The position numbers and the translations under genes were made by a program. From contig NZ_JAVAJF010000001.1 in the NCBI RefSeq assembly GCF_030718085.1, positions 744,001 to 808,000 of the forward strand: 64,000 nucleotides of DNA, given 5' to 3'. Source of the DNA: Marinobacter sp. MDS2. GTDB taxonomy: Bacteria > Pseudomonadota > Gammaproteobacteria > Pseudomonadales > Oleiphilaceae. Within the stretch, counting starts at the first letter, position 1. Each line of letters opens with the position of its first letter. Below, piece after piece: positions 1 to 64,000 of this stretch. The notes beneath the pieces are model-generated. The model was given only the letters and a program-made list of their open reading frames with translations, did no database searches and was not told where the DNA came from.

Positions 1-94
1 CGCGACTTACGGGCTGAACCTGCTGAGTGCCGGGAACCTGGCCAGCAGCCTCAACAAACTTCATATTTGGGCCATACAACTTCATGTCATTCAT
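1..94 (-). CDS. FlaG-like protein, N-terminal fragment (runs off window)
   Basis: A partial reading frame starts at ATG 94 on the minus strand (MNDMKLYGPNMK...) and runs off the left edge. A purine-rich GGGGTGG stretch lies about 4 bases before the start codon. It sits directly downstream of flagellin after a terminator. In pseudomonads and relatives flaG follows fliC, which is the main reason for the call. Only about 31 residues are visible and no diagnostic domain is seen, so the identity rests on context. Confidence 0.4.
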   Translation of the reverse strand, partial: MNDMKLYGPNMKFVEAAGQVPGTQQVQPVSR

Positions 95-111
95 AGACCA
101 CCCCGCTAGCA

Positions 112-145
112 CAAAAACCAGCCTTCCTTACGAAAGACTGGCTTT
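112..145 (-). terminator. Rho-independent terminator of the flagellin gene
   Basis: On the minus strand a 12-bp stem (AGCCAGTCTTTC / GGAAGGCTGGTT, including three G-U pairs) with a GTAA loop is followed by a run of T. It lies 23 bases past the flagellin stop codon and before the flaG-like frame. Confidence 0.75.
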
Positions 146-167
146 ATCATCTATCTAACCGCTTCAA

Positions 168-992
168 TTACTGAAGCAGGGACAGAACCTGGTTTGGACG
201 GGCGTTTGCCTGTGCCAGTACCGAGATGCCAGCCTGCTGCAACACGTTGGCCTTGGCCATTTTGGCAGACTCGGCGGCAAAGTCGGCGTCCAAAATTCGA
301 CTGTTTGAAGCGCTCAGATTCTCAAGGTTTGTCGAAAGGTTGTTGATTGTGCTCTCAAACCGGTTTTGTACCGCACCCAGATCAGCTCGAAATGCATTCA
401 CTTCCGAGAGCGCACCGTCAATGGTAGCCAACGCAGCGCTCGCACCACCTGCAGAAGAAATCGAAATTCCACTGATACCTAGGCCAGTAGCGTTCATGGT
501 TGAATCGAAAGCAATATCAATGGTTTGCCCGGCGTTTGCACCAACCTGGAACGAAACTGCCGACCCCAAACTACCATCCAAAACATTCAAACCATTAAAC
601 TGGGTATCAGTGGATATACGACCAATCTCCGCTACGCGCTGATTAACCTCAGCCTGCAGTAAAGCACGATCGTCATCGGTGTTAGAGCCGTTAGCTGCCT
701 GAACAGCCAACTCACGGATACGCTGGAGGTTAGCAACCGTTTCGTCGAGACCGCCCTCTGCAGTCTGAACCATTGAAATACCGTCGTTAGCATTTCTTTG
801 TGCAACGGTCAGGCCACGGATCTGAGTATCAAAACGTGTAGAGATGGCCAAACCTGCAGCATCGTCTTTAGCCGAGTTAATGCGCAAGCCTGAAGACAAC
901 CGCTCCATTGCCTGATTCGCCATACCCTGCGACTTCGAAAGCTGATTCTGAGCGTTCAGTGAGGCAATGTTAGTGTTGATTCCGAGAGCCAT
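168..992 (-). CDS. fliC: Flagellin
   Basis: Structural protein of the flagellar filament, 274 residues. The N-terminus (MALGINTNIASLNAQNQL, then ERLSSGLRINSAKDDAAG) and the C-terminus (NVLQQAGISVLAQAN...VLSLLQ) are the conserved D0/D1 helices that polymerise. The middle (about 140-190) is very short, so this is a minimal flagellin with little or no surface D2/D3 domain. Start ATG 992 is preceded by AAGGGG at good spacing and by a sigma-28 promoter. Serines and threonines in the short central segment are the likely glycosylation sites, given the Maf and pseudaminic acid genes next door (inference). Confidence 0.97.
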   Translation of the reverse strand: MALGINTNIASLNAQNQLSKSQGMANQAMERLSSGLRINSAKDDAAGLAISTRFDTQIRGLTVAQRNANDGISMVQTAEGGLDETVANLQRIRELAVQAANGSNTDDDRALLQAEVNQRVAEIGRISTDTQFNGLNVLDGSLGSAVSFQVGANAGQTIDIAFDSTMNATGLGISGISISSAGGASAALATIDGALSEVNAFRADLGAVQNRFESTINNLSTNLENLSASNSRILDADFAAESAKMAKANVLQQAGISVLAQANARPNQVLSLLQ

Positions 993-1079
993 AATGCTTC
1001 CCCTTCGAGATTGTGTAGAGACACTTTAGAATGGCCAGCTCCCAGTTAATATTTAGGGAAAGCTGCCCTGATACTCTTC

Positions 1080-1106
1080 TTAACGGCAGCTGTTCCGATC
1101 GCTTTA
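1080..1106 (-). promoter_or_regulatory. Sigma-28 (FliA) promoter for flagellin
   Basis: The minus strand reads TAAA, exactly 15 bases, then GCCGTTAA, against the FliA consensus TAAA-N15-GCCGATAA. It lies about 88 bases before the flagellin ATG. Confidence 0.85.
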
Positions 1107-1137
1107 GAATTCTTTTAATTATTAGTGTAACAAAATG

Positions 1138-3246
1138 TTATCCCCCAAACTCCGGCAGACTGGGTTCTGCATTCATAAGCCGAGTTGTCACCCAAGGATC
1201 GTCCTCAGGAGGCTGATTAGATAAGATAACTGACGAAAAATGCATGGGCAGTTTTTCAAGAAAGGATTTAAACGTCGCGACCCAATGATCTAAAAAGGGT
1301 TGCAAGTCCTTGTCTTCGTGCGCTAGCCCATGACAAAGCCCGGTCTGCAGAAAGCGTTGAACTGTTCCCTTCAGGATTTGCCAGCCCATCAACTGGATAA
1401 CAACGGGAGATTGCCGATCACTGCCTGGCCCGACTCTATTGAGGTGATCTCGAACCTCGTTACACACAACAATGAGATCCTTACGCCCCCGAAGCCGACT
1501 ACTTTTTAGTACTAACAAAAATTCTCGGGCCCTCTCCGCAACCTCTTTAGCAACATCCCCGAATAACTGTTGTGTATCAAACGTTGGCATACCTTTAAAG
1601 CAAGCTTCTAACGCTTCCAGCTCTCGGGCTAGAGCTACCGTCTCAGGCTCGAGGAGCTTACCTAGCTCCTCAGGTGACAGCCACTCTGCCCCTTCGATTA
1701 GAGCTCCATCCGAACAATTCCGCACCGAAAAGTTAAGCCTTTGGTTCTTACGGTCGAGCAAAAAATTTTCCACAGCCCGCTTAGCCGTAAAGTAATCTCC
1801 TTGGGTTATTATCGTGGTTCCGTTAACACCTTGAGTTTCAAATTTTGGCCGAGCTTCCGTGCCTCTCGCCGTTTCTTTCTGGAACCGAGAAGCGAAGTCG
1901 GTTCGGGACTCCTGTCCATACACAGAAAATCGCGAGTGATGCTGCGACTTATCCTGATACCCATAGTCTGTTCCGAACAAAAATAAATTTCGAAATCCGA
2001 AGGCAAACGCCAGCGCAAGCGCCGCATTGGTGCAAGTTGGGGAGCAGCCAGGAATGGCGTCTGCGTTCAGCCCCAAAAACGCGGGAATGTAGTACTCATT
2101 GGAGAGATAAAACTGATAGCGCTCAAACAAGGGAGGAACAAGTGGATTTACACTGATCGTACATAGCAGGGTGATACCTTTCAGGCCGTATTGCTCCTCA
2201 ATATCTTTAAGCATCTCATAGATCATATAATCGGCATCCAGCTCGACATGGAAGTCCGGCCGGATGCCATGACTAAGAAGCGCCCGAAGACCAGTGCCTG
2301 CGCTAATGACGATCATTTTTCCCCTATTCGCTTTCAGCCCGTCGATACGCGCATCAAGCGACGGCCCACTACCAACTATCGCGACTGGTACCTGCGATTC
2401 ATCTAATTGATAGGGTTTAACCTGCCCCCCTCCCATTCTCAAGTTATGAAACACATTCCGAAAGCCTCTCAGCTCAAAATCGTAGTTACCCCAGTTTGCA
2501 CCCACAACCGGCAAATCGTTTTCCAAATCCTTGGCGATTCGATACAAATCGACATTGGCTAAGTGGTTGTAGTAGCTAGTCAAATAAGGGTAAAGCGGTA
2601 CGATTTCAGCAAGTTTGGCACCAAGCACTCGTCTAATATTTTCTTCATCGTGCCTAGTCGCTATACAAAAAGAGATAGACCGCCCTTTTTCTCGGAAACG
2701 AGCACAAATCTCTTCCCAATCGACCGAGAATAACGTCAAATAAAAACGGTCAGGGTCAGGCTCAAAAACAACGGCATCAATCACTTCCATTTGGGCCGTC
2801 AGGCTGTCTATGTGATACCCAAGACCGCACCCCAGAAATACGACCGATGGCAATACAGTGCCTCGATAATAGCCTTTGAATGTAGACGGAGTCAGTCGAC
2901 TCTTTACCAAGCTCTCCCGCACATATTTAGAAGCAAACCGTGCGCTCTCATTCACCTCTAGGTACAAAGGCGGAACAGTATTCATAGGTTTTTCAGGCAA
3001 ATTGTTATTTATAAATTGCTGCACTTCTGCCTGAGAATATTCTCGCGCGAGATGCCGATAAACAGACCGCCCGCGATCAACAAGATCAACGTCATCTCTA
3101 CCTGGCGTGATGCTTAGCTCGCAATGACGCGGTTCGTAGTTAGCAAAAAACCCGAAAATCTCAGGACGGTATCTCTGAAAGTACAGTAGATTTTTTTGCT
3201 TACGTCTTAAGAACGGCGCGGCAATATCTTCATCGTTAACAGACAT
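1138..3246 (-). CDS. Maf-type motility-associated glycosyltransferase (DUF115/MAF_flag10)
   Basis: Large cytoplasmic protein (about 702 residues) of the motility-associated factor family. Members in Campylobacter, Aeromonas and others transfer nonulosonic acids such as pseudaminic acid onto flagellin Ser/Thr. A Rossmann-like glycine motif (FLGCGLGYHI, about 138-147) is followed by the DUF115 signature IVGSGPSLD (about 291-299) and a C-terminal helical region. ATG 3246 is preferred over an adjacent TTG because AGGA lies 7 bases before it. Its place between flagellin and a complete Pse operon supports a flagellin-glycosylating role. The nucleotide sugar used is inferred, not shown. Confidence 0.88.
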   Translation of the reverse strand: MSVNDEDIAAPFLRRKQKNLLYFQRYRPEIFGFFANYEPRHCELSITPGRDDVDLVDRGRSVYRHLAREYSQAEVQQFINNNLPEKPMNTVPPLYLEVNESARFASKYVRESLVKSRLTPSTFKGYYRGTVLPSVVFLGCGLGYHIDSLTAQMEVIDAVVFEPDPDRFYLTLFSVDWEEICARFREKGRSISFCIATRHDEENIRRVLGAKLAEIVPLYPYLTSYYNHLANVDLYRIAKDLENDLPVVGANWGNYDFELRGFRNVFHNLRMGGGQVKPYQLDESQVPVAIVGSGPSLDARIDGLKANRGKMIVISAGTGLRALLSHGIRPDFHVELDADYMIYEMLKDIEEQYGLKGITLLCTISVNPLVPPLFERYQFYLSNEYYIPAFLGLNADAIPGCSPTCTNAALALAFAFGFRNLFLFGTDYGYQDKSQHHSRFSVYGQESRTDFASRFQKETARGTEARPKFETQGVNGTTIITQGDYFTAKRAVENFLLDRKNQRLNFSVRNCSDGALIEGAEWLSPEELGKLLEPETVALARELEALEACFKGMPTFDTQQLFGDVAKEVAERAREFLLVLKSSRLRGRKDLIVVCNEVRDHLNRVGPGSDRQSPVVIQLMGWQILKGTVQRFLQTGLCHGLAHEDKDLQPFLDHWVATFKSFLEKLPMHFSSVILSNQPPEDDPWVTTRLMNAEPSLPEFGG

Positions 3247-3486
3247 CAAGGATTCCTCGTTAAAGATTCAGGTTATTAAGGATGTCTTCGAGATAGGTTT
3301 CTGCAGTCTTCGCTGCAGTACAAGACGATTATCCGGTGAGATCAAAGGATTTCTCCCGGCTTTTTGGGCGACGCAATGAAATTCATGGCGAAAAAAGAGT
3401 CAAAAATCACGCCAACTCATTGCTTTATTTTAGATTTCTGGCTTTTAGGGCCGACCGTTTTGACAGACTTCGTACCAGAACCAATG

Positions 3487-4092
3487 TTAAGCAACAATAA
3501 ATCGAATATCACCAACTAGACGACCATCCAAAACAATCCGGTTACGGCTGAAGCGATCTTTAATGTTCTGATAGTTTTCGATCTGTATCTGCCCACTGCA
3601 CTCAGGCAAACGCTCATTAAGAATAATCTGGCCGAAAACCCATTTACCCTCGGTAAGAGGAAGCTTCTCACTATGAAGTCTCTTAGTAAGTGCCACGATA
3701 TTCTCAATCATTGAGAACTTTGAATCGAATGGCCGAAGAATCTTGTCTTCGCTAATCTCAGCGCCAGAACAAAGCCCCCCTTCATCAAACTCATAACGAT
3801 CAGACACCGAGGCCCCTTGTTCCACCACCCAAAACTTTACGTCTAAGCCCTCCTGACTGACGTGCCAACGCCCTTGGCAAATGATCCGGGCATCCGGACT
3901 GTCAGGAGCCGAGAACAGTATAGCGCATTGCCTATCGCCAAAAAGACGGAACGACATTTCCTTCAAATAGCCACTTTTTCTGGTTTCCAAAAACTGAGTT
4001 ACCGACTGAAACAGGTCTGTGCCATGAATATAGGTTCGTCCACCTTTGAATCTGAAATCCGGTAGCATTGTTAATTCAGACAACTTATACAT
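3487..4092 (-). CDS. Unknown 201-residue protein in the Pse operon
   Basis: Not recognised with certainty. It starts 14 bases after the pseI stop, so it is probably the last or next-to-last gene of the pse operon before maf. There is no signal peptide, membrane segment or known short motif. Two halves of roughly 100 residues each end in a beta-rich stretch (DARIICQGRWHVSQEG and RNRIVLDGRLVGDIRFIVA). The second resembles the closing strands of hotdog-fold thioesterases/dehydratases. With an ACP and a KAS III in the same operon, a double-hotdog acyl-processing role is conceivable but only a guess. Confidence 0.6.
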   Translation of the reverse strand: MYKLSELTMLPDFRFKGGRTYIHGTDLFQSVTQFLETRKSGYLKEMSFRLFGDRQCAILFSAPDSPDARIICQGRWHVSQEGLDVKFWVVEQGASVSDRYEFDEGGLCSGAEISEDKILRPFDSKFSMIENIVALTKRLHSEKLPLTEGKWVFGQIILNERLPECSGQIQIENYQNIKDRFSRNRIVLDGRLVGDIRFIVA

Positions 4093-4106
4093 CCCCGCAT
4101 CAGAAT

Positions 4107-5114
4107 TTATTCAAAGTCTTCAGGCCGAGCCGGTGTTCCAGCCGATATATCTAATTTTGCGCGTTTACCAATAAACCAACTTATAGAATCAGGCTCTGCG
4201 CCATGGCCAGGCCGAACGGAGCGAAGGTCATCCTCGGTCACTGCCTGCCCTTTCGTAAACGACACGCTGGTAAAAAGCGAGCGTCTTCGGAGCTTGTCTT
4301 CATCTGCAACGTCGTACGAAACCTCTCCCATAGTCTCCTCGGCGGCGCGAACCTGACGCACCATTTCCGAGAACTCTGAGGGGTCGAGAGAAAACGCTGC
4401 ATCCAACGTTTCCTGTTTTTTATCAAGCACCACATGCTTTTCAACAAGACTTGCACCCAATACCACAGAAGCGACGGGCACGATGAAACCTAGGGTATGG
4501 TCCGAAACACCAACCGAAACACCAAATCGCCGAACCATATCTGGAATGGTTCTCAGGTTCGCAGCGTTAAGAGGGGCTGGGTAACTGGACGTACATTTCA
4601 GGAGGGTCACGTCTGTGTTACCCACTTCAAAGCATGCATCCACAGCTTTCTGTATATCCGGAATGCCACCAAGCCCGGTTGAGATTATGATCGGCTTACC
4701 TTGCGAGGCTGCTTTTCTGATCAAAGGTAGGTCATTGATCTCCATAGAGGCGATTTTATAGCGGCTCACATTCATGGAGCTCAAAAAATCAACGGCCTCA
4801 AGATCGAACGGGGAAGAAAAAAACTCAATTCCTCGTTTTTGGCAGGCCTCTTGTATCTTCCAATGCCAATCATAGGGAAGAGAACCTTCGCTGTAGATAT
4901 CCCAAAGAGTTTTACCTTTCCAGAGTCCGGATTTTCTTGGGCCAAAGTAGTCATTGTCTATGTTCATACACAGGGACTCTGGACGGAATGTCTGCACCTT
5001 AATCGCGTCGGCACCCGCCGATGCGAATGCATCGACGGTTTCGAGAGCCAGCCCAAGGTCATTTCCGTGATTGGCGGAAAGTTCCGCCACAATCAGAGCA
5101 TTTCGCTGCGTCAT
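4107..5114 (-). CDS. pseI: Pseudaminic acid synthase (NeuB family)
   Basis: Condenses phosphoenolpyruvate with 2,4-diacylamido-2,4,6-trideoxy-L-altrose to give pseudaminic acid. The NeuB TIM barrel begins at ALIVAELSANHGN. Further family blocks are ADAIKVQTF, FFSSPFD, YKIASMEINDLPLI, LKCTSSYPAP, VGVSDHTLG and VEKHVVLD. A SAF/antifreeze-like lid covers the last 60 residues or so (FTKGQAVTEDDLRSVRPG). Start: ATG 5114 gives 335 residues and lies just past the ACP stop. ATG 5132 or 5153 would overlap the ACP gene and add only non-conserved residues. The presence of PseB/C/F/G in the same operon favours PseI over NeuB or LegI. Confidence 0.9.
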   Translation of the reverse strand: MTQRNALIVAELSANHGNDLGLALETVDAFASAGADAIKVQTFRPESLCMNIDNDYFGPRKSGLWKGKTLWDIYSEGSLPYDWHWKIQEACQKRGIEFFSSPFDLEAVDFLSSMNVSRYKIASMEINDLPLIRKAASQGKPIIISTGLGGIPDIQKAVDACFEVGNTDVTLLKCTSSYPAPLNAANLRTIPDMVRRFGVSVGVSDHTLGFIVPVASVVLGASLVEKHVVLDKKQETLDAAFSLDPSEFSEMVRQVRAAEETMGEVSYDVADEDKLRRRSLFTSVSFTKGQAVTEDDLRSVRPGHGAEPDSISWFIGKRAKLDISAGTPARPEDFE

Positions 5115-5121
5115 TTTGCTA

Positions 5122-5346
5122 TCAGCCTGCATAGAACTGGATGATTGCCTCAATAGTGTTCATTTTATCGATATCTTCATCTGGAATTTTCTTTCCACCC
5201 ACATCCTCAAGCTCAAGGAAAAGGTTGAAAAAGTCTAGACTATCAATGCCATGATCACCCAAGTCATCTTGGGGTCCAATTGTGCTGACATCTACGTCAA
5301 TTCCCGCGGCAATGATGGCGTCTTTTACTTGTTGCTCGGTAATCAT
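5122..5346 (-). CDS. Acyl carrier protein
   Basis: Small acidic ACP (74 residues from ATG 5346) with the phosphopantetheine attachment motif DHGIDSLDF, the modified Ser being about residue 36. ATG 5346 has GAGG 7 bases upstream; the in-frame GTG at 5358 lacks this. It lies between a KAS III gene and pseI. Dedicated ACP genes occur in flagellin glycosylation islands (for example the Pseudomonas aeruginosa a-type island), where they are thought to deliver an acyl group to the sugar. It is therefore unlikely to be the housekeeping acpP, which normally sits with fab genes. Confidence 0.9.
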   Translation of the reverse strand: MITEQQVKDAIIAAGIDVDVSTIGPQDDLGDHGIDSLDFFNLFLELEDVGGKKIPDEDIDKMNTIEAIIQFYAG

Positions 5347-5367
5347 CGCAATCCTCACTTCAATGAA

Positions 5368-6300
5368 TCAATTTTCGTTTCTAGTAAGCAAGCCTGTTCC
5401 CCAGGAGAACCCAACTCCAAACCCACTGATGACAATGGTCTTACAGTCTGATTTAAGCACGTGCTTTTCTATCAGTAATGGAATGCTAGAAGAAACCGTG
5501 TTGCCCGTGTTTTCAATATCCCGAACGAATCGATGCCGGTTTTCCTTAAATCGCCGGGAGATCACATCAACAATGGCATAGCTACCCTGGTGAATGCAGA
5601 ACGCATCAACCTGGCTTTCAGCCATTTTGGCTTTGGCCAGTAGTGCTTTGATATTCGGGGCAACGTTTTTCGCTGCAAAGTCGAAAACCTGCCGACCGTT
5701 CATGGTCAGGCATGCCCCACTTGTTTTGAGTGCGTCCTCTCCCTCTCCATCGGTACCGAAGAGGGCGGGGCCTATCAGCCACGAAGGCGACTCGCCTAAC
5801 CAGGTGGCGGTCGCTGCATCCCCAAATAGGAGCGAGGTGTTCTTATCAGCAGGATCAACAATTTTTGAGTAAGGGTCTGCAGTTACCAGTACACCATTCT
5901 TTAATCCTGCGGATTCCATGAATCCTTTAAGTACATGCAAACCATAGACGTAACCGGAGCACCCAAGAGACACATCGAAGGCGGCGACGCTTTTGGGCAG
6001 CCCCATCTTGGCCTGAACGATAGCGGAAGTGTGTGGCAAACCTTCACCATCACCGTTCTGCGTCACAACTACCAATGCGTCAATTGAAGACGATGCGAGC
6101 CCATCCGAACTCCTAAGCAGCTGCTCGATCGCTTTGACTACCAAATCAGACGTCTCTTCCGCTTCGCCTTTCCGAGGTAGTTTTAAGGCACCGATTTTCT
6201 TTACGATGAAATCTGATGTTTCACCGAACTCCTCCACTCTCTGAAGGTTGTCCAACGCATCTTCTGGGATAAAGGACGCTACATTCTTGATTCCGATCAT
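5368..6300 (-). CDS. 3-oxoacyl-ACP synthase III-like ketoacyl synthase
   Basis: FabH-type thiolase-fold enzyme of 310 residues. The Cys-His-Asn triad is visible: C114 in SLGCSGYVYG, H237 in CIHQGS and N267 in NTGNTVSSS. It lies 21 bases upstream of the ACP gene and probably condenses an acyl-CoA or acyl-ACP with malonyl-ACP to make the chain used on the glycan. KAS III-ACP pairs are known in flagellin glycosylation islands. No ketoreductase lies beside it, so the product is either a ketoacyl chain or is reduced by a housekeeping enzyme (inference). Confidence 0.9.
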   Translation of the reverse strand: MIGIKNVASFIPEDALDNLQRVEEFGETSDFIVKKIGALKLPRKGEAEETSDLVVKAIEQLLRSSDGLASSSIDALVVVTQNGDGEGLPHTSAIVQAKMGLPKSVAAFDVSLGCSGYVYGLHVLKGFMESAGLKNGVLVTADPYSKIVDPADKNTSLLFGDAATATWLGESPSWLIGPALFGTDGEGEDALKTSGACLTMNGRQVFDFAAKNVAPNIKALLAKAKMAESQVDAFCIHQGSYAIVDVISRRFKENRHRFVRDIENTGNTVSSSIPLLIEKHVLKSDCKTIVISGFGVGFSWGTGLLTRNEN

Positions 6301-6337
6301 TTTACCTATCCTGTCTGATGCAAGAAATTTTTAGAGG

Positions 6338-6988
6338 TTACTTAACTCTTCTAGCTGGATTTCCCATCCAGACAGTTCTCGGCTCGATATTCCTAAGCGC
6401 GACACTCCCAGCACTCAAAACTCCGAACTCGCCCACTGATACGCTATCCCGCACAACAGAATTCGGAGCCAAATGCGCGCCTTTCGCCACGGCGGAGTAT
6501 CCGCAAAGCGTGCAATTCGGGCCGATATCAACAAAATCAGCCACCTCGGCGTCATGGCCCAGATTCGCTCCCGCTCTGACAATCGAGTTGTTTCCAATGG
6601 AGCTACCAGGCTGACAAGTAACATAGGAACAGATAACGGACCCTTTACCGACCGATACCCCAGAGCCCACCAACGCGGTTGGGTGAACTAGAGTCTCAAG
6701 CTTGTCTTCAGGCACCAAAAGCGCCGAGAGCAGGTCACTGCGCTCTTCCATTTTCCCTACACTCAGCAAGGCGAAAACGATCTGCGTGTCTGACTCAAGT
6801 TTCTTCCATTCTCTGGGACGACCGATAACTTCGTACTCACCAATGCGACTGCCTATCGGCTCGTGATCGTTAAGAAAACCCGCAACCGCAATGTTTTGGC
6901 CAGCACTAGCCATATCTTCAATAACCTGAGCAACAACAAGGCCGTTACCTTTGCCGCCAACAATTGCGATTTTTTTAATCTCACTCAT
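6338..6988 (-). CDS. NeuD/PglD-type LbH sugar acyltransferase
   Basis: 216 residues. The N-terminal Rossmann-like nucleotide-sugar pocket (KIAIVGGKGNGLVVAQVI) is followed by hexapeptide left-handed beta-helix repeats (GSGVSVGKGSVICSYVTC through HLAPNSVVRDSVSVG). Members acetylate the amino group of UDP-4-amino sugars or O-acetylate sialic acids. Because no PseH-type GNAT is found here, this enzyme is the best candidate for acylating the PseC product (inference). It overlaps pseG by 8 bases. Confidence 0.88.
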   Translation of the reverse strand: MSEIKKIAIVGGKGNGLVVAQVIEDMASAGQNIAVAGFLNDHEPIGSRIGEYEVIGRPREWKKLESDTQIVFALLSVGKMEERSDLLSALLVPEDKLETLVHPTALVGSGVSVGKGSVICSYVTCQPGSSIGNNSIVRAGANLGHDAEVADFVDIGPNCTLCGYSAVAKGAHLAPNSVVRDSVSVGEFGVLSAGSVALRNIEPRTVWMGNPARRVK

Positions 6989-8144
6989 TATTACAGCCTT
7001 TCATAACATTCAGCCAATCATCTGTTTGAGGCCAGTCTGACATGACTTCAAACGCCGCGCTTGACATAGTGCATAAAGCCTCAGGATTCTGGGAAATGTG
7101 TCTCAAGGCCTTCTCAACTCCGGATTCATAACCCTCGTCGGGCGACCCAACTGAAATCACAGCTCCCTTTGCTTCAAGCCGTTCTATTGGTTTTTCCTGA
7201 TTCTCAGCCAGCGGCACGACGATTGCTGGCAACCCTAACAAGCATCGCTCCCACAGCATGATCCCACCACCTCCAATGGCCAGATCTGCCGACAGCATCA
7301 AGGACGAGAGATCGTTCAAGCCAACGTGCGTACGACAACGGGAATAGCCCACAACCAGTTCTTCCAACCTCTTAAGAGACGGAAGATCCGATGGCACAGC
7401 AATATCGATCTCAACGACGGAAGACCGCGTCTGGTCAGCTCGGGCGACTAGGGTCTGCACCGCCCTGTATACGAGGTCCTGAATGTCGGTGCCTCCAAAA
7501 CACACCAGAACCCTTTTTACAGGCCCTGACCGGATTGAAGCTCTTTCCCGCGCTGATTCAAAAGCTTGTGACAACGGCAGGCAGGATGGACCGCTATAAA
7601 AAACACAAGTATCGGGCAACAGGCCAGCCCACTTTTCCGCCGGGTTTTCAGAAATCTGCGGATCAACCAAAACATCTGCGTGGTGGGGCGTATTAGCCTG
7701 GCCGTCTATCGCCAGAACCATACACCCCGTTTTGGCAGCAAATCGCGCCTGCCAGGGTTCTCTGATCATCATGTGATCGGATACAACCCATGCTATTTTC
7801 ACCCCCGGATACTGCCTTGCAAACGCATCTGCGCTCCGCTCGGCGTCCTGCACCATGTTCTCGAAATCGGCTGCGGAAAACGTGGAGCTAAATACGCTGA
7901 AAGCAAAACGTTCGTCGTCGGGTAACAGAACCAGTTCGAAACCGGCTTGTTCAATTATATGAGTGTTCGCTCCAGGGATATCCCGACAGATAAAGACAGG
8001 GCCAAAGCCGTTTCTCTTAAGGAAAGCGGCCAGAGACAAACAGCGGCGCACATGGCCAGAACCAATCTTGTGGCCGCTATCTACGCGGATAGCAACCGCA
8101 GGTAGCGTAGGTAGAAACGCTGTCTCTGAAGGGGTTTGTCTCAT
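6981..8144 (-). CDS. pseG: UDP-2,4-diacetamido-2,4,6-trideoxy-beta-L-altropyranose hydrolase
   Basis: GT-B-fold nucleotide-sugar hydrolase (387 residues) that releases UDP before PseI acts. The N-terminus has the family motif VDSGHKIGSGHVRRCLSLA (about 22-40). The C-terminal half has the nucleotide-binding block LVCFGGTD and the loop GGGGIMLWERCLLGLP. The gene overlaps pseF by 4 bases (ATGA) and the acyltransferase gene by 8, indicating translational coupling. Confidence 0.9.
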   Translation of the reverse strand: MRQTPSETAFLPTLPAVAIRVDSGHKIGSGHVRRCLSLAAFLKRNGFGPVFICRDIPGANTHIIEQAGFELVLLPDDERFAFSVFSSTFSAADFENMVQDAERSADAFARQYPGVKIAWVVSDHMMIREPWQARFAAKTGCMVLAIDGQANTPHHADVLVDPQISENPAEKWAGLLPDTCVFYSGPSCLPLSQAFESARERASIRSGPVKRVLVCFGGTDIQDLVYRAVQTLVARADQTRSSVVEIDIAVPSDLPSLKRLEELVVGYSRCRTHVGLNDLSSLMLSADLAIGGGGIMLWERCLLGLPAIVVPLAENQEKPIERLEAKGAVISVGSPDEGYESGVEKALRHISQNPEALCTMSSAAFEVMSDWPQTDDWLNVMKGCNNE

Positions 8145-8833
8145 CGCTGCTCTAGAGCCCTGAACAAGAGCTCGGCGACAGCCCAGTCTTCCTGGGTATC
8201 AATATCGTGGACACGGGTTCCCGGAAGCACGTATGCAACCCCTGCCTCAGACATCGGGTCTCCAAGGTTCAGGAAGGCATTGGTTTTTCCCCAATAGAAC
8301 TGCCCTGCATCATGATAGGTTTCTTCCAGATCCTGAGACCTTGTATATCGATGCTCTGGCCAGAGGCGTTCAACCCGGCCTAAGTCATTAACCCGAAAGC
8401 CCCGCTTTATCGGATACGGAAACCGACCGGCGGAAAAGACAAAATCGGCGTTGCTGTCTCTGAGTTTGGTAAAGGCCTGTTTCAGGTCCTCGGCCAGCAT
8501 GAATGGTGATGTTGCATAGAGACAACATACGTATTCAGGCATTCCCCAAAGCCGGGAGACTTCCTGAATGGCATGGTTGATCACTGGCCGTGTTGCAGTG
8601 TGATCATCGGCCAGTTCCGGAGGCCTGGTAAACGGGACTTTGGCTCCATACTCCTCAGCAACTGCCGCAATCTCCGGGTCATCCGTCGAGACAATAATAT
8701 GATCAAAACACCCCGACTCGCGGGCAGCTTCAATCGACCAAGCAATCATGGGCTTGCCGCAGAACTCTTTAATATTCTTACGCGGTATGCGTTTACTGCC
8801 ACCGCGGGCGGGAATAATTGCAAGCCGCATCAT
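8141..8833 (-). CDS. pseF: Pseudaminic acid cytidylyltransferase
   Basis: Activates pseudaminic acid to CMP-Pse, the donor for the glycosyltransferase. It has the classical CMP-NeuAc synthetase N-terminal loop (AIIPARGGSKRIPRKNI) and FCGKPMIAWSIEAA, with TDDPEIA and FVFSAGRFPYPI further along. 230 residues, normal for PseF. ATGA overlaps at both ends with pseC and pseG. Confidence 0.93.
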   Translation of the reverse strand: MMRLAIIPARGGSKRIPRKNIKEFCGKPMIAWSIEAARESGCFDHIIVSTDDPEIAAVAEEYGAKVPFTRPPELADDHTATRPVINHAIQEVSRLWGMPEYVCCLYATSPFMLAEDLKQAFTKLRDSNADFVFSAGRFPYPIKRGFRVNDLGRVERLWPEHRYTRSQDLEETYHDAGQFYWGKTNAFLNLGDPMSEAGVAYVLPGTRVHDIDTQEDWAVAELLFRALEQR

Positions 8834-10002
8834 ACCTTACCTCCAGCGTCCAGCGCCGACGTCAAAGCACTCAGTACTTCATCTTGCTGCTCATCCGTCA
8901 TGCCCTGAAACATCGGTAAGCTGATAGCCTCACCGTAATAGGCCATCGACTCCGGGAAATCTTCCGCCTTGAAGCCCATCGCCTTGTAATACGGCTGTGT
9001 GTGCACCGGAATATAATGCAGATTCACTCCAATGCCCTGTTCCCTCAGAATTTCAAAAACCTGCCGGTGACTGACCGTAATTTTGTCTAGTTGGAGGCGG
9101 ATCACATACAGGTGCAGGCCTGAATAACTATCAGGATGCTGCGAGGGTGTGGTCACGGGCAGATCCTTCAACAACCGGTTGTAACGCCTTGCCAACTCGT
9201 GCCGGCGCGCCACAAAAGCATCCAGTCGATCCATTTGGCTGATACCAAGTGCCGCTTGCAGCTCTGTCATCCGGTAATTAAAGCCCAGATCCACCTGCTG
9301 ATAGTACCAGGGCCCATCCGGTTCGTGGGTCATCAAACTCTGATCCCGGGTTACCCCGTGGCTACGCAGGAGGTTCATGCGGCTAGCCAGCTCACCGCAG
9401 TTCGTGACAGCCATGCCCCCTTCCGCCGTGGTGACAATTTTCACGGGGTGGAAGCTAAACACCGTTATGTCGCTGTAGCGGCCGCTGCCTAAAAACTCAT
9501 CCTGATACTTGCCGCCGATGGCGTGGGAAGCATCCTCAATGATCCGAAAACCGTATTGTAGGCTTAGCTTGTGGATGGCTTGCATATCGCAGGGCTGGCC
9601 ACACAGATGTACCGCCACCAGCACTTTTGGCAGGCGGCCTTCACGCTTAGCCGCTTTAAGCTTTGCCTCTAACGCTTTGGGGCACAGGTTGTAGGTACGT
9701 GGGTCTATATCGACAAAACCTACTTGAGCTCCGCAATACAAGCCGCAGTTAGCAGAGGCCACGAAAGTAATTGGCGTGGTCCAAAACCAATCGCCCTTGC
9801 CCAATCCTAAAGACAAACACGCAATGTGCAATGCCGAGGTGGCGCTATTTACCGCCAGTGCATACTTTGCACCCACGTAGCCGGCAACCTTGGCCTCGAA
9901 GGCTGGGACCTGCGGCCCTTGCGTCAGGAAGTCAGACTGCAGCACATCAATCACGGCATCAATGTCTGCCTGGTTGATGTCCTGCTTACCGTAAGGAATC
10001 AT
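8830..10002 (-). CDS. pseC: UDP-4-amino-4,6-dideoxy-N-acetyl-beta-L-altrosamine transaminase
   Basis: PLP-dependent DegT/DnrJ/EryC1/StrS aminotransferase of 390 residues. It starts MIPYGKQDINQADIDAV, typical of PseC. The PLP lysine is K188 in SFHPVKIVTTAEGG, and VHLCGQPCDM and IIEDASHAIGG are cofactor-site blocks. It converts the 4-keto product of PseB using glutamate. It follows pseB by only 2 bases. Confidence 0.93.
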   Translation of the reverse strand: MIPYGKQDINQADIDAVIDVLQSDFLTQGPQVPAFEAKVAGYVGAKYALAVNSATSALHIACLSLGLGKGDWFWTTPITFVASANCGLYCGAQVGFVDIDPRTYNLCPKALEAKLKAAKREGRLPKVLVAVHLCGQPCDMQAIHKLSLQYGFRIIEDASHAIGGKYQDEFLGSGRYSDITVFSFHPVKIVTTAEGGMAVTNCGELASRMNLLRSHGVTRDQSLMTHEPDGPWYYQQVDLGFNYRMTELQAALGISQMDRLDAFVARRHELARRYNRLLKDLPVTTPSQHPDSYSGLHLYVIRLQLDKITVSHRQVFEILREQGIGVNLHYIPVHTQPYYKAMGFKAEDFPESMAYYGEAISLPMFQGMTDEQQDEVLSALTSALDAGGKV

Positions 10003-10004
10003 TG

Positions 10005-11003
10005 TCAGATTTTACCGATTTCACTGTAATTGGAGTTAATCCAATTCTGTAGCTCTTCTTCCGTCATCCACTCAGCATTGTTGTCACTGGCATAAACAAA
10101 ACCTTCTTGGACCTTCTTGCCATCTTTAATCCTGTGTTTGCAAGTGCCCCAGCCATTAATATTAGGCAAAATCTTATAGTGTTCCGGGTATTCGTAGGTG
10201 AAGTAGGAATCTTCCGCACCAATCATCTGCTCGTGAAGCTTCTCGCCTGGGCGAATACCCACCACTTCATGCTTCGCATTGGGCGCCACCACGCGGGCTA
10301 GATCGGTCACCTTCATGGACGGGATTTTCTTCACATAAATCTCACCACCAACCATATCCTCAAACGCATGCCAAACCAACTCTACGCCCTGCTCTAAACT
10401 AATCATGAAGCGGGTCATACGAGGGTCTGTGATGGGTAGAACACCCTTCTCTTTGATGGACATAAAGAACGGAATAACGGAGCCTCGGGAACCCATCACA
10501 TTGCCGTAACGCACCACGGAAAACTTAGTGTCATGACCGCCTACGTATGAGTTTCCGGCTACAAACACTTTGTCCGAAGCAAGTTTTGTGGCGCCGTACA
10601 AGTTAATAGGGCTGCTGGCCTTATCAGTTGAGAGCGCCACTACGCCTTTAACCTTCTTGTCAATGCAGGCATCAATCAGGTTCATAGCCCCGATGATGTT
10701 GGTTTTGATGCACTCAAACGGATTGTACTCCGCGGTAGGTACAATCTTCGTAGCTGCAGCATGGACTACGTAATCGACACCATCCATTGCGCGATAGAGA
10801 CGTTCTTTGTCGCGGACGTCTCCAATGAAAAACCGCAAGCGGTCATCATTTTGGTACAGCTTGGCCATTTCCCACTGTTTCATCTCGTCCCGAGAAAGAA
10901 TAATGATTTTCTTGGGGTTGTACTTTTCCAGCGTCATGGGAATGAATTTGTGGCCGAAGGAGCCAGTGCCACCGGTGATTAGAATGGTTGAATTTTGCAA
11001 CAT
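10005..11003 (-). CDS. pseB: UDP-N-acetylglucosamine 4,6-dehydratase (inverting)
   Basis: First enzyme of the pseudaminic acid pathway: C4 oxidation, C6 dehydration and C5 epimerisation of UDP-GlcNAc. Short-chain dehydrogenase fold with ILITGGTGSFGHKF (8-20) binding NADP. The catalytic Tyr/Lys pair is Y136xxxK140 in INLYGATK, after STDK at 125-128. 332 residues. The true Tyr distinguishes this short cytoplasmic PseB type from the membrane-anchored WbpM/PglF type found at 21.2-23.2 kb. It heads the operon. Confidence 0.94.
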   Translation of the reverse strand: MLQNSTILITGGTGSFGHKFIPMTLEKYNPKKIIILSRDEMKQWEMAKLYQNDDRLRFFIGDVRDKERLYRAMDGVDYVVHAAATKIVPTAEYNPFECIKTNIIGAMNLIDACIDKKVKGVVALSTDKASSPINLYGATKLASDKVFVAGNSYVGGHDTKFSVVRYGNVMGSRGSVIPFFMSIKEKGVLPITDPRMTRFMISLEQGVELVWHAFEDMVGGEIYVKKIPSMKVTDLARVVAPNAKHEVVGIRPGEKLHEQMIGAEDSYFTYEYPEHYKILPNINGWGTCKHRIKDGKKVQEGFVYASDNNAEWMTEEELQNWINSNYSEIGKI

Positions 11004-11057
11004 ATTTCAACTCTGATGAATGAAGTTAAACAAGGCGTGGCATCTCTATGCGACACT

Positions 11058-11087
11058 AATACAGCAAACGTCAACGGCAAAAGTCAA
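11058..11087 (-). promoter_or_regulatory. Possible sigma-70 promoter of the pse operon
   Basis: The minus strand has TTGACT, 18 bases, then TGTATT, ending about 55 bases before the pseB ATG. The -35 is strong and the -10 weak. No other clear promoter lies between the decayed transposase and pseB. Confidence 0.4.
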
Positions 11088-11129
11088 TTGACATCTTGGA
11101 TCGTGATTACCGTTTCCGAAGCGGAATAC

Positions 11130-11360
11130 CAGCCCAACAAGCTCAAAACCCACCACGAGATCCCTCTCGAACGAGTGGACGAGCTGATTCCCTGAAAGCA
11201 GCTAAAGAAGAAAGTAGCCCTTTATGACCCGAAAGGCCAGAACGGGCTCGCATGTGTCCGTTGTTTGCCAAACTGCGCGTTAACTGCTGGCAGTTGTTCT
11301 ATAACCTCAGTGATCCAGCCGTGGAAGACGCGCTGTACGAGATTGAATCCATCGGAATAG
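11130..11360 (+). pseudogene. Decayed IS5-family transposase fragment
   Basis: Read across a stop codon and a frame change, the plus strand gives ERVDELIP-stop-KQLKKKVALYDPKGQNG and then, in another frame, FAKLRVNCWQLFYNLSDPAVEDALYEIES. This matches the N-terminal region of IS5-group transposases (DELIPWxxLxxxIxPxYPKGQxGRPP...LRVxxLQxxYNLSDPAMEDALYEI). The catalytic part is gone. Sequence up to about 11491 stays open (ending VYFQKRR) but is not recognisable. This remnant fills the 519-base gap between pseB and sbcB together with the pse promoter and a terminator. Confidence 0.75.
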
Positions 11361-11494
11361 CCCACGATAAAGATGGCCACAGCTTGGCGACTGCACCAGT
11401 GCAGAGGCAGATCCAGGCGGAGGCTCTGAGAAGTGAAGTACAGAGCTTGATGGGGCAGAGTTTGAATGTTTATTTTCAGAAGCGGAGATAAACG

Positions 11495-11525
11495 AAACGG
11501 GGGCCAAAACTGGCCCCCGTTTTTA
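11495..11525 (-). terminator. Strong hairpin terminator downstream of sbcB
   Basis: Perfect 12-bp inverted repeat (AAACGGGGGCCA / TGGCCCCCGTTT) with a 4-base loop. It can act in both directions because A and T runs flank it. It begins right at the end of sbcB. Confidence 0.9.
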
Positions 11526-12971
11526 CATATAAGGAATCAAAGACTCTCCATACAAATGCAAATCCTCCAAGATCTGCTGATTCCTAGACGTCAGCTCCGG
11601 ATCACTCGCCAGCCGCTGCAATTCGAGCCCGTAGGCCTCCAGCGAGCGCCAGCCCTTTTTCGGATTCATCAGGCGCTCCGTTCTGAAGGTTTCCCAACGT
11701 TCCATTTCTTCGCCGCTCAGGGTGTTCGGATAATTCCGGGCGCGGTAGCGGAAGAGCATCTCGTTTAAACGCTCATCATCAAACCGTACCTCTTGCTCGC
11801 CTAATGTTTCTACCGGTTGGGCGATCAGGTCTTTCAGCCGCTCTCGGTCAGCATTGCTGATAAAGCCACCGGCGTAGAGTTGCTCGTCGGGGTCGGTCAG
11901 GTCACTGCCTTCAAAGCTACGGTCGAAGGCTTTCGCAATGCGTGCTGGCAAGTCCGGGGCGTTTCGCAGCTTGGCCAAATTGGCGCGCAGCACGTCACCA
12001 TCCAGCTCTAATTCCGCCAAGCGTTCTTTGGAAAGCGTAGACAGCATGTTAGCCGGGGCCAGTACCGGGCACTTGTTCACCTGAATGCCTTTCAGGGGGA
12101 AGCGCGCTACACCCTCACCCAGCTCGGCCTGGGAGGTAAATACTCGCTCCTGAATCTGCTTCGGCGTGGCGTTGATCAGTTCTGTTGGGTCTTCGCGCAG
12201 ATCGTAAACGATAACCTGGTTTTTATTGGTGGGGTGCTCCGCCAATGGTGCCACCAACGCACAACAGCCGCGGCTGGCCGGGAATTTGGCGGAGATGTGG
12301 AACACCGGTTTCATAGTGGCGGTGTCCAGCATCTGGCGCGCCGCGTGTTTGTCTTTGTTCTTGAGAACAAAATCAAACAGCTTAGGCTGCTTCTCTTTAA
12401 TCAGCTTGGCTACCGCAATGGTCGCCCAAACATCCGACATGGCATCGTGGGCCGCTTCGTGGGCAATGCCGTTGGCGGCCGTGAGTTCTTCCAACCGGAA
12501 GCTGGGGCTGCCGTCTTCCTTACGTGGCCAGTTGATGCCTTCCGGGCGCAGGGCGTAGGTCAGCCGCACCATGTCGATGATGTCCCAGCGGGAATTACCG
12601 TTCTGCCATTCTCGGGCGTAGGGGTCACGCAGGTTGCGGTAAAGGGTGTTGCGGGTGACTTCGTCATCAAAACGCAGGCTGTTATACCCCACTACGCAGG
12701 TGCCGGGCTGACTGAAGGCTTCATTAATTTGCGCGATGAATTCCGCCTCGGGGAAGCCATCTTCCAAAGCTTTTTGCGGGGTGATGCCGGTAATCAAGCA
12801 AGCTTCAGGGGAAGGCAGGTAGTCGTCCGTTGGTTTGCAGTAAATCACCAACGGGTCTTCGATCACATTCAAATCCGCATCGGTGCGAACCCCGGCAAAC
12901 TGGGAGGGCCGGTCATGCAGCGGGTCTACACCGAAGGTTTCGTAATCGTGCCAGTAAAAAGAGCGGATCAA
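11523..12971 (-). CDS. sbcB: Exodeoxyribonuclease I
   Basis: Processive 3'-5' exonuclease on single-stranded DNA in recombination and mismatch repair, 482 residues. DEDDh-type motifs: D9 and E11 in WHDYETFG, GYNSLRFDDEVTRN, and AAHDAMSDVWAT. The SH3-like and C-terminal helical domains of ExoI follow. Length matches E. coli SbcB (about 475). A stand-alone gene with its own terminator, unrelated to the glycan genes around it. Confidence 0.95.
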   Translation of the reverse strand: MIRSFYWHDYETFGVDPLHDRPSQFAGVRTDADLNVIEDPLVIYCKPTDDYLPSPEACLITGITPQKALEDGFPEAEFIAQINEAFSQPGTCVVGYNSLRFDDEVTRNTLYRNLRDPYAREWQNGNSRWDIIDMVRLTYALRPEGINWPRKEDGSPSFRLEELTAANGIAHEAAHDAMSDVWATIAVAKLIKEKQPKLFDFVLKNKDKHAARQMLDTATMKPVFHISAKFPASRGCCALVAPLAEHPTNKNQVIVYDLREDPTELINATPKQIQERVFTSQAELGEGVARFPLKGIQVNKCPVLAPANMLSTLSKERLAELELDGDVLRANLAKLRNAPDLPARIAKAFDRSFEGSDLTDPDEQLYAGGFISNADRERLKDLIAQPVETLGEQEVRFDDERLNEMLFRYRARNYPNTLSGEEMERWETFRTERLMNPKKGWRSLEAYGLELQRLASDPELTSRNQQILEDLHLYGESLIPYM

Positions 12972-13016
12972 AGGAAGACTCCCACCGTGTGAATGAATAG
13001 CAGGAGTCTAACAAAA

Positions 13017-13931
13017 TCAAAACAACTTAGTCCCCATATCCACCTGATGGGTACGGCGGCGGTCTATACCGGGGCCGGTCAATTGTTCCAATTTCACGGT
13101 CATGTTTGTGGGAAGATTGATGTAAACGCCCTTTCCCGCCGCTATCGAACTGGTTCCATCCAACGTTTTCCAGGCCACACCATCTTGATCTCGCTGAAAG
13201 CCAATAAAGAAACCATCGGTGAAACCAGCCACACCGGCCTGCCCGGAATCTTCGCCGATATCCAGTGAGCGGAGTTGTGTGAGCGGTGCACAGTTGGCCA
13301 AGGTTGCACTCACGTTGCATCCGGCAGCCTGATTCGGGTTATTCGGTTTTAAACCAATGTGCGTGGCGCGGTAATCGGTAGCCGCGCCACCCGGCCCTTG
13401 AAACAATTGAGCATCATATACTTGGCCGAAAGATTCGATCTTCATGCCAATGTTGCCGCTAAAGCTGGTGGTATTGGAAGAAACCGATCCACGAGCCTCA
13501 TGAAAGCCCATGCGGAAGCCGGCCAAGCCGGCGGCATCTTCCGCCAATTCGATATAAGGGCGGCGAGCTTCGAAGGGAACGGCGTCGCCTTCGTTATAGG
13601 TCACACCGTTATAGACTTCGCCATTAAGCCGAGCAATGTGGCCTAGGGCGAGGTGGCTGGCCGCGAAATCCGTACCAGCATTTATTTCACCAACCTTTAC
13701 GTCATCCACGTTCACCCGTGTTTCCACATCAATGCCGAGCGACATCCGGGTAACTTTTTGTTCCTGACCGTTAAGGTTCTGACCAGTGAAGTTTTCAATC
13801 TGCATAAACGCCTGCCCGGTCACCTCACCCATCGCGTCATCAGAAATGGGTGCCAATTCCGCGTGGGCAACGGGCATAATACCCACGCAGAATAGATTAA
13901 GGGCAGCGTATCCGTACGCATACTTAGTCAT
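13017..13931 (-). CDS. Secreted DUF6160-like (FilA-type) protein
   Basis: 304 residues with a signal peptide (cleavage probably after PVAHA, about residue 24). The mature N-terminus LAPISDDAMGEVTGQAFMQIENF is typical of a family of secreted gammaproteobacterial proteins annotated DUF6160 or FilA-like. The rest is beta-rich with repeated acidic and glycine stretches, suggesting an extracellular or outer-membrane-associated beta protein. Function unknown. It is monocistronic and divergent from the response regulator gene, with a CRP-like site between them. Confidence 0.7.
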   Translation of the reverse strand: MTKYAYGYAALNLFCVGIMPVAHAELAPISDDAMGEVTGQAFMQIENFTGQNLNGQEQKVTRMSLGIDVETRVNVDDVKVGEINAGTDFAASHLALGHIARLNGEVYNGVTYNEGDAVPFEARRPYIELAEDAAGLAGFRMGFHEARGSVSSNTTSFSGNIGMKIESFGQVYDAQLFQGPGGAATDYRATHIGLKPNNPNQAAGCNVSATLANCAPLTQLRSLDIGEDSGQAGVAGFTDGFFIGFQRDQDGVAWKTLDGTSSIAAGKGVYINLPTNMTVKLEQLTGPGIDRRRTHQVDMGTKLF

Positions 13932-14292
13932 AGATTGTGTCTCTGATTTATTATGTGAGCCAGTTTCGACGCCCGACTCTCATGCCGCCCGTTTATTATG
14001 TTTTTCCGGTGCTGGCATGCGGTCTTATTATTGAATGTAACGATTTGTTTCTTTTTTGACCGCACATCCACTATAGCCGAGTAAAGGCTGTGAATAGAGT
14101 GAGCCACATCACACTCGGCCATTGCATTGAAATGAATCAAAGTAAGCTTGAAGCGTGTCACAACCTGCCGCGCACCAATGCAAGCACTCGCACAGACGAC
14201 CCGAACACCAAAATCGCCAAATGTAGCACATACATACACATTCCATTAGGCTACTCTTGTCACTCTACGGTTCCGGCACCACACTACACATC
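13932..14292. other. 361-base divergent intergenic region
   Basis: Holds the promoters of the DUF6160-like gene (minus) and the response regulator (plus). The only motif I can support is a CRP/Vfr-like half-palindrome at 14098-14113. No convincing small gene is seen. Confidence 0.6.
14098..14113. promoter_or_regulatory. CRP/Vfr-like binding site
   Basis: AGTGA-GCCACA-TCACA matches TGTGA-N6-TCACA at 9 of 10 positions. It lies about 170 bases before the DUF6160-like start and 180 before the response regulator start. Which gene it serves is unclear. Confidence 0.4.
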
Positions 14293-15318
14293 ATGAACAC
14301 CAAAATCCTGATATGCGATGACTCCGCGCTAGCCCGCAAGCAAATGGCCCGCGCACTGCCGACTGGCTTGGTAGACAGCGTGCTGTTTGCCCAAGATGGC
14401 GAAGAAGCCCTTGCCGTTCTACGCAAAGGCGAAGCGGAGCTTTTGTTTCTTGACCTGAACATGCCGGGGCCAGACGGGTATCAGGTGTTAGAACGGATTC
14501 GTAAAGAAGACCTTCCGGTGCTCACCATCGTGGTGTCTGGTGATATCCAACCTGAAGCTCGGGAACGGGTGCGCAAACTGGGTGCCATCGATTTCATCAA
14601 AAAACCGACCAGCACCGAGCTTGTGGCAGACCTGCTTCAGGAATACGGCTTTTTCCGGCCGGAAGAACTTTCTGCGTTGGCAGCAACAAGCCCTTCTTTT
14701 TCCAAACCAAGCCACACCCCGGAAATTTCCGTCAGCCTCACGGAATACCTGCAAGAAACCGCCAACGTTGCCATGGGCCGGTCGTCTGATCTTCTGGCGC
14801 GGTTGCTGCGGGTGTTCGTCAAACAGCCCGTTCCGAAAGTCGCTTTTATCGCCAGCTCCGAGCTTCACATGGCAATTTTCTCTGCCGAGGCCGGCAATAC
14901 CTTTTCGGCCGTGTGTCAGGGGTTCACCGGCTCGGGCCTGGCTGGTGAAGCGCTGCTTTTATTCGATGACGCCAGCTTCGAGGAAATGGCCGAGCTGCTT
15001 CATTACGAAGGCGTAGAAGGCGACGCCATTGATGTGGAAGTGTTGATGGACATGTCCAGCATCCTGTTTGGGGCTTTCCTGAACGGCGTGAGTGACCAGC
15101 TCGATATCAAGCTCGGCCTGAGCCACCCGACCGTACTGGGCCAACACCGCCCTATCAACGAACTGCTGGAGCACCACAGCAGCCGGGAAGAACAGTTGCT
15201 GTGCTTAGAGATCTGCTACACCATCGAAAACAGGGATATTCGCTGTGACATGCTGGTGCTGTTTACCGAAGACTCCGTGCCCTTTCTGGAAAAACGTCTC
15301 GAATATTTGGTGGATTGA
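14293..15318 (+). CDS. Response regulator with CheC/CheX-like output domain
   Basis: 341 residues from ATG 14293. N-terminal receiver domain (1-120): acidic pair D9/D10, phosphoacceptor D54 in LFLDLNMPGPDG, and a Lys in FIKKP. After a linker (about 125-150) comes a CheC-like phosphatase domain: LQETANVAMG keeps the ExxN phosphatase pair, whereas the second pseudo-symmetric helix (LMDMSSILFGAFLNG) has D..S instead. So it may dephosphorylate another receiver, or itself. It ends 2 bases before the start of a diguanylate cyclase gene and is almost certainly co-transcribed with it. Confidence 0.88.
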   Translation: MNTKILICDDSALARKQMARALPTGLVDSVLFAQDGEEALAVLRKGEAELLFLDLNMPGPDGYQVLERIRKEDLPVLTIVVSGDIQPEARERVRKLGAIDFIKKPTSTELVADLLQEYGFFRPEELSALAATSPSFSKPSHTPEISVSLTEYLQETANVAMGRSSDLLARLLRVFVKQPVPKVAFIASSELHMAIFSAEAGNTFSAVCQGFTGSGLAGEALLLFDDASFEEMAELLHYEGVEGDAIDVEVLMDMSSILFGAFLNGVSDQLDIKLGLSHPTVLGQHRPINELLEHHSSREEQLLCLEICYTIENRDIRCDMLVLFTEDSVPFLEKRLEYLVD

Positions 15319-15320
15319 CC

Positions 15321-16274
15321 ATGGCTTTTGACTCAGACAACGTAGACGCCTTCCACTGGCTGGCCGACATGATCGAAACCGTCGAAGTCGGCCTGGTGGT
15401 ACTGGACCTCGATTTCCGCGTGCAGGCGTGGAATGGTTTTATGGAAAACCACAGCGGCATCACCGCCACCCAAATTCGGGGTCAGCAGATCTTTACCACC
15501 TTTCCCGACATCCCCAAAGCCTGGCTCACCCGCAAAGTGGATGCCGTTACCACACTGAACACCCGCGCCTTCACCTCGTGGGAACAACGCCCGTACCTGT
15601 TCCGGTTTCGCAATGCCCGCCCCATCACGGGCACCGAAGAGTTCATGTATCAAAACCTGACCATCAGCCCGCTCACCAATTCAACCGGCAAAGTCGATAA
15701 AGTCTGCCTGCTGATTTACGACGTCACCGAATTCGCCAGCAGCAAACGGGCGCTGGAACGGGCGAACGAGCAATTGGCCAAATTAAGCATGACCGACCGA
15801 TTAACCGGCTTGCTTAACCGAGGCACCTGGGAAAACCTGGTGGATGCAGAATTCGAACGTTACGGCCGCTACGGCCAAACCACCACCCTGGTGATGTTCG
15901 ACATCGACCACTTCAAATCAGTGAACGATACCTACGGCCACCTGGCCGGAGATGATGTGATCCGCCACACCGCACAAGTCACCCGCGACAGCATCCGCCA
16001 ATCCGATTCCGCCGGGCGTTACGGCGGGGAAGAATTCGGCCTCATCCTGCCGGAAACCGATGCAGAGAACGCGCGCATTCTATGTGAGCGCATACGGGAA
16101 ACCATTGCACAAAGTAGGGTCAACACCACGGCGGGTGATATTCAATACACCATCAGCATGGGTATCGCGCAATTAGGGGGGGAACCGGAGAATTATATGC
16201 AGTGGATGCAACAGGCGGATAAGGCGCTGTATCGGGCTAAAGAAGGGGGACGTAATAAGGTGGTTATCTATTAA
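15321..16274 (+). CDS. PAS-GGDEF diguanylate cyclase
   Basis: 317 residues from ATG 15321. N-terminal PAS domain (about 10-135, GLVVLDLDFRVQAWN) and a short coiled coil (SSKRALERANEQLAKL), then a GGDEF domain. The active-site motif is GGEEF in RYGGEEFGLILPETD. The inhibitory site RxxD (RQSD) lies exactly five residues before it, so feedback inhibition by c-di-GMP is expected. It makes c-di-GMP from GTP. It is coupled to the upstream CheC-like response regulator, suggesting phosphorelay-linked c-di-GMP control, plausibly of motility or exopolysaccharide. It converges with hipA, one base apart. Confidence 0.93.
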   Translation: MAFDSDNVDAFHWLADMIETVEVGLVVLDLDFRVQAWNGFMENHSGITATQIRGQQIFTTFPDIPKAWLTRKVDAVTTLNTRAFTSWEQRPYLFRFRNARPITGTEEFMYQNLTISPLTNSTGKVDKVCLLIYDVTEFASSKRALERANEQLAKLSMTDRLTGLLNRGTWENLVDAEFERYGRYGQTTTLVMFDIDHFKSVNDTYGHLAGDDVIRHTAQVTRDSIRQSDSAGRYGGEEFGLILPETDAENARILCERIRETIAQSRVNTTAGDIQYTISMGIAQLGGEPENYMQWMQQADKALYRAKEGGRNKVVIY

Positions 16275-16275
16275 G

Positions 16276-17490
16276 TCAGGGCCTTACCCCTGAGTTAATT
16301 TCAGTACTACTTTCCCGGAAAAGCTTGGCCATAGCTCCGCCGATATCAGAGAAAGCTGGCGACTTTTCACAGTAGACCTCAATCTGCCCTGCAACTTCTC
16401 TAAGTTTGCCCGCAAGCAGGCTCAAATCTTCCGAAATTTCTTTGGTCGTCAAACCACACGATTGACGGCCATATCTCCTGAGATAATCGACCGGCCACCA
16501 TACCTTCCGGCCCGCTAATGTCAGCGCCGGCACGTCATGTTTCAGATAGGGTATCGTTGAAACGATATCGTAAGTAGGCGCTAACCAACGCTCGGTAAAG
16601 GGTTCCCGATATAAAAGCCCGAAATTCTTTAAATGAGCATCGCCATTACGCACTGCCCAAGACAGTGCCACCGACATAAATAACCAGCGTAAACCTTGGC
16701 GACGGTGTTGAGGAGAGAGATAACGTGAAAAGGTTTTAGCAAGTTTCTCGTAGCTGCCCGAATATTTGTCTTCCGGAAGCAACCCCTGAAGTACGCAGGC
16801 ATCTTCAAAACCGAGCCAAACACCACCCGAACACCGATCGAAGCGCGACATAATAAATAGCCGACCATTATCGGACAAATAAAAATCCGGCACCGGCAGC
16901 CCACACCCCTTTGCTAACGTCATACAAAAGAATTCATTAGCCGCCAACTGGGGATAATCATCGCCCCACGTTTTTACAATGTACCCCTCGGTTCGAAGGG
17001 TGGATTTTTCAGAAACGCGCGCGGGCACCAAGACCTTAGGCTGAACACCGGAAATACCGGAACGCAAAGCATATTTCTCAACCAGCTCTTCAAAGAGCGA
17101 ACCATCATCCGCAGCCAGCAACCCGGCTAACGACTCGCCAGCAGTATCACCCTCACCTGCGCCAGACGTTGGCCCGGCCACCACCACTCGCCCAACCTGG
17201 TGTCGGCCCAGAGCGGTAAGGACCGTTAAATCGCCGGTGCCGTAAATCTTTGCAATATGCTTTCGAATCACATCACCCAGATATCCTTCAGGAAGATTCT
17301 GGGCAAAGATCGGGTGAAGTCCATCGTATGAATAGCTCGACCCGTCAACGGGCATCGTAACGGAGACTGCGAGCTCATCAACGACATTGTCACGATAACC
17401 GAAGATCGTGGGTTCAGGTCGCCCGGGAGAAAACAAGTCCCCAATTTCTTGGCCGGAAACCTCCACAGCCGCCCGGCGAAGTGAGCTCAC
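16276..17490 (-). CDS. hipA: HipA-family toxin kinase
   Basis: Ser/Thr kinase toxin of a type II toxin-antitoxin pair, 404 residues. N-subdomain-1 (HipA_N) lies at about 25-110. Kinase landmarks are the glycine-rich loop SGVQPK (147-152), the ATP lysine K173 in IVKTW, RFDR, the catalytic loop RNGDAHLKN (281-289; D284, N289) and the metal Asp D308 in YDIVST. All are intact, so it is probably active. Starts at GTG 17490, overlapping the hipB stop (GTGA). HipA of E. coli phosphorylates GltX; the target here is not known. Confidence 0.92.
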   Translation of the reverse strand: MSSLRRAAVEVSGQEIGDLFSPGRPEPTIFGYRDNVVDELAVSVTMPVDGSSYSYDGLHPIFAQNLPEGYLGDVIRKHIAKIYGTGDLTVLTALGRHQVGRVVVAGPTSGAGEGDTAGESLAGLLAADDGSLFEELVEKYALRSGISGVQPKVLVPARVSEKSTLRTEGYIVKTWGDDYPQLAANEFFCMTLAKGCGLPVPDFYLSDNGRLFIMSRFDRCSGGVWLGFEDACVLQGLLPEDKYSGSYEKLAKTFSRYLSPQHRRQGLRWLFMSVALSWAVRNGDAHLKNFGLLYREPFTERWLAPTYDIVSTIPYLKHDVPALTLAGRKVWWPVDYLRRYGRQSCGLTTKEISEDLSLLAGKLREVAGQIEVYCEKSPAFSDIGGAMAKLFRESSTEINSGVRP

Positions 17491-17744
17491 TCGTCACCTC
17501 CTGCACGTTCACGCTGCAAATCCTTTAAGGTAGGGAGCCCACCAATGGGGCGGATAGAAAATTCCAGATTTAACGCTGCCAGCAAACGCTCTAGCTTTGC
17601 ATAGCCCATCTCGGGAAGGCGTTGGTTTTCCAGCTTTGAGAGTGTCGTGCGGTCAACCCCAGCCATTTCGGCCAATGCCTGCATGGAAAGTCCTGCACGC
17701 TTTCGCTCTGCACGGATGTAAGGGCCGAGATCAAGAAGGGTCAT
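17487..17744 (-). CDS. hipB: HipB-family antitoxin (Cro/C1-type HTH)
   Basis: 85 residues from ATG 17744, with GGAG 9 bases upstream; an in-frame GTG at 17759 is less likely. The helix-turn-helix spans MQALAEMAGVDRTTLSKLEN. The C-terminus (RPIGGLPTLKDLQRERAGG) is the tail that contacts the toxin in related systems. Binds HipA and autorepresses the operon, consistent with the inverted repeat overlapping the start codon. Confidence 0.9.
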   Translation of the reverse strand: MTLLDLGPYIRAERKRAGLSMQALAEMAGVDRTTLSKLENQRLPEMGYAKLERLLAALNLEFSIRPIGGLPTLKDLQRERAGGDE

Positions 17745-17799
17745 GTGAATATACTCCACAAATCTGCATAACTAGCATTGATTGTAGCGTATATTCACA
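17744..17799. promoter_or_regulatory. hipBA operator: paired inverted repeat
   Basis: A perfect 11-base inverted repeat, TGTGAATATAC at 17744-17754 and GTATATTCACA at 17789-17799, with 34 bases between arms. One arm touches the hipB start codon. Spaced palindromic half-sites in the promoter fit autorepression by dimeric HipB. Confidence 0.7.
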
Positions 17800-17831
17800 C
17801 TTTTGCCAGATACCAAACGGCAGGGTTTTGA

Positions 17832-18203
17832 TCAGTCCTGCTGCTGCCAGCTCTGAACCGCTTCTTTACCGTGCTTCTCACGCCACTCGTTCAGAGTTTT
17901 GTGGTTACCGCCGCGGGTTTTCACCACTTCACCGGTATGCGGGTTTTTATAGGTTTTCATCGGGCGCTTGGCACGAGTACCTGTGGCTGTTTCCGCTTTT
18001 GCGCCGGCAATAGAAGGATCAATCGCGGCAAGAATCTGCAATACATGCTTTGGTGACTTATCGTATTCGGTCATCAAATCACGAACTTTATTTTCAAATT
18101 CCAACTCGCGCTTAAGCGCCTGGTCGTTTTCGAGCTGCTCCAGCTCTGCCGCAAGCTTTTCCATAAGCTGTTTTTTCTGATAGTAATCGTTGATCTTCGC
18201 CAT
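17832..18203 (-). CDS. mvaT: MvaT-type H-NS family nucleoid protein
   Basis: 123 residues. N-terminal coiled-coil oligomerisation region (MEKLAAELEQLENDQALKRELEFE), a linker, and the C-terminal DNA-binding domain with YKNPHTGEVVKTRGGNHKTLNEW, the characteristic AT-hook-like block of Pseudomonas MvaT/MvaU. These proteins silence AT-rich, horizontally acquired DNA. The AT-rich sulfotransferase/glycosyltransferase segment at 46-51 kb would be a natural target (inference). Confidence 0.92.
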   Translation of the reverse strand: MAKINDYYQKKQLMEKLAAELEQLENDQALKRELEFENKVRDLMTEYDKSPKHVLQILAAIDPSIAGAKAETATGTRAKRPMKTYKNPHTGEVVKTRGGNHKTLNEWREKHGKEAVQSWQQQD

Positions 18204-18316
18204 GAAAGTAAGGCCTTATATCGGATGATTTAAACAAAAAAAACATGACCGGAAAGTCAGGCTGCATAGTAATAAATAAGTGTGGCACTCGTAAAGAAAA
18301 TTAATTAAAGATCATA

Positions 18317-18344
18317 AAAAAAGCCGACACAATGGTCGGCTTTT
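18317..18344 (-). terminator. Rho-independent terminator after tviB
   Basis: AAAAGCCGAC / GTCGGCTTTT, a 10-bp perfect stem with a short loop and T/A runs on both sides. It lies 22 bases beyond the tviB stop and ends the O-antigen-like operon. Confidence 0.88.
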
Positions 18345-18366
18345 AAATTAAAAACAAATCCGATTA

Positions 18367-19629
18367 TTACAGCCGAATATCGGCTTCTCCCAAAGGCAAC
18401 ACACCTTTCAGATCAAAAAGAATACCGTTATCTTTTGTATAAGCTCTCAACTGCTGCGCGCTCATGGCCGCATATTCATTGTGTGGCACCGCCAGGAACA
18501 CGGCGTCGTAATATCCGCTTTCCGGCTTATCCACCAAAGAAATACCGTATTCTTCTTCCGCTTCGGCATTGTCTGCCCAGCAATCGGTTACGTGTACTTC
18601 GCAGTTATAGTCTTTTAGTTCTTCGATCACATCCACGACACGGGTATTGCGCAAATCCGGGCAGTTCTCTTTAAACGTCAGCCCCATCACCAACACTTTG
18701 GCGCCAGAAACCGCTTGGCCATTCTTAATCATCGATTTAACCAACTCAGAAGCCGCATAAGGCCCCATATTGTCGTTAACACGACGGCCAGCCAGAATGA
18801 TTTCCGGATGATAACCAATAGCCTGAGCTTTATGGGTCAAATAATACGGGTCCACACCAATACAATGGCCACCCACCAAACCCGGCTTAAATGGCAAGAA
18901 GTTCCATTTAGTTCCTGCTGCGGCCAATACTTCATGGGTATCAATACCCAGCTTCGCGAAGATCATAGAAAGCTCATTCATCAGCGCAATGTTCAAATCC
19001 CGCTGCGTGTTTTCAATCACCTTCGCGGCTTCTGCCACTTTAATGGAACTGGCTTTATGGGTGCCGGCGGTAATGATATCGGCATACAAGGCATCCACTT
19101 CGTCAGCAATTTCCGGCGTAGAGCCAGACGTTACTTTCATAATGGTCGTAACGCGGTGCGCTTTATCACCCGGGTTGATTCGCTCGGGGCTATAACCACC
19201 AAAGAAGTCTTTATTGAACGCAAGGCCAGATACTTTTTCCAATACCGGCACACATACTTCTTCGGTAGCTCCTGGGTACACCGTGGATTCGTAAATAACG
19301 ATGTCGCCTTGTTTTAGCACCTTACCGACGGTCTCACTGGCTTTGACGAGTGGGGTCAGGTCCGGAGTTTTAAATTCATCAATCGGAGTCGGTACCGTCA
19401 CGATATAAACCTGACAATCCGCAATCCCTTCCACCGAATCGGTAAACGTCAACTGCGTTGCGGTTGCCAACTCTTCGCTGGACAGCTCACGAGTGAAATC
19501 CACGCCATCCTTCAGCTCTTCAATACGCTTGGTGTTGATATCAAAACCCACCACCTCACGCTTCTCACCAAACGCTGCAGCCAGCGGTAAACCCACATAG
19601 CCCAAACCTACAACCGCAATCTTCTTCAT
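18367..19629 (-). CDS. tviB: UDP-N-acetylhexosamine 6-dehydrogenase (TviB/WbpO type)
   Basis: NAD-dependent UDP-sugar dehydrogenase of 420 residues that oxidises UDP-GlcNAc or UDP-GalNAc at C6 to the uronic acid. Motifs: [14 protein letters not shown] (NAD site), [22 protein letters not shown], the catalytic Cys in [12 protein letters not shown] and [18 protein letters not shown] 19629 follows GGAGG. Closest style is Vi-antigen TviB/WbpO. It is the last gene of the operon and probably pairs functionally with the TviC-like epimerase at 38.6-39.6 kb. Confidence 0.92.
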
Positions 19630-19649
19630 CACTCCTCCAAACCATGATT

Positions 19650-19703
19650 GGGGTCAGACCCCGGATACATTTTAATCGGTCAAATGTCTGGGGGTCTGAC
19701 CCC
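19650..19703. repeat. GGGGTCAGACCCC repeat pair (copies 1 and 2)
   Basis: Two palindromes, 19650-19662 and 19690-19703, separated by GATACATTTTAAT and AAATGTC sequences that are themselves near-complementary. The first lies between tviB and the metallo-hydrolase gene. The second encodes the end of the metallo-hydrolase (IPGVRPPDI). Confidence 0.85.
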
Positions 19704-21206
19704 AGGTATTAAAATTTGTGTGTTGGGCAGGCGAGTTTCTAGTTCTCGCTTGAACGCTGCCTTTGCATCGTCATCCCCGTGTACGATGCGAATTTCTTTG
19801 GGCGGTACTGGAATGCCGTCAATAAACCGCAATAAATCGTCTTGCCCGGCGTGGGCGGAATAACCGCTTACCTGATGCACTTTGGCGTGGATGTCGTAAC
19901 GCTTCCCATCCAGCTCAACCCAGCCGCCTTTCGGGCCATGGGTGAGAATATCCCGCCCGGGTGTGCCGGCAGCCTGATAGCCAACGAATAACACATCGTT
20001 ACGCTCATCGCCCAGCATGGCTTTTAGATAATTCACCACCCGGCCACCGGCGCACATACCAGAACCGGCCAATACCACACAGGGGCGGTGAGATTTGGCG
20101 AGGTATTCTACGGCATTCAGGTGGTCATCGTGAGAATTGATTACCGTTAGCTGCTCGAACGACAGCGGGTGGCGGCCCGATTTTACGAGCGTTTGGGCTT
20201 CTTCATCCCAGAACGGCTTAAGTTGGCGGTAGATGTTGGTGAATTCGGCGGCCAGCGGGGAGTCAACCACTACTTCGAGGTTGCCCCAGGTCTGGCTTTG
20301 GGTGGGGTCTGACCCCGAGGGGTCAGACCCCTTTGTAGACTGCACGCTCTCGCTACGGGGTCGGTCCCCACGAGAACCGACCCCAATCGCACCAACTCCA
20401 AGCTCCTCGCCACCAAACTCCGCGATCAGGCCTTCGATCTCATAGAGAAGCTCCTGAGTGCGCCCAATACTGAACGCCGGAATCAACACCGTACCGCCAT
20501 CCCGCAGCGCGTGCCCCAACACCGCCTTCAAACGATACCGGCGTGTCTCACGGTCTTCATGATTTTTGTCACCGTAGGTGCTTTCAATCACCAGGCGGTC
20601 AGCACGCTCCGGGGAAGCAGGTTCCGGTAGCAAAGGCGAATGCGGTGCACCGAGATCGCCGCTAAACACGATTCGCTCTTCAAGCCCGCCAACCCGGGCA
20701 TCACACTCCACATAAGCCGAGCCTAAGATATGCCCTGCCCTTTGCAATCGCACCGACAAAGAACGGTCAGGTTCTTCGAATACCCTATGCCACTGGTTAT
20801 AAGGCACTGGCACCAAGCGCTCGCGAATAACGCACAAAACACGCTCAATTAACCGGCGGTCCCGGGTGAAGCCTATTTTCAGCGCATCTCCCAGAATCTC
20901 GGGAAGCATTACGGCTGAAGGTTCGGAGCAAATAATCGGGCCGTCAAACCCCGCGGCTAACAAGTAGGGAATTCGGCCAACGTGGTCAATATGAACGTGG
21001 GTGACCACCAAGGCGCGGATGTGAGCGATGGGGAAATCTATTACTAGATCTTCAGCGGTCGAGTGGCCTTTGGATTCGCGGCCTTGGAACAGGCCGCAGT
21101 CTACGAGGATTGCATTTTTAGAACGGTGGTCATCCGAGATTAAAGAGAGTTCATGGCAGGAGCCGGTTACGCCGTTCACCGCTCCGTGGTGGCTTGTATT
21201 AATCAT
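19680..21206 (-). CDS. Beta-CASP metallo-beta-lactamase-fold hydrolase (RNase J/Ysh1-like) with repeat-derived insert
   Basis: 508 residues. The metal motif is H70-x-H72-x-DH75 in VVTHVHIDHVGRIP, with FSGDLG, SGYSAHAGQDDL and VHGDDDAK further on. The beta-CASP nuclease-like domain lies between (GGTVLIPAFSIGRTQELLYEI, SPLAAEF). Family members are RNA or DNA nucleases. Residues about 270-306 ([20 protein letters not shown]...) are encoded by two dispersed hairpin repeats and look like an in-frame insertion. The last nine residues also come from a repeat. Its role inside a polysaccharide operon is unknown. Confidence 0.88.
   Translation of the reverse strand: MINTSHHGAVNGVTGSCHELSLISDDHRSKNAILVDCGLFQGRESKGHSTAEDLVIDFPIAHIRALVVTHVHIDHVGRIPYLLAAGFDGPIICSEPSAVMLPEILGDALKIGFTRDRRLIERVLCVIRERLVPVPYNQWHRVFEEPDRSLSVRLQRAGHILGSAYVECDARVGGLEERIVFSGDLGAPHSPLLPEPASPERADRLVIESTYGDKNHEDRETRRYRLKAVLGHALRDGGTVLIPAFSIGRTQELLYEIEGLIAEFGGEELGVGAIGVGSRGDRPRSESVQSTKGSDPSGSDPTQSQTWGNLEVVVDSPLAAEFTNIYRQLKPFWDEEAQTLVKSGRHPLSFEQLTVINSHDDHLNAVEYLAKSHRPCVVLAGSGMCAGGRVVNYLKAMLGDERNDVLFVGYQAAGTPGRDILTHGPKGGWVELDGKRYDIHAKVHQVSGYSAHAGQDDLLRFIDGIPVPPKEIRIVHGDDDAKAAFKRELETRLPNTQILIPGVRPPDI
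20304..20384. repeat. Hairpin repeat pair inside the metallo-hydrolase gene (copies 3 and 4)
   Basis: Two hairpins: 20304-20331 (GGGGTCTGACCCC then GGGGTCAGACCCC) and 20357-20384, a variant in which GGGGTCGGT pairs with ACCGACCCC. They are in frame with the host gene and lack stop codons in that frame. Confidence 0.9.
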
Positions 21207-21257
21207 CCAACAATCCTTGTTGTAAAACGAATCCCCTGCACGCTTTCACTGTTTCAC

Positions 21258-23222
21258 TCAGTGCTGATTAACGCCAGGGAAATGATGCACCTTAGCGCTG
21301 CCAGCATCCAAGCCAGCTTGATCATGACTGCCGTTGCACCACACCAAATCAACCACGTCCCCATTGGGCGAATATCCTGTTGGCGCTTCACGCAACATCG
21401 TTACAATCCGGCCACAGTCAAATTCACGGCTCGCCTCGGCAAGCTTATCCAACAAGTCGCGCAGCTCAGCCCAAGGCATTGAGACCTCCCTGGCCATCAT
21501 GATGCGCGGGTGCTCGGTACCCTGCGGGTCATCGCCGATCAACAGTTCCTCAAACAGTTTCTCGCCCGGGCGTAATCCCGAATAAACAATCTCAATATCG
21601 CCAGAAGGATTCTCGTCGTTCTTTTCTGTAAGCCCCATCAAATGAATCATCTTGCGGGCCAGATCGGCGATCTTTACGGGCTCCCCCATGTCCAGCACAA
21701 ACACTTCACCACCCTTTCCCATACTACCGGCCTGAAGCACCAACTGGCTTGCTTCCGGAATGGTCATGAAGTAACGGATGATATCCTTGTGCGTGACCGT
21801 CACCGGCCCACCGTCACGGATCTGATCACGAAACAGCGGAACAACCGAGCCGGAAGACCCCAGCACGTTGCCAAAACGCACCATAGAAAATACCGTTTTG
21901 CTCTGATGCTGTGCTAAGCCCTGCAGCACCAATTCAGCCAAGCGCTTACTGGCGCCCATAACATTGGTCGGGCGCACCGCTTTGTCGGTAGAAATCAGCA
22001 CAAAACGCTCAACGCCGGCCGCAATAGCTGCTTCCGCCGCATGCCAGGTACCAAATACGTTATTTTGGACACCTTCAATGACATTGTGCTCAACGAGCGG
22101 CACATGCTTGTAGGCTGCTGCATGATAGACCGCCTGAACGCCAAACGTGCGCATAACGGTCTCACACCGGCGACGATGTACTACATTGCCCAGAACCGCA
22201 TGCAACGAAACATTCAATCCTTCAATCTGGTTAATTGTCCTGAGTTCGCGTTCAATCGAGTACAGTGAAAACTCAGATTGCTCAAACAGCACCAACGTTT
22301 TTGGCCTGTGCTTTAATATCTGCCTGCATAGCTCCGAACCAATAGAACCCCCGGCGCCAGTCACAAGCACAGATTTTCCAAAGAGGCTTTCCGTAACAGC
22401 AGCGGCATCGGGGCGAACCGGATCCCGCCCTAAAAGGTCTTCAATTTCCAAGTCTCGAATGTCATTAATCCGGGCTTGCCCCGCCACTAGCTCCGACATA
22501 GAAGGAACGGTTTGAACGGGTACAGACAACTGTTCAAGAACCTGCATTAACTGCTTACGGTTCACCGGCGCGCTATCTTCAAGGGCAAGCAACACTCGAG
22601 ACGCGTCCTGCTTGCGAACAGCCTTTTCAATATGCGCGATAGAAAAAACGGGAAGGTTTCCAATTAGCGATTTATGGTTTGACGCAACCAAAGAGACGAA
22701 ACCGACAGGTCTAAACTCAACGCCTTGTGCAAGCGCGGAAGCCAGCTGCATTCCCTTTGGACCGGCTCCTACAATCAGTACGGGCTCCTTCGAGCTCCGC
22801 CCAGGTCGGCGAACAATACTTCTCACCGCAAACCGAGTTCCACCAACCAATAAAAACGCAAACGCGCCATATAAAACAGGCACCGAACGCGGCACCAAAG
22901 CTTGAAATAGAAACCCAAAAACAATTAACGAAATGCTGGATATAACCACGCCCACAAGGATGGCGAGGAAGGCGTACTCACTCAGATATCGAATAACTGC
23001 GCGATACAAACCGAGTTTCACGAAAGCCACAATGGTAAAGAGTACCGTTGCACTAGCGGCAGACAACTGATACCCGGTAGGCACCCATGAAAGGCTCTCA
23101 AACCGCAATGCAAAGGCAGCCCAGGCCGCCATTAACAGCAACACAATGTCCGTCACCACGGAAATTGCTCGCTTCGTTGGCCGAGAAAAGTGCAGAACCT
23201 TGTTAATCATCCTGTTTTTCAC
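21258..23222 (-). CDS. Membrane-bound UDP-GlcNAc 4,6-dehydratase (WbpM/PglF type)
   Basis: 654 residues. Four N-terminal membrane segments (about 20-130), a first nucleotide-binding domain (VLIVGAGPKGMQLA), then the SDR catalytic domain with VTGAGGSIGSE (287-297). The Tyr of the usual YxxxK is replaced by Met (M422xxxK426 in NVMGASK), the SMK signature of the large WbpM/PglF group. Makes UDP-4-keto-6-deoxy-GlcNAc, the precursor for QuiNAc or diacetylbacillosamine. GTG 23222 is supported by AGGAG 8 bases upstream. Confidence 0.93.
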   Translation of the reverse strand: MKNRMINKVLHFSRPTKRAISVVTDIVLLLMAAWAAFALRFESLSWVPTGYQLSAASATVLFTIVAFVKLGLYRAVIRYLSEYAFLAILVGVVISSISLIVFGFLFQALVPRSVPVLYGAFAFLLVGGTRFAVRSIVRRPGRSSKEPVLIVGAGPKGMQLASALAQGVEFRPVGFVSLVASNHKSLIGNLPVFSIAHIEKAVRKQDASRVLLALEDSAPVNRKQLMQVLEQLSVPVQTVPSMSELVAGQARINDIRDLEIEDLLGRDPVRPDAAAVTESLFGKSVLVTGAGGSIGSELCRQILKHRPKTLVLFEQSEFSLYSIERELRTINQIEGLNVSLHAVLGNVVHRRRCETVMRTFGVQAVYHAAAYKHVPLVEHNVIEGVQNNVFGTWHAAEAAIAAGVERFVLISTDKAVRPTNVMGASKRLAELVLQGLAQHQSKTVFSMVRFGNVLGSSGSVVPLFRDQIRDGGPVTVTHKDIIRYFMTIPEASQLVLQAGSMGKGGEVFVLDMGEPVKIADLARKMIHLMGLTEKNDENPSGDIEIVYSGLRPGEKLFEELLIGDDPQGTEHPRIMMAREVSMPWAELRDLLDKLAEASREFDCGRIVTMLREAPTGYSPNGDVVDLVWCNGSHDQAGLDAGSAKVHHFPGVNQH

Positions 23223-23250
23223 TGTCTACACTCCTTTAAAACACGCCGAC

Positions 23251-24426
23251 TCATTCAGCTGCTTCTGCCATCACACCCTGTAATACGCGGCAAGTTTTCT
23301 CGATTTCCTGCGCTGTAAGCGTTGGGTGCACCAAAAACATCAAGCTGGTTTCCCCCAACTCCTGGGCAACAGGCAAACGCTGTTCGGGGCGCAATCCGGT
23401 ATTGTCGAATGCTTTTTCTAAGTAAACTTCCGAACAAGAACCAGAGAAACAAGGCACACCGGCATCGGCAATGGCTTGCTGGATGCGATCACGACTCCAG
23501 CCTTCGGCTAATTTTTCAGGCTCGACGAACACATAGATTTTGTAGGCACCATGCTCGACAAACGCTCCAACCTCCGGAACTCGCAAGCCCGGGAGTGTTC
23601 GAGCAGTGCTCCAGATCTGCTCTGCATAGCGCATACGCTGATGATGCCACTCCCCCATCCTCCGCAACTGGATACGACCAATCACAGCCTGCATTTCGGT
23701 CATTCGCCAGTTCGTACCAAAGCTTTCATGCAACCATCTGAAGCCAGGTGGATGCTCGCGTTCGTAAACAGCATCCCAGCTTTTCCCGTGATCTTTGAAG
23801 GCCCACATACGCTTCCACAAAGCCTTGTCATTAGTCGTTACCATGCCGCCTTCGCCGCCAGTCGTCATGATTTTATCCTGACAGAACGACCAACATCCCA
23901 CGTGGCCAAGAGCTCCAACTGAGCGATTTTTATATCGAGCAGCATGGGCCTGGGCACAGTCTTCGATCACATAAAGGCCATGCTCATCTGCTAAGGCCAT
24001 AAAGCCATCCATGTCACAAGGCCAACCCGCCAAGTGAACGCACACGATAGCCTTGGTACGCGGAGTTATCACATCACGTACGGTTTCAGGCGTAATGTTC
24101 TGGCTGTCCCGATCGACATCCGCGAACACCGGGTTGGCTCCTGCCGTCACAATACTTGAAACGGATGCAAGAAAAGTTCGTGGTGTAACCACAACCTCAT
24201 CTCCCGGACCAATACCCAGCCCCTTCAACGCCAAGTCCAGTGCCACCGTACCATTAGCCACCGCAATGGCGTGTCCTGCGTCTGCAAAAGCCGCAAATTC
24301 TCGCTCGAACTCACTACACTCCTGCCCAGTCCAGTAATTAACCTTATTAGACAACAGCACATCGCGTACAGCATTGGCCTCTTCTTCGGTAAAAGATGGC
24401 CAAGGGGAAAACGGTCCGTTCAGCAT
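23251..24426 (-). CDS. DegT-family UDP-4-keto-sugar aminotransferase (PglE-like)
   Basis: 391 residues, PLP-dependent. PLP lysine K185 in SFCQDKIMTTGGEGG; other blocks are VHLAGWPCDMDGF and VIEDCAQAHAARYKN. It lies between the PglF-like dehydratase and the PglD-like acetyltransferase genes, so it most likely forms UDP-4-amino-4,6-dideoxy-GlcNAc. The GSCSEVYLEKAF segment near the C-terminus is shared with WlbF/WbpE-like sugar aminotransferases. Confidence 0.9.
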   Translation of the reverse strand: MLNGPFSPWPSFTEEEANAVRDVLLSNKVNYWTGQECSEFEREFAAFADAGHAIAVANGTVALDLALKGLGIGPGDEVVVTPRTFLASVSSIVTAGANPVFADVDRDSQNITPETVRDVITPRTKAIVCVHLAGWPCDMDGFMALADEHGLYVIEDCAQAHAARYKNRSVGALGHVGCWSFCQDKIMTTGGEGGMVTTNDKALWKRMWAFKDHGKSWDAVYEREHPPGFRWLHESFGTNWRMTEMQAVIGRIQLRRMGEWHHQRMRYAEQIWSTARTLPGLRVPEVGAFVEHGAYKIYVFVEPEKLAEGWSRDRIQQAIADAGVPCFSGSCSEVYLEKAFDNTGLRPEQRLPVAQELGETSLMFLVHPTLTAQEIEKTCRVLQGVMAEAAE

Positions 24427-24494
24427 GATTAATTAGTTCTATTTCGAGATTGAATAATGAGACAACCATTTAAGATTGAATGCAGAGGCGCACT

Positions 24495-25151
24495 TTACGA
24501 TTTTCGGGGCGCAAATACCTTAGCAGGGTTGCCAACCACAGTAACCCCCGGCGGGACATCCTTTGTAACTACTGCCCCCATACCAACAACGGCACCTCGG
24601 CCAATGACCAGTGGCTTATCAGGGGCACCCTGCTTGATGATAGCCCCTGTTCCAATATATGCATGATCTTCAATCATTATGTTGCCATTACAGCGAACGG
24701 ATGGAGCAAAAGTCACATAATCCCCAATCACACAATCATGGGCTACATAGCTGTAAATATTCGCGTGAAAATGCTTACCAATGCGAATATTGGAAGTAAG
24801 CTGCGTAAAATGAGAAAGGATCGCTCCCTCTCCGATTGATACATCGTCAAGCACAACCACATTGTCAGCTTTCACTGAAAGCACAGAAACACCATCGTTG
24901 GCACACTTTTGTGCGAGCAACTCTCTGATCTTTCCATCAGCAATCGCAAAAACAATCTGCTTACCCGGTGCATCCGAAGCCAAAAACTGTTCGTAACTCA
25001 GAACCCTATAGCCGTTAACCGAAGCACCCACGTCACCGTCGTCTACAAAAACCAAATCAGCATCGACTGCGTGCAGCTGTGCGCGGGCCAAGGGCAAGAC
25101 TTCGCGTCCTAGCCCGCTTGCACCGTAAATTCCTACCAGTGTTTGGGCCAT
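24495..25151 (-). CDS. PglD-like LbH sugar N-acetyltransferase
   Basis: 218 residues. N-terminal UDP-sugar pocket (LVGIYGASGLGREVLPLA) and hexapeptide repeats (VSIGEGAILSHFTQ, HDCVIGDYVTFAPSV, NIMIEDHAYIGTGAII, RGAVVGMGAVVTKDVPPG). Expected to N-acetylate C4 of the aminotransferase product to give UDP-diacetylbacillosamine. The second such enzyme in the window; the other belongs to the pse operon. Confidence 0.9.
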   Translation of the reverse strand: MAQTLVGIYGASGLGREVLPLARAQLHAVDADLVFVDDGDVGASVNGYRVLSYEQFLASDAPGKQIVFAIADGKIRELLAQKCANDGVSVLSVKADNVVVLDDVSIGEGAILSHFTQLTSNIRIGKHFHANIYSYVAHDCVIGDYVTFAPSVRCNGNIMIEDHAYIGTGAIIKQGAPDKPLVIGRGAVVGMGAVVTKDVPPGVTVVGNPAKVFAPRKS

Positions 25152-25152
25152 A

Positions 25153-25761
25153 TCACTTCATATCCTTTTTTTCGCTACCGGTAAAAGGTGCCATAGTAAC
25201 TTCACCCTCACCACTAATTCCATCTCGCACGAGAACCTTTTTCACGGTCAAAAACAGTATCTTTAAATCCAGCCAGAACGACCGGTGGTCCACATACCAT
25301 ACATCCAGCTTGAATTTCTCTTCCCAAGAGATCGCATTACGGCCATTTATCTGTGCCCAACCCGTCACACCAGGGCGAACATCGTGGCGACGGTATTGCT
25401 CTTCGGAATACAGCGACAAATAGCTCATCAATAACGGCCTTGGCCCAACAAGGCTCATATCACCTTTCAAGACATTCCAAAGTTCCGGAAGCTCATCAAG
25501 GCTCGTCGAGCGCAAAAAACGGCCGAAGCCGGTCATTCGCTCCGAATCCGGTAGCAACTCGCCATTCGCATCCCGCTGATCCGTCATCGTGCGAAACTTC
25601 ACCATACGAAAAGGCTTGCCTCCCAACCCTGGGCGCGACTGCGAAAACAACACAGGTCGGCCTAACTTAGAGGCAACAACAACCGCAAGAATCATTAGAA
25701 GAGGAAACAGAACCAGCAGGGCTCCCCCAGAAACAACAACATCAAACGCACGCTTAATCAC
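25153..25761 (-). CDS. Phosphoglycosyl transferase (PglC-like sugar transferase)
   Basis: 202-residue monotopic membrane enzyme that attaches a phosphosugar to undecaprenyl phosphate and so starts repeat-unit assembly. One N-terminal hydrophobic segment ([20 protein letters not shown]), then [21 protein letters not shown], the catalytic pair in [14 protein letters not shown], and [10 protein letters not shown]. The short PglC form without extra WbaP membrane helices, consistent with UDP-diacetylbacillosamine as donor. ATGA overlap with the upstream GT4 gene. Confidence 0.92.
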
Positions 25762-26972
25762 GACTCAACTGCCTCTCCAAGAACGCCGATTAGGCGCTTG
25801 GCCAGTATATCCCTAGAAAACTCAGCCTCAGCTAGCTTAAATGCCGCTTGTCCGGCAGACTCAACCAGCGCGGGTTGCAGCAAAAACTCATTTAACTTTA
25901 TAGCCGCCGCATCACTGACTTCAGTCGGCAGAGCCACGCCAATGCCGTGATCTTCAATGAGTTGTTTTTGCCACCCTCCGTGGTTTATAGCAACGGGTTT
26001 GGCTGCGGCCATGGCATCAAAAACCTTGTTCGCACTATTCTTCCAAAGCTCCTCCATCCCGATCACCCAAGAACAGCATATTGTCGCCGCAGAGAACATT
26101 TGAGCAACCTCTTTCTTAGGCACCGCGCTTTCCATGAAGAAATTGACATCGAGCACACCGGAAGCACTCGCCAGGTTCCGCACGCTATCCCATTCAGCTC
26201 CGGCTCCAACCGCGAGAAAACGCACGTCAGAGTTAATGCCCAGCATCTTCTCGGCAAGCTTCACCATGTAATCTACCCCGTTTACACGGCCAAAAGTCCC
26301 GGCGTACAAAACAAGGGGGCGCTCTCCAAGCCAAGGGCGACTGGCCCTAAAACCCTCACCAACCGACGGGGCGCAGTTAAACAAATCAATATCCGCACTA
26401 TTGGGTATGCAAGAAACTTTGGCGGGATCAATGCCCGCGTTGATCACCCCTTCGCGCATACCGGGTGATAAAGCAATAATCCTCTCAGAATTCTCATACG
26501 CCCATTTTTCAAGCCGCTTAGCGAGGAAAGCGCTCCCTGGTAGACGAAGTGCTCCCATCGCAATCGGCACTTCCGGCCACAGATCCCTGACTTCAAAAAC
26601 CAGCGGGACTTTTCGCTTTCGGCTGGCGCGCACGCCTGGAAGCGCTATCGTGAGAGGCGTACTGGATGCAAAAACAACATCAGCCTCTAACTTCGCCGCA
26701 TAGGCTCCGGCCTTTCGAGCAAACTCCGTAAATGCGAGAAGTCGCCGCGCAATACTCATTGAATTGTTGTATTGAACCGGCAACCAATGAACGTTAATAC
26801 CCGAAATGGTTTCCCGCACCCACTCGTTACCCGTGAAAGCATTGTCAGTTCTTGAAGTAACCATGTCCACTTGGTGGCCGGCCTTCACCATCCGGCGAGC
26901 CATTTCATATGACCGGGTGCCCCCGACCATATCCGGAGTATTAAAATACTGATGCAGGTAAACAATTCTCAT
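25758..26972 (-). CDS. Glycosyltransferase family 4 (WbuB-like)
   Basis: 404 residues, GT-B fold. N-terminal acceptor domain begins MRIVYLHQYFNTPDMVGGTRSYE. Donor domain has LVLYAGTFGRVNGVDYMVKLAEK and a nucleotide-binding helix (FDAMAAAKPVAINHGGWQ). It is the only ordinary glycosyltransferase in the 18-31 kb operon, so the repeat unit made there may be very short. Specificity cannot be read from sequence. Confidence 0.9.
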   Translation of the reverse strand: MRIVYLHQYFNTPDMVGGTRSYEMARRMVKAGHQVDMVTSRTDNAFTGNEWVRETISGINVHWLPVQYNNSMSIARRLLAFTEFARKAGAYAAKLEADVVFASSTPLTIALPGVRASRKRKVPLVFEVRDLWPEVPIAMGALRLPGSAFLAKRLEKWAYENSERIIALSPGMREGVINAGIDPAKVSCIPNSADIDLFNCAPSVGEGFRASRPWLGERPLVLYAGTFGRVNGVDYMVKLAEKMLGINSDVRFLAVGAGAEWDSVRNLASASGVLDVNFFMESAVPKKEVAQMFSAATICCSWVIGMEELWKNSANKVFDAMAAAKPVAINHGGWQKQLIEDHGIGVALPTEVSDAAAIKLNEFLLQPALVESAGQAAFKLAEAEFSRDILAKRLIGVLGEAVES

Positions 26973-27020
26973 TTAGCCAAACCTATCCGGTAAATTGGCA
27001 CCATCTGTAAGACAGCACTT

Positions 27021-28175
27021 TCATGCATGATTTAACATTTTCCGTTTTTTATAACGTAAGGGGTGGCGAAGAATAACGCCCAAAAACCCAAACAAATAAA
27101 CGAACCGAAGGTAGCCTATATCGCCACTAAACGACGTACACAACACAAAAAACAAAATATAGCCTCTGTACTCTACGTTACTTTTCACCAGCATCCACAT
27201 CACGACCAAAACGTGAAAAAATCCCGCAAATACACCCAGCTCTAAAAACACTTCCAAATGTTCATTGTGTGGATAAAACAATACATCGTACTGATAATTT
27301 CCCAAACCGATACCAAGGAGAGGGAACTCCAAAATTTTAGCTAAGGAATCAAACAACATCGCCTGTCGGATTCCGATAGAGCCCCAGTCAGACTGAGTTA
27401 CATCTGCTTGCGCTAGTCTATACACACCGGAAAATCGTGAATCCAAAAACGCCGCCCATAACACATCAAAGAAAACTACTGCGACACCTATCGCCAAAAA
27501 ACCACCCAGCAGTAGATAACGCCGGCCAATTCGGTGGGCCAAAGAAAAATACAAGAAGACAAAAGCCAAGGCTACAAGCGGCCCCTTCGACGCTGTCCAA
27601 ACCACCGCCAATGAAAACAGCGCCGTTGCCAGAAGCAGGTGCAACTTCTGTCGCCGAAGAAAATTTACGTAGGACACCAGCGCGGCAAACCCCATCAACC
27701 AACCAAAAACGATCGGACCGTTCAGAAAGAAACGAACATCACGATCCATTAACCCAAACTTCAACTTGAACACGATGGTCATCGCGAGAATCGCCATCGA
27801 AACAAGCAGATAACAATGCCAGAATCGATATTGACCGTAATTTGATATCAGTTTTCCGGATAGAATACTCGCAATTAAGGTCACAACAATGAAAGCATCG
27901 AACTTCTCTAACGCGTAAACGGGCTCGTAGCTCCGAATTGCACCGATCAGCAAAAAAACACTAAATACAAGTAACACATAAAAGACGAAACCAAACTCAG
28001 ATCCACGAGACTTAAGCAGATAAAAAAACACCGAGGCAAAAAAAATCAACAATACAGATAGTGAAAAGAAAACATACTGTGACAAAAACGAGAAAAAACC
28101 GCCAAATGCCATGAGAACATAAAAAAAGAAAGCTCCCAGAAAAACCAGCAGACTATTCCGTTCAATGAATATCAT
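27021..28175 (-). CDS. wzy: O-antigen ligase/polymerase-like membrane protein (Wzy)
   Basis: 384 residues with about ten hydrophobic segments and a periplasmic loop containing SIGIRQAMLFDSLAKI and LGIGLGNYQYDVLFYPHNEHLEV, the Wzy_C/O-antigen ligase signature (G-x-G-x-x, then HNEHLE). The neighbouring Wzx and Wzz argue for polymerase rather than WaaL, though the motif is shared. Confidence 0.82.
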   Translation of the reverse strand: MIFIERNSLLVFLGAFFFYVLMAFGGFFSFLSQYVFFSLSVLLIFFASVFFYLLKSRGSEFGFVFYVLLVFSVFLLIGAIRSYEPVYALEKFDAFIVVTLIASILSGKLISNYGQYRFWHCYLLVSMAILAMTIVFKLKFGLMDRDVRFFLNGPIVFGWLMGFAALVSYVNFLRRQKLHLLLATALFSLAVVWTASKGPLVALAFVFLYFSLAHRIGRRYLLLGGFLAIGVAVVFFDVLWAAFLDSRFSGVYRLAQADVTQSDWGSIGIRQAMLFDSLAKILEFPLLGIGLGNYQYDVLFYPHNEHLEVFLELGVFAGFFHVLVVMWMLVKSNVEYRGYILFFVLCTSFSGDIGYLRFVYLFGFLGVILRHPLRYKKRKMLNHA

Positions 28176-28178
28176 GCT

Positions 28179-29513
28179 TTAAGTACGCCCTTGATTGATT
28201 GCAACGCAGCGCTTGGTGATCCCCCAGAAATCCCGAAAACTTGGAACAACTCTGATACTTACCAGCTTAGTGGCGTAATATAAGGCGATAACGTTTGGAA
28301 GAGCGATAAACAACAGCAACGCAATCGCGCCACCTTCCACAGAAAACGCATCGATCAACGGGGTCATCACTAAGAAGGACAAAACGTAAGAGGCAATCGA
28401 AATATTCCGCATCCGGCGGGAATAGTCGGTCATTCCCAAGAGTTGAGCTCCGGGGCCAGTTAACACATTGATCATCTGCCCCGTGGCGACGAGTATCAAC
28501 ACGCCCCCGCCTTGTGCCAGGCCCCTATCAAGCAAACTCAACACCTCCCCGGGCCACAAAGTAATCACAATGTAAAACGGGAAAGCGCCCCAAAAACCCA
28601 ACACAAAACAATTATGCACTAACGACCGTAGTTCGGCGGTATTACGCTTAGCCCATGCCCGAGCGAACTTCGGCGGATAGATAGCATTCAGCACCATTTG
28701 TACGAACTCAACGGCAACCGCCACCTGCTGAGCAGCCTTTAATAAACCAACGTCCTGTTTACTCAGATATAAACCAGCCAAGATAAAGGCACCAGAATGC
28801 ATCAGGAGGCTGCTACAATTTACGTACAGGAAATCTTGGGCAACACTTTTATAGCGTTTATAGTCTTCACGTTGCGCTCCTGTACGGACGGCATCCCCTT
28901 CGGCTGAAGCAGCCATCAATTGCTTCCAGTACCCCAGAAGACCAACCAGGCCGAATACAAGAAACGCGAGCGTCGCAACCCCGTAAGACACCGCAAGCGT
29001 GATTGCAAATTCGCCGCTTTGCCAAACGCTGGCCAAAGCCAATAACGACATTGCCAGCAAGACGCCGCCATTATCCAATAAGCACCCGACGTCTGCGCGC
29101 CCCAGCCCCTTGTATATACCCGAGAGGACCCGCACCAATCCCATCAGCGGAATAGAAACAGCGACCCCGATCAGAATGGGTGACAACTCCGCCATATCGA
29201 AACGGTCGGCTAGCCAAGGGGCTGAAGCGGCCAACACCGCCCCCAAAACACCCCCAACCCACACTGCGCGCTTGATTGCGAAAACGACAATGCACAAAGT
29301 GCCGGCGCTTACACGATCGGCGCCCACAAACTTCATTAACGCATTGCCTGCGCCCCAAGTCGCGACCAGCGAACCAGCGACGAAAAACGCATGGGCAACC
29401 GCAAAAACCCCTAGCGCTTCTACACCAAAAAACTTGGCCAGAACCAATACGATAACCAGACTGCCGCCAGCTGAAACCACTCTGGCGCCAAACGCCCTAA
29501 CGAATCGAGCCAC
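28179..29513 (-). CDS. wzx: Polysaccharide flippase (Wzx)
   Basis: 444 residues, 12-14 predicted membrane segments, MATE/MVF superfamily. Flips undecaprenyl-linked repeat units to the periplasm. N-terminal FFGVEALGVFAVAHAF is typical of the LG-x-x-x-FG motif of oligosaccharide flippases. Follows the polymerase gene by 3 bases. A second flippase serves the capsule operon. Confidence 0.9.
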   Translation of the reverse strand: MARFVRAFGARVVSAGGSLVIVLVLAKFFGVEALGVFAVAHAFFVAGSLVATWGAGNALMKFVGADRVSAGTLCIVVFAIKRAVWVGGVLGAVLAASAPWLADRFDMAELSPILIGVAVSIPLMGLVRVLSGIYKGLGRADVGCLLDNGGVLLAMSLLALASVWQSGEFAITLAVSYGVATLAFLVFGLVGLLGYWKQLMAASAEGDAVRTGAQREDYKRYKSVAQDFLYVNCSSLLMHSGAFILAGLYLSKQDVGLLKAAQQVAVAVEFVQMVLNAIYPPKFARAWAKRNTAELRSLVHNCFVLGFWGAFPFYIVITLWPGEVLSLLDRGLAQGGGVLILVATGQMINVLTGPGAQLLGMTDYSRRMRNISIASYVLSFLVMTPLIDAFSVEGGAIALLLFIALPNVIALYYATKLVSIRVVPSFRDFWGITKRCVAINQGRT

Positions 29514-29531
29514 GATTCTCGTCTCTAATGA

Positions 29532-30305
29532 CTAGCAAGGTTCACCTGACCTCAGTCGCGTCTTAACGGCGCTACCAAACTCTAAAAGCAACACCGTCAA
29601 AACGCCAATGACAATACCGAGGAGGATGCCAACCGCCACAATAAACAATCTATGCGGCCCTTTAGGTTGGAAGCTACGCTTACTGACTGCGATAACTTCC
29701 GCTTCAATCAATGCATCCGCATCGACCTGCAACTCTGCAATACGGGCAGCTAAAGACGTATCAGCATCAGAGCTTGGCCGGGCTTCTCCCAATGAACTCC
29801 TAAGCTCCTGTAACGATTGGATCTGTCGAGCTGCTACCTGCTGTTTTCTCTTAACCAGCAACTCCTGTCTCTTCATAAATACATCGAGCAGTTCAGAGTG
29901 CGCTTCTTCCACTTTGCTACTCAATTCGTCAGCGGCCAACGTGGTCAATCGAATGACCTCGCCCGATTGCGAAGCCTTGAAGTTCACTTCAAACGGCATC
30001 TCGCCAAATTCCGTTTCGTACGAGCGTTCCACTTGCGGAAGCCATCGCCTCTCGAAGGTTTCAACCAACGTATCGACAGGCTCGATTGTCTCACCTTCAG
30101 CATCCTTCGCGAGTTGCACCAAGCTCGTATATTCATATTCGTCGGCAGGCAAAACAGCAAAACCAAGAGCCGCAAAAAATACAACGATCGACGCCACCAA
30201 AAACGCTCGACGTCGCCGAATAATCGTGACCGCCATATCCACTACCGAAAGCTCGCTACGGACACACGGTTCCTGGTTCTCTAGTTTGTCTACCATAAAC
30301 TGCAA
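29532..30305 (-). CDS. wzz: Chain-length determinant protein (Wzz)
   Basis: 257 residues. Two membrane helices (about 35-55, FLVASIVVFFAALGFAVLP; and 220-245) enclose a periplasmic coiled-coil domain (Wzz fold). No cytoplasmic kinase, so it is the O-antigen-type polysaccharide co-polymerase, in contrast to the Wzc of the capsule operon. Confidence 0.88.
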   Translation of the reverse strand: MQFMVDKLENQEPCVRSELSVVDMAVTIIRRRRAFLVASIVVFFAALGFAVLPADEYEYTSLVQLAKDAEGETIEPVDTLVETFERRWLPQVERSYETEFGEMPFEVNFKASQSGEVIRLTTLAADELSSKVEEAHSELLDVFMKRQELLVKRKQQVAARQIQSLQELRSSLGEARPSSDADTSLAARIAELQVDADALIEAEVIAVSKRSFQPKGPHRLFIVAVGILLGIVIGVLTVLLLEFGSAVKTRLRSGEPC

Positions 30306-30411
30306 TACCTTATCCTTGAAGATGGTTGCGCCAATGCCAATGGGTCAGGCATTTTACGCGTTTCGGCGTGGGTTTTCAGTTTCGAACGGTTACGCTTTGC
30401 CTAAAACAAAG

Positions 30412-30435
30412 AAAACGGGGACAACGCCCCGTTTT
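30412..30435 (-). terminator. Terminator-like hairpin between wecA and wzz
   Basis: AAAACGGGG / CCCCGTTTT stem with a 6-base loop. It lies 24 bases past the wecA stop and before wzz. The T-run is part of the stem and then interrupted, so it may attenuate rather than fully terminate. Confidence 0.65.
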
Positions 30436-30458
30436 ATTCCCCCCAAACACCTGCCTTT

Positions 30459-31517
30459 TCAAATTGTCCCGCGCCCCCGAAACACGACCAAAAGCCGCCA
30501 AACATGCCGCAACGACCAGTCATACACCGCAAACAACCCAAGAAACGCTGCAAACATAAACCACTCAGGCACATGGTAGAAATCGCCTAGCAGCCCGATG
30601 CTAGCTAACAGCAACGCCACCACCGTAATAGCCACAAGCGCCTCACGATCCGTAAAACCGGCTCGCATAAAGATGTGATGCAAATGATCCCTATCCGGCA
30701 TCATCACAGACTGCCCCTTACGGGCACGGCGGAACATAATCGCGACCATGTCCATCAACGGAATCGCGATAATCCATAAAGCCGTCACCGGGCGCATGGC
30801 AGTGTGATCTGGTTGAGTAGCATTCACCAGCATCCACACCACCGCAAACCCGATAAACATTGAGCCTGCATCACCCATAAAAATGCGGCGGCGGAACGGG
30901 GGAATTCTCAGGTTCGCCATCAAATAAGGCACCAAGGCGCAGCCTATACCCATCGCAAGGGCCAACTCCGATGAAAAACCGGAAGATTCGCTAAACAACA
31001 ATGCCAGTGAACCCAACGCTACCAACGACAAGCTACCGGCCAACCCGTCAATCCCGTCCACCATATTGAACGCATTAGTCGCGCCAATCACCGCTGCAAT
31101 GGTCACTAACGGTCCCAGAATGCCCAATTCGATGGCACCAAAACCCAACAAATCGCCAAACGTTGTTAACGAGATACCGGAGCCAAACGTCAGCACAGCC
31201 CCCAAAATCACTTGAATGGCCAACCGGAATTTAGCCGGCAAATCACGGGCATCGTCCACCGCCCCCACAATCACCAGAAGCGCGGCACACAGCAAGAACA
31301 AACCATGGGCACTGAGCACGGGCATCCATATCACCCACGCCATAAAAACACCCAAGAATGCGCTTAAACCACCTACCAAGGGAACCGCCCCTTTGTGCAA
31401 CTTTCGATGGTCTGGCGTGTCCACCAACCGCAAATGATGCGCTACAGGGCGAAGCAGAAAAAGGGATACATAAGAAAAAAGAACGGCCATAAGGCCGATC
31501 GGACTAGCCGCTTCCAT
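30459..31517 (-). CDS. wecA: Undecaprenyl-phosphate GlcNAc-1-phosphate transferase (WecA/WbpL type)
   Basis: Polytopic MraY/WecA enzyme, 352 residues from ATG 31517 (AGGAGAG 6 bases upstream; a TTG at 31523 is less likely). Motifs: DTPDHRKLHKGAVPLVGG, NAFNMVDGIDGLAG, FMGDAGSMFIGF and DRDHLHHIFMRAGF. Links a HexNAc-phosphate to undecaprenyl phosphate. It is a second initiating enzyme beside the PglC-like transferase. Confidence 0.92.
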   Translation of the reverse strand: MEAASPIGLMAVLFSYVSLFLLRPVAHHLRLVDTPDHRKLHKGAVPLVGGLSAFLGVFMAWVIWMPVLSAHGLFLLCAALLVIVGAVDDARDLPAKFRLAIQVILGAVLTFGSGISLTTFGDLLGFGAIELGILGPLVTIAAVIGATNAFNMVDGIDGLAGSLSLVALGSLALLFSESSGFSSELALAMGIGCALVPYLMANLRIPPFRRRIFMGDAGSMFIGFAVVWMLVNATQPDHTAMRPVTALWIIAIPLMDMVAIMFRRARKGQSVMMPDRDHLHHIFMRAGFTDREALVAITVVALLLASIGLLGDFYHVPEWFMFAAFLGLFAVYDWSLRHVWRLLVVFRGRGTI

Positions 31518-31662
31518 GGACAACTCTCCTGAATGACTCTACATCGCCTACTCAAAACATCACTTTAGACGACATTAACATTCGATATACCGGTGATGGC
31601 GGCACAGAATAACACTTGTTGAAACGCAATATGATGACTATCGACTAAGGAACGCTGCCCTA

Positions 31663-33432
31663 TCATTCAAACGTCCAAACCAAAGGTATCAACCCGATCG
31701 CCACACTCGCCACCAGCACCGACAAAGGCACACCAATACGCATATAATCCATAAACTGATAGCGCCCTGGCCCGTACACCATCAGGTTCGTCTGATAACC
31801 CAACGGAGTAATAAACGAAGCCGAAGCCGCGAACATCACGGCGACCGCAAACGGCAAGAAACTAACCCCCAATTGCTCCGAAACAGCCAAGGCGATAGGA
31901 AACATCAGCACGGCCGCAGCGTTGTTCGTAATCACTTCGGTAAACAGCGCCGTCAGCACATACACCATAGCCAAGGCCACCCACGGGGTAAGCGGCCCAA
32001 AACCAAGCAAACCACCAGCCACCCATTGAGCCGCCCCCGTTTCCGTCATCGCATTACCCAAAGCAAAAGACGAAGCAATCACCACCAGCACCGGTAAATC
32101 TACACTACGACGGGCCCGGCTTGCGGTTATGCAACCGGCTGCAATCATCGCTCCAGACGCTAAAAAAGCCGATTCCAAAATCGACAGCAATCCGGAAGCA
32201 CTCAGAACGACCATGACCGCGAGAATACCCAGCGCCCTTGGAGCTTTCCGGAAATCAGGCGGCGTAGAATCGTTGAGCGCACTCACCAGCAGAAAGTCTC
32301 GACGAAATCGGTACTGCTCAACAAACTGATGGCTGGCTTCCAGAAGCAGGGTATCGCCCATGCGGAACGTAATATCACCCAGCTTACCGGGCACCCGCTT
32401 CCCTTCTCGGGACACTGAAAAAATCACGGCATTAAAACGAGTACGAAAACGGCTGTCGCGAATCGTCTTGCCCAGCGCCGGGAACTCAGGCCCCAGAACC
32501 ACCTCGACCAAACAGCGCTGGTGGTTCTGCACTTCTAACTTGTGCACACTACCGTTCGCAGGCTTAAGCCCCTGAATGCGGCGCAATTCACTGGCACATT
32601 CCGGCGCGCCCACGAAGTACAATTTATCACCCGCCTGCAGGGTTCGGTCTGGCTCTACCGCCGTGATCAAACGCCCCTCTCTGTCAATCTCCGTCAAGTA
32701 GCCGTAAGTCAGTGCTCGCAAACCCGCCTCGGCAATGGTTTTACCCGACAGCGGCCCGCGCGCCTCTACTTGAACCTCAACGCCGTATTCCCGAACCTGG
32801 TCCAGCTCCTCGCTCAAGCCGCCACGGTCTGGCAGCAGCCGGTGGCCGACAAACACCAAAAAAGCACCGCCGACAACCAATAACGGAACACCTACCCAGG
32901 CGAGCTCGAACAGTCCAAGGTTTATCCCCAGCCGGCTCTGCAACATGCCGTCCACTACCAGGTTGGTACTGGTTCCAATCAGCGTACACGTACCACCCAG
33001 AATGGCCGCGTAACTCAGGGGAAGCAGGAGCTTAGAAGCCGGCACACCCAAGCGCTGAGCCCAATCCTGAATGGCCGGAATGAACATGGCCACCACCGCC
33101 GTATTGTTCATGAAGCCACTCAGAACACCCGTCGGAGCAATCATCCTCAGCTGCGCACCGCGCTGAGTTTCCGGGTGCCCCAACAACAACCTAGCGATCC
33201 ATTGAACTGCACCAGTTTCCTTTAACCCCGCCGCCACCACGTACAACGTGGCAATGGTAATCACCCCCGGGTTCGCAAACCCCGAAAGCGCCTCAATCGG
33301 CCCCAGCACGCCACTTACCAGCAGCAACGCCAGCGCAGCCATCAGCACCAAATCCGCCGACAACCGCGTTAACGCCAAAGTACCTAACACCCCTGCCAAC
33401 GTAATTAGGGTAAAAACGGCCTGCCATTCCAT
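31663..33432 (-). CDS. SLC13/DASS-type permease with RCK_C (TrkA-C) domains, probable sulfate transporter
   Basis: About 589 residues from ATG 33432. Two membrane halves flank a central soluble part with two TrkA_C domains (about 205-375; YGVEVQVEARGPLSGKTI and LVEVVLGPEFPALGKTI). The signature NNTAVVAMFIPAI and its counterpart ITNNAAAVLMFPIALAV are the paired substrate loops of the family. Related proteins include SAC1-like sulfate transporters. It lies directly upstream of cysC in the array and reads the same way, which favours sulfate as substrate (inference). Confidence 0.85.
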   Translation of the reverse strand: MEWQAVFTLITLAGVLGTLALTRLSADLVLMAALALLLVSGVLGPIEALSGFANPGVITIATLYVVAAGLKETGAVQWIARLLLGHPETQRGAQLRMIAPTGVLSGFMNNTAVVAMFIPAIQDWAQRLGVPASKLLLPLSYAAILGGTCTLIGTSTNLVVDGMLQSRLGINLGLFELAWVGVPLLVVGGAFLVFVGHRLLPDRGGLSEELDQVREYGVEVQVEARGPLSGKTIAEAGLRALTYGYLTEIDREGRLITAVEPDRTLQAGDKLYFVGAPECASELRRIQGLKPANGSVHKLEVQNHQRCLVEVVLGPEFPALGKTIRDSRFRTRFNAVIFSVSREGKRVPGKLGDITFRMGDTLLLEASHQFVEQYRFRRDFLLVSALNDSTPPDFRKAPRALGILAVMVVLSASGLLSILESAFLASGAMIAAGCITASRARRSVDLPVLVVIASSFALGNAMTETGAAQWVAGGLLGFGPLTPWVALAMVYVLTALFTEVITNNAAAVLMFPIALAVSEQLGVSFLPFAVAVMFAASASFITPLGYQTNLMVYGPGRYQFMDYMRIGVPLSVLVASVAIGLIPLVWTFE

Positions 33433-33452
33433 GCGTTCAAGCACTCCAGAAC

Positions 33453-33465
33453 GGGGTCAGACCCC
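33453..33465. repeat. GGGGTCAGACCCC palindrome (copy 5)
   Basis: Perfect 13-base palindrome between the SLC13 start and the cysC stop. It is a minimal copy without the longer hairpin. Confidence 0.8.
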
Positions 33466-33474
33466 ATAGCGTTA

Positions 33475-34074
33475 CTATTTTCGGGCGATCATTCCACGGT
33501 CCAGCAAGTACGCGATTAGCGAATCCACGCACTCCTCCACCGTGTTCTGAGAGGTGTCCAGGCGAAGCTCGGGGTGGGACGGCACCTCGTAGGGTGAATC
33601 GATCCCGGTGAAATGCTTGATCTCACCGGAGCGAGCTTTTTTATAGAGCCCTTTGGGATCGCGGGATTCGCAGGTTTCCAGCGGGGCATCCATGAAAACC
33701 TCGATAAATTCACCGGCCGGGAACAGTTTGCGTACCATGCGGCGGTCGCTGGTGAAGGGCGAGATAAACGCGCTCATCACAATCAGCCCGGCATCTGCGA
33801 ACAATTTGCACACTTCACCTACCCGGCGGATGTTTTCCTCACGATCATCGTCGGAAAAGCCCAAATCGTTGCACAATCCGTGGCGCACGTTGTCGCCATC
33901 CAATAGGAAGGTGTGGTAGCCCCGCTCATGCAGAGCCACATCCAAGGCATTGGCAATGGTGGATTTCCCAGAACCACTCAAGCCAGTAAACCACAGCAGG
34001 CAAGGCTTCTGATCTTTGTTAGCCGAACGCTCCGCGCGAGTAATCTTATGATCGTGCCAAACGATGTTGCTCAT
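33475..34074 (-). CDS. cysC: Adenylylsulfate (APS) kinase
   Basis: Phosphorylates APS to PAPS, 199 residues. P-loop GLSGSGKST, then [18 protein letters not shown] and [26 protein letters not shown] 34074 overlaps the cysN stop as ATGA, fixing the start. Stand-alone kinase, not fused to CysN. Its PAPS product is what the two sulfotransferases at 48-51 kb need. Confidence 0.95.
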
Positions 34075-35483
34075 ACTTCTTGACACCCCCACTCCGGGAA
34101 ATTCTCACGAACGTATCGGTTCAAATTCCGCTCCGCTTCGGTGTATTCACGCTTGGGCAAATCGCCTGCACTATCCAGCGCACGCTCTACCATGCCGGCC
34201 GCAACGGTCACGTTGGTTAAACGATCAATCAAGATGAAAGCGCCCGTGCCCGGGTGATTCTGATAGCCTTCCACGACAACCGGCTCAGCCAGTTCAATGT
34301 CACACACACCAATACCGTTCAGTTCAAGGCCACTGGCGGTTTGCGCACTCCGCTCCAAGCTGTTTACGTCAACCTCTTCCAAAACCTTGTTAACGAAACA
34401 ACCGGTCACCTTGGTGCCAATTTTAATGCCGTACTCACGCCCCGGCACCAACGCCTTCTCACTCATCCACACAACGTTGGCGGCAAAACGCTGGCCCATC
34501 TCTGGCTGCTGGTTGGCGTGCACCAACAGGTCACCACGTGAAATGTCGATCTCATCTTCCAGCGTGATAGTAATCGCATCACCCGGCCATGCCCGCTCAA
34601 TCTCACCTTCGTAGGTATGAATCCCCTTCACCCGGGAACTCATACCCGAAGGCAACACAGCCAGTTCATCGCCTTTGTGCACTACACCGCTGGCAACCGT
34701 TCCGCAGTAACCTCGGAAATCCAGGTTTGGCCGGTTCACAAACTGCACGGGAAAGCGGAAGTCCGTAACATTCTGGTCTGTGCGCAGCTCAACCTGCTCC
34801 AAGATATTCATCAAGGTTTCGCCGTGGTACCAGGGCGTGTTTTCGCTACGATTTACCACGTTGTCGCCATTCAGAGCGGAGATCGGCACATAGTAAACGT
34901 TTTCCAGGCCGAGTTGCTTGGCGAGCTTTTCGTATTCATCACGAATCTCGTTAAAACGCTCTTCGCTAAACTCCACTAGGTCCATCTTGTTAATGGCGAC
35001 CACTACGTGCTTCAAGCCCAGCAGCGAAACGATAAAACTGTGGCGGCGAGACTGAGTCAATACGCCTTTGCGGGCGTCAACCATCACGATGGCGAGATCA
35101 CAAGTGGAGGCACCTGTCGCCATGTTTCGGGTGTACTGCTCGTGGCCCGGGCAGTCCGCAATAATAAACTTGCGCTTGTCGGTGGAAAAATACCGGTACG
35201 CCACATCAATGGTGATGCCTTGCTCCCGCTCGGAAGCCAGGCCATCTACCAACAGAGCCAAATCCAACGCCTCACCGGCGTTACCCTGGCGCTCGTTATC
35301 CTTGTGCAGTGCCGCCAAGTGATCTTCAAAAATCAGCTTGGAATCAAACAACAAACGACCAATCAGGGTAGATTTACCGTCATCCACGCTGCCGCAGGTC
35401 AGAAACCGCAGCAGGTCTTTGTTCTCGTGCTGGTCCAGATACGCGAGGATGTCTTTTTCAATCAAAACCGATGCGTGCGACAT
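34071..35483 (-). CDS. cysN: Sulfate adenylyltransferase subunit 1 (GTPase)
   Basis: 470 residues, EF-Tu-like GTPase that energises ATP sulfurylase. G motifs [21 protein letters not shown] and NKMDLVEF are intact. Domains 2/3 follow. Ends before any kinase domain, so it is the unfused form. Starts one base inside the cysD stop (TAATG), indicating coupling. Confidence 0.96.
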
Positions 35484-36397
35484 TAGAAATAGCCCTCCCG
35501 CTTCTTCTGTTCCATGGATGCTGCACCGTCGTGGTCAATCACCCGGCCCTGGCGTTCAGAGGTGGTGGTTAGCAGCATTTCCTGAATGATGTCCGGCAAG
35601 GTCGCCGCTTCGGATTCCACCGCGCCGGTCAGCGGGTAGCAACCCAGGGTACGGAAGCGCACCATCTTCATTTCTGGCGTTTCGCCCGGCTCCAGCGGCA
35701 TGCGGTCGTCGTCCACCATAATCAGCGTGCCGTCGCGCTCCACCACCGGGCGCTCGGCCGCGTAGTACAGGGGCACAATGTCGATATTTTCCAGATAGAT
35801 GTACTGCCAGATGTCCAGCTCAGTCCAGTTGGACAGCGGGAACACGCGAATGCTCTCGCCCTTGTTCACCTTGCCGTTGTACAGGCTCCACAACTCCGGG
35901 CGCTGGTTTTTCGGGTCCCAGCGGTGGAACTTGTCGCGGAAGGAATACACCCGCTCCTTGGCCCGGGACTTCTCCTCATCCCGCCGTGCACCCCCAAAGG
36001 CCGCATCAAAGCCATACTTGTCCAGCGCCTGCTTCAGCGCCTGGGTCTTCATCACATCGGTGTGCTTGGCACTGCCATGAGTAAACGGCCCAATGCCCTG
36101 TTCCACGCCTTCCTGGTTGGTATGAACAATCAGCTTCATACCCAGCTTCTCAGCCATCTTGTCCCGGAACGTAATCATCTCCCGGAACTTCCAGGTGGTG
36201 TCCACATGCATCAGGGGGAACGGCGGCTTACCGGGGGCGAAGGCCTTCATGGCCAGGTGCAGCATCACCGCAGAGTCTTTGCCTATGGAGTACAGCATCA
36301 CCGGGTTATCAAACTCGGCAGCCACTTCACGAATAATATGAATCGACTCCGCCTCAAGCTGCTTGAGGTGGGTTTTCTTCGGGGGGGTTAAGGTCAT
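35483..36397 (-). CDS. cysD: Sulfate adenylyltransferase subunit 2
   Basis: Adenylates sulfate to APS, 304 residues from ATG 36397 with GGAAGAG just upstream. PP-loop [14 protein letters not shown]; further blocks are [30 protein letters not shown] and [14 protein letters not shown]. An upstream GTG (36430) lies in a dispersed repeat and is rejected. First gene of cysDNC. Confidence 0.96.
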
Positions 36398-36419
36398 TAC
36401 TCTTCCATTCTGTTGTTTA

Positions 36420-36504
36420 GCCACGGACACTCACGGACCCACACGGACGAAAGACAAAAAACTATTCATTTCTTTGTCCGTGAGCGTCCGTGAGTGTCCG
36501 TGGC
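36420..36504. repeat. Inverted repeat of GCCACGGAC units
   Basis: Left arm 36420-36457 begins GCCACGGACACTCACGGAC. Right arm 36471-36504 is its near-perfect reverse complement (GTCCGTGAGTGTCCGTGGC). Each arm is a threefold repetition of CACGGAC. It separates cysD from the DHH gene and could form a long hairpin. Confidence 0.85.
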
Positions 36505-36510
36505 AAAAAA

Positions 36511-37476
36511 TCACTTATTCCAAAAACTAGCCATCACGCCAATAAACTGTTCCAACTGCTCCGCCGGCAAATCATTAATCCCGGCCGCTGCCTTACGCCC
36601 GCCACCGGTCGGAAACTGCCGCGCCACGTCATCAGCCCCGGTGCGGTTATTCAAAGGCGCACGAATACTCACCAGATAAGCGCCATCGGCCTTATCCGTC
36701 ACAATGGCACAAGCCTTATCCGGGTTACGGTTAGCCAGCTCATTACCCAGCACGCCACTCACCCGCCGGGCCCAGGCTTGGTCGGGCAACTTTACCACCA
36801 AAGACGTTGCAGTTTCATTCAACACCGGCGCGGCCAGCCCTTCGGCCATATCTGCCCTGTAACCATCCCGCAGCTTCTGCCAGGCGGCAGGCTCGCTGGC
36901 AATCAAATCCAGCGGGTCGTCAAACTGTACAAACTCCCGGTATAAATCTGCCGGATGAAAGTGCAAATCCTCCACCGTGGCGCCATAACCATTGTAATTG
37001 ATGCACACACCCAGAGTTTTCAGGGCTTCAGCCTGCTCGGCACGCAAACCCGCCTTAGCAGCCAACTCTTCAGCCACCGCATTGAGGTTATCCCCAAACG
37101 CCGCAGCAATGGCCCAGTTGTGAAACCGGCCATCTAAATGCTGATCCACCAACAAACTGGTGCAGGTAGTAGGCTGAGTATCAATCAACGCGGTAAAGCC
37201 CGGCGCAGCCGGCAGGGTTTCCCCGGGGAAGTGGTGGTCCACATAAAACACCGAACAGCCGGCTGCTAACAGGCCATCCACCGCATCGCGGTTTTTATCC
37301 AGGCTCACATCCAGAATGTTTACCCGGGAAGGCGATTCGGCCGGTACTTTGCGAGCCAGGGCGATATCACGTTTTACGCCGGTGACCAACGTGGACTCAC
37401 AAGGCTCCGCCAGGCGGAGTTGGATCAGCGCGCAGATGCCGTCTGCGTCGCCGTTGAATACATCATAAACCTTCAT
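36511..37476 (-). CDS. DHH/DHHA1-family phosphoesterase
   Basis: 321 residues from ATG 37476 (GGAG 5 bases upstream, ATGA overlap with the preceding GT4 gene). Metal-binding motifs VFNGDADGICA, NILDVSLDKN, VDHH and a later Asp (FGDN); the C-terminal DHHA1 motif GGGRKAAAGI binds substrate. DHH proteins cleave phosphodiesters in nanoRNA, c-di-AMP, pAp or single-stranded DNA. A pAp phosphatase-like role (removing the by-product of PAPS-dependent sulfation) would suit the neighbourhood but is only a guess. Confidence 0.82.
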   Translation of the reverse strand: MKVYDVFNGDADGICALIQLRLAEPCESTLVTGVKRDIALARKVPAESPSRVNILDVSLDKNRDAVDGLLAAGCSVFYVDHHFPGETLPAAPGFTALIDTQPTTCTSLLVDQHLDGRFHNWAIAAAFGDNLNAVAEELAAKAGLRAEQAEALKTLGVCINYNGYGATVEDLHFHPADLYREFVQFDDPLDLIASEPAAWQKLRDGYRADMAEGLAAPVLNETATSLVVKLPDQAWARRVSGVLGNELANRNPDKACAIVTDKADGAYLVSIRAPLNNRTGADDVARQFPTGGGRKAAAGINDLPAEQLEQFIGVMASFWNK

Positions 37477-38597
37477 AAACACTCCAAGTAGGCGTGAACC
37501 ACCAAATCCTCACTAAACTCCCTCTCCATCCTCCCCCGAGCCGCATCCCCAGCCCTTTGCACCTCAGCAGCATCCATCCCCAAAACCCGCCGCATAACCC
37601 CAGCCAAAGACTCCGCACTGCGCACCTCACACAACCACCCGGTCACCTCCGGCTCTATGGCATGGCGGCAGCCGGGCACGTCGGTCACTATGGCCGGGCG
37701 GCCCATGGCGGCGGCTTCCAGAACGGTGCGAGGCATGCCTTCGCGGTAGGAAGGCAAAACGAGCACATGGGCCTGTTCAATCAGCGGGCGAACATCGTCT
37801 GTGGCACCCGGGTATTCCACAATGCCCTCGGTCTGCCACTGGCGAACCTCCTCCTCGGAAATCGCCGTGCGGTTGCTCACCCCCAACGGCCCCACCAACA
37901 GGCAACGCACATCCAGCCCTTCGGCTTTCAACTGCCGGCAGGCTTCGGCATATTCCCGAACGCCCTTATCCCCCAGCAAACGGGCAATCATAATAAAGGT
38001 GAACGGCCCGCCTTCCGGCAGGGGCGAGGCCTGAAACCGCTGCAAATCCACGCCGGAGCCGGGCAACAGGGTATAGGGCGTATCCCCCAGCAACCCCTTA
38101 TCCCGAAAAACCGACAAATCTTCTTCATTCTGGAAAAACAACCTCCGCGCCCGGCGGTTCACCAGCCCATACACCTGCCGCACCCGCCGGAACAGCCAGG
38201 AATCGTGAATAAACGCCGTACCCAGGCCGGAAATGTTGTTCGCGAACGGAATCTTCTGCAGCGCGCACACCAGGCCGCAATAGATGTTCATCTTCACCGT
38301 AAAGTTGAACACAAAATCCGGCCGGTACCGGCGCATCACCGCCCAGATAAACCGCAGGCTGCGCAGCTCCTGCACCGCGCCCGTGCTCTTGCCATCCAGC
38401 GGCAAGGCAATATGCTCCGCCCCCAGCTCATCCGCCAGGCGCTGGCTGAAATCATCCAACGGAGACAGGCAAATCACCCGGTTACCCTGCTCACGCAACG
38501 CCTGAATGGTACTCGCGCGGAAGTTATACAAATACCAGGAGGTATTAGACGTAAGAAAAACCACCGGCTTCAAAAGCGCACCCGCCTGCCCGCTCAA
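37473..38597 (-). CDS. Glycosyltransferase family 4 (PglA/WcaL-like)
   Basis: 374 residues. Acceptor domain opens [34 protein letters not shown] and [11 protein letters not shown] resemble PglA-type HexNAc transferases. Donor site EX7E in [23 protein letters not shown] overlaps with both neighbours. Last glycosyltransferase gene of the capsule operon. Confidence 0.9.
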
Positions 38598-39625
38598 TGC
38601 TCCAAATACCAGGGCATGGCCCTGGCAATCCCCTCAAAAATCCGGAACTCCGGCGCATACCCCAGCTTACTCGCCGCCTTACCAATATCCGCCTGAGAAT
38701 GCCGAACATCCCCCGGCCGAAAATCCCGGTATACCGGCTCTTTGTCGTACACCACACCATTCTCCGCCAGAGCACTCTTCAGCGCGGCGAACAGATCATT
38801 CAGCGTGGTGCGGTCACCCACTGCCACGTTGTAAACCTCGTTTTTGGCAGAATCCTCCGCCGTGGCCGCCAGCAGGTTAGCCTGCACCGCATTCTCGATA
38901 AAACAGAAATCCCGGCTGGTTTCGCCGTCGCCGTTGATGAACACATCCTCACCGCGCACCATGGCGGCGGTCCATTTCGGGATAACCGCCGCATAGGCCC
39001 CATCCGGGTCTTGCCGCTTGCCGAACACATTGAAGTAACGCAGGCCAATGGCCTTGAAGCCGTAACTGCGGGCGAACACCTCTGCATACAGCTCATTCAC
39101 ATACTTGGTGACCGCATAAGGCGACAACGGCTTGCCAATGTTCTCCTCCACCTTCGGCAACGCCGGGTGATCACCATAGGTAGAGCTGGACGCCGCATAA
39201 GTGAAACTCTTCACCCCCGCATCCCGCGCCGCCACCAGCATATTCAGAAAACCGGTGATGTTGGCCGCATTGGTGGTGATGGGATCATTCAAAGACCGGG
39301 GCACCGAACCCAGCGCCGCCTGGTGCAGCACATAACCCACACCCTCACAGGCCCGGGCACAATCTTCCGGATTGCGGATATCGCCCTCAATAAACTGAAA
39401 CCGCGCCCACTGCTCTGCAGACACCAGGCTGCGAACCTCATCCAGGTTACGCTGATAGCCGGTGGCGAAGTTGTCCAGTCCGACCACGCGCTGGTTCAGC
39501 TTCAGCAGGTGCTCCAGAAGGTTGGAGCCGATGAAGCCGGCTGCGCCGGTGATTAGCCAGGTTTTGGGCTGGCTGGGGAGTTGGTCGAGAAGTTGGGGGT
39601 AGCGCCGATTATCAGCAGAGAGCAT
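38594..39625 (-). CDS. tviC: UDP-N-acetylhexosamine 4-epimerase (TviC/WbpP type)
   Basis: SDR epimerase of 343 residues interconverting UDP-GlcNAc/GalNAc or their uronates. [17 protein letters not shown] binds [15 protein letters not shown] and the YxxxK motif in [14 protein letters not shown] are catalytic. The extra N-terminal 20 residues and the RNLDEVRS segment match TviC/WbpP. Probably works with the TviB-like dehydrogenase to make UDP-GalNAcA. Confidence 0.92.
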
Positions 39626-39648
39626 CAGAGAACCTTTTAGAGTTTATT

Positions 39649-39687
39649 GGCCACGAAAACCACGAAAGGACACGAAAAATACGGACG
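39649..39687. repeat. GCCACGAAA-type repeat, single arm
   Basis: GGCCACGAAAACCACGAAAGGACACGAAA (threefold CACGAAA) lies just upstream of tviC. It has the same organisation as the repeat at 55944-56023 but lacks the second arm. Confidence 0.75.
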
Positions 39688-39693
39688 GGATTT

Positions 39694-40443
39694 TTAGCGC
39701 CCCGCCAGGCGCCCGACAATTTCCTTAATCGCCCGACTGCTGCCGTCCAGCGCGCGGGTATCAGGAAGCAGGTTTCGCCACAGGGGCCGGGACAGCACTT
39801 CGTGGTCGGTTGCCACCGGAACAACCTCCAAGCCTTGGGCCTCAAACAAACGCCTGGCCCTTGGCATGTGATAGGCGGAAGTCACCAGAAGAATCCGGCT
39901 AATGCCGTGCCCTGCAAGAATCTCCGCCGAATACTCTGCGTTCTGGCTGGTATTCCGGCTCCGGTTTTCCAGAACCAAGGCCTGGCCGGGAACTCCCAGA
40001 TCCCGCATAAACTGGCCCATAGCTTCAGCTTCAGACGCAGCACTGTGCGAAGGATCGCTGCCACCGATTAGCAACACTAGCGGTGCTTTAGAAGCATGAA
40101 ACAACCGGGCGGCATGCCAAACCCGATCAGCACCGGACTCCAGGTTCGGATACAGATCACCGTGGCCCGCAGGCGACACGCCGCCGCCCAACACCACAAT
40201 AGCCTCCGCCTGAGGCACATCTTGAATCGCCATCGGTGGATGCTGATTTTCCAGGTAGCCGCGTACCCAATTGCTGGCGGCAGGCAAAGACCAGAACCAC
40301 AACCAAAGCAGCGCCAACACACCCAGTGATATTGCCAAACGCAGACGGCCCCAGAGCGCCAGAACAACACCCAGCAAACCGCCAAATATTGATGCGCCCA
40401 ATGGCGATATCAGTGCTATCGCGAGCTTGGAGATTATAAACAT
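39694..40443 (-). CDS. YdcF/ElyC-family (DUF218) membrane protein
   Basis: 249 residues. Two N-terminal membrane helices (about 5-50), then the periplasmic DUF218 Rossmann-like domain: AIVVLGGGVSPAG, VLLIGGSDPSHSAASEAEAM, ENRSRNTSQNAEY and ILLVTSAYHMPRA. Family members (ElyC, SanA) influence envelope and undecaprenyl-phosphate metabolism. Such genes often accompany exopolysaccharide operons. Confidence 0.88.
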   Translation of the reverse strand: MFIISKLAIALISPLGASIFGGLLGVVLALWGRLRLAISLGVLALLWLWFWSLPAASNWVRGYLENQHPPMAIQDVPQAEAIVVLGGGVSPAGHGDLYPNLESGADRVWHAARLFHASKAPLVLLIGGSDPSHSAASEAEAMGQFMRDLGVPGQALVLENRSRNTSQNAEYSAEILAGHGISRILLVTSAYHMPRARRLFEAQGLEVVPVATDHEVLSRPLWRNLLPDTRALDGSSRAIKEIVGRLAGR

Positions 40444-40492
40444 GCCTTACTCGCCATTCTTGACAAAGGGATAGCCCTGCCAATACTGCAGC

Positions 40493-41533
40493 TTAAAGCC
40501 AAACAATATTTTGGTAAGGCAACCAAGCAAAAGAATGCCCCGCAAAAAACAACCAAACGGCCTGCACCAGCCCGTAATACCCAACCACTCCAAGCGTGAC
40601 CAGACCACGGTGCCGAGGATCAGTCACCACAAACGGCAAACGGGCAAATACAAACATCTGAATCGGAATCAGATACAACGCGACTCGATCAGTAGCAGTG
40701 GAAGACAAAACCACCAGCGGAATACACACCAGGGAAAGCACTGACATCCAGAACCAGAGTTTGTTCTCTGCTTCGGTCAGCCTCAGGTACCGGCGAAACA
40801 CAAAGAACAACATCGCAGGAACCGCATTCATCAGCACCCTGATCAATCCGCCCTGTGACTCATAATCCGCCTCCACGTAGTTCGTCCAAAGCCGCTCTGC
40901 GGAGTCGAAGACGAAGAGATAGCCACCTACCAGCGAAATAAGGCCAACCCAGAGCAAACTCCAGAAACGGTTTGAGGTAGAGGCCAACGCAGCGACGGGT
41001 AGCATCAGAACTGCCGACTTGTGGAAAGTAGCGGCCAACATCACCCAGAAAACAAACCAGCGCATTTGGCCGTTACTAAGTGAGACCAGGCCAATCAACA
41101 GTAGCCCCAAGGCCGCTGACTGACGGGTGTAGCCCATGCCCACCACAATGATCAGATAAGGAACGGCCACCAATAGCGCCAGCCAGGGCAGGGGCTGGCT
41201 GCGGGCAAAACGCACGACACCCGCCATTACAATCATCCCGCAAAGGGTGTTAACCCAATAAATCGTGCCTCCGGCTTGCCCTACAAACCAGTTAAGCAGG
41301 TAATAGCCAGGGTCCCCTCCCGCTATCACCTCCCACAGGTTCTTTGCGGTATGAATTTCGAGAAGGTTTATGTAGGCAAACCAGTCCCCGCCAACTTCAA
41401 AACGCAGCCCTATCGCAAGAGAGAACACCAACCAGGCAAGGCCCCAAGCGTACGGCTTCGATTTGTCAGCCAAACGCTGATTCGCCAGAACCACGCCTGC
41501 TGGGATCAGAAAAAAGAGCCAATAAGGCAGCAT
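40493..41533 (-). CDS. EpsG-family polysaccharide polymerase (Wzy-like)
   Basis: 346 residues with about ten hydrophobic segments. The pattern GLRFEVGGDWFAYINLLE after two helices is the EpsG family hallmark; GYTRQSAALGLLLIGLVSL and FHKSAVLMLPVA follow. Presumed polymerase of the capsule operon, distinct from the Wzy at 27 kb. Confidence 0.88.
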   Translation of the reverse strand: MLPYWLFFLIPAGVVLANQRLADKSKPYAWGLAWLVFSLAIGLRFEVGGDWFAYINLLEIHTAKNLWEVIAGGDPGYYLLNWFVGQAGGTIYWVNTLCGMIVMAGVVRFARSQPLPWLALLVAVPYLIIVVGMGYTRQSAALGLLLIGLVSLSNGQMRWFVFWVMLAATFHKSAVLMLPVAALASTSNRFWSLLWVGLISLVGGYLFVFDSAERLWTNYVEADYESQGGLIRVLMNAVPAMLFFVFRRYLRLTEAENKLWFWMSVLSLVCIPLVVLSSTATDRVALYLIPIQMFVFARLPFVVTDPRHRGLVTLGVVGYYGLVQAVWLFFAGHSFAWLPYQNIVWL

Positions 41534-41582
41534 GGGTTACCTAAGAGAAATGAATGAGGAATTCAGGCAGTATCAAAACAAA

Positions 41583-43556
41583 TCAACTTACCGAGGGATT
41601 CCAGCGCTTAATCCAGGCGCTCAACTGAAGCACGGCCCACAACTGCTGTGCATAATGCCCTCGCCCCTGGATGTGCCGATCCCACATCAATCGGACAGTT
41701 TTAGGGTCCAAAGCCGGAATTTGACTCAACCAGTGCACGCTCAATAAATCTTCCGCCCATTCCCTCAACGGCCCACGCAACCAGTCATCCAAAGGAATCG
41801 CAAACCCCATCTTGGGCCTCTCAATCAGTTCCCGTGGTACATGGCGATAAAGAATCTGGCGCAACGCCCACTTGCCCTCACCATTTCTCACCCGCATATC
41901 CAACGGCAACTGCCAGGCTGCTTTAAATACCTCTGGATCAAGGAAAGGCGCCCTAACCTCAAGGCTGCTGGCCATGCTGGCGCGATCCACTTTAACCAGC
42001 ACATCATCCACCATGAAGTTGAGGGTATCCATCAACATCATCCATTCCACCTGATTAAATCCCGCCAGGGCTGGATACAAATCCTCTACCGGATTTCCAG
42101 ATCGATAGTCAGCCTTTAATAACTGCTCAGGGTGGCGATTCATAGAGGCCAGGCCACCATATAGCGCCCGGTCCGAGCTGCAAGCAAGCACATCTGCCAA
42201 TTTATAAAGCTTCTCGCCAAAGGTACGAATCTGATATCTGGACGGCAGCACCTTGCTTCCCAAGACCATCATGCGATCGTATCCAGACGAAGGCACAAGT
42301 TTCAGCATTTGCCCCAGCGCTTGTCGCACTGGCAAAGGCATGCGGTTGAGCTTGCTCCACACCCTCGGTACCCAAACATAGCGATTATAACCCCCAAACA
42401 ACTCATCGCCCGCGTCGCCACTCAAGGCAACCGTCACATGCTGCCGGGTAAGGGCAGATATCAAACAGGTAGGTAACTGGGATGAATCAGCAAACGGTTC
42501 ATCGTATAACTCAGGCAGCTTTGGAACGAGGTCCAACGCCATCTCCGAAGTAGCCCGGAGAGTTGTATGCTCCGATCCAAGATGGGCGGCAACCGCAGCC
42601 GCATGCTCAGATTCATCGTAACGAGGGTCATCAAACCCAACTGAAAATGTTCGGATCTTCTGGCTGCTCTGGCTTTGCATCAGCGCCACAATGAGCGAGC
42701 TGTCTACACCACCGGAAAGAAAGGCACCAAGTGGCACATCCGCCGCCATCTGCTGGCGAACCGAGGCAACCAGCGCCTGCTCGACGTTGGCCAGTGCCAA
42801 TTCAGGATTATTGTTGCGGCCCTCCAGCGCAGTGCGTGCTGCCTCAACGGGAGACCACCACTTAATCGCCGGTGGCAGCCCGCCGTTACCGGCATCCGAA
42901 ACCGAAACTTTCAATAAACAGCCCGGTGGCAGCTTGAACACATCTTTGAAGATGCTCTCCTGCCCGCCAACGCAACCAAAGCGGAGGTAGTTTTCCACCA
43001 CATTGGGCTCGACCTCTCCCCTCCATCCCGGTGCCCGCTGCAGCGCTTTAAGCTCAGAACCAAATACCAGTGCACCTGCAACCAAACCATAATAGAGCGG
43101 CTTCTCCCCAAATCGATCCCGAGCCAAGGTAAGCGTTTGTTCTTCGCGATCCCACAGGGCAATCGCAAACATACCGGTTGCCATTTCAAGGGTTTTCTCA
43201 ACACCCCACATAGTGAAAGCACAAAGCAACGTTTCTGTGTCTGAGTGTCCCTTCCAGCCTGTGGATGCCTTGCCGGCAGATTCCAGTTCCCTGCGAAGCG
43301 CATTGTGGTTATAGATCTCTCCGTTAAACGCCAGCACAAAGCGCCCACAACCGGAAAGCATGGGCTGATGGCCTGCGGGCGACAAATCCACAATCGAAAG
43401 GCGCCTATGCCCCAACCCTAGACCAACCGAAGGCTCTTCCCAAACTCCTGAATCGTCCGGACCGCGATGGATAATCGAATCGGCCATTTGTTGCAGGGCA
43501 GGATTGAGAGGTTCGCTGCCAGGAACGCCCCGGAAAATGCCAGTAATCCCGCACAT
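41583..43556 (-). CDS. asnB: Asparagine synthase (glutamine-hydrolysing) family amidotransferase
   Basis: 657 residues. N-terminal class II glutaminase with Cys2 nucleophile (MCGITGIFRG), FNGEIYNHNALR and DTETLL. C-terminal ATP-pyrophosphatase domain with FLSGGVDSS (279-287). In polysaccharide clusters such enzymes (WbpS-like) turn sugar uronic acids into uronamides. The TviB/TviC pair provides such uronates, so amidation of GalNAcA is a plausible role (inference); free asparagine synthesis cannot be excluded. Confidence 0.92.
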   Translation of the reverse strand: MCGITGIFRGVPGSEPLNPALQQMADSIIHRGPDDSGVWEEPSVGLGLGHRRLSIVDLSPAGHQPMLSGCGRFVLAFNGEIYNHNALRRELESAGKASTGWKGHSDTETLLCAFTMWGVEKTLEMATGMFAIALWDREEQTLTLARDRFGEKPLYYGLVAGALVFGSELKALQRAPGWRGEVEPNVVENYLRFGCVGGQESIFKDVFKLPPGCLLKVSVSDAGNGGLPPAIKWWSPVEAARTALEGRNNNPELALANVEQALVASVRQQMAADVPLGAFLSGGVDSSLIVALMQSQSSQKIRTFSVGFDDPRYDESEHAAAVAAHLGSEHTTLRATSEMALDLVPKLPELYDEPFADSSQLPTCLISALTRQHVTVALSGDAGDELFGGYNRYVWVPRVWSKLNRMPLPVRQALGQMLKLVPSSGYDRMMVLGSKVLPSRYQIRTFGEKLYKLADVLACSSDRALYGGLASMNRHPEQLLKADYRSGNPVEDLYPALAGFNQVEWMMLMDTLNFMVDDVLVKVDRASMASSLEVRAPFLDPEVFKAAWQLPLDMRVRNGEGKWALRQILYRHVPRELIERPKMGFAIPLDDWLRGPLREWAEDLLSVHWLSQIPALDPKTVRLMWDRHIQGRGHYAQQLWAVLQLSAWIKRWNPSVS

Positions 43557-43559
43557 AAT

Positions 43560-44642
43560 TCAGGAATTACCCCGCTGCCCGACACTTCGGAGAATACCGG
43601 CCAACACCGGCGCCTGTACCTGCAGAGAATACTTCTGCTCAACTGCTTTCCGGCCAGCCATACCAAGCTCGGACTGCCGAGGCCGGGAACTTAGAATTCC
43701 TGTCAAAGCCTCAGCCCATTCACCTACCGATTCAGCCAGCTGCCCACAGTAGTTCTCGTTCACGATCTCGACATTAACCCCAACCGGCGAAGCCACCACT
43801 GGAACACCACAGGCCATATACTGAATCAGCTTGTAACCACATTTGCCCTTTTCCCACGGACCATCTTCAAGTGGCATGATGCCGACATCCATTTGGGCAA
43901 CGAGGGCTGCTTCTGATTCTTCAGTCCACCGCACAACATCCACCGGAATCCCTGGCAATTGCTCCCGCACGCTTTCTGTAGCCCCGACCAGTAGCAAACT
44001 AGCTCCCGTCTCATCACAGACTTTTCTCAGAGCATCCCGAATATCGACGACATAACGCTGCGTGGAGGGTGAACCAATCCAGCCAATGATCGGCGTCTTG
44101 GTTTGATCAGTCTTGGCATTCTGATAACGCTCGCGGTCTACCACGGTAGGAATTAGTTCAATTCGGCGCGCACCGGCTTTTCGAGCGCGTGCCGCCAAAT
44201 ATTCATTGCCTGCCACAACACAGGCAGAATTGCGCATCACAGCATCAATTTTCTTTCCCAAAAACACTCTGATGAGCCCATTGCCAGAGCGATCATAGTT
44301 ATGAAAAACCGCATCATCGTAATCAACCACGTAGGGTTTACCGAGCAATCTCAGCAATTGCTCTGCAAAAGCTGGGAGATAGGGAAATACTTCGTACTCA
44401 ATCCACAATACGTTATAGCGAAAGGCTGTCAGCAAAAGGAAAAGTCGCTTCAAATACAGCATAAGCGAGCGGACCTTTGACTTACGCCCTTTCTCGTAGA
44501 GTTCCCTGAGGTAATTCTCATCAAACAAGCTGCTGACCGTAACCTCGATACCCTCGTCAGCCAGAGCCGGAAGGTATTGCAGGGAGCGCAACCGGGAACT
44601 AGCCCCCATACGCGGGTACTTCGATAACAACAGTACCTTCAT
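43560..44642 (-). CDS. Glycosyltransferase family 4
   Basis: 360 residues. MKVLLLSKYPRMGASSRLRSLQYLP begins a GT-B acceptor domain; the donor side has IIGWIGSPSTQRYVVDI and YMACGVPVVASPVGVN. Lies 3 bases upstream of asnB and overlaps the next GT4 gene by ATGA. Specificity unknown. Confidence 0.87.
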   Translation of the reverse strand: MKVLLLSKYPRMGASSRLRSLQYLPALADEGIEVTVSSLFDENYLRELYEKGRKSKVRSLMLYLKRLFLLLTAFRYNVLWIEYEVFPYLPAFAEQLLRLLGKPYVVDYDDAVFHNYDRSGNGLIRVFLGKKIDAVMRNSACVVAGNEYLAARARKAGARRIELIPTVVDRERYQNAKTDQTKTPIIGWIGSPSTQRYVVDIRDALRKVCDETGASLLLVGATESVREQLPGIPVDVVRWTEESEAALVAQMDVGIMPLEDGPWEKGKCGYKLIQYMACGVPVVASPVGVNVEIVNENYCGQLAESVGEWAEALTGILSSRPRQSELGMAGRKAVEQKYSLQVQAPVLAGILRSVGQRGNS

Positions 44643-45853
44643 TGAAGAATGTCCCGGTAAAGCTCCCGGTAGGCTTGGGTGCCTGCCTGAAGAGAAAAAA
44701 CTTTCTCCGCCGCACGCCTACACCGCCCAGGTAGCTCTGCATCATTCATCAGCTCCAAGAGCTCTCGAAACGCAGACTTCATCGCATCCGGCGTCCCTTC
44801 AGTAACCAGAACACCCACACGGTATTTCTGGATAATCTCAGCCACATCCCCAACCCCAGGATTGGCAACAACAGGTAAGCCACAACCAAGAATTTCCGCC
44901 ATACGGGTTGGAGAACGTCCCAATTCCGAAACTTCCCCGCCGGCATAAAACATCACAGAAGCAGTGTGGCGCTGAACAGCTTCGTGCACTTCGTGAGAAG
45001 GCATCGAGTAGATTTTTAGCCTTGCATTCAGATCACCAGCCAGACCAAGCTGTCTTCTTACCTCGCTGGGATCATCCCGAGTGACAATTTCAAAACTAGC
45101 AGTCGGTTCGTGCGATCCAACCTCCTGAAAAAAAATACGGAGCCAATCCAGGCGAAACCAACCGCTTAGCACTGTTCCCAAACAACTGAATACAGGCGCA
45201 CTCTCCTGAGCAGAGAACCTTTCTTCTTCATCTAAAGGCACAAATCGGTCAAGGTCAGCACAGGTCGGAATAACAACCAACTTTTGGTTTCGAAGTTCAT
45301 CCGGGTACGTCTCTCGAAGATAAGCGGTTGCCGCATCGGTTAACGAAACCACCGCCGCTGCGTTCTTCAAACATGAACGCTCAACCCAAGCGATGGCTTT
45401 GTGCATGACAGAGCCTCGCTTCAAACGGCCAGCAGTGATCAATTCCTCTGGCCACAGCGCCCTCATATCGAAGATAAAGGGTGTACCGGTCAGCTTATTA
45501 ACAAGCAAGGCAACAGCAGCGGGAATGTAGGAGCGCGCGTGAATCAGTTCGGCGTTGCCCTCACGAACTTCCCGAAGGCACAAGAACAGAAAAACAATCA
45601 TACTCCAGGCTGGAGCGATTACCTTCGGGCGATGGTGGAATCGCTGCGGGAACCAACGGATTCCATGCCTTTCGCAATCGTTCTGCACGCTGCCGAAGGC
45701 TTGCTGGTCTGCGCGATCCTCTGGTTTCTCGAAACTAATCAGAGAGACTTGGTAATTCTTTGATAAGAATTTCAGATAGGAAAGAACCTGGCTTTGGCCC
45801 AGTGGTTCAAGCATTCCATTTCGGGTGATATATAAAACCTTACACTTGCGCAA
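44639..45853 (-). CDS. Glycosyltransferase family 4
   Basis: 404 residues from TTG 45853, which has GAGG 6 bases upstream. GT-B fold: GMLEPLGQSQVLSYLKFL, FIFDMRALWPEELI, then RSPTRMAEILGCGLPVVANPG near the C-terminus. Coupled by ATGA to the next gene. It lies at the right-hand end of the compositionally normal part of the operon. Confidence 0.87.
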   Translation of the reverse strand: MRKCKVLYITRNGMLEPLGQSQVLSYLKFLSKNYQVSLISFEKPEDRADQQAFGSVQNDCERHGIRWFPQRFHHRPKVIAPAWSMIVFLFLCLREVREGNAELIHARSYIPAAVALLVNKLTGTPFIFDMRALWPEELITAGRLKRGSVMHKAIAWVERSCLKNAAAVVSLTDAATAYLRETYPDELRNQKLVVIPTCADLDRFVPLDEEERFSAQESAPVFSCLGTVLSGWFRLDWLRIFFQEVGSHEPTASFEIVTRDDPSEVRRQLGLAGDLNARLKIYSMPSHEVHEAVQRHTASVMFYAGGEVSELGRSPTRMAEILGCGLPVVANPGVGDVAEIIQKYRVGVLVTEGTPDAMKSAFRELLELMNDAELPGRCRRAAEKVFSLQAGTQAYRELYRDILQ

Positions 45854-45910
45854 CGAAAACCTCAGAGTGTCTTTTTATGAAAATTTGCTTGTGGAAAGCC
45901 TAAACTCATC

Positions 45911-45934
45911 TTTAATCTTCTCCCGAAGATTAAA
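45911..45934. repeat. Perfect hairpin between two GT4 genes
   Basis: TTTAATCTTC-TCCC-GAAGATTAAA, a 10-bp perfect stem with a 4-base loop and no T-run on either side. It lies in the 150-base gap that marks the edge of the AT-rich segment. Confidence 0.7.
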
Positions 45935-46003
45935 TACTAATCTAACTACCCTTGAAGCAGTTACATCAAAAACATGCGGGCAGATCTAAGCATTTTTTGT
46001 AAA

Positions 46004-47089
46004 TTATGAGGTCAATAATTCAAGATATTTCTGACCAATCACCTCAACACTGAAGTCTGCAGCACGCGCCTCTAACTCGACAGAATCATGAGCGCTAGCC
46101 AAAGATTCAACAATTGCCGTTGCTAATGCGACGTGATCCCCAACAGGTACTAGTCGCCCATACCGACCATAATCCAAGATTTCAGCAGGGCCGGATCGAC
46201 AATCCGTTGATACAACGGGAGTGCCCGCCGCCATTGCCTCGACGATGACATTTCCAAAGCCCTCCCAAGCAGAAGAAAGAATAAATAGCTCTGCTGCTCG
46301 ATAGAACGGACCTGGATCTGCCACAAATCCACCAAAATGAACATAATCATCGAGCCCAAGCGAGAAAATAAGTCCTTTCAGCTCATTTTGTAAGGGGCCC
46401 GTTCCAAGAATAAGTAAAGAAATATCCCGACCAGAATCGACAACTCTCCTAACAGCCCTAAACATAGTAGGATAGTCCTTGGCTGGTTTAAGCGACCCTA
46501 CCGCTAACAGACGGTCACCCGCCGCATGTTCAATCCACTTGCGACAGTTTTTGTCTTCCGGCAGCAATCTACTACTGAGCGCTATAGGATTGTGAATGAC
46601 CCTGCCAAAATCTTTAGGCAAACCCAAACCATATAGATCGTTTAGAACCCCTGCCGAAACACCAACGACTTCATCCGCTTTACCATTAACCCAGCGCATA
46701 CTGGCTCGAAGTGCAATTCCGGAAAGACCGGTACCTTGGGGGGATTGGGACAGGGATGAGTGCTCCGACAGAATTAGTCGTCCCCGAAAATGAGCTAGTT
46801 TGACACAAACTAACGCCAGCGTGGTTAGAGGCCACATTGAAGCCATCAGAGCATCAGGCTGAACTTCTCGAAGATATTGGATTAAAGGCATCATCCCCCG
46901 CCTGATCCGATCAGCCTTAAGATCTATAATCCGCACTGTAGCTGGCACTTGCTCCAACAAAACGCCCTGCTTGCGCAAAACAATCAAATCAACGCTGTAG
47001 CCCCTACGGAGAAACTCTTGAAGCAGAAGTAAATTGACACGCTCTGCCCCCCCACCCCTTAAGTCTGGGACAAATACCGAAATCCTCAT
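46004..47089 (-). CDS. Glycosyltransferase family 4
   Basis: 361 residues. Begins MRISVFVPDLRGGGAERVNLLL, the GGGAERV signature of many GT4 enzymes. Donor-domain blocks: LLAVGSLKPAKDYPTMFRAV, LILGTGPLQNEL, and the EX7E motif in WEGFGNVIVEAMAAG. About 36% identical by eye to the next GT4 in its C-terminal half, suggesting a duplicated pair. Confidence 0.9.
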   Translation of the reverse strand: MRISVFVPDLRGGGAERVNLLLLQEFLRRGYSVDLIVLRKQGVLLEQVPATVRIIDLKADRIRRGMMPLIQYLREVQPDALMASMWPLTTLALVCVKLAHFRGRLILSEHSSLSQSPQGTGLSGIALRASMRWVNGKADEVVGVSAGVLNDLYGLGLPKDFGRVIHNPIALSSRLLPEDKNCRKWIEHAAGDRLLAVGSLKPAKDYPTMFRAVRRVVDSGRDISLLILGTGPLQNELKGLIFSLGLDDYVHFGGFVADPGPFYRAAELFILSSAWEGFGNVIVEAMAAGTPVVSTDCRSGPAEILDYGRYGRLVPVGDHVALATAIVESLASAHDSVELEARAADFSVEVIGQKYLELLTS

Positions 47090-47098
47090 ACAATCCAG

Positions 47099-48217
47099 TC
47101 AACCTTCATGATTCAAGCAACTTTGAAATACGTGATCAATATCTCCAAGTATTACATCAACATGAAAACGCTTTCCTCGATCCATTAACCTACCCTTATC
47201 CTCGCAGCTATCCAGTGCCTCACTCATGGCAGTGGATAGCCTGTTTGCATCACCAACAGGAACGAGATGCCCATACGCTCCATCTCGCAAAATCTCGCTG
47301 GGGCCACTAGGGGCGTTCGTGGACACAACCTTACAGCCACACGCAAGCGCTTCAGCAATAACATTTGCAAACCCCTCATAACGAGAGGAAAGAACAAACA
47401 AATCTGAACGCCTCATATAAGGAAATGGGTTATCAACTTTCCCAACAAAACATACGCTTTTTTCAATCCCTAGGTCGTCAACCTGCCTTTCAAGTTGCAT
47501 TTTTAATGGCCCATCACCAACAATCAGAAGTTTAGTGCCTCTTCTGCTCTCTTTAAGCATAGAAAAAGCCCGGATAAGAACATGCAATTCTTTTTCGGGC
47601 GCTAGCCTTGCCACTGTAATTACTACTTCAGAACCAACATCATCGAACCAGGGGTGGTTAACATTTTCTTCAAAACGCGACTCGAAATCAGAACCCAAGA
47701 CAGGGTTATACATCACACCAACAGATTTTCTATCAACCCCCAAAATGTCTGCCCAATCTTCCGCAGCACCTTTCGAGGTTGCCAAGCGAAAATCAGTCCA
47801 TCGATTAGCGACCCTCATGAGCCTGATCAGTAGTTCACGGTTTAGCCTTCCTCTATCCTCAAACATTGAAGAAGTATGGGAGTGAACCCTATTAACTAAA
47901 ATAACAGGAACTCCAGCCACTGCTTTTGCCAAACCCGCAACAACATGAAGAGCCGGCCCAGAAACAAATAAAATATTAGGTTTGTAATCCTTCAAATATT
48001 TGACTAGCTTAAAAAAAATCGCAACATTAGAGATGGCATTCAAACTACTGACCTGAACGCTCTGGGGTGCACGACCATATACATCAGGCTTAACCAATGT
48101 GCCAAGCAAAGAGACCGACCAACCCCTAGCACCAAGCTCAGAGGCCAACCGAAAATTATTATAAGTGATTGGCCCCAAACCTGGACCATTCTGAAGAAAA
48201 ACAACTTTTCCTGCCAA
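47099..48217 (-). CDS. Glycosyltransferase family 4
   Basis: 372 residues; the start is a TTG (48217) and somewhat uncertain. N-terminal FLQNGPGLGPITYNNFRLASEL. C-terminal EX7E in YEGFANVIAEALACGCKVV followed by APSGPSEIL, as in its neighbour. More AT-rich than flanking genes. Confidence 0.87.
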   Translation of the reverse strand: MAGKVVFLQNGPGLGPITYNNFRLASELGARGWSVSLLGTLVKPDVYGRAPQSVQVSSLNAISNVAIFFKLVKYLKDYKPNILFVSGPALHVVAGLAKAVAGVPVILVNRVHSHTSSMFEDRGRLNRELLIRLMRVANRWTDFRLATSKGAAEDWADILGVDRKSVGVMYNPVLGSDFESRFEENVNHPWFDDVGSEVVITVARLAPEKELHVLIRAFSMLKESRRGTKLLIVGDGPLKMQLERQVDDLGIEKSVCFVGKVDNPFPYMRRSDLFVLSSRYEGFANVIAEALACGCKVVSTNAPSGPSEILRDGAYGHLVPVGDANRLSTAMSEALDSCEDKGRLMDRGKRFHVDVILGDIDHVFQSCLNHEG

Positions 48218-48240
48218 GAAACCACCATAAAAAGTTTAAA

Positions 48241-49125
48241 TTAATTATTAACCCAAGACTCCAGATCCCTTTTCACTAAAGCCGAAAGACGTCTTACATC
48301 ATTATAAAAATACTCTTTCAACTCTTTTACGAACTGCTCTGATGGATAATCATACCGACTCTCTACGTTATTATAACGGTGAACTCCAGACAGGATACCT
48401 GTATTAAAGTTAATGCCGGCCTTTCTTTTTAATCTAGCAACAACCATCAAAAAATAGTGCAAACCCAAAAACTTTCTTTTTGTCGCCTTATTCGCATGAG
48501 TAAATTTTATTCTATCAAAGGGATCAATCTCTAAAAAACTCTGGAGATCCTTCCAAACTAGCTCGGGGCAATTTTTTATATCGTCCATTACAATGAACTT
48601 AACCCTTTCGGGAGACACAATCCGAAGCAACGCATCAACTTGTGAACCTAGCATACAAGCTTTCTTATACGCCATGTGCGAAGGATCCCCTCCCTTTAAG
48701 TCGAAGATTTTATCAAACCCACCTCGCGCTCTCGAATCTGATAACTCCCATGCCTTCACGAAATCTCTCTCTAGTTCGTGACCTGTATAAACTTTCTGAG
48801 CATGCAAAGAAATGGCCATTTCCACAGGATTTCTAAGACATACAATATACTTTGCACAGGGAAAACTCTGCTCAATAGAAACTATTGCCTCAGGGCTAAA
48901 CAAATACCAAACTGAACCTTCCGCAATGACTGAGTGACGACGGTCTGCACCTTCGAAATTGTTTAAATAATCAGTTAATTCGCTCTTCATCCCTTTATAA
49001 TTGTAAAAGAAGTCCAACTCTTTATTTTCTGAAAAAAAAACATCCGGGTGCTGAGCTAGCCAACCCGAAATGCTTGTAGTCCCGCACTTTGGAGCGCCAA
49101 TTAGAAATGTATTCGGATACTTCAT
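48241..49125 (-). CDS. PAPS-dependent sulfotransferase
   Basis: 294 residues. The 5'-phosphosulfate loop is GAPKCGTTSI (residues 10-19) and the 3'-phosphate site is IVCLRNPVEMAISLH; FLEIDPFDRIKFTH matches the C-terminal block of the Sulfotransfer_1 domain. No membrane segment or signal peptide, so it acts in the cytoplasm on nucleotide- or lipid-linked sugars. Lies in the AT-rich part of the capsule operon and implies a sulfated repeat unit. Confidence 0.9.
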   Translation of the reverse strand: MKYPNTFLIGAPKCGTTSISGWLAQHPDVFFSENKELDFFYNYKGMKSELTDYLNNFEGADRRHSVIAEGSVWYLFSPEAIVSIEQSFPCAKYIVCLRNPVEMAISLHAQKVYTGHELERDFVKAWELSDSRARGGFDKIFDLKGGDPSHMAYKKACMLGSQVDALLRIVSPERVKFIVMDDIKNCPELVWKDLQSFLEIDPFDRIKFTHANKATKRKFLGLHYFLMVVARLKRKAGINFNTGILSGVHRYNNVESRYDYPSEQFVKELKEYFYNDVRRLSALVKRDLESWVNN

Positions 49126-49129
49126 CTAG

Positions 49130-50122
49130 TTAAACCTTTACAAAAAGATCTTTCAACGCGCTACGAATTCCCTGATCTTCCCTGTAACCGCCAAAAACAT
49201 AATATCTCACTACATGGGCAAGCCTCTCTTTACGACTTATACGGACAATTTGTATTCGCCGCCTAATATGCTCACTTCGAACTTCCAGCTTCTTGATAGC
49301 ATTATTTCGGGCCTCTTGTCTCAATGAACCGAAAAACTTCTCACTTCTTTCCAAAGCGTCGATTAACGACAGCGAATTCTCCAAGGAACCGTGAAGTTCC
49401 TGTTCAAAGGAAGAAGACTGACTGTATATCTCTTTAGCTCTCCGGATTACGGCGGAGACAAAAAAAGACAAGGGACTTAAAGTATGATCATTTAGTGCAA
49501 TTTTTGATGTATTTTTACCGTGTCGCCGATAGAACTGAAGGGGTTTATCAATAATAATTTTCGCTTGAATTTTATCCGCGAGACCGACCAACCAGTTATC
49601 ATGCCCTGGATACGTTATAGGTATTGGCAGCGCCCACGTCAGGAAATCACGCCTGAAGGCGCAGCAACAGCCCATAACGAATGATTCGTTACTTAATCCG
49701 GCCTTCCTTATTCTTTGATACTTGGTATGTAACGAGACATTGAGCTCTGCATCTGATATCAAAGCATCATTCATTAGCACCAAAGCTTCTTGGTTATGCT
49801 CAGCAGCTCTCGTCATATACTCAATCTTTTCAGGAAGCCACACGTCATCTTGGTCACTTAGGAAGACCAGATCACCGGTCGTTTTCATCAGCGCCGCGTT
49901 AAAGTTGCCGCAGTAACCGAGGTTCTTTTCATTGCGATGAAACTCAACGGTAAAGGGCGCGGTTTTGGCGAACTCACGAACGAAGGCTTCGGTCTGGTCG
50001 GTAGAGCAGTCGTCTGTGATGATCAGTTCATCCGGCTGACGGGTCTGGGCTACGAAGCTTTGGAGTTGCTCTTGTATGTATTGGGCACCGTTGTAGGTGG
50101 CCATGGCTATGGAGATTTTCAT
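49130..50122 (-). CDS. Glycosyltransferase family 2 (rhamnosyltransferase-like)
   Basis: 330 residues, GT-A fold. MKISIAMATYNGAQYIQEQL, ELIITDDCSTDQTEAF, the DXD-type motif in LVFLSDQDDVW, and CCCAFRRDFLTWA. Related to the RfbN/RfbF-like rhamnosyltransferase group, in keeping with the dTDP-rhamnose genes in the operon (inference). Confidence 0.9.
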   Translation of the reverse strand: MKISIAMATYNGAQYIQEQLQSFVAQTRQPDELIITDDCSTDQTEAFVREFAKTAPFTVEFHRNEKNLGYCGNFNAALMKTTGDLVFLSDQDDVWLPEKIEYMTRAAEHNQEALVLMNDALISDAELNVSLHTKYQRIRKAGLSNESFVMGCCCAFRRDFLTWALPIPITYPGHDNWLVGLADKIQAKIIIDKPLQFYRRHGKNTSKIALNDHTLSPLSFFVSAVIRRAKEIYSQSSSFEQELHGSLENSLSLIDALERSEKFFGSLRQEARNNAIKKLEVRSEHIRRRIQIVRISRKERLAHVVRYYVFGGYREDQGIRSALKDLFVKV

Positions 50123-50145
50123 ATTTCCCGTTAAATACCTGAGGG

Positions 50146-50799
50146 TCAGATTTTGTAGGATAGCGTCGAATAGTCTTGCTTATAAAATTCCACAATTCGA
50201 TCGTAGTGACGCTCGAATTTCGCCTCGATTTCAGGATATTTCAAAGACCGTTTTTCCTGCCTGTCCGGGGTAAAGAGAGAGGTGAGCCATTTAGCCCACG
50301 AGTTGCGGTTTTCAGATTCATTGGAAAAGCCCAGAAATAATTTTTTAGCTCTCTCTACACCACCCTCTTCCAGCTTAAAAACTTGAGGCTGATGGGGACT
50401 CCTAGGAATAAATTCTACTTGAGGGCGAATGTGATTATCATATATGTAACTGTTTCCAAGATACTTTTCAAAAGTGTCAGAAACCCAATCATCAACTGAA
50501 AGTTCGGTAATTCCCTGAGTTCTCTGCCAGTAGTATTCCGATTTAAAGCGTGAGAATGGATTTCTTACCACGGTGAAAATAGAATCAAATTGTTCAAACT
50601 CCAATATGGATTCCAAGGGCTGTACGTGCAAATGCTGAAGACTCGCCTTGCAATATCGTATTTCTTTTAAGGACTTTCCACGAATAGAAAAACTCTCTTC
50701 CCACCCAAAATCATCAGCAATCTTTTCTATGGTAGATCCTGCAGACTTCGGAATATGAAGAAATAAAATATTGACTTTACCTTTTGAGAAAACCGGCAC
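50146..50799 (-). CDS. Sulfotransferase family 2 protein
   Basis: 217 residues from GTG 50799 (GGAGG 6 bases upstream). PAPS loop LHIPKSAGSTIEK (H15, K18, S19) and 3'-phosphate site TVVRNPFSRFKSEYYW, the Sulfotransfer_2 pattern seen in carbohydrate sulfotransferases. The second sulfotransferase in the operon and unrelated in family to the first, so two different positions or sugars may be sulfated. Confidence 0.88.
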   Translation of the reverse strand: MPVFSKGKVNILFLHIPKSAGSTIEKIADDFGWEESFSIRGKSLKEIRYCKASLQHLHVQPLESILEFEQFDSIFTVVRNPFSRFKSEYYWQRTQGITELSVDDWVSDTFEKYLGNSYIYDNHIRPQVEFIPRSPHQPQVFKLEEGGVERAKKLFLGFSNESENRNSWAKWLTSLFTPDRQEKRSLKYPEIEAKFERHYDRIVEFYKQDYSTLSYKI

Positions 50800-50814
50800 A
50801 AAAAGCCTCCAAAA

Positions 50815-52098
50815 TTAAAACGCTGCGGGTCTTATATTTAGCTTTTTAAGGACGAAATAAGCTAACACTAAATTCCAAACAACAATACTTAAAGCTACTG
50901 ATACCGCTGCACCAACTGCGCCGAATCGGGGAATCAGGAGGATGCAAAATACTATATTAATTAACACAGCAATAACTTGACCACCTAATGTAAATCTTTC
51001 GTAACCGCTCATTGACAGAAGATGTCCAACCGAACCGAAGAAAACGTTAATCAATTGCCCAATGGCAATAATTACAACAGGCCAGTACGAAATGGTCGCG
51101 TATTCCTCACCAAAAGCCAGGCGAATCAGCGGATCACCGCCAACAATCAAAATTCCAGCCACTGGTAGCGCTAAAAACAAGCTCCCTCGTGCCGACTTTC
51201 TGGCAAGGTTCTGGAGAAGAACCTGGTCTCCATCCCTGTAAGCCCCAACTATGTAGGGGGCAATGACCATATTGACGAGCATAAGAGACATTGCCACAAA
51301 TTGCCCGCCGCGCTCTGCAACACGCATAGCGGCAACTTGCTCGTCAGCGCTAAGAAACCCAAGAGCGATAATTCCGATTTGTGCATTAAATGTGCTAACC
51401 AGGGCAATCATGCTGAATGGTAATAATGCCCGTTTCCAACGCCCAACCTGATAGGTGGCAGCTACGCCTTTAGCGTCGCTTGGCTGGATTTTAAAAAACA
51501 TCCAACTCGCGATCAGGAATATCACGGCCCCACCAGCCACTTGGCTCCAGATAGCAGATTTCGCATCTAAATCGCCATACAAAGCCAAGACAGTAAACAG
51601 GACTAACATGACCACAGGCTGAATTAGCTGTCCCGGTATCTCAGCGTAGGCCGGGAAGCCTAAGCCTTTGATTGTCCCCGTTCTAACGGCGGCTAGACCG
51701 CTAAGAGGCACCATCATCAGAGCAATTGGCAGTAAAGACCATTTTGCATCCGAGGGTAACAGTTGTAGCACCACTCCCAGAACCCAGTAGCCGATCAGTA
51801 TTGCCGCTGCTACGAAGAACACCCAAACATGGGAAGCTCGCAGCGCACCTCGATAAAGCGACCAGCTTTTTGAGTGGGCGAAGGTTGCAACTTCTCTGGT
51901 TAGAAGCTGTGGTAGACCACCGCTTACTGGTAACGCGATGAGTGGAATCAACGCTATTACGAAGGCGTATTGGCCAAACCCTTCTGGCCCCAATGTCCGC
52001 GCCAGAATAATGCTTGTCGCGAGTCCGATGGGAATTGAGAAGAGCTTCATTGCTCCTACCCCCATGAAGCTCTTGATTAGCTGCGCTTTAAGGCTCAA
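50815..52098 (-). CDS. wzx: Oligosaccharide flippase (Wzx)
   Basis: 427 residues with about 12 hydrophobic segments; LARTLGPEGFGQYAFVIALI near the N-terminus is the family motif. Flips the capsule repeat unit. The start is uncertain: TTG 52098 keeps the usual amphipathic N-terminus, while ATG 52062 or 52047 would shorten it. Confidence 0.9.
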   Translation of the reverse strand: MSLKAQLIKSFMGVGAMKLFSIPIGLATSIILARTLGPEGFGQYAFVIALIPLIALPVSGGLPQLLTREVATFAHSKSWSLYRGALRASHVWVFFVAAAILIGYWVLGVVLQLLPSDAKWSLLPIALMMVPLSGLAAVRTGTIKGLGFPAYAEIPGQLIQPVVMLVLFTVLALYGDLDAKSAIWSQVAGGAVIFLIASWMFFKIQPSDAKGVAATYQVGRWKRALLPFSMIALVSTFNAQIGIIALGFLSADEQVAAMRVAERGGQFVAMSLMLVNMVIAPYIVGAYRDGDQVLLQNLARKSARGSLFLALPVAGILIVGGDPLIRLAFGEEYATISYWPVVIIAIGQLINVFFGSVGHLLSMSGYERFTLGGQVIAVLINIVFCILLIPRFGAVGAAVSVALSIVVWNLVLAYFVLKKLNIRPAAF

Positions 52099-52301
52099 GT
52101 TAAGGTCCGCGATTGATTTTGATTAGCGAGAGTTATGACTTATCACAGCCTATGGCTATGTTTGAGGCCAGATCACGTAGTAACCTGCAACTGATAAGAC
52201 TACGTTGTCTGCGTAATTATTCATTGCTGCTTGCTTTCACTGATGTCTCGTGTCCCGTCAGGTTAGTTCCCTCACCTACTGAGTGACGAAGATCCTTTTG
52301 A

Positions 52302-52332
52302 GCAAGGCGCGAGGCATTCAGCTACGCCTTGC
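52302..52332. terminator. Hairpin downstream of rfbC
   Basis: GCAAGGCG and CGCCTTGC are separated by 15 bases, with TTTTT on the plus-strand side. It lies in the 238-base gap between rfbC and wzx. On the minus strand the tail is not T-rich, so readthrough to wzx is likely. Confidence 0.45.
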
Positions 52333-52336
52333 TTTT

Positions 52337-52882
52337 TCAATAATACTCCGCAGCCGAAAAAGCCACGCCAGCTTTATCCTTCTCGGAGACTAGCGGTTCA
52401 CTCTCAGTATCTATCGGCCAAGTAATCATTAACGATTGATCCGCCCAGTGAATAGACCTCTCATAGTTAGGTGCATAGAAGTCCGTGCACTTATACTGAA
52501 AATCTGCCGTCTCACTGGTTACCAAAAAGCCGTGTGCAAACCCCGGTGGCACCCACAGCATGCGGTTGTTCTCTTCCGAGAGGTATTCCCCTACCCACTG
52601 GCCGAAGGTGGGGGAGTTGGCGCGCAGGTCTACGGCTACGTCAAACACTTCGCCACGGGTTACCCGCACTAGCTTGCCTTGTGGCTGTTTGATCTGGTAG
52701 TGCAAGCCACGCAAAGTGTTCTTTACCGAGCGGCTATGGTTATCTTGTACGAAGGTGGCGAATATTCCTGCCTCACGAAAAGCCTTTTCGTTCCAGGCTT
52801 CCATAAAGAAGCCACGTTCATCTCCAAAAACTCTGGGTTCAACGAGTTTCACGTCAGGAATCTTGGTTTCAGTGATTTTCAT
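52337..52882 (-). CDS. rfbC: dTDP-4-dehydrorhamnose 3,5-epimerase
   Basis: 181 residues, cupin-like RmlC fold. FGDERGFFMEAWNEKAFREAG, the catalytic His in TLRGLHYQ, RVTRGEVFDVAVDLR and the Tyr in FQYKCTDFY. Separated from rfbBDA by the acyltransferase gene. Confidence 0.96.
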   Translation of the reverse strand: MKITETKIPDVKLVEPRVFGDERGFFMEAWNEKAFREAGIFATFVQDNHSRSVKNTLRGLHYQIKQPQGKLVRVTRGEVFDVAVDLRANSPTFGQWVGEYLSEENNRMLWVPPGFAHGFLVTSETADFQYKCTDFYAPNYERSIHWADQSLMITWPIDTESEPLVSEKDKAGVAFSAAEYY

Positions 52883-52989
52883 ATAGGTAAGTAATGCTAA
52901 CTGAAAAATAGGGGTTAGTTATTTCCACCGGTTGGCAGAAGGTTTGCTGAGGATTTCGGCCAAGAGCAATTGCAGGACAAATGTTATCC

Positions 52990-54945
52990 TCATTCTTTTT
53001 TTCGACTAAGAGATTCAGCTACGACGGAAACTGCCCCGGAATACGACAAGTGATCGTCATCATAATAAATGGGAACGCCATTACGCTCTATATCACACCA
53101 AAGCTCATCACAGAATGACTCCCAAACAGGTATAAACTGAACGTCACTAGGAATTCGCTCTGAGATAAACTTATCAGAAACCCTTGCACGCTCTTCAACT
53201 TGGCCTCTTGGTATGCCACGGGGTACCTCTATACCTGCGTAACGAGCCAAGGCAATGGTGTGGGGGACACTAAAACCCGGTTCTGGAACCGAGCCAATAA
53301 CAATCACCTTAATATCGCGAGTGGACAGTCGATCTAGAGTTTTCTCCAAAGATCGCTCTACAACTCGCGCATTTTCTTGAACTGAGTGGCTAATCGTCTG
53401 CTCGTCTTCCAGAAAAGTTCGATTTGAACCGCCAACTTCTGGGCGCCATCCAGTCAGTTGGAGGGACCAACGTCCACCCAATATCACTTTATCGATTTGA
53501 GGATTGTTATCAATCTCCTCCCACACTTTTTCTCTGAAAGCATTGCAATCATTGCTTTTTGGCACATCGGCCCGTTTCGCTCCATCGAGCAGCGGGCATC
53601 CAGCTTTCCAATAGAGTGTACCCGCGCTATCACCCATCAATTCAGATGCCTCGACTGCCGGCCTTAATGCTGCCGCGTGGCTATCACCAATTATTGCGTA
53701 AGTTACAGCCGCGTCCGGATTTCCAAATCGACATCTATCTCGGTTATCAAAACCACTACACCGAGTGCGGAAAGGGTCCACATCCTCCGCCGCCGCTAAC
53801 GCAACGCGTGACGATTCGTCCAATCTGGCTGGGAAACCTGCGTAGGCAATTGAGACCAGCGCCAGCGCAGCCATAGCAACACTCCCCCCCGCTAGGGTTA
53901 TAAAGCTAACCTTTGCAGGCATTAAATCTCTTTTCCGGAAGGGCTGCTCCACAAAACGCCATGAAAGCCAGGCAAGAACAAATGTTGTCAGAATGGCTGC
54001 AACAGCTAATTCAAATTGAAGATGGACATTTGCGGTGCTAACGCGAAGTGTAGCAAGTACAGGCCAATGCCATAAGTAGAGCGAGTAGGATAGTAACCCG
54101 ATTAAGACTACAGGCTTATACATCAACACTTTGCGCGCGATCCATGCGGTTCCGTCACTATGTATGACGAGTGCAGCGCCCAAGCAAGGAATAAGGGCCA
54201 CCCAGCCAGGGAATATCATGTCACTATGAATATAGAAAACGGATAATAGAATCAGCCCAATACCCAGTATTGGGAGCGATTCTCTCAAAAATTGAGATTT
54301 GGCACGTGGAATTGCACTTGTCGCCAGAACAGCGCCAATTGCTAGTTCCCAAGCTCGGGCGGGAAGAAGGTAATAAGCAACTGAAGGTTTATTTACAGAA
54401 AGCCATAGACTTGCCGCAAAGGCCGCGATCGTGCCGACAACCAGAAAGCCCTTTATCGATACCCGAAGCTTACAAACGGCGATCAGAATTATTGGAAATA
54501 CAAAGTAAAACTGCTCCTCAACAGCCAAGGACCAAGTATGTAGCAATGGCATGAATTCTGTTGTTGGTGAAAAATATCCTGACTCGCTCCAAAAATAGAA
54601 GTTCGATAGCGACAGTAATGCGGCAATGCCCGATTCTGAAACGCTTACTGCTTGGTCAGGCAGGCTGATCACCTGAAAAACCGGCACTGTGACCAGAAGC
54701 ATTACAAGCAATGCGGGAATAATCCTGCGTACGCGCCTTTCGTAGAACCTTTTGAATGAGAAGCGGCCAGCTTGCACCTCACGAAGAATGATGGAGGATA
54801 TGAGGTAACCACTAATCACAAAGAAAATATCGACGCCAACAAAGCCGCCTGGCAACCAGCTAGCACCGGCGTGAAACAAGATAACCGGCAATACTGCAAA
54901 AGCACGAAGACCATCAATGTCTGCGCGGTATTTTAAATCGCTCAT
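52990..54945 (-). CDS. OafA/YrhL-type acyltransferase with SGNH domain
   Basis: 651 residues from ATG 54945. Membrane acyltransferase-3 domain (about 1-350): YRADIDGLRAFAVLPVILFH, GGFVGVDIFFVISGYLIS, and HTWSLAVEEQFYFVFP with the catalytic His/Glu region. A periplasmic SGNH hydrolase-like domain follows (about 420-650) with IIGDSHAAALRPAVE and the DxxH of DDDHLSYSGA. Probably O-acetylates the capsule repeat unit. It interrupts the rfb genes. Confidence 0.92.
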   Translation of the reverse strand: MSDLKYRADIDGLRAFAVLPVILFHAGASWLPGGFVGVDIFFVISGYLISSIILREVQAGRFSFKRFYERRVRRIIPALLVMLLVTVPVFQVISLPDQAVSVSESGIAALLSLSNFYFWSESGYFSPTTEFMPLLHTWSLAVEEQFYFVFPIILIAVCKLRVSIKGFLVVGTIAAFAASLWLSVNKPSVAYYLLPARAWELAIGAVLATSAIPRAKSQFLRESLPILGIGLILLSVFYIHSDMIFPGWVALIPCLGAALVIHSDGTAWIARKVLMYKPVVLIGLLSYSLYLWHWPVLATLRVSTANVHLQFELAVAAILTTFVLAWLSWRFVEQPFRKRDLMPAKVSFITLAGGSVAMAALALVSIAYAGFPARLDESSRVALAAAEDVDPFRTRCSGFDNRDRCRFGNPDAAVTYAIIGDSHAAALRPAVEASELMGDSAGTLYWKAGCPLLDGAKRADVPKSNDCNAFREKVWEEIDNNPQIDKVILGGRWSLQLTGWRPEVGGSNRTFLEDEQTISHSVQENARVVERSLEKTLDRLSTRDIKVIVIGSVPEPGFSVPHTIALARYAGIEVPRGIPRGQVEERARVSDKFISERIPSDVQFIPVWESFCDELWCDIERNGVPIYYDDDHLSYSGAVSVVAESLSRKKE

Positions 54946-55002
54946 CACTTTATCTCGTGTATGAATAATGCTGGCATCTACCAAATGTAGATCCGAGCTG
55001 GC

Positions 55003-55875
55003 TTACTTTGCTGTTTTAACAAGTTTTTTTAAGTAGTCGCCGTAGCTGTTCTTTTTTAGATTTTCGGCCTCGGCCAGCAATTGGTCTTTGCCAATAAAGC
55101 CCATGCGGAAGGCAATTTCTTCCAGACAGGCGATTTTCAGGCCCTGGCGCTTTTCCAGGGTTTCGATAAAGCCGCTGGCTTCGTGCAGGGAATCGAAGGT
55201 TCCGGTGTCCAGCCAGGCGAAGCCCCGGCCCAACAGTTCGACGCTCAGGTCGCCGCGTTCCAGGTAGGCCTGATTGACGCTGGTGATTTCCAGCTCTCCC
55301 CGGTGGCTGGGTTCTACCTGTTTGGCGATGTTAACTACATCGTTGTCGTAGAAGTAGAGGCCGGTTACGGCGTAATCGGATTTCGGGTTGGCCGGCTTTT
55401 CTTCGATGGAGATGGCTCGGTGGTTGTCATCAAACTCCACTACGCCGAAGCGCTCCGGGTCGGTTACCTGGTAGCCGAATACGGTGGCGCCCTTTTCCCG
55501 CTTGGCGGCGGTTTGCAGCATGTTGCTCAGGCCCTGGCCGTAGTAGATGTTGTCGCCGAGTACCAGGCATACGCTGTCATCGCCGATGAAATCTTCGCCG
55601 ATGATGAAGGCCTGGGCGAGGCCGTCCGGGCTGGGTTGTTCTGCGTAGTTGAGGTTAATGCCCCATTGGCTGCCGTCGCCGAGCAGGCGCTGGAAGCCTT
55701 GTTGGTCTTCGGGGGTGGTGATGACGAGGATATCCCGGATGCCCGCCAGCATGAGTACGGAGAGCGGGTAGTAGATCATGGGTTTGTCGTATACCGGGAG
55801 GAGCTGTTTGGATATGCCTCGGGTGATTGGGTAGAGGCGGGTGCCGGAGCCGCCGGCGAGGATTATTCCTTTCAC
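55003..55875 (-). CDS. rfbA: Glucose-1-phosphate thymidylyltransferase
   Basis: 290 residues. [27 protein letters not shown] is the nucleotidyltransferase loop; [29 protein letters not shown] and [11 protein letters not shown] follow. First step of dTDP-L-rhamnose synthesis. Regulated in many species by dTDP-rhamnose feedback. Confidence 0.97.
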
Positions 55876-55901
55876 TTAGAACTCCTTGAATTTGGTGCAG
55901 A

Positions 55902-55929
55902 GGGGTCTGTCCTCGTAGGGGCAGACCCC
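55902..55929. repeat. Hairpin repeat (copy 6)
   Basis: GGGGTCTGTCC-TCGTA-GGGGCAGACCCC between rfbA and rfbD. Loop TCGTA as in copies 7 and 8; flank CCCCGTCG shared with copy 7. Confidence 0.9.
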
Positions 55930-55943
55930 GTCGTAACATTTTT

Positions 55944-56023
55944 GCCACGAAATCCACTAAAGAACACGAAATAAAAAACAAAGATTTAAAGATTTTTTAG
56001 TGTTCTTTCGTGGGTTTAGTGGC
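55944..56023. repeat. Inverted repeat of GCCACGAAA units
   Basis: Left arm GCCACGAAATCCACTAAAG begins at 55944. The right arm, ending at 56023, is its near reverse complement and overlaps the last codons and stop of rfbD (Cys-His-stop). It can form a long hairpin downstream of rfbD. Confidence 0.85.
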
Positions 56024-56873
56024 AAATTTCTTCGAGATATTCATTGAGCGTCAGCGCCAGTTGGCTTTGCCAGTCTGGGAGCTGGATGTTTAGGGCTTGC
56101 TGCAATCTGGTTACGTCCATCCTTGAGTTCAGCGGGCGTTTTGCCGGTGTTGGGTAGTCGCTGGTGGGGATGGGGTTTGCTTTTGTGTTTTTGCCGGCCA
56201 GGCGGAAGATTTCTTTGGCGAAGCCTTGCCAGCTGGTTTCGCCGGTTGGGGCCAGGTGGTAGAGGCCGGTTTCCAGCTTACTATGGATGGCTAGTGCGGT
56301 TACCTGGGCGATGAGCCTTGCCGGTGTGGGTGCGCCGATCTGGTCTGCCACTATGTTGAGTTCGGTTTTGCTTTCGGCCAGGCGCAGCATGGTTTTCATG
56401 AAGTTGTTGCCGCGGGCGCTGTATACCCAGCTGGTGCGGAAGATGAGGTGGTCGGCTCCGCTTTGCTGGATGGCTTCATCGCCTTGTAGTTTGGTTTGGC
56501 CGTATACGCTCAGGGGGCCTGTGGGGCTGGTTTCCTGCCACGGGGCTGTGCCGGTGCCGGGGTAGACGTAGTCGCTGCTGTAGTGGACCAGGCGAGCGTT
56601 GTTGGCCTTTGAGTATTCTGCAAGCTGTTTGGGTAGGCCTGCGTTCAGGCGCTGGGCTTCGGTTTGCTGGGTTTCGGCGGCGTCTACGGCTGTCCAGGCT
56701 GCGGCGTTTACGATCAAGTTTGGCTTGATATTGGCCAGAAAGCGGTCAACGGCTTGCTCGTCCATTAGGTTCAGTTCTACTCTGCTTGGGGCGGATATGG
56801 TGCCCAAAGGGGAGAGAGTGCGATGGAGTTCGAAGCCTACTTGGCCGGTTTTGCCTAGTAATAGTATGTTCAT
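56016..56873 (-). CDS. rfbD: dTDP-4-dehydrorhamnose reductase
   Basis: 285 residues, SDR fold. MNILLLGKTGQVGFELHR binds NADPH; NAAAWTAVDAAE, YSSDYVYPGTG and the YxxxK in SVYGQTKLQGDEA are typical RmlD blocks. Its 3' end is built into a dispersed repeat. Confidence 0.95.
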   Translation of the reverse strand: MNILLLGKTGQVGFELHRTLSPLGTISAPSRVELNLMDEQAVDRFLANIKPNLIVNAAAWTAVDAAETQQTEAQRLNAGLPKQLAEYSKANNARLVHYSSDYVYPGTGTAPWQETSPTGPLSVYGQTKLQGDEAIQQSGADHLIFRTSWVYSARGNNFMKTMLRLAESKTELNIVADQIGAPTPARLIAQVTALAIHSKLETGLYHLAPTGETSWQGFAKEIFRLAGKNTKANPIPTSDYPTPAKRPLNSRMDVTRLQQALNIQLPDWQSQLALTLNEYLEEICH

Positions 56874-56909
56874 AGTTTGGGTGTGGTGTTGCCGAATTTG
56901 GGTGGCATG

Positions 56910-56937
56910 GGGGTCTGTCCTCGTAGGGACAGACCCC
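56910..56937. repeat. Hairpin repeat (copy 7) with adjacent 31-base duplication
   Basis: GGGGTCTGTCC-TCGTA-GGGACAGACCCC between rfbD and rfbB. The sequence GACAGACCCCGTCGGTGCTT onward is repeated imperfectly at 56968-56998 (GACAGGCCCCTTCGATGCTT). Confidence 0.88.
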
Positions 56938-56994
56938 GTCGGTGCTTTGGTGCCTTAGCTCCCTATGGACAGGCCCCTTCGATGCTTTGGTGAC

Positions 56995-58074
56995 TTAGTC
57001 TTTGCTTGCTACGCCCAGGCGTTCACGCTGGTAGCTGCCGTCTTGTACTCGTTGGCACCACTCTTGGTTATCCAGGTACCACTGGACGGTTTTTCGGATG
57101 CCGGTTTCGAAGGTTTCTTCCGGGGTCCAGCCCAGCTCTTTCTCGATTTTGCTAGCGTCGATCGCGTAGCGCATGTCGTGGCCGGGGCGATCTTTTACGG
57201 TGATGATGAGGTCGCGGTAGCTGGTTTCCTGTGGGCGCAGTTCCTGCAGGATGTCGCACAGGGTGTGGACTACTTCGATGTTCTGTTTTTCGTTGTGGCC
57301 ACCGATGTTGTAGGTTTCGCCTACTTTGCCTTCTGTTACCACTTTGTAGAGGGCTCGGGCGTGGTCTTCAACAAACAGCCAGTCTCGAATTTGGTCGCCT
57401 TTGCCGTATACCGGGAGCGGCTTGCCTTCCAGGGCGTTGAGGATCATCAGCGGGATGAGCTTTTCCGGGAAGTGGTAGGGGCCGTAGTTGTTACTGCAAT
57501 TAGTGACCAGTACCGGCAGGCCGTAGGTGCGTTGCCAGGCGCGTACCAGGTGGTCTGAGCTGGCTTTGCTGGCGCTGTAGGGGCTGCTTGGGGCGTAGGC
57601 GGTTTGTTCGGTGAACAGGTGTTGCTCTGCATCAGCCGCTTCACTTGGATGCGGGAGGTCGCCGTAGACTTCATCCGTGCTGATGTGGTGGAAGCGGAAG
57701 TTGGCTTTTTTATCGCCATCCAGTGCCTGCCAGTATTGGCGGGTGGCTTCCAGCAGGGTGTAGGTGCCTACGATGTTAGTTTCAATGAACTCTGCAGGGC
57801 CGTCTATGGAACGGTCTACGTGGCTTTCTGCAGCCAAGTGCATAACGGCGTCTGGTTGGTGTTGGGCTAGTACGCGCTCTAGCTCGGCGTGGTTGCAGAT
57901 GTTTACTTGTTCGAAGGTGTAGCGCTCGCTATCGCTGACCTCCGCCAGGCTTTCTAGGTTGCCGGCGTAGGTGAGTTTGTCGACGTTGACCACTTCATCG
58001 TTGGTGTTGGTGATGATGTGGCGGATGACGGCGGAGCCTATGAAGCCGGCGCCGCCGGTTACTAAGAGTTTCAT
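56995..58074 (-). CDS. rfbB: dTDP-glucose 4,6-dehydratase
   Basis: 359 residues from ATG 58074. [20 protein letters not shown] (NAD site), [15 protein letters not shown], the TDE catalytic motif in [12 protein letters not shown], and YxxxK in [13 protein letters not shown]. The frame stays open upstream through a hairpin repeat to 58362, but that stretch has no family similarity and is excluded. Confidence 0.96.
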
Positions 58075-58117
58075 TTTGGTGCTTTGCTCGGGTTTTGAGT
58101 TTGTCGCTGGCTTTGGT

Positions 58118-58145
58118 GGGGTCTGACCTCGTAGGGTCAGACCCC
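58118..58145. repeat. Hairpin repeat (copy 8)
   Basis: GGGGTCTGACC-TCGTA-GGGTCAGACCCC between rfbB and wzc, followed by TTTGTAGA as in copy 3. Confidence 0.9.
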
Positions 58146-58175
58146 TTTGTAGATTGCCGGGTTGGTGCTGCTTTC

Positions 58176-60383
58176 CTACTCGGATTTGTAGGCGTAGTTG
58201 TAGTAGCCGTAGTAGCCGTAACTGGTGGCTGCTTTCTTTTCCATCGCGTTTAGAATTACGCCTTTGATCGTCACGCCACCGTTCGCTAAGCGGGTTTCGG
58301 CTATCTGAACTTCTTTTGGTGTGGTTACCCCAAAACGAACGACCATCAGTGTTGTGCCGCACTGTTTGCCGATGATGGCTGCGTCGGTTACGGCTAGAAT
58401 CGGAGGCGTGTCTATGATCACCAAATCAAATTGGCTACTCAGATACTCCATAAACTCAGTAAAACGTGCCTGCATCAGTAGCTCTGACGGATTGGGAGGA
58501 GCACTGCCTCGGCTTACCCAACTGAGGCGTTCCAATTCCGTAGGCCGTACAGCTTGCTCGAATTCCAGCTTGCCGGCGAGCACGTCAGACAAGCCGTCTT
58601 TAGAATCTTGGCCTAGCTCTTGGTGTACATGGCCTTTGCGCATATCGCCGTCTACCACTACCACTCTCTGGCCGGCCTGCGCACAGATTGCGGCGAGGTT
58701 GGTGGACGTGAAACTTTTACCGATACTCGGGCTCGGGCCCGTAATCACCAAGCGGTTGTCGGTACTTTCCATCATGGCGAAGTGTAGCGAGGTACGCAGG
58801 CTTCGAATGGCTTCAATCGAGAGATCCGCGGGGTTACGCACGGCTAACAGGCCGGCGTTGGTCCGCTTGCCTCGGGACTTCTTCGCTTTCTCGTTGCGGC
58901 GTTTTTCTTCTTCAGAAAGCGGCACGGTTGCGTATACCGGAAGGTCCAGCTCTTCCAATTGTTCGGGGGAGACAAGTCCACGGTTAAAGGCGGCACGGAG
59001 CAACACGATGATCATGGCCAGCAGCAACCCACTCATGCCTGCCACGGCGACAATCAAGTTGCGTTTAGGAGCTACCTGGCCTTGAACTACGGCATCGTCC
59101 AGTATGCGTACATTACCCACGGTACCGGCACGGGCCAGTCTCAACTCTTGCATACGGTTGAGCAGTTGCACGTAGATTTCTTGAGTGACTTTTACATCGC
59201 GGCTCAGGCGCAGGATTTGCTGCTGGGTTTCTGGCAGGTTACCCGTGCGCTCTTCCAAGCGCTCTTTTTCCCGCATCAGCTGTTCTTTCTTTTCAAGCAG
59301 TGAACGGTAAACAGGATGATTTGGCGTAAAACGGCGAGCCAGTTCAGATTCCTGTAACTGCAGTTCGTTCAAACTACTTTCAATCGCTACCAAGCTGTTT
59401 AGTGCGTTCTGGGTTTCAAAACTCAGGTCTATGCTGTCACTTTGCAGACGGTATTCGTTTAAGCGGTTTTCTGCTTCGTTTAACTGCTCTCGAACCTTAG
59501 GGGCTTGCTCTTCCAGAAATTCCAGGCTTTTATCGGCCTCGGCAGCTTGGCGGGCTACGTTCTGAGTGAGGAAGACCTCGTTCATGGCATTCAGGCTACT
59601 TACGAGCTCTTGTTCGTTCACACCTGTCAGCTCCAACCGGAGCATGCCGGTATCCTTACCTAAGGTGTTAATGCTCAGGCGTCTCAATAAACCTCTGATT
59701 GCTGCGAGCCGGCTTTTCTTAACCACGATGAAAGTAGCACCGGCGGGAGCGCTTAGCTCAGAAACAGTTAGCTCAATCCATGGTTTTTCTATTGTGAGCA
59801 TCTCGCCCACGATTCCCTTACCCAAGCTATCACCATGTCCGTTTAACAGGGTGTAACTATTGTTGCCATCGGAGCGCAAGGTGAACTGCAGCGTCTCGCT
59901 GTTGTGAGCGGTTACTAGCCGCCCTATGCGCAGCGTGTCGCCCGCCCACACCGTGTTACTTCCCTCTGCAAGACTGGGGCGTTTGATGCCTTTGCGTAAC
60001 AACCAGTCACCAATTACCGGCCACGTGCTTGGAACAATCTCTACAGCCAAGCCGGTCTGATCTACAACCTGTCCGAGAATCAGGCGTGAGCGTAGTATCT
60101 CAACTTCGGTACTGGTGCTGGGTTCCTGTTCGCCTAGCAATTTGTTCATATCAGCACCACCGATCGTGCCGGATTTTTGCTCAATCTGCACCAGCGCATC
60201 CGCTTTGTATTCAGGTGTTGCCAAAGTGGCGTAGACAAGGCCAGCCAGTGCGAGAACAACCGTCAGAATGACGATGAATATTTTATGATCCCACAGGCTG
60301 CCCAGTAGAAAACCAATATCAATTTCATCGTTATCTTGTGCGGTTTCGCGGGTACGCGTTGAAGCATTGTTTGCTTGAGTCAT
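58176..60383 (-). CDS. wzc: Polysaccharide co-polymerase and tyrosine autokinase (Wzc)
   Basis: 735 residues. N-terminal Wzz domain (membrane helix about 32-52), a long periplasmic coiled coil with the [11 protein letters not shown] segment before the second helix (about 445-465), then a cytoplasmic BY-kinase: Walker [19 protein letters not shown]' [11 protein letters not shown], Walker [11 protein letters not shown]. The C-terminus ends in a tyrosine cluster ([15 protein letters not shown]), the autophosphorylation tail removed by Wzb. Controls capsule polymerisation and export through Wza. Confidence 0.96.
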
Positions 60384-60398
60384 TCGTCGCTCTTGCTG

Positions 60399-60833
60399 TT
60401 ATTTCAATCGGGGAAGCCAGGCGTGTACGGCTTCTTCGAGTAGTTGATGTACGTGCACGAAAGCTTCGCGGCTTTTTTTATAGGGGTCTGGAACGTCCGG
60501 CTTTCCCGGTAGCCAGTGGCTGAGCAGCATGGTTTTACCGGCGGCAGTTGGATCCAGCGTGCGAACCTGGGCCCGCTGCCCTTCACTCATAACAAAAATA
60601 AGATCGGCTCGCCGCAGGTGATCAATCGTCACTTGCCTTGCCCTATGCTGGCTGAGATCCAGGCCCGCCTGTTCTGCCAGGCCAGCCGCCGTTGCGTCTG
60701 CGCCATGATCTACGAGCGCCCCCAACCCTGCAGATTCAACGGTCTTTTCTGGCAGACTCTTTTTCAACAATGCTTCTGCGACCGGGCTACGACAAATGTT
60801 GCCCACGCAAAGCACCAATATATGATTAAACAT
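60399..60833 (-). CDS. wzb: Low-molecular-weight protein tyrosine phosphatase (Wzb)
   Basis: 144 residues from ATG 60833. Catalytic CX5R loop in LCVGNICRSP and the general-acid Asp in VPDPYKKS. Dephosphorylates the Wzc tail. It begins 10 bases after wza and ends 15 bases before wzc. The frame is open further upstream but that part overlaps wza and is excluded. Confidence 0.95.
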   Translation of the reverse strand: MFNHILVLCVGNICRSPVAEALLKKSLPEKTVESAGLGALVDHGADATAAGLAEQAGLDLSQHRARQVTIDHLRRADLIFVMSEGQRAQVRTLDPTAAGKTMLLSHWLPGKPDVPDPYKKSREAFVHVHQLLEEAVHAWLPRLK

Positions 60834-60843
60834 GGGCTTAGGC

Positions 60844-61968
60844 TCAGTTACCGAGATTAAGGGCCCGGTCACCCAGGAACAGGGCCGAGAAGGATGGCAC
60901 CAACAACGATACGACACGGTTCCAGCGCGCCAGAGGGGCAGCAGTTACATAGACCATGTCGCGATTTTGCAGATTAAAACTGTCCGCCAACACCAGGGCT
61001 GTCGCGTCTTTCAGGTTCAGCTGATACATGTCGATTAAGTGTTCGCTCTCTGGTGAGGCGTTTTCCGAACGCCTTACAACGAACACTCCCGTCGCATCCG
61101 ACTGGCGCTGGTCCAGGCCACCCACATTCGAAATCGCTTCGGCCAGGGTTAGGCCATTTCGCCCCATCGGCAGGGTTTTCGTGGTGCCCACTTCACCCAA
61201 GACAAACACTTTCTGATCGTCACCCAGTGGAACGTTGATCACGTCGCCACTTTGCAGCAATACGTTATGCAGTTTGTTGCCCTGCTCGTACACGGCTTTC
61301 AATGAGAGGCGATAATCCATGCCATCACGGGTAAGGGTTACGTTGCGCCAGTCTGCACCTTCTGACATATCCAACCCGCCCGCCTGGCTGATGGCATCGA
61401 CGATGCGCGTGGGTACATTCGTGAGCGGGTAAACCCCTGGCTTCTCAACCGCACCACTCACGTAAACCCGCTGGCTGCGAAAACCGGCCACTGACACATC
61501 TACCTGGGGCGATTCGATGTAAGTTGATAGGCGACTGGCGATTTCCTCACGGATTTCCAGCGTCGTAAGCCCTACCACATCTACATAGCCGATGTACGGG
61601 TAGTAGATGGTGCCGTTCTCATTCACCACGTTGCCGGATTCTTGGGAGCTGCGGTTGGAGCCTGCCGGTATGGTCAACTCTGGGTGGTCCCAAACCGTGA
61701 CCTGTAAAACATCACCAATACCGATGCGGTATTCGTATTCGCTGTCTTCGCGGATAAGCTCGGCGCTAGGTACCGGCACTTCGGCCGCGATGGCGTGGCG
61801 CAAGGTATCAGGTCCAATGCGGCTGACGTTCACCAAGCTCGAGAGGTTTTCTTCTTTCGGGCTTTCGTAATCGGCATTCCAGCCGCCAGTACTGATGTGC
61901 GACCCAGGTGCGAAGGCGCAGCCTTGCAGAGCCAATAAAGCGAAAGGGAGCAAAATCCTTAAAAACAT
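60844..61968 (-). CDS. wza: Outer-membrane polysaccharide export lipoprotein (Wza)
   Basis: 374 residues. Lipoprotein signal with lipobox LQGC (Cys17). Poly_export domain YRIGIGDVLQVTVWDHPEL, then SLBB repeats (VYVSGAVEKPGVYPLTNVPT and VFVLGEVGTTKTLPMGRNG), and a C-terminal amphipathic helix region that forms the outer-membrane pore. Forms the octameric export channel contacting Wzc. Confidence 0.95.
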   Translation of the reverse strand: MFLRILLPFALLALQGCAFAPGSHISTGGWNADYESPKEENLSSLVNVSRIGPDTLRHAIAAEVPVPSAELIREDSEYEYRIGIGDVLQVTVWDHPELTIPAGSNRSSQESGNVVNENGTIYYPYIGYVDVVGLTTLEIREEIASRLSTYIESPQVDVSVAGFRSQRVYVSGAVEKPGVYPLTNVPTRIVDAISQAGGLDMSEGADWRNVTLTRDGMDYRLSLKAVYEQGNKLHNVLLQSGDVINVPLGDDQKVFVLGEVGTTKTLPMGRNGLTLAEAISNVGGLDQRQSDATGVFVVRRSENASPESEHLIDMYQLNLKDATALVLADSFNLQNRDMVYVTAAPLARWNRVVSLLVPSFSALFLGDRALNLGN

Positions 61969-62060
61969 AGTCGTGGTGCCGGGGCAATTTTGGTTGTTTG
62001 GGAGCCGATAATAACCGGAACTTTACTTTGTTGCATGCCTAGGGTGCCAGAAAGCAAACC

Positions 62061-63557
62061 CTAAAAGTGATAACGCCAACTCGCGCCGGCAGACCACTGA
62101 TCGAGTTCACCCGAAGCCAACTCGATTTTCTTGTCGGTGCCGCGCAGGTTGATCTCCAGCCTGCCCTTGAGGAAATCGGTGCTATAACCAAGATTAAGAA
62201 TGCCGACTTTCTGGTTGTTTGCGGGAACAAAGTACTGCACGCTGGGGTCTGGCATCACAGTGCGTACAACGCCGTCACTGTTCAGCTCTGCGTAGCTGAT
62301 AGTCGCAGAGAGGTTGTCGCCGTTATCGAAAAACTGGAACGCGCCAAGGGAGATCGCGTCAGCGTCGCCTTCGAATGTGCTGGCCAAGTTTCGGCCGTGG
62401 TGTCGGTAGCCGGTATTGTAGTTAAAGTGGTTGTACGTAATATTGGGCATGGCGTCGCCAAAGAGGTAGTCCGCCGTGGTGTTGGCATATTCCAAGAACC
62501 ATTGCTGGTCTGTGTTGAGGAAACCCGTCGTCCAATCCAACCCCAACAACCAAGACTTCCGTGCGGGGAAAGCCCCTGCTTCGTCTTCACCCATCATTTG
62601 GGTGTACAGCCCCATACTCTGGTTGCCCACAGAAAAGCCGTAACGGATGTCGATACTGGCGAGCTGGTTGCCCGGGTCGTTTTCGCCACCGTCTTGGCTG
62701 TTGTCTCTACCCGTTAGGGCATTCCACAAAGTGGAGCCGTTTTCAGGCCGACCTTCGCCGCCGAACATAATGGCCCGCGAGAGGCCGACATCAAGGCCCT
62801 GTATTGGGCGGAATGTAACTCGCATGCCGATGAGCTTGGGTTCGTCAATCACTCGCTCATCCTGAAACTGGCCGGCAAAGAGGGTGACATTCCAAGGGCC
62901 GATCCAGCTCAGCCATGAGGATGCGGGTGCGATGTCCCGCTTTCGATTTAGCCACACCGCCGGAATGGGCCGCGCGTTATTCGAAAGAATCAAGCTAGAT
63001 TGCCAACCCGGCCCCCACCAGCGGTCGATCGCGCCCGCGCCAAACACCCAGTTGCCAAGCGTGGCAGCGAGGTAGCTGCCATCGTAACGGTATTCTTCAT
63101 CGTCTGTCGGGTTAGCGACAACCGAAGGCGATAGGCCAAGCGCCCAGTATTCGCCTTGCCATTGCAAATCTAGTGTTGCTTGCCCTTCTTCCTGGCGGGT
63201 ACCGCTAAAGCCCTGTACCAACGGCTGCTCGGAACTGCCCGCCAGTGAGACCTCGGCGCGTGTACCGCTGGAAAATTGCGCTTGTTGTTCGGCATTCAAA
63301 TACGCCATGGCACCGGCTGTTGCGGTGGCATCGGAGGTAACACTGCTGTTGATGCCTTTCGCTACACTGCTCCACATCACCGGCCAGGTAGTAACAGTTC
63401 GATCAAAATGACCGCGGTCCGCCAGCTTTTGCAGTGCAAAACGGGCACGAGCATCGCCGGGTTCGATCCAAGGTGAGGCATAGGTGGCCGTGGTGGTAAC
63501 AAGGCCGATCAGGCACGCTACCGCCCCACCGACCCGAGTCCAGTGCGTTAAGGGCAT
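62061..63557 (-). CDS. wzi: Capsule assembly protein Wzi
   Basis: 498 residues from ATG 63557. Signal peptide MPLTHWTRVGGAVACLIGL... with cleavage after about residue 28 (ATYA-S). An outer-membrane beta-barrel of the Wzi family: IDRWWGPGWQSSLILSNNARPIPA is the family hallmark, and it ends in aromatic SWRYHF typical of barrel C-termini. Anchors capsule to the cell surface in E. coli. First gene of the operon; the ops element lies within codons 11-15 or so. Confidence 0.93.
   Translation of the reverse strand: MPLTHWTRVGGAVACLIGLVTTTATYASPWIEPGDARARFALQKLADRGHFDRTVTTWPVMWSSVAKGINSSVTSDATATAGAMAYLNAEQQAQFSSGTRAEVSLAGSSEQPLVQGFSGTRQEEGQATLDLQWQGEYWALGLSPSVVANPTDDEEYRYDGSYLAATLGNWVFGAGAIDRWWGPGWQSSLILSNNARPIPAVWLNRKRDIAPASSWLSWIGPWNVTLFAGQFQDERVIDEPKLIGMRVTFRPIQGLDVGLSRAIMFGGEGRPENGSTLWNALTGRDNSQDGGENDPGNQLASIDIRYGFSVGNQSMGLYTQMMGEDEAGAFPARKSWLLGLDWTTGFLNTDQQWFLEYANTTADYLFGDAMPNITYNHFNYNTGYRHHGRNLASTFEGDADAISLGAFQFFDNGDNLSATISYAELNSDGVVRTVMPDPSVQYFVPANNQKVGILNLGYSTDFLKGRLEINLRGTDKKIELASGELDQWSAGASWRYHF
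63514..63525 (-). promoter_or_regulatory. ops/JUMPstart element for RfaH
   Basis: The minus strand reads GGGGCGGTAGCGTG (63527-63514), containing the complete 12-base ops core GGCGGTAGCGTG plus upstream GG as in JUMPstart. It is on the non-template strand of the capsule operon, 32 bases into wzi, and rfaH itself lies just upstream. Confidence 0.85.
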
Positions 63558-63660
63558 ACGATTTACTTTTTCAGTGCAGGGAAAAAAGCCAAGAAAGGAA
63601 GGCCCTAACGTGATCCCTGTCAGGTTTTTGAAAAAAATTACTATTCCGAAGCGGTGGGGA

Positions 63661-63688
63661 ATTCTACTAGAAGCTGCGTGACAAACAA
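63661..63688 (-). promoter_or_regulatory. Possible sigma-70 promoter of the capsule operon
   Basis: TTGTTT, 16 bases, TAGAAT on the minus strand, about 105 bases before the wzi ATG and about 135 before the ops core, a typical RfaH-leader distance. Confidence 0.4.
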
Positions 63689-63770
63689 GTGACAATTACT
63701 GTTGCATGCAAATAATCAACAAGTTACCAACGTAAACTTTTGTAAAAGGCCTAATATGGGGTCATAATAT

Positions 63771-63784
63771 GGGGTCAGACCCCC
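63771..63784. repeat. GGGGTCAGACCCC palindrome (copy 9)
   Basis: Palindrome followed by GATACATTT as in copy 1; preceded by a short direct duplication of ATATGGGGTCA (63755-63765 and 63768-63777). Lies between rfaH and wzi. Confidence 0.85.
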
Positions 63785-63827
63785 GATACATTTGAGAGCT
63801 CTAAACGCACCCTGACCTGCGTTTAGC

Positions 63828-64000
63828 TTAAGACCGAATTGCCGACACCGGCACACTCACCCGCTGCTGTTTCTGCATGAAGCTGATTAGCACAATGGCG
63901 CGCTCTTCGCCGTCGTAAGCCTGAAAAATAGCGCCCAAGCCTTTGAACGGGCCATCGTCCAGCTCTATTGCCTGCCCTGCCTTAATACCACCCTGCTCCG
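63828..64000 (-). CDS. rfaH: Transcription antiterminator RfaH, C-terminal fragment
   Basis: The last 56 residues are visible, EQGGIKAGQAIELDDGPFKG...VSAIRS, running off the right edge. GxxVxIxxGPFxGLxAIF is the KOW-domain block of RfaH/NusG, and the DGEERAIVLISFM continuation is RfaH-like. RfaH is recruited at ops and suppresses pausing and Rho termination in long surface-polysaccharide operons. Its position immediately upstream of wzi fits control of this operon. Confidence 0.85.
   Translation of the reverse strand, partial: EQGGIKAGQAIELDDGPFKGLGAIFQAYDGEERAIVLISFMQKQQRVSVPVSAIRS

Follow-up and report, generated by a model that had tools for sequence, protein, structure and literature searches.

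In a review (PMC6391919), the ops element through which RfaH acts is located in untranslated leaders. The window, as we call the whole 64-kb stretch of Marinobacter DNA analysed here, holds a single exact copy of the 12-base ops core, and this copy lies not in an untranslated leader but in codons 11-15 of wzi, the first gene of a capsule operon. The question raised by this locus is whether an ops element that is translated can be a working RfaH target and, if so, what its position behind a start codon is for. The answer that we consider probable, while leaving substantial room for doubt, is that the translated ops is part of a 48-base start-codon-plus-ops module that heads RfaH-linked Marinobacter capsule operons, with RfaH-mediated ribosome capture. 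The features of the locus are these:

63828..64000, minus strand: 3' end of rfaH; the gene continues past the window, and the complete gene (L002:7829-8314, minus strand) encodes 161 amino acids.
63558..63827, minus strand: leader between rfaH and wzi, the final 40 bases of which are hardly conserved across the genus.
63510..63557, minus strand: 48-base conserved cassette, from the start codon through ops to CTG (codons 1-16), delimited by an information profile.
63555..63557, minus strand: wzi start codon, ATG, with no Shine-Dalgarno sequence before it according to anti-Shine-Dalgarno energies; the M. adhaerens plasmid homologue is annotated from the same ATG.
63527..63545, minus strand: possible small RNA hairpin just upstream of ops, with weak covariation.
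63514..63525, minus strand: ops core, GGCGGTAGCGTG, an exact match, present at this offset in 52 of the 58 wzi-bearing genomes of the genus.
62061..63557, minus strand: wzi, capsule assembly outer-membrane protein, 498 amino acids (PF14052, 294.5 bits).
60844..61968, minus strand: wza, polysaccharide export protein, the second gene (NF011658, 445.5 bits, cut-off 333).
37473..61968, minus strand: rest of the capsule block, identified by gene content (wza, wzb, wzc, rml genes, flippase, sulfotransferases, glycosyltransferases, EpsG and epimerase).

The first base of ops lies 32 bases past the A of the wzi ATG (position 63557), and in the wzi frame the element is read as GGG GCG GTA GCG TGC. It is on the coding, and hence non-template, strand of the operon, at the head of a long polysaccharide operon in a genome that has rfaH. 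The original prediction of a full 12-base core on the minus strand was exact, as was its longer form GGGGCGGTAGCGTG, which results from a GG directly 5' of the core; the span that it gave, 63514-63557, runs from the end of ops through the A of the start codon. It also placed the element at the head of a 26-kb same-strand capsule operon. A capsule block of ca. 26 kb is indeed present (ca. 37.5-63.6 kb), but the run of genes on the same strand extends further, to ca. 18.4 kb.

A chance match had been expected well under once per window, and the computed expectation is ca. 0.008 exact matches (128,000 starts on the two strands, divided by 4^12); when up to two mismatches are allowed, shuffled windows contain 5.3 matches on average. 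Over the 3.45 Mb of the genome, the 12-mer matches exactly once and its reversed control also once, and we dropped this count as proof of ops. Because the reversed control also occurs once, the 12-mer alone lacks genome-wide significance; what is significant is its place. The flanked 19-mer TGGGGCGGTAGCGTGCCTG is unique, its next best match having two mismatches, and the reversed control of the 19-mer is absent even with up to three mismatches. Since the element lies within codons 11-15 of wzi and not in an untranslated leader, we regard it as a variant arrangement of ops. The label ops/JUMPstart applies to the core, which is present, but not to the JUMPstart RNA as a whole. That RNA (Rfam RF01707), placed in 5' UTRs in PMC2864571, covers the same stretch and ends in GGGGCGGUAGCGUG, as does the sequence here, but the locus scores 15.1 bits, short of the gathering score (35). 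None of eight other Marinobacter loci passed this threshold (one untranslated site had a listed match, at 21.3 bits), and membership of the Rfam family was rejected.

The gene upstream of wzi was correctly predicted to be rfaH. The complete protein scores 154.7 bits with TIGR01955 (cut-off 144.5) and 145.2 bits with PRK09014 (cut-off 124). In having a regulator gene that adjoins the target operon, the locus resembles those of operon-linked NusG paralogues (UpxY, LoaP and monomorphic RfaH); it differs from UpxY and LoaP in that the protein scores as RfaH and falls below the cut-offs for both of these families (77.9 vs 100 and 72.6 vs 125 bits, respectively). Residues of RfaH that contact ops or maintain autoinhibition are described in PMC5995543 and PMC7593976. 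Three ops-contact residues of E. coli RfaH, K10, H20 and R73, are identical here (K11, H21 and R74), whereas the fourth, R23, is replaced by N24, an asparagine found in 25 of 25 aligned sequences from the genus. By alignment, the autoinhibition residues E48, I93 and F130 are kept as E49, I94 and F130. The locus shares with the E. coli RfaH/ops system (the waaQ, rfbB and wza leaders) an identical 12-base core heading long polysaccharide operons, an RfaH with counterparts of K10/H20/R73 and E48/I93/F130, and the lack of a good ribosome binding site. It differs in the order of its parts: the Marinobacter start codon is 32 nt before ops, which is translated, whereas in E. coli the start codon comes after ops. 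In the two E. coli K-12 regions examined, the three ops copies have their first base ca. 87, 95 and 190 nt upstream of annotated starts. A second difference is that Marinobacter rfaH is usually near its target.

To count as present in the survey of 90 genus genomes, rfaH had to give a match of ca. 51% identity or more, weaker NusG-like matches being scored as absent. By this measure rfaH and an ops site occur together in 75 genomes, rfaH alone in one (G060), a site alone in three and neither in 11 (p = 1e-10). The association is tighter for the cassette: rfaH is present in all 68 cassette genomes, and the cassette occurs in none of the 14 genomes without an rfaH match (four of which are incomplete, at 62-85%), including the three with a site only (G032, G076 and G085). 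Where both lie on one contig, the cassette is at most 5 kb downstream of rfaH on the same strand in 46 of 62 genomes, near it in another orientation in three (49 of 62 in any orientation) and more than 5 kb away in 13; in six cassette genomes rfaH is on another contig. When the nearest ops site of any class is considered, 47 of 63 are at most 5 kb downstream of rfaH on the same strand. Dependence on RfaH is very likely.

The original prediction was to be abandoned if the element proved not to be conserved in relatives in which rfaH adjoins wzi. The outcome favoured the prediction. A protein search gave wzi matches in 69 of 145 relatives, of which 58 belong to the same genus (a few matches were split into pieces, in which case the N-terminal piece was used). 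An exact ops lies in frame at +32 in 52 of the 58, and there are no near misses. In the other six (G009, G018, G023, G039, G043 and G075), wzi comes second in the operon, encodes an unrelated signal peptide and lacks ops, and the cassette is found ca. 1.5 kb upstream, at the first gene. Thus, position in the operon, not gene identity, determines where the element is found. The annotated wzi of the M. adhaerens HP15 plasmid pHP-187 also starts at this ATG, with ops at +32. Outside the genus, 11 genomes have a wzi match, and ops was in the gene at none of the eight starts examined (G107, G114 and G142 were left out).

Codon usage separates conservation of the element from that of the peptide. 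In 30 full-length wzi genes, for which median nucleotide identity in the rest of the gene is 65%, 122 gap-free columns are invariant in amino acid (M and W excluded). Four of the five ops codons, GGG GCG GTA GCG, are identical in all 30 genes; the fifth, TGC, becomes TGT in three, a change at the base just outside ops. Outside ops, not one of the 117 amino-acid-invariant columns, 76 of them four- or sixfold degenerate, uses a single codon. The third base is shared by at least 29 of the 30 genes in 9 of 15 columns from codons 2-16, compared with 7 of 461 beyond (p = 1.6e-11), and that of codon 3 is always A though the amino acid varies (L, S or I). The overlap of ops with the Wzi signal-peptide codons, as originally proposed, is real, with nucleotides held there as well as amino acids; it is near certain from these codon patterns that selection acts on ops at the nucleotide level, beyond the amino acids. 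The GAVAC within the encoded peptide recalls the lipobox pattern; a lipoprotein reading is less likely, because an AxA site before APW follows.

Across the genus, RGGGCGGTAGCGTG was found in 101 of 124 genomes, at 126 places, vs 15 places for the reversed control. Leaving out G163 and G013:C11 and merging the two identical contexts of G070 gave 123 distinct sites in 100 genomes. The sites were gathered by the exact ops core, so the invariance of ops within this set is by construction, and the unbiased figure is the 52 of 58 given above. At 76 sites the element is translated into a long first gene and at 10 into a shorter frame; the frame is broken before ops at two, and 35 are untranslated or chance occurrences. 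The 76 comprise 65 wzi genes and 11 YjbH-like genes, the latter recognised by a shared LAFPGYSG motif (PF06082 was confirmed for one). The cassette is thus portable, heading unrelated first genes, and its frame is nearly always open. For the 65 wzi sites, mean information rises from 0.33 bits over the 40 positions preceding the ATG to 1.72 at offsets 0-31 and 2.00 within ops (offsets 32-43, by construction), then declines to 1.60 at offsets 44-47 and 0.51 at offsets 48-74; over all 76 translated sites, it falls to 0.07 bits at offset 49. For the 11 YjbH-like sites, which are few and closer to one another, the same windows give 0.57, 1.90, 2.00, 1.89 and 0.78 bits. Information is low before the ATG and high from the ATG to base 48; therefore, the conserved unit begins at the start codon. 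To judge from this profile, the unit under selection is the 48-base cassette, from the start codon to just past ops, and the stretch appears to be a clear case of one sequence in three roles: DNA signal, initiation region and signal peptide.

Operons whose first gene needs no signal peptide mostly retain the frame as well. Seven operons begin with a gene of ca. 490 amino acids (identified in one case as a PF02397 sugar transferase), and in six of these the cassette is kept as an open ORF of 22-42 codons. In five (G009, G018, G023, G075 and G149) the following ATG precedes the leader-ORF stop codon by 1 to 14 nt; in G043 the mechanically chosen start is 19 nt before the leader stop, and six codons further in the same frame another ATG overlaps that stop as ATGA. 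A leader stop that overlaps the next start is the usual look of translational coupling, which argues that the cassette frame is really translated. In the seventh operon (G039) and in G044 the frame stops at codon 6 and the ops core is retained; thus, translation through ops is not indispensable. The leader ORFs of G071 and G147 end 58-72 nt before the next start, and the short-frame class (L) also includes G054, in which the wzi frame ends early, and the second site of G004, which has no clear next gene.

The untranslated class is organised differently. A possible gene start was found within 140 nt at 27 of its 35 sites, 35-60 nt after ops in 21 of the 27, and 18 of the 27 starts are Wzz-like (PF02706 was confirmed for one). 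No frame of at least 100 codons crosses ops from a start within 120 nt at any of the 35 sites; therefore, the translated sites have one distance only. Some genomes, e.g. G010, G019, G052 and G082, carry untranslated sites beside cassettes, so the genus uses both arrangements.

We also searched for translated ops outside the genus. Among 369 class-wide genomes the pattern ATG-N29-ops matched in four (two for the reversed control), and long open frames were seen in only two of the four, our own genome and G185. The G185 gene is EPS-export lipoprotein-like and preceded by a Shine-Dalgarno-like sequence, in a 75%-complete genome that is the entire sample of its family. Class-wide, RGGGCGGTAGCGTGNNTG was found in 14 of the 369 genomes, at 15 places, compared with three for the reversed control. 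Apart from our own genome, ops is crossed at four sites in one genus (G324, G435 twice and G530) by a long frame that has an ATG or GTG 21 nt upstream, and the G232 site is inside a mechanical frame of 122 codons; none of the remaining nine sites has a frame of at least 80 codons that starts upstream and crosses ops. Several of 18 order-level loci with the 12-mer are also inside mechanical frames. One of the order-level sites, G116 (L082), is near an rfaH and has an ATG 35 nt upstream of ops, in a frame that looks like untranslated sequence ahead of a regulator-like start. A scan of named species, in which second codons with a middle C were excluded, gave 26 stretches, one of which extends at least 100 codons from an ATG (238 codons, in an Acidobacteria MAG). 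The class-wide, order-level and named-species searches thus yielded no convincing independent origin of a translated ops outside the genus, G185 being one candidate.

How might ribosomes start at the cassette? At -20 to -4 of the 76 cassette starts we found no Shine-Dalgarno sequence: the mean anti-Shine-Dalgarno energy is -0.93 kcal/mol vs -1.06 for shuffles, and it differs from the -5.27 kcal/mol of control genes, the 43 annotated genes of one M. adhaerens plasmid (p = 2e-13). Energies of -4.5 or lower occur at 3 of the 76 cassette starts compared with 26 of the 43 control genes. The absence is not special to the cassette gene, because wza, the second gene, also lacks a Shine-Dalgarno sequence in 28 loci with mechanically picked starts. 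As for RNA structure, the possible hairpin at +13..+31 has 155 of 160 cells paired in 32 haplotypes, vs a shuffle mean of 151.4, and 11 of 2000 shuffles are as good. It was rejected as the main feature: covariation is weak, and its place is not kept in untranslated sites. If formed, the hairpin would compete with the 30S subunit on the AUG.

Work on the known system, as described in PMC5995543, PMC6391919 and PMC11001881, indicates that ops pauses polymerase at U11, that the non-template ops hairpin binds RfaH, and that RfaH refolds so that its KOW domain binds S10 and the 30S subunit is brought to messages without a Shine-Dalgarno sequence. The pause is described with a 10-bp hybrid (PMC11001881). 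In the same 2024 structural paper, capture of the ribosome takes place between ops and a start codon that follows within 100 nt, and capture at ops followed by movement to the downstream start codon is supposed; the paper states that 30S vs 70S recruitment and the need for RNA during loading are undetermined. Recruitment, pausing and coupling at the Marinobacter ops would run as follows. Polymerase would start at a promoter within or ahead of the rfaH-wzi interval, then pause at U11 of ops, where RfaH, usually encoded close by, would bind the non-template hairpin, open and refold its KOW domain. At this pause the AUG would already have emerged from polymerase, its A standing 43 nt from the RNA 3' end; subtracting the start codon and the 10-bp hybrid leaves 30 nt, or ca. 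10 codons. The KOW domain would then capture a 30S subunit (or pioneer ribosome) directly on the displayed AUG rather than guide it to a start made later. We propose direct capture because the start has no Shine-Dalgarno sequence, and because 10 codons falls inside the range of 7-11 codons given for the spacer of TTC-B, a tightly coupled ribosome-polymerase complex, in PMC12820379 (spacer counting there may differ). The coupled, Rho-resistant complex would go on to transcribe the long capsule block, and the genes at 37473..61968 are what the RfaH-modified polymerase would be expected to cover. Extension of RfaH dependence to the distal sulfotransferase genes, which the original prediction took to follow, is plausible.

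We put forward this specific version tentatively, as something near an even proposition that we would not lean on. It holds that the cassette is an inverted, fixed module in which the AUG would be shown ca. 10 codons behind the halted polymerase, and fold-switching RfaH would clamp the ribosome on it; the short ORF through ops would be kept for this even where the peptide has no other evident use, and in capsule operons the module would double as the signal peptide of the first export protein. The fixed spacing of +32 may reflect inheritance of one ancestral cassette and not selection on distance.

An unlikely but serious alternative is that a working ops merely overlaps a gene, with RfaH acting there as an antiterminator and the order of AUG and ops having no role in ribosome loading. 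Plain antitermination needs no defined distance to a start codon; it fits the ops elements that the same genus keeps in untranslated leaders before Wzz-like genes, most of them 35-60 nt upstream of the start, and the two cassettes in which the frame is lost and the ops core is kept. It does not account for conservation that starts sharply at the start codon and includes third bases up to ops, for the ORF that is kept in six of seven cases needing no signal peptide and ends at the start of the next gene, or for the missing Shine-Dalgarno sequence at the cassette.

An improbable reading is that the in-frame ops pause is a synchroniser, at which polymerase waits for the pioneer ribosome as in attenuator leaders and RfaH is secondary. 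A start codon shortly before a strong pause is what such a device needs, and short leader ORFs in some operons and a possible hairpin just upstream of ops would suit it; there is precedent in the trp leader, where translation reportedly releases the paused polymerase, as Landick is said to have found in 1985. Against this, the ops loop bases read by RfaH are held as strictly as the pause bases (52 of 52 exact), the cassette is missing from every genome without an rfaH match (14 of 14), and covariation in the hairpin is weak. More improbable still is that capsule loci are swapped at the cassette, a recombination joint kept uniform by exchange. Near-identical cassettes do precede unrelated first genes (wzi, yjbH-like and sugar transferase-like), and one M. 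adhaerens genome has wzi cassettes on two contigs, one of them plasmid-sized, but these two cassettes differ outside ops and not within it, and uniformity ends at functional borders, the ATG on one side and a few bases past ops on the other; the tie to rfaH would also go unexplained, though such exchange could act beside the main explanation. Finally, the idea that conservation is of the signal peptide at the protein level, with ops coincidental, is scarcely credible: the peptide MTxKHWxLVGGAVACL is itself conserved, but the frozen codons and third bases contrast with the rest of wzi, unrelated proteins share the cassette, wzi in second place has a different signal peptide, and the ops core persists in G039 and G044 despite their broken frames.

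Our preferred reading, a start-codon-plus-ops module with RfaH-mediated ribosome capture, builds on what is known, namely the RfaH/ops system itself and the ops element in an untranslated leader; what is new is an ops element inside coding sequence, behind the start codon. Leaving aside papers on Aeromonas, Azotobacter and Plesiomonas that mention Marinobacter and RfaH, we found no published description of ops inside a coding sequence in a search that covered subscription literature thinly. Searches for ops that are limited to leaders will miss translated targets. Synonymous changes could separate the element from the peptide, and shifts of the ATG could separate coupling from antitermination. 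With a start codon that precedes ops by a constant distance, this genus provides a natural experiment on how RfaH may load ribosomes without a ribosome binding site.

On the 3' side of the sulfotransferase-bearing capsule block, and co-directional with it, lie two further groups of genes, the first of them immediately next to the block:

Window 31663-36430, minus strand: sulfate-activation genes and a sulfate/citrate-type transporter
Window 18367-31523, minus strand: a second polysaccharide set, continuing the same-strand run

The first group encodes a CysD-type PAPS-reductase-domain protein and a CysN-type EF-Tu-like GTPase, and these sulfate-activation genes are a likely source of PAPS for a sulfated capsule. 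The second comprises a family-4 glycosyltransferase, a flippase, a protein of the Wzy/O-antigen ligase type, and UDP-sugar enzymes. The original prediction described a same-strand capsule operon of 26 kb; the co-directional run extends further, to about 45 kb.

Several copies of an inverted repeat of the GGGGTCTGACCCC type occur on both sides of rfaH and its neighbours (L002:7780-10040, in the locus that holds the complete gene). One ORF lies in the same region:

L002:9318-9965: ORF resembling a REP-associated transposase

The cassette peptide (window 63513-63557, minus strand), encoded by the unit running from the wzi start codon through ops, contains the sequence GAVAC, which is similar to a lipobox, with Cys15 as its cysteine. 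However, an AxA site before APW follows GAVAC on the C-terminal side, and ordinary signal peptidase cleavage is therefore more likely than the lipobox reading.

Outside the genus, the distant gammaproteobacterium G185 has the 12-base ops at the identical +32 position:

G185:C67:2456-2499 (L223): ops at +32, within the signal-peptide region of a lipoprotein that resembles polysaccharide-export proteins

A Shine-Dalgarno-like sequence precedes this gene, and the RfaH of G185 scores 172 bits, above the family cut-off; the match comes from one genome and may be due to chance. Four ops sites in three genomes of one other genus (L265, L266, L267 and L270; G530, G435 and G324) share a GTGCGGGGGAG stretch. 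At each, an ATG or GTG lies 21 nt upstream of ops and a long open frame crosses it. These sites may represent another arrangement in which ops is translated, or else a repeated sequence in a genome of high G+C content. In several Enterobacteriaceae (L225, L226, L227, L231, L236, L237, L240, L242 and L244), a tiny ORF starts 32 nt upstream of ops and terminates before reaching it, with the peptide MNLMGIG (MRLGSS in L227); the next ORF is 886-890 aa long in L225, L226, L227, L236 and L237.

Within Marinobacter, the cassettes of G039 (L051) and G044 (L141) have a stop at codon 6, yet retain the ops core. These two cassettes are natural variants, useful for telling translation apart from ops.
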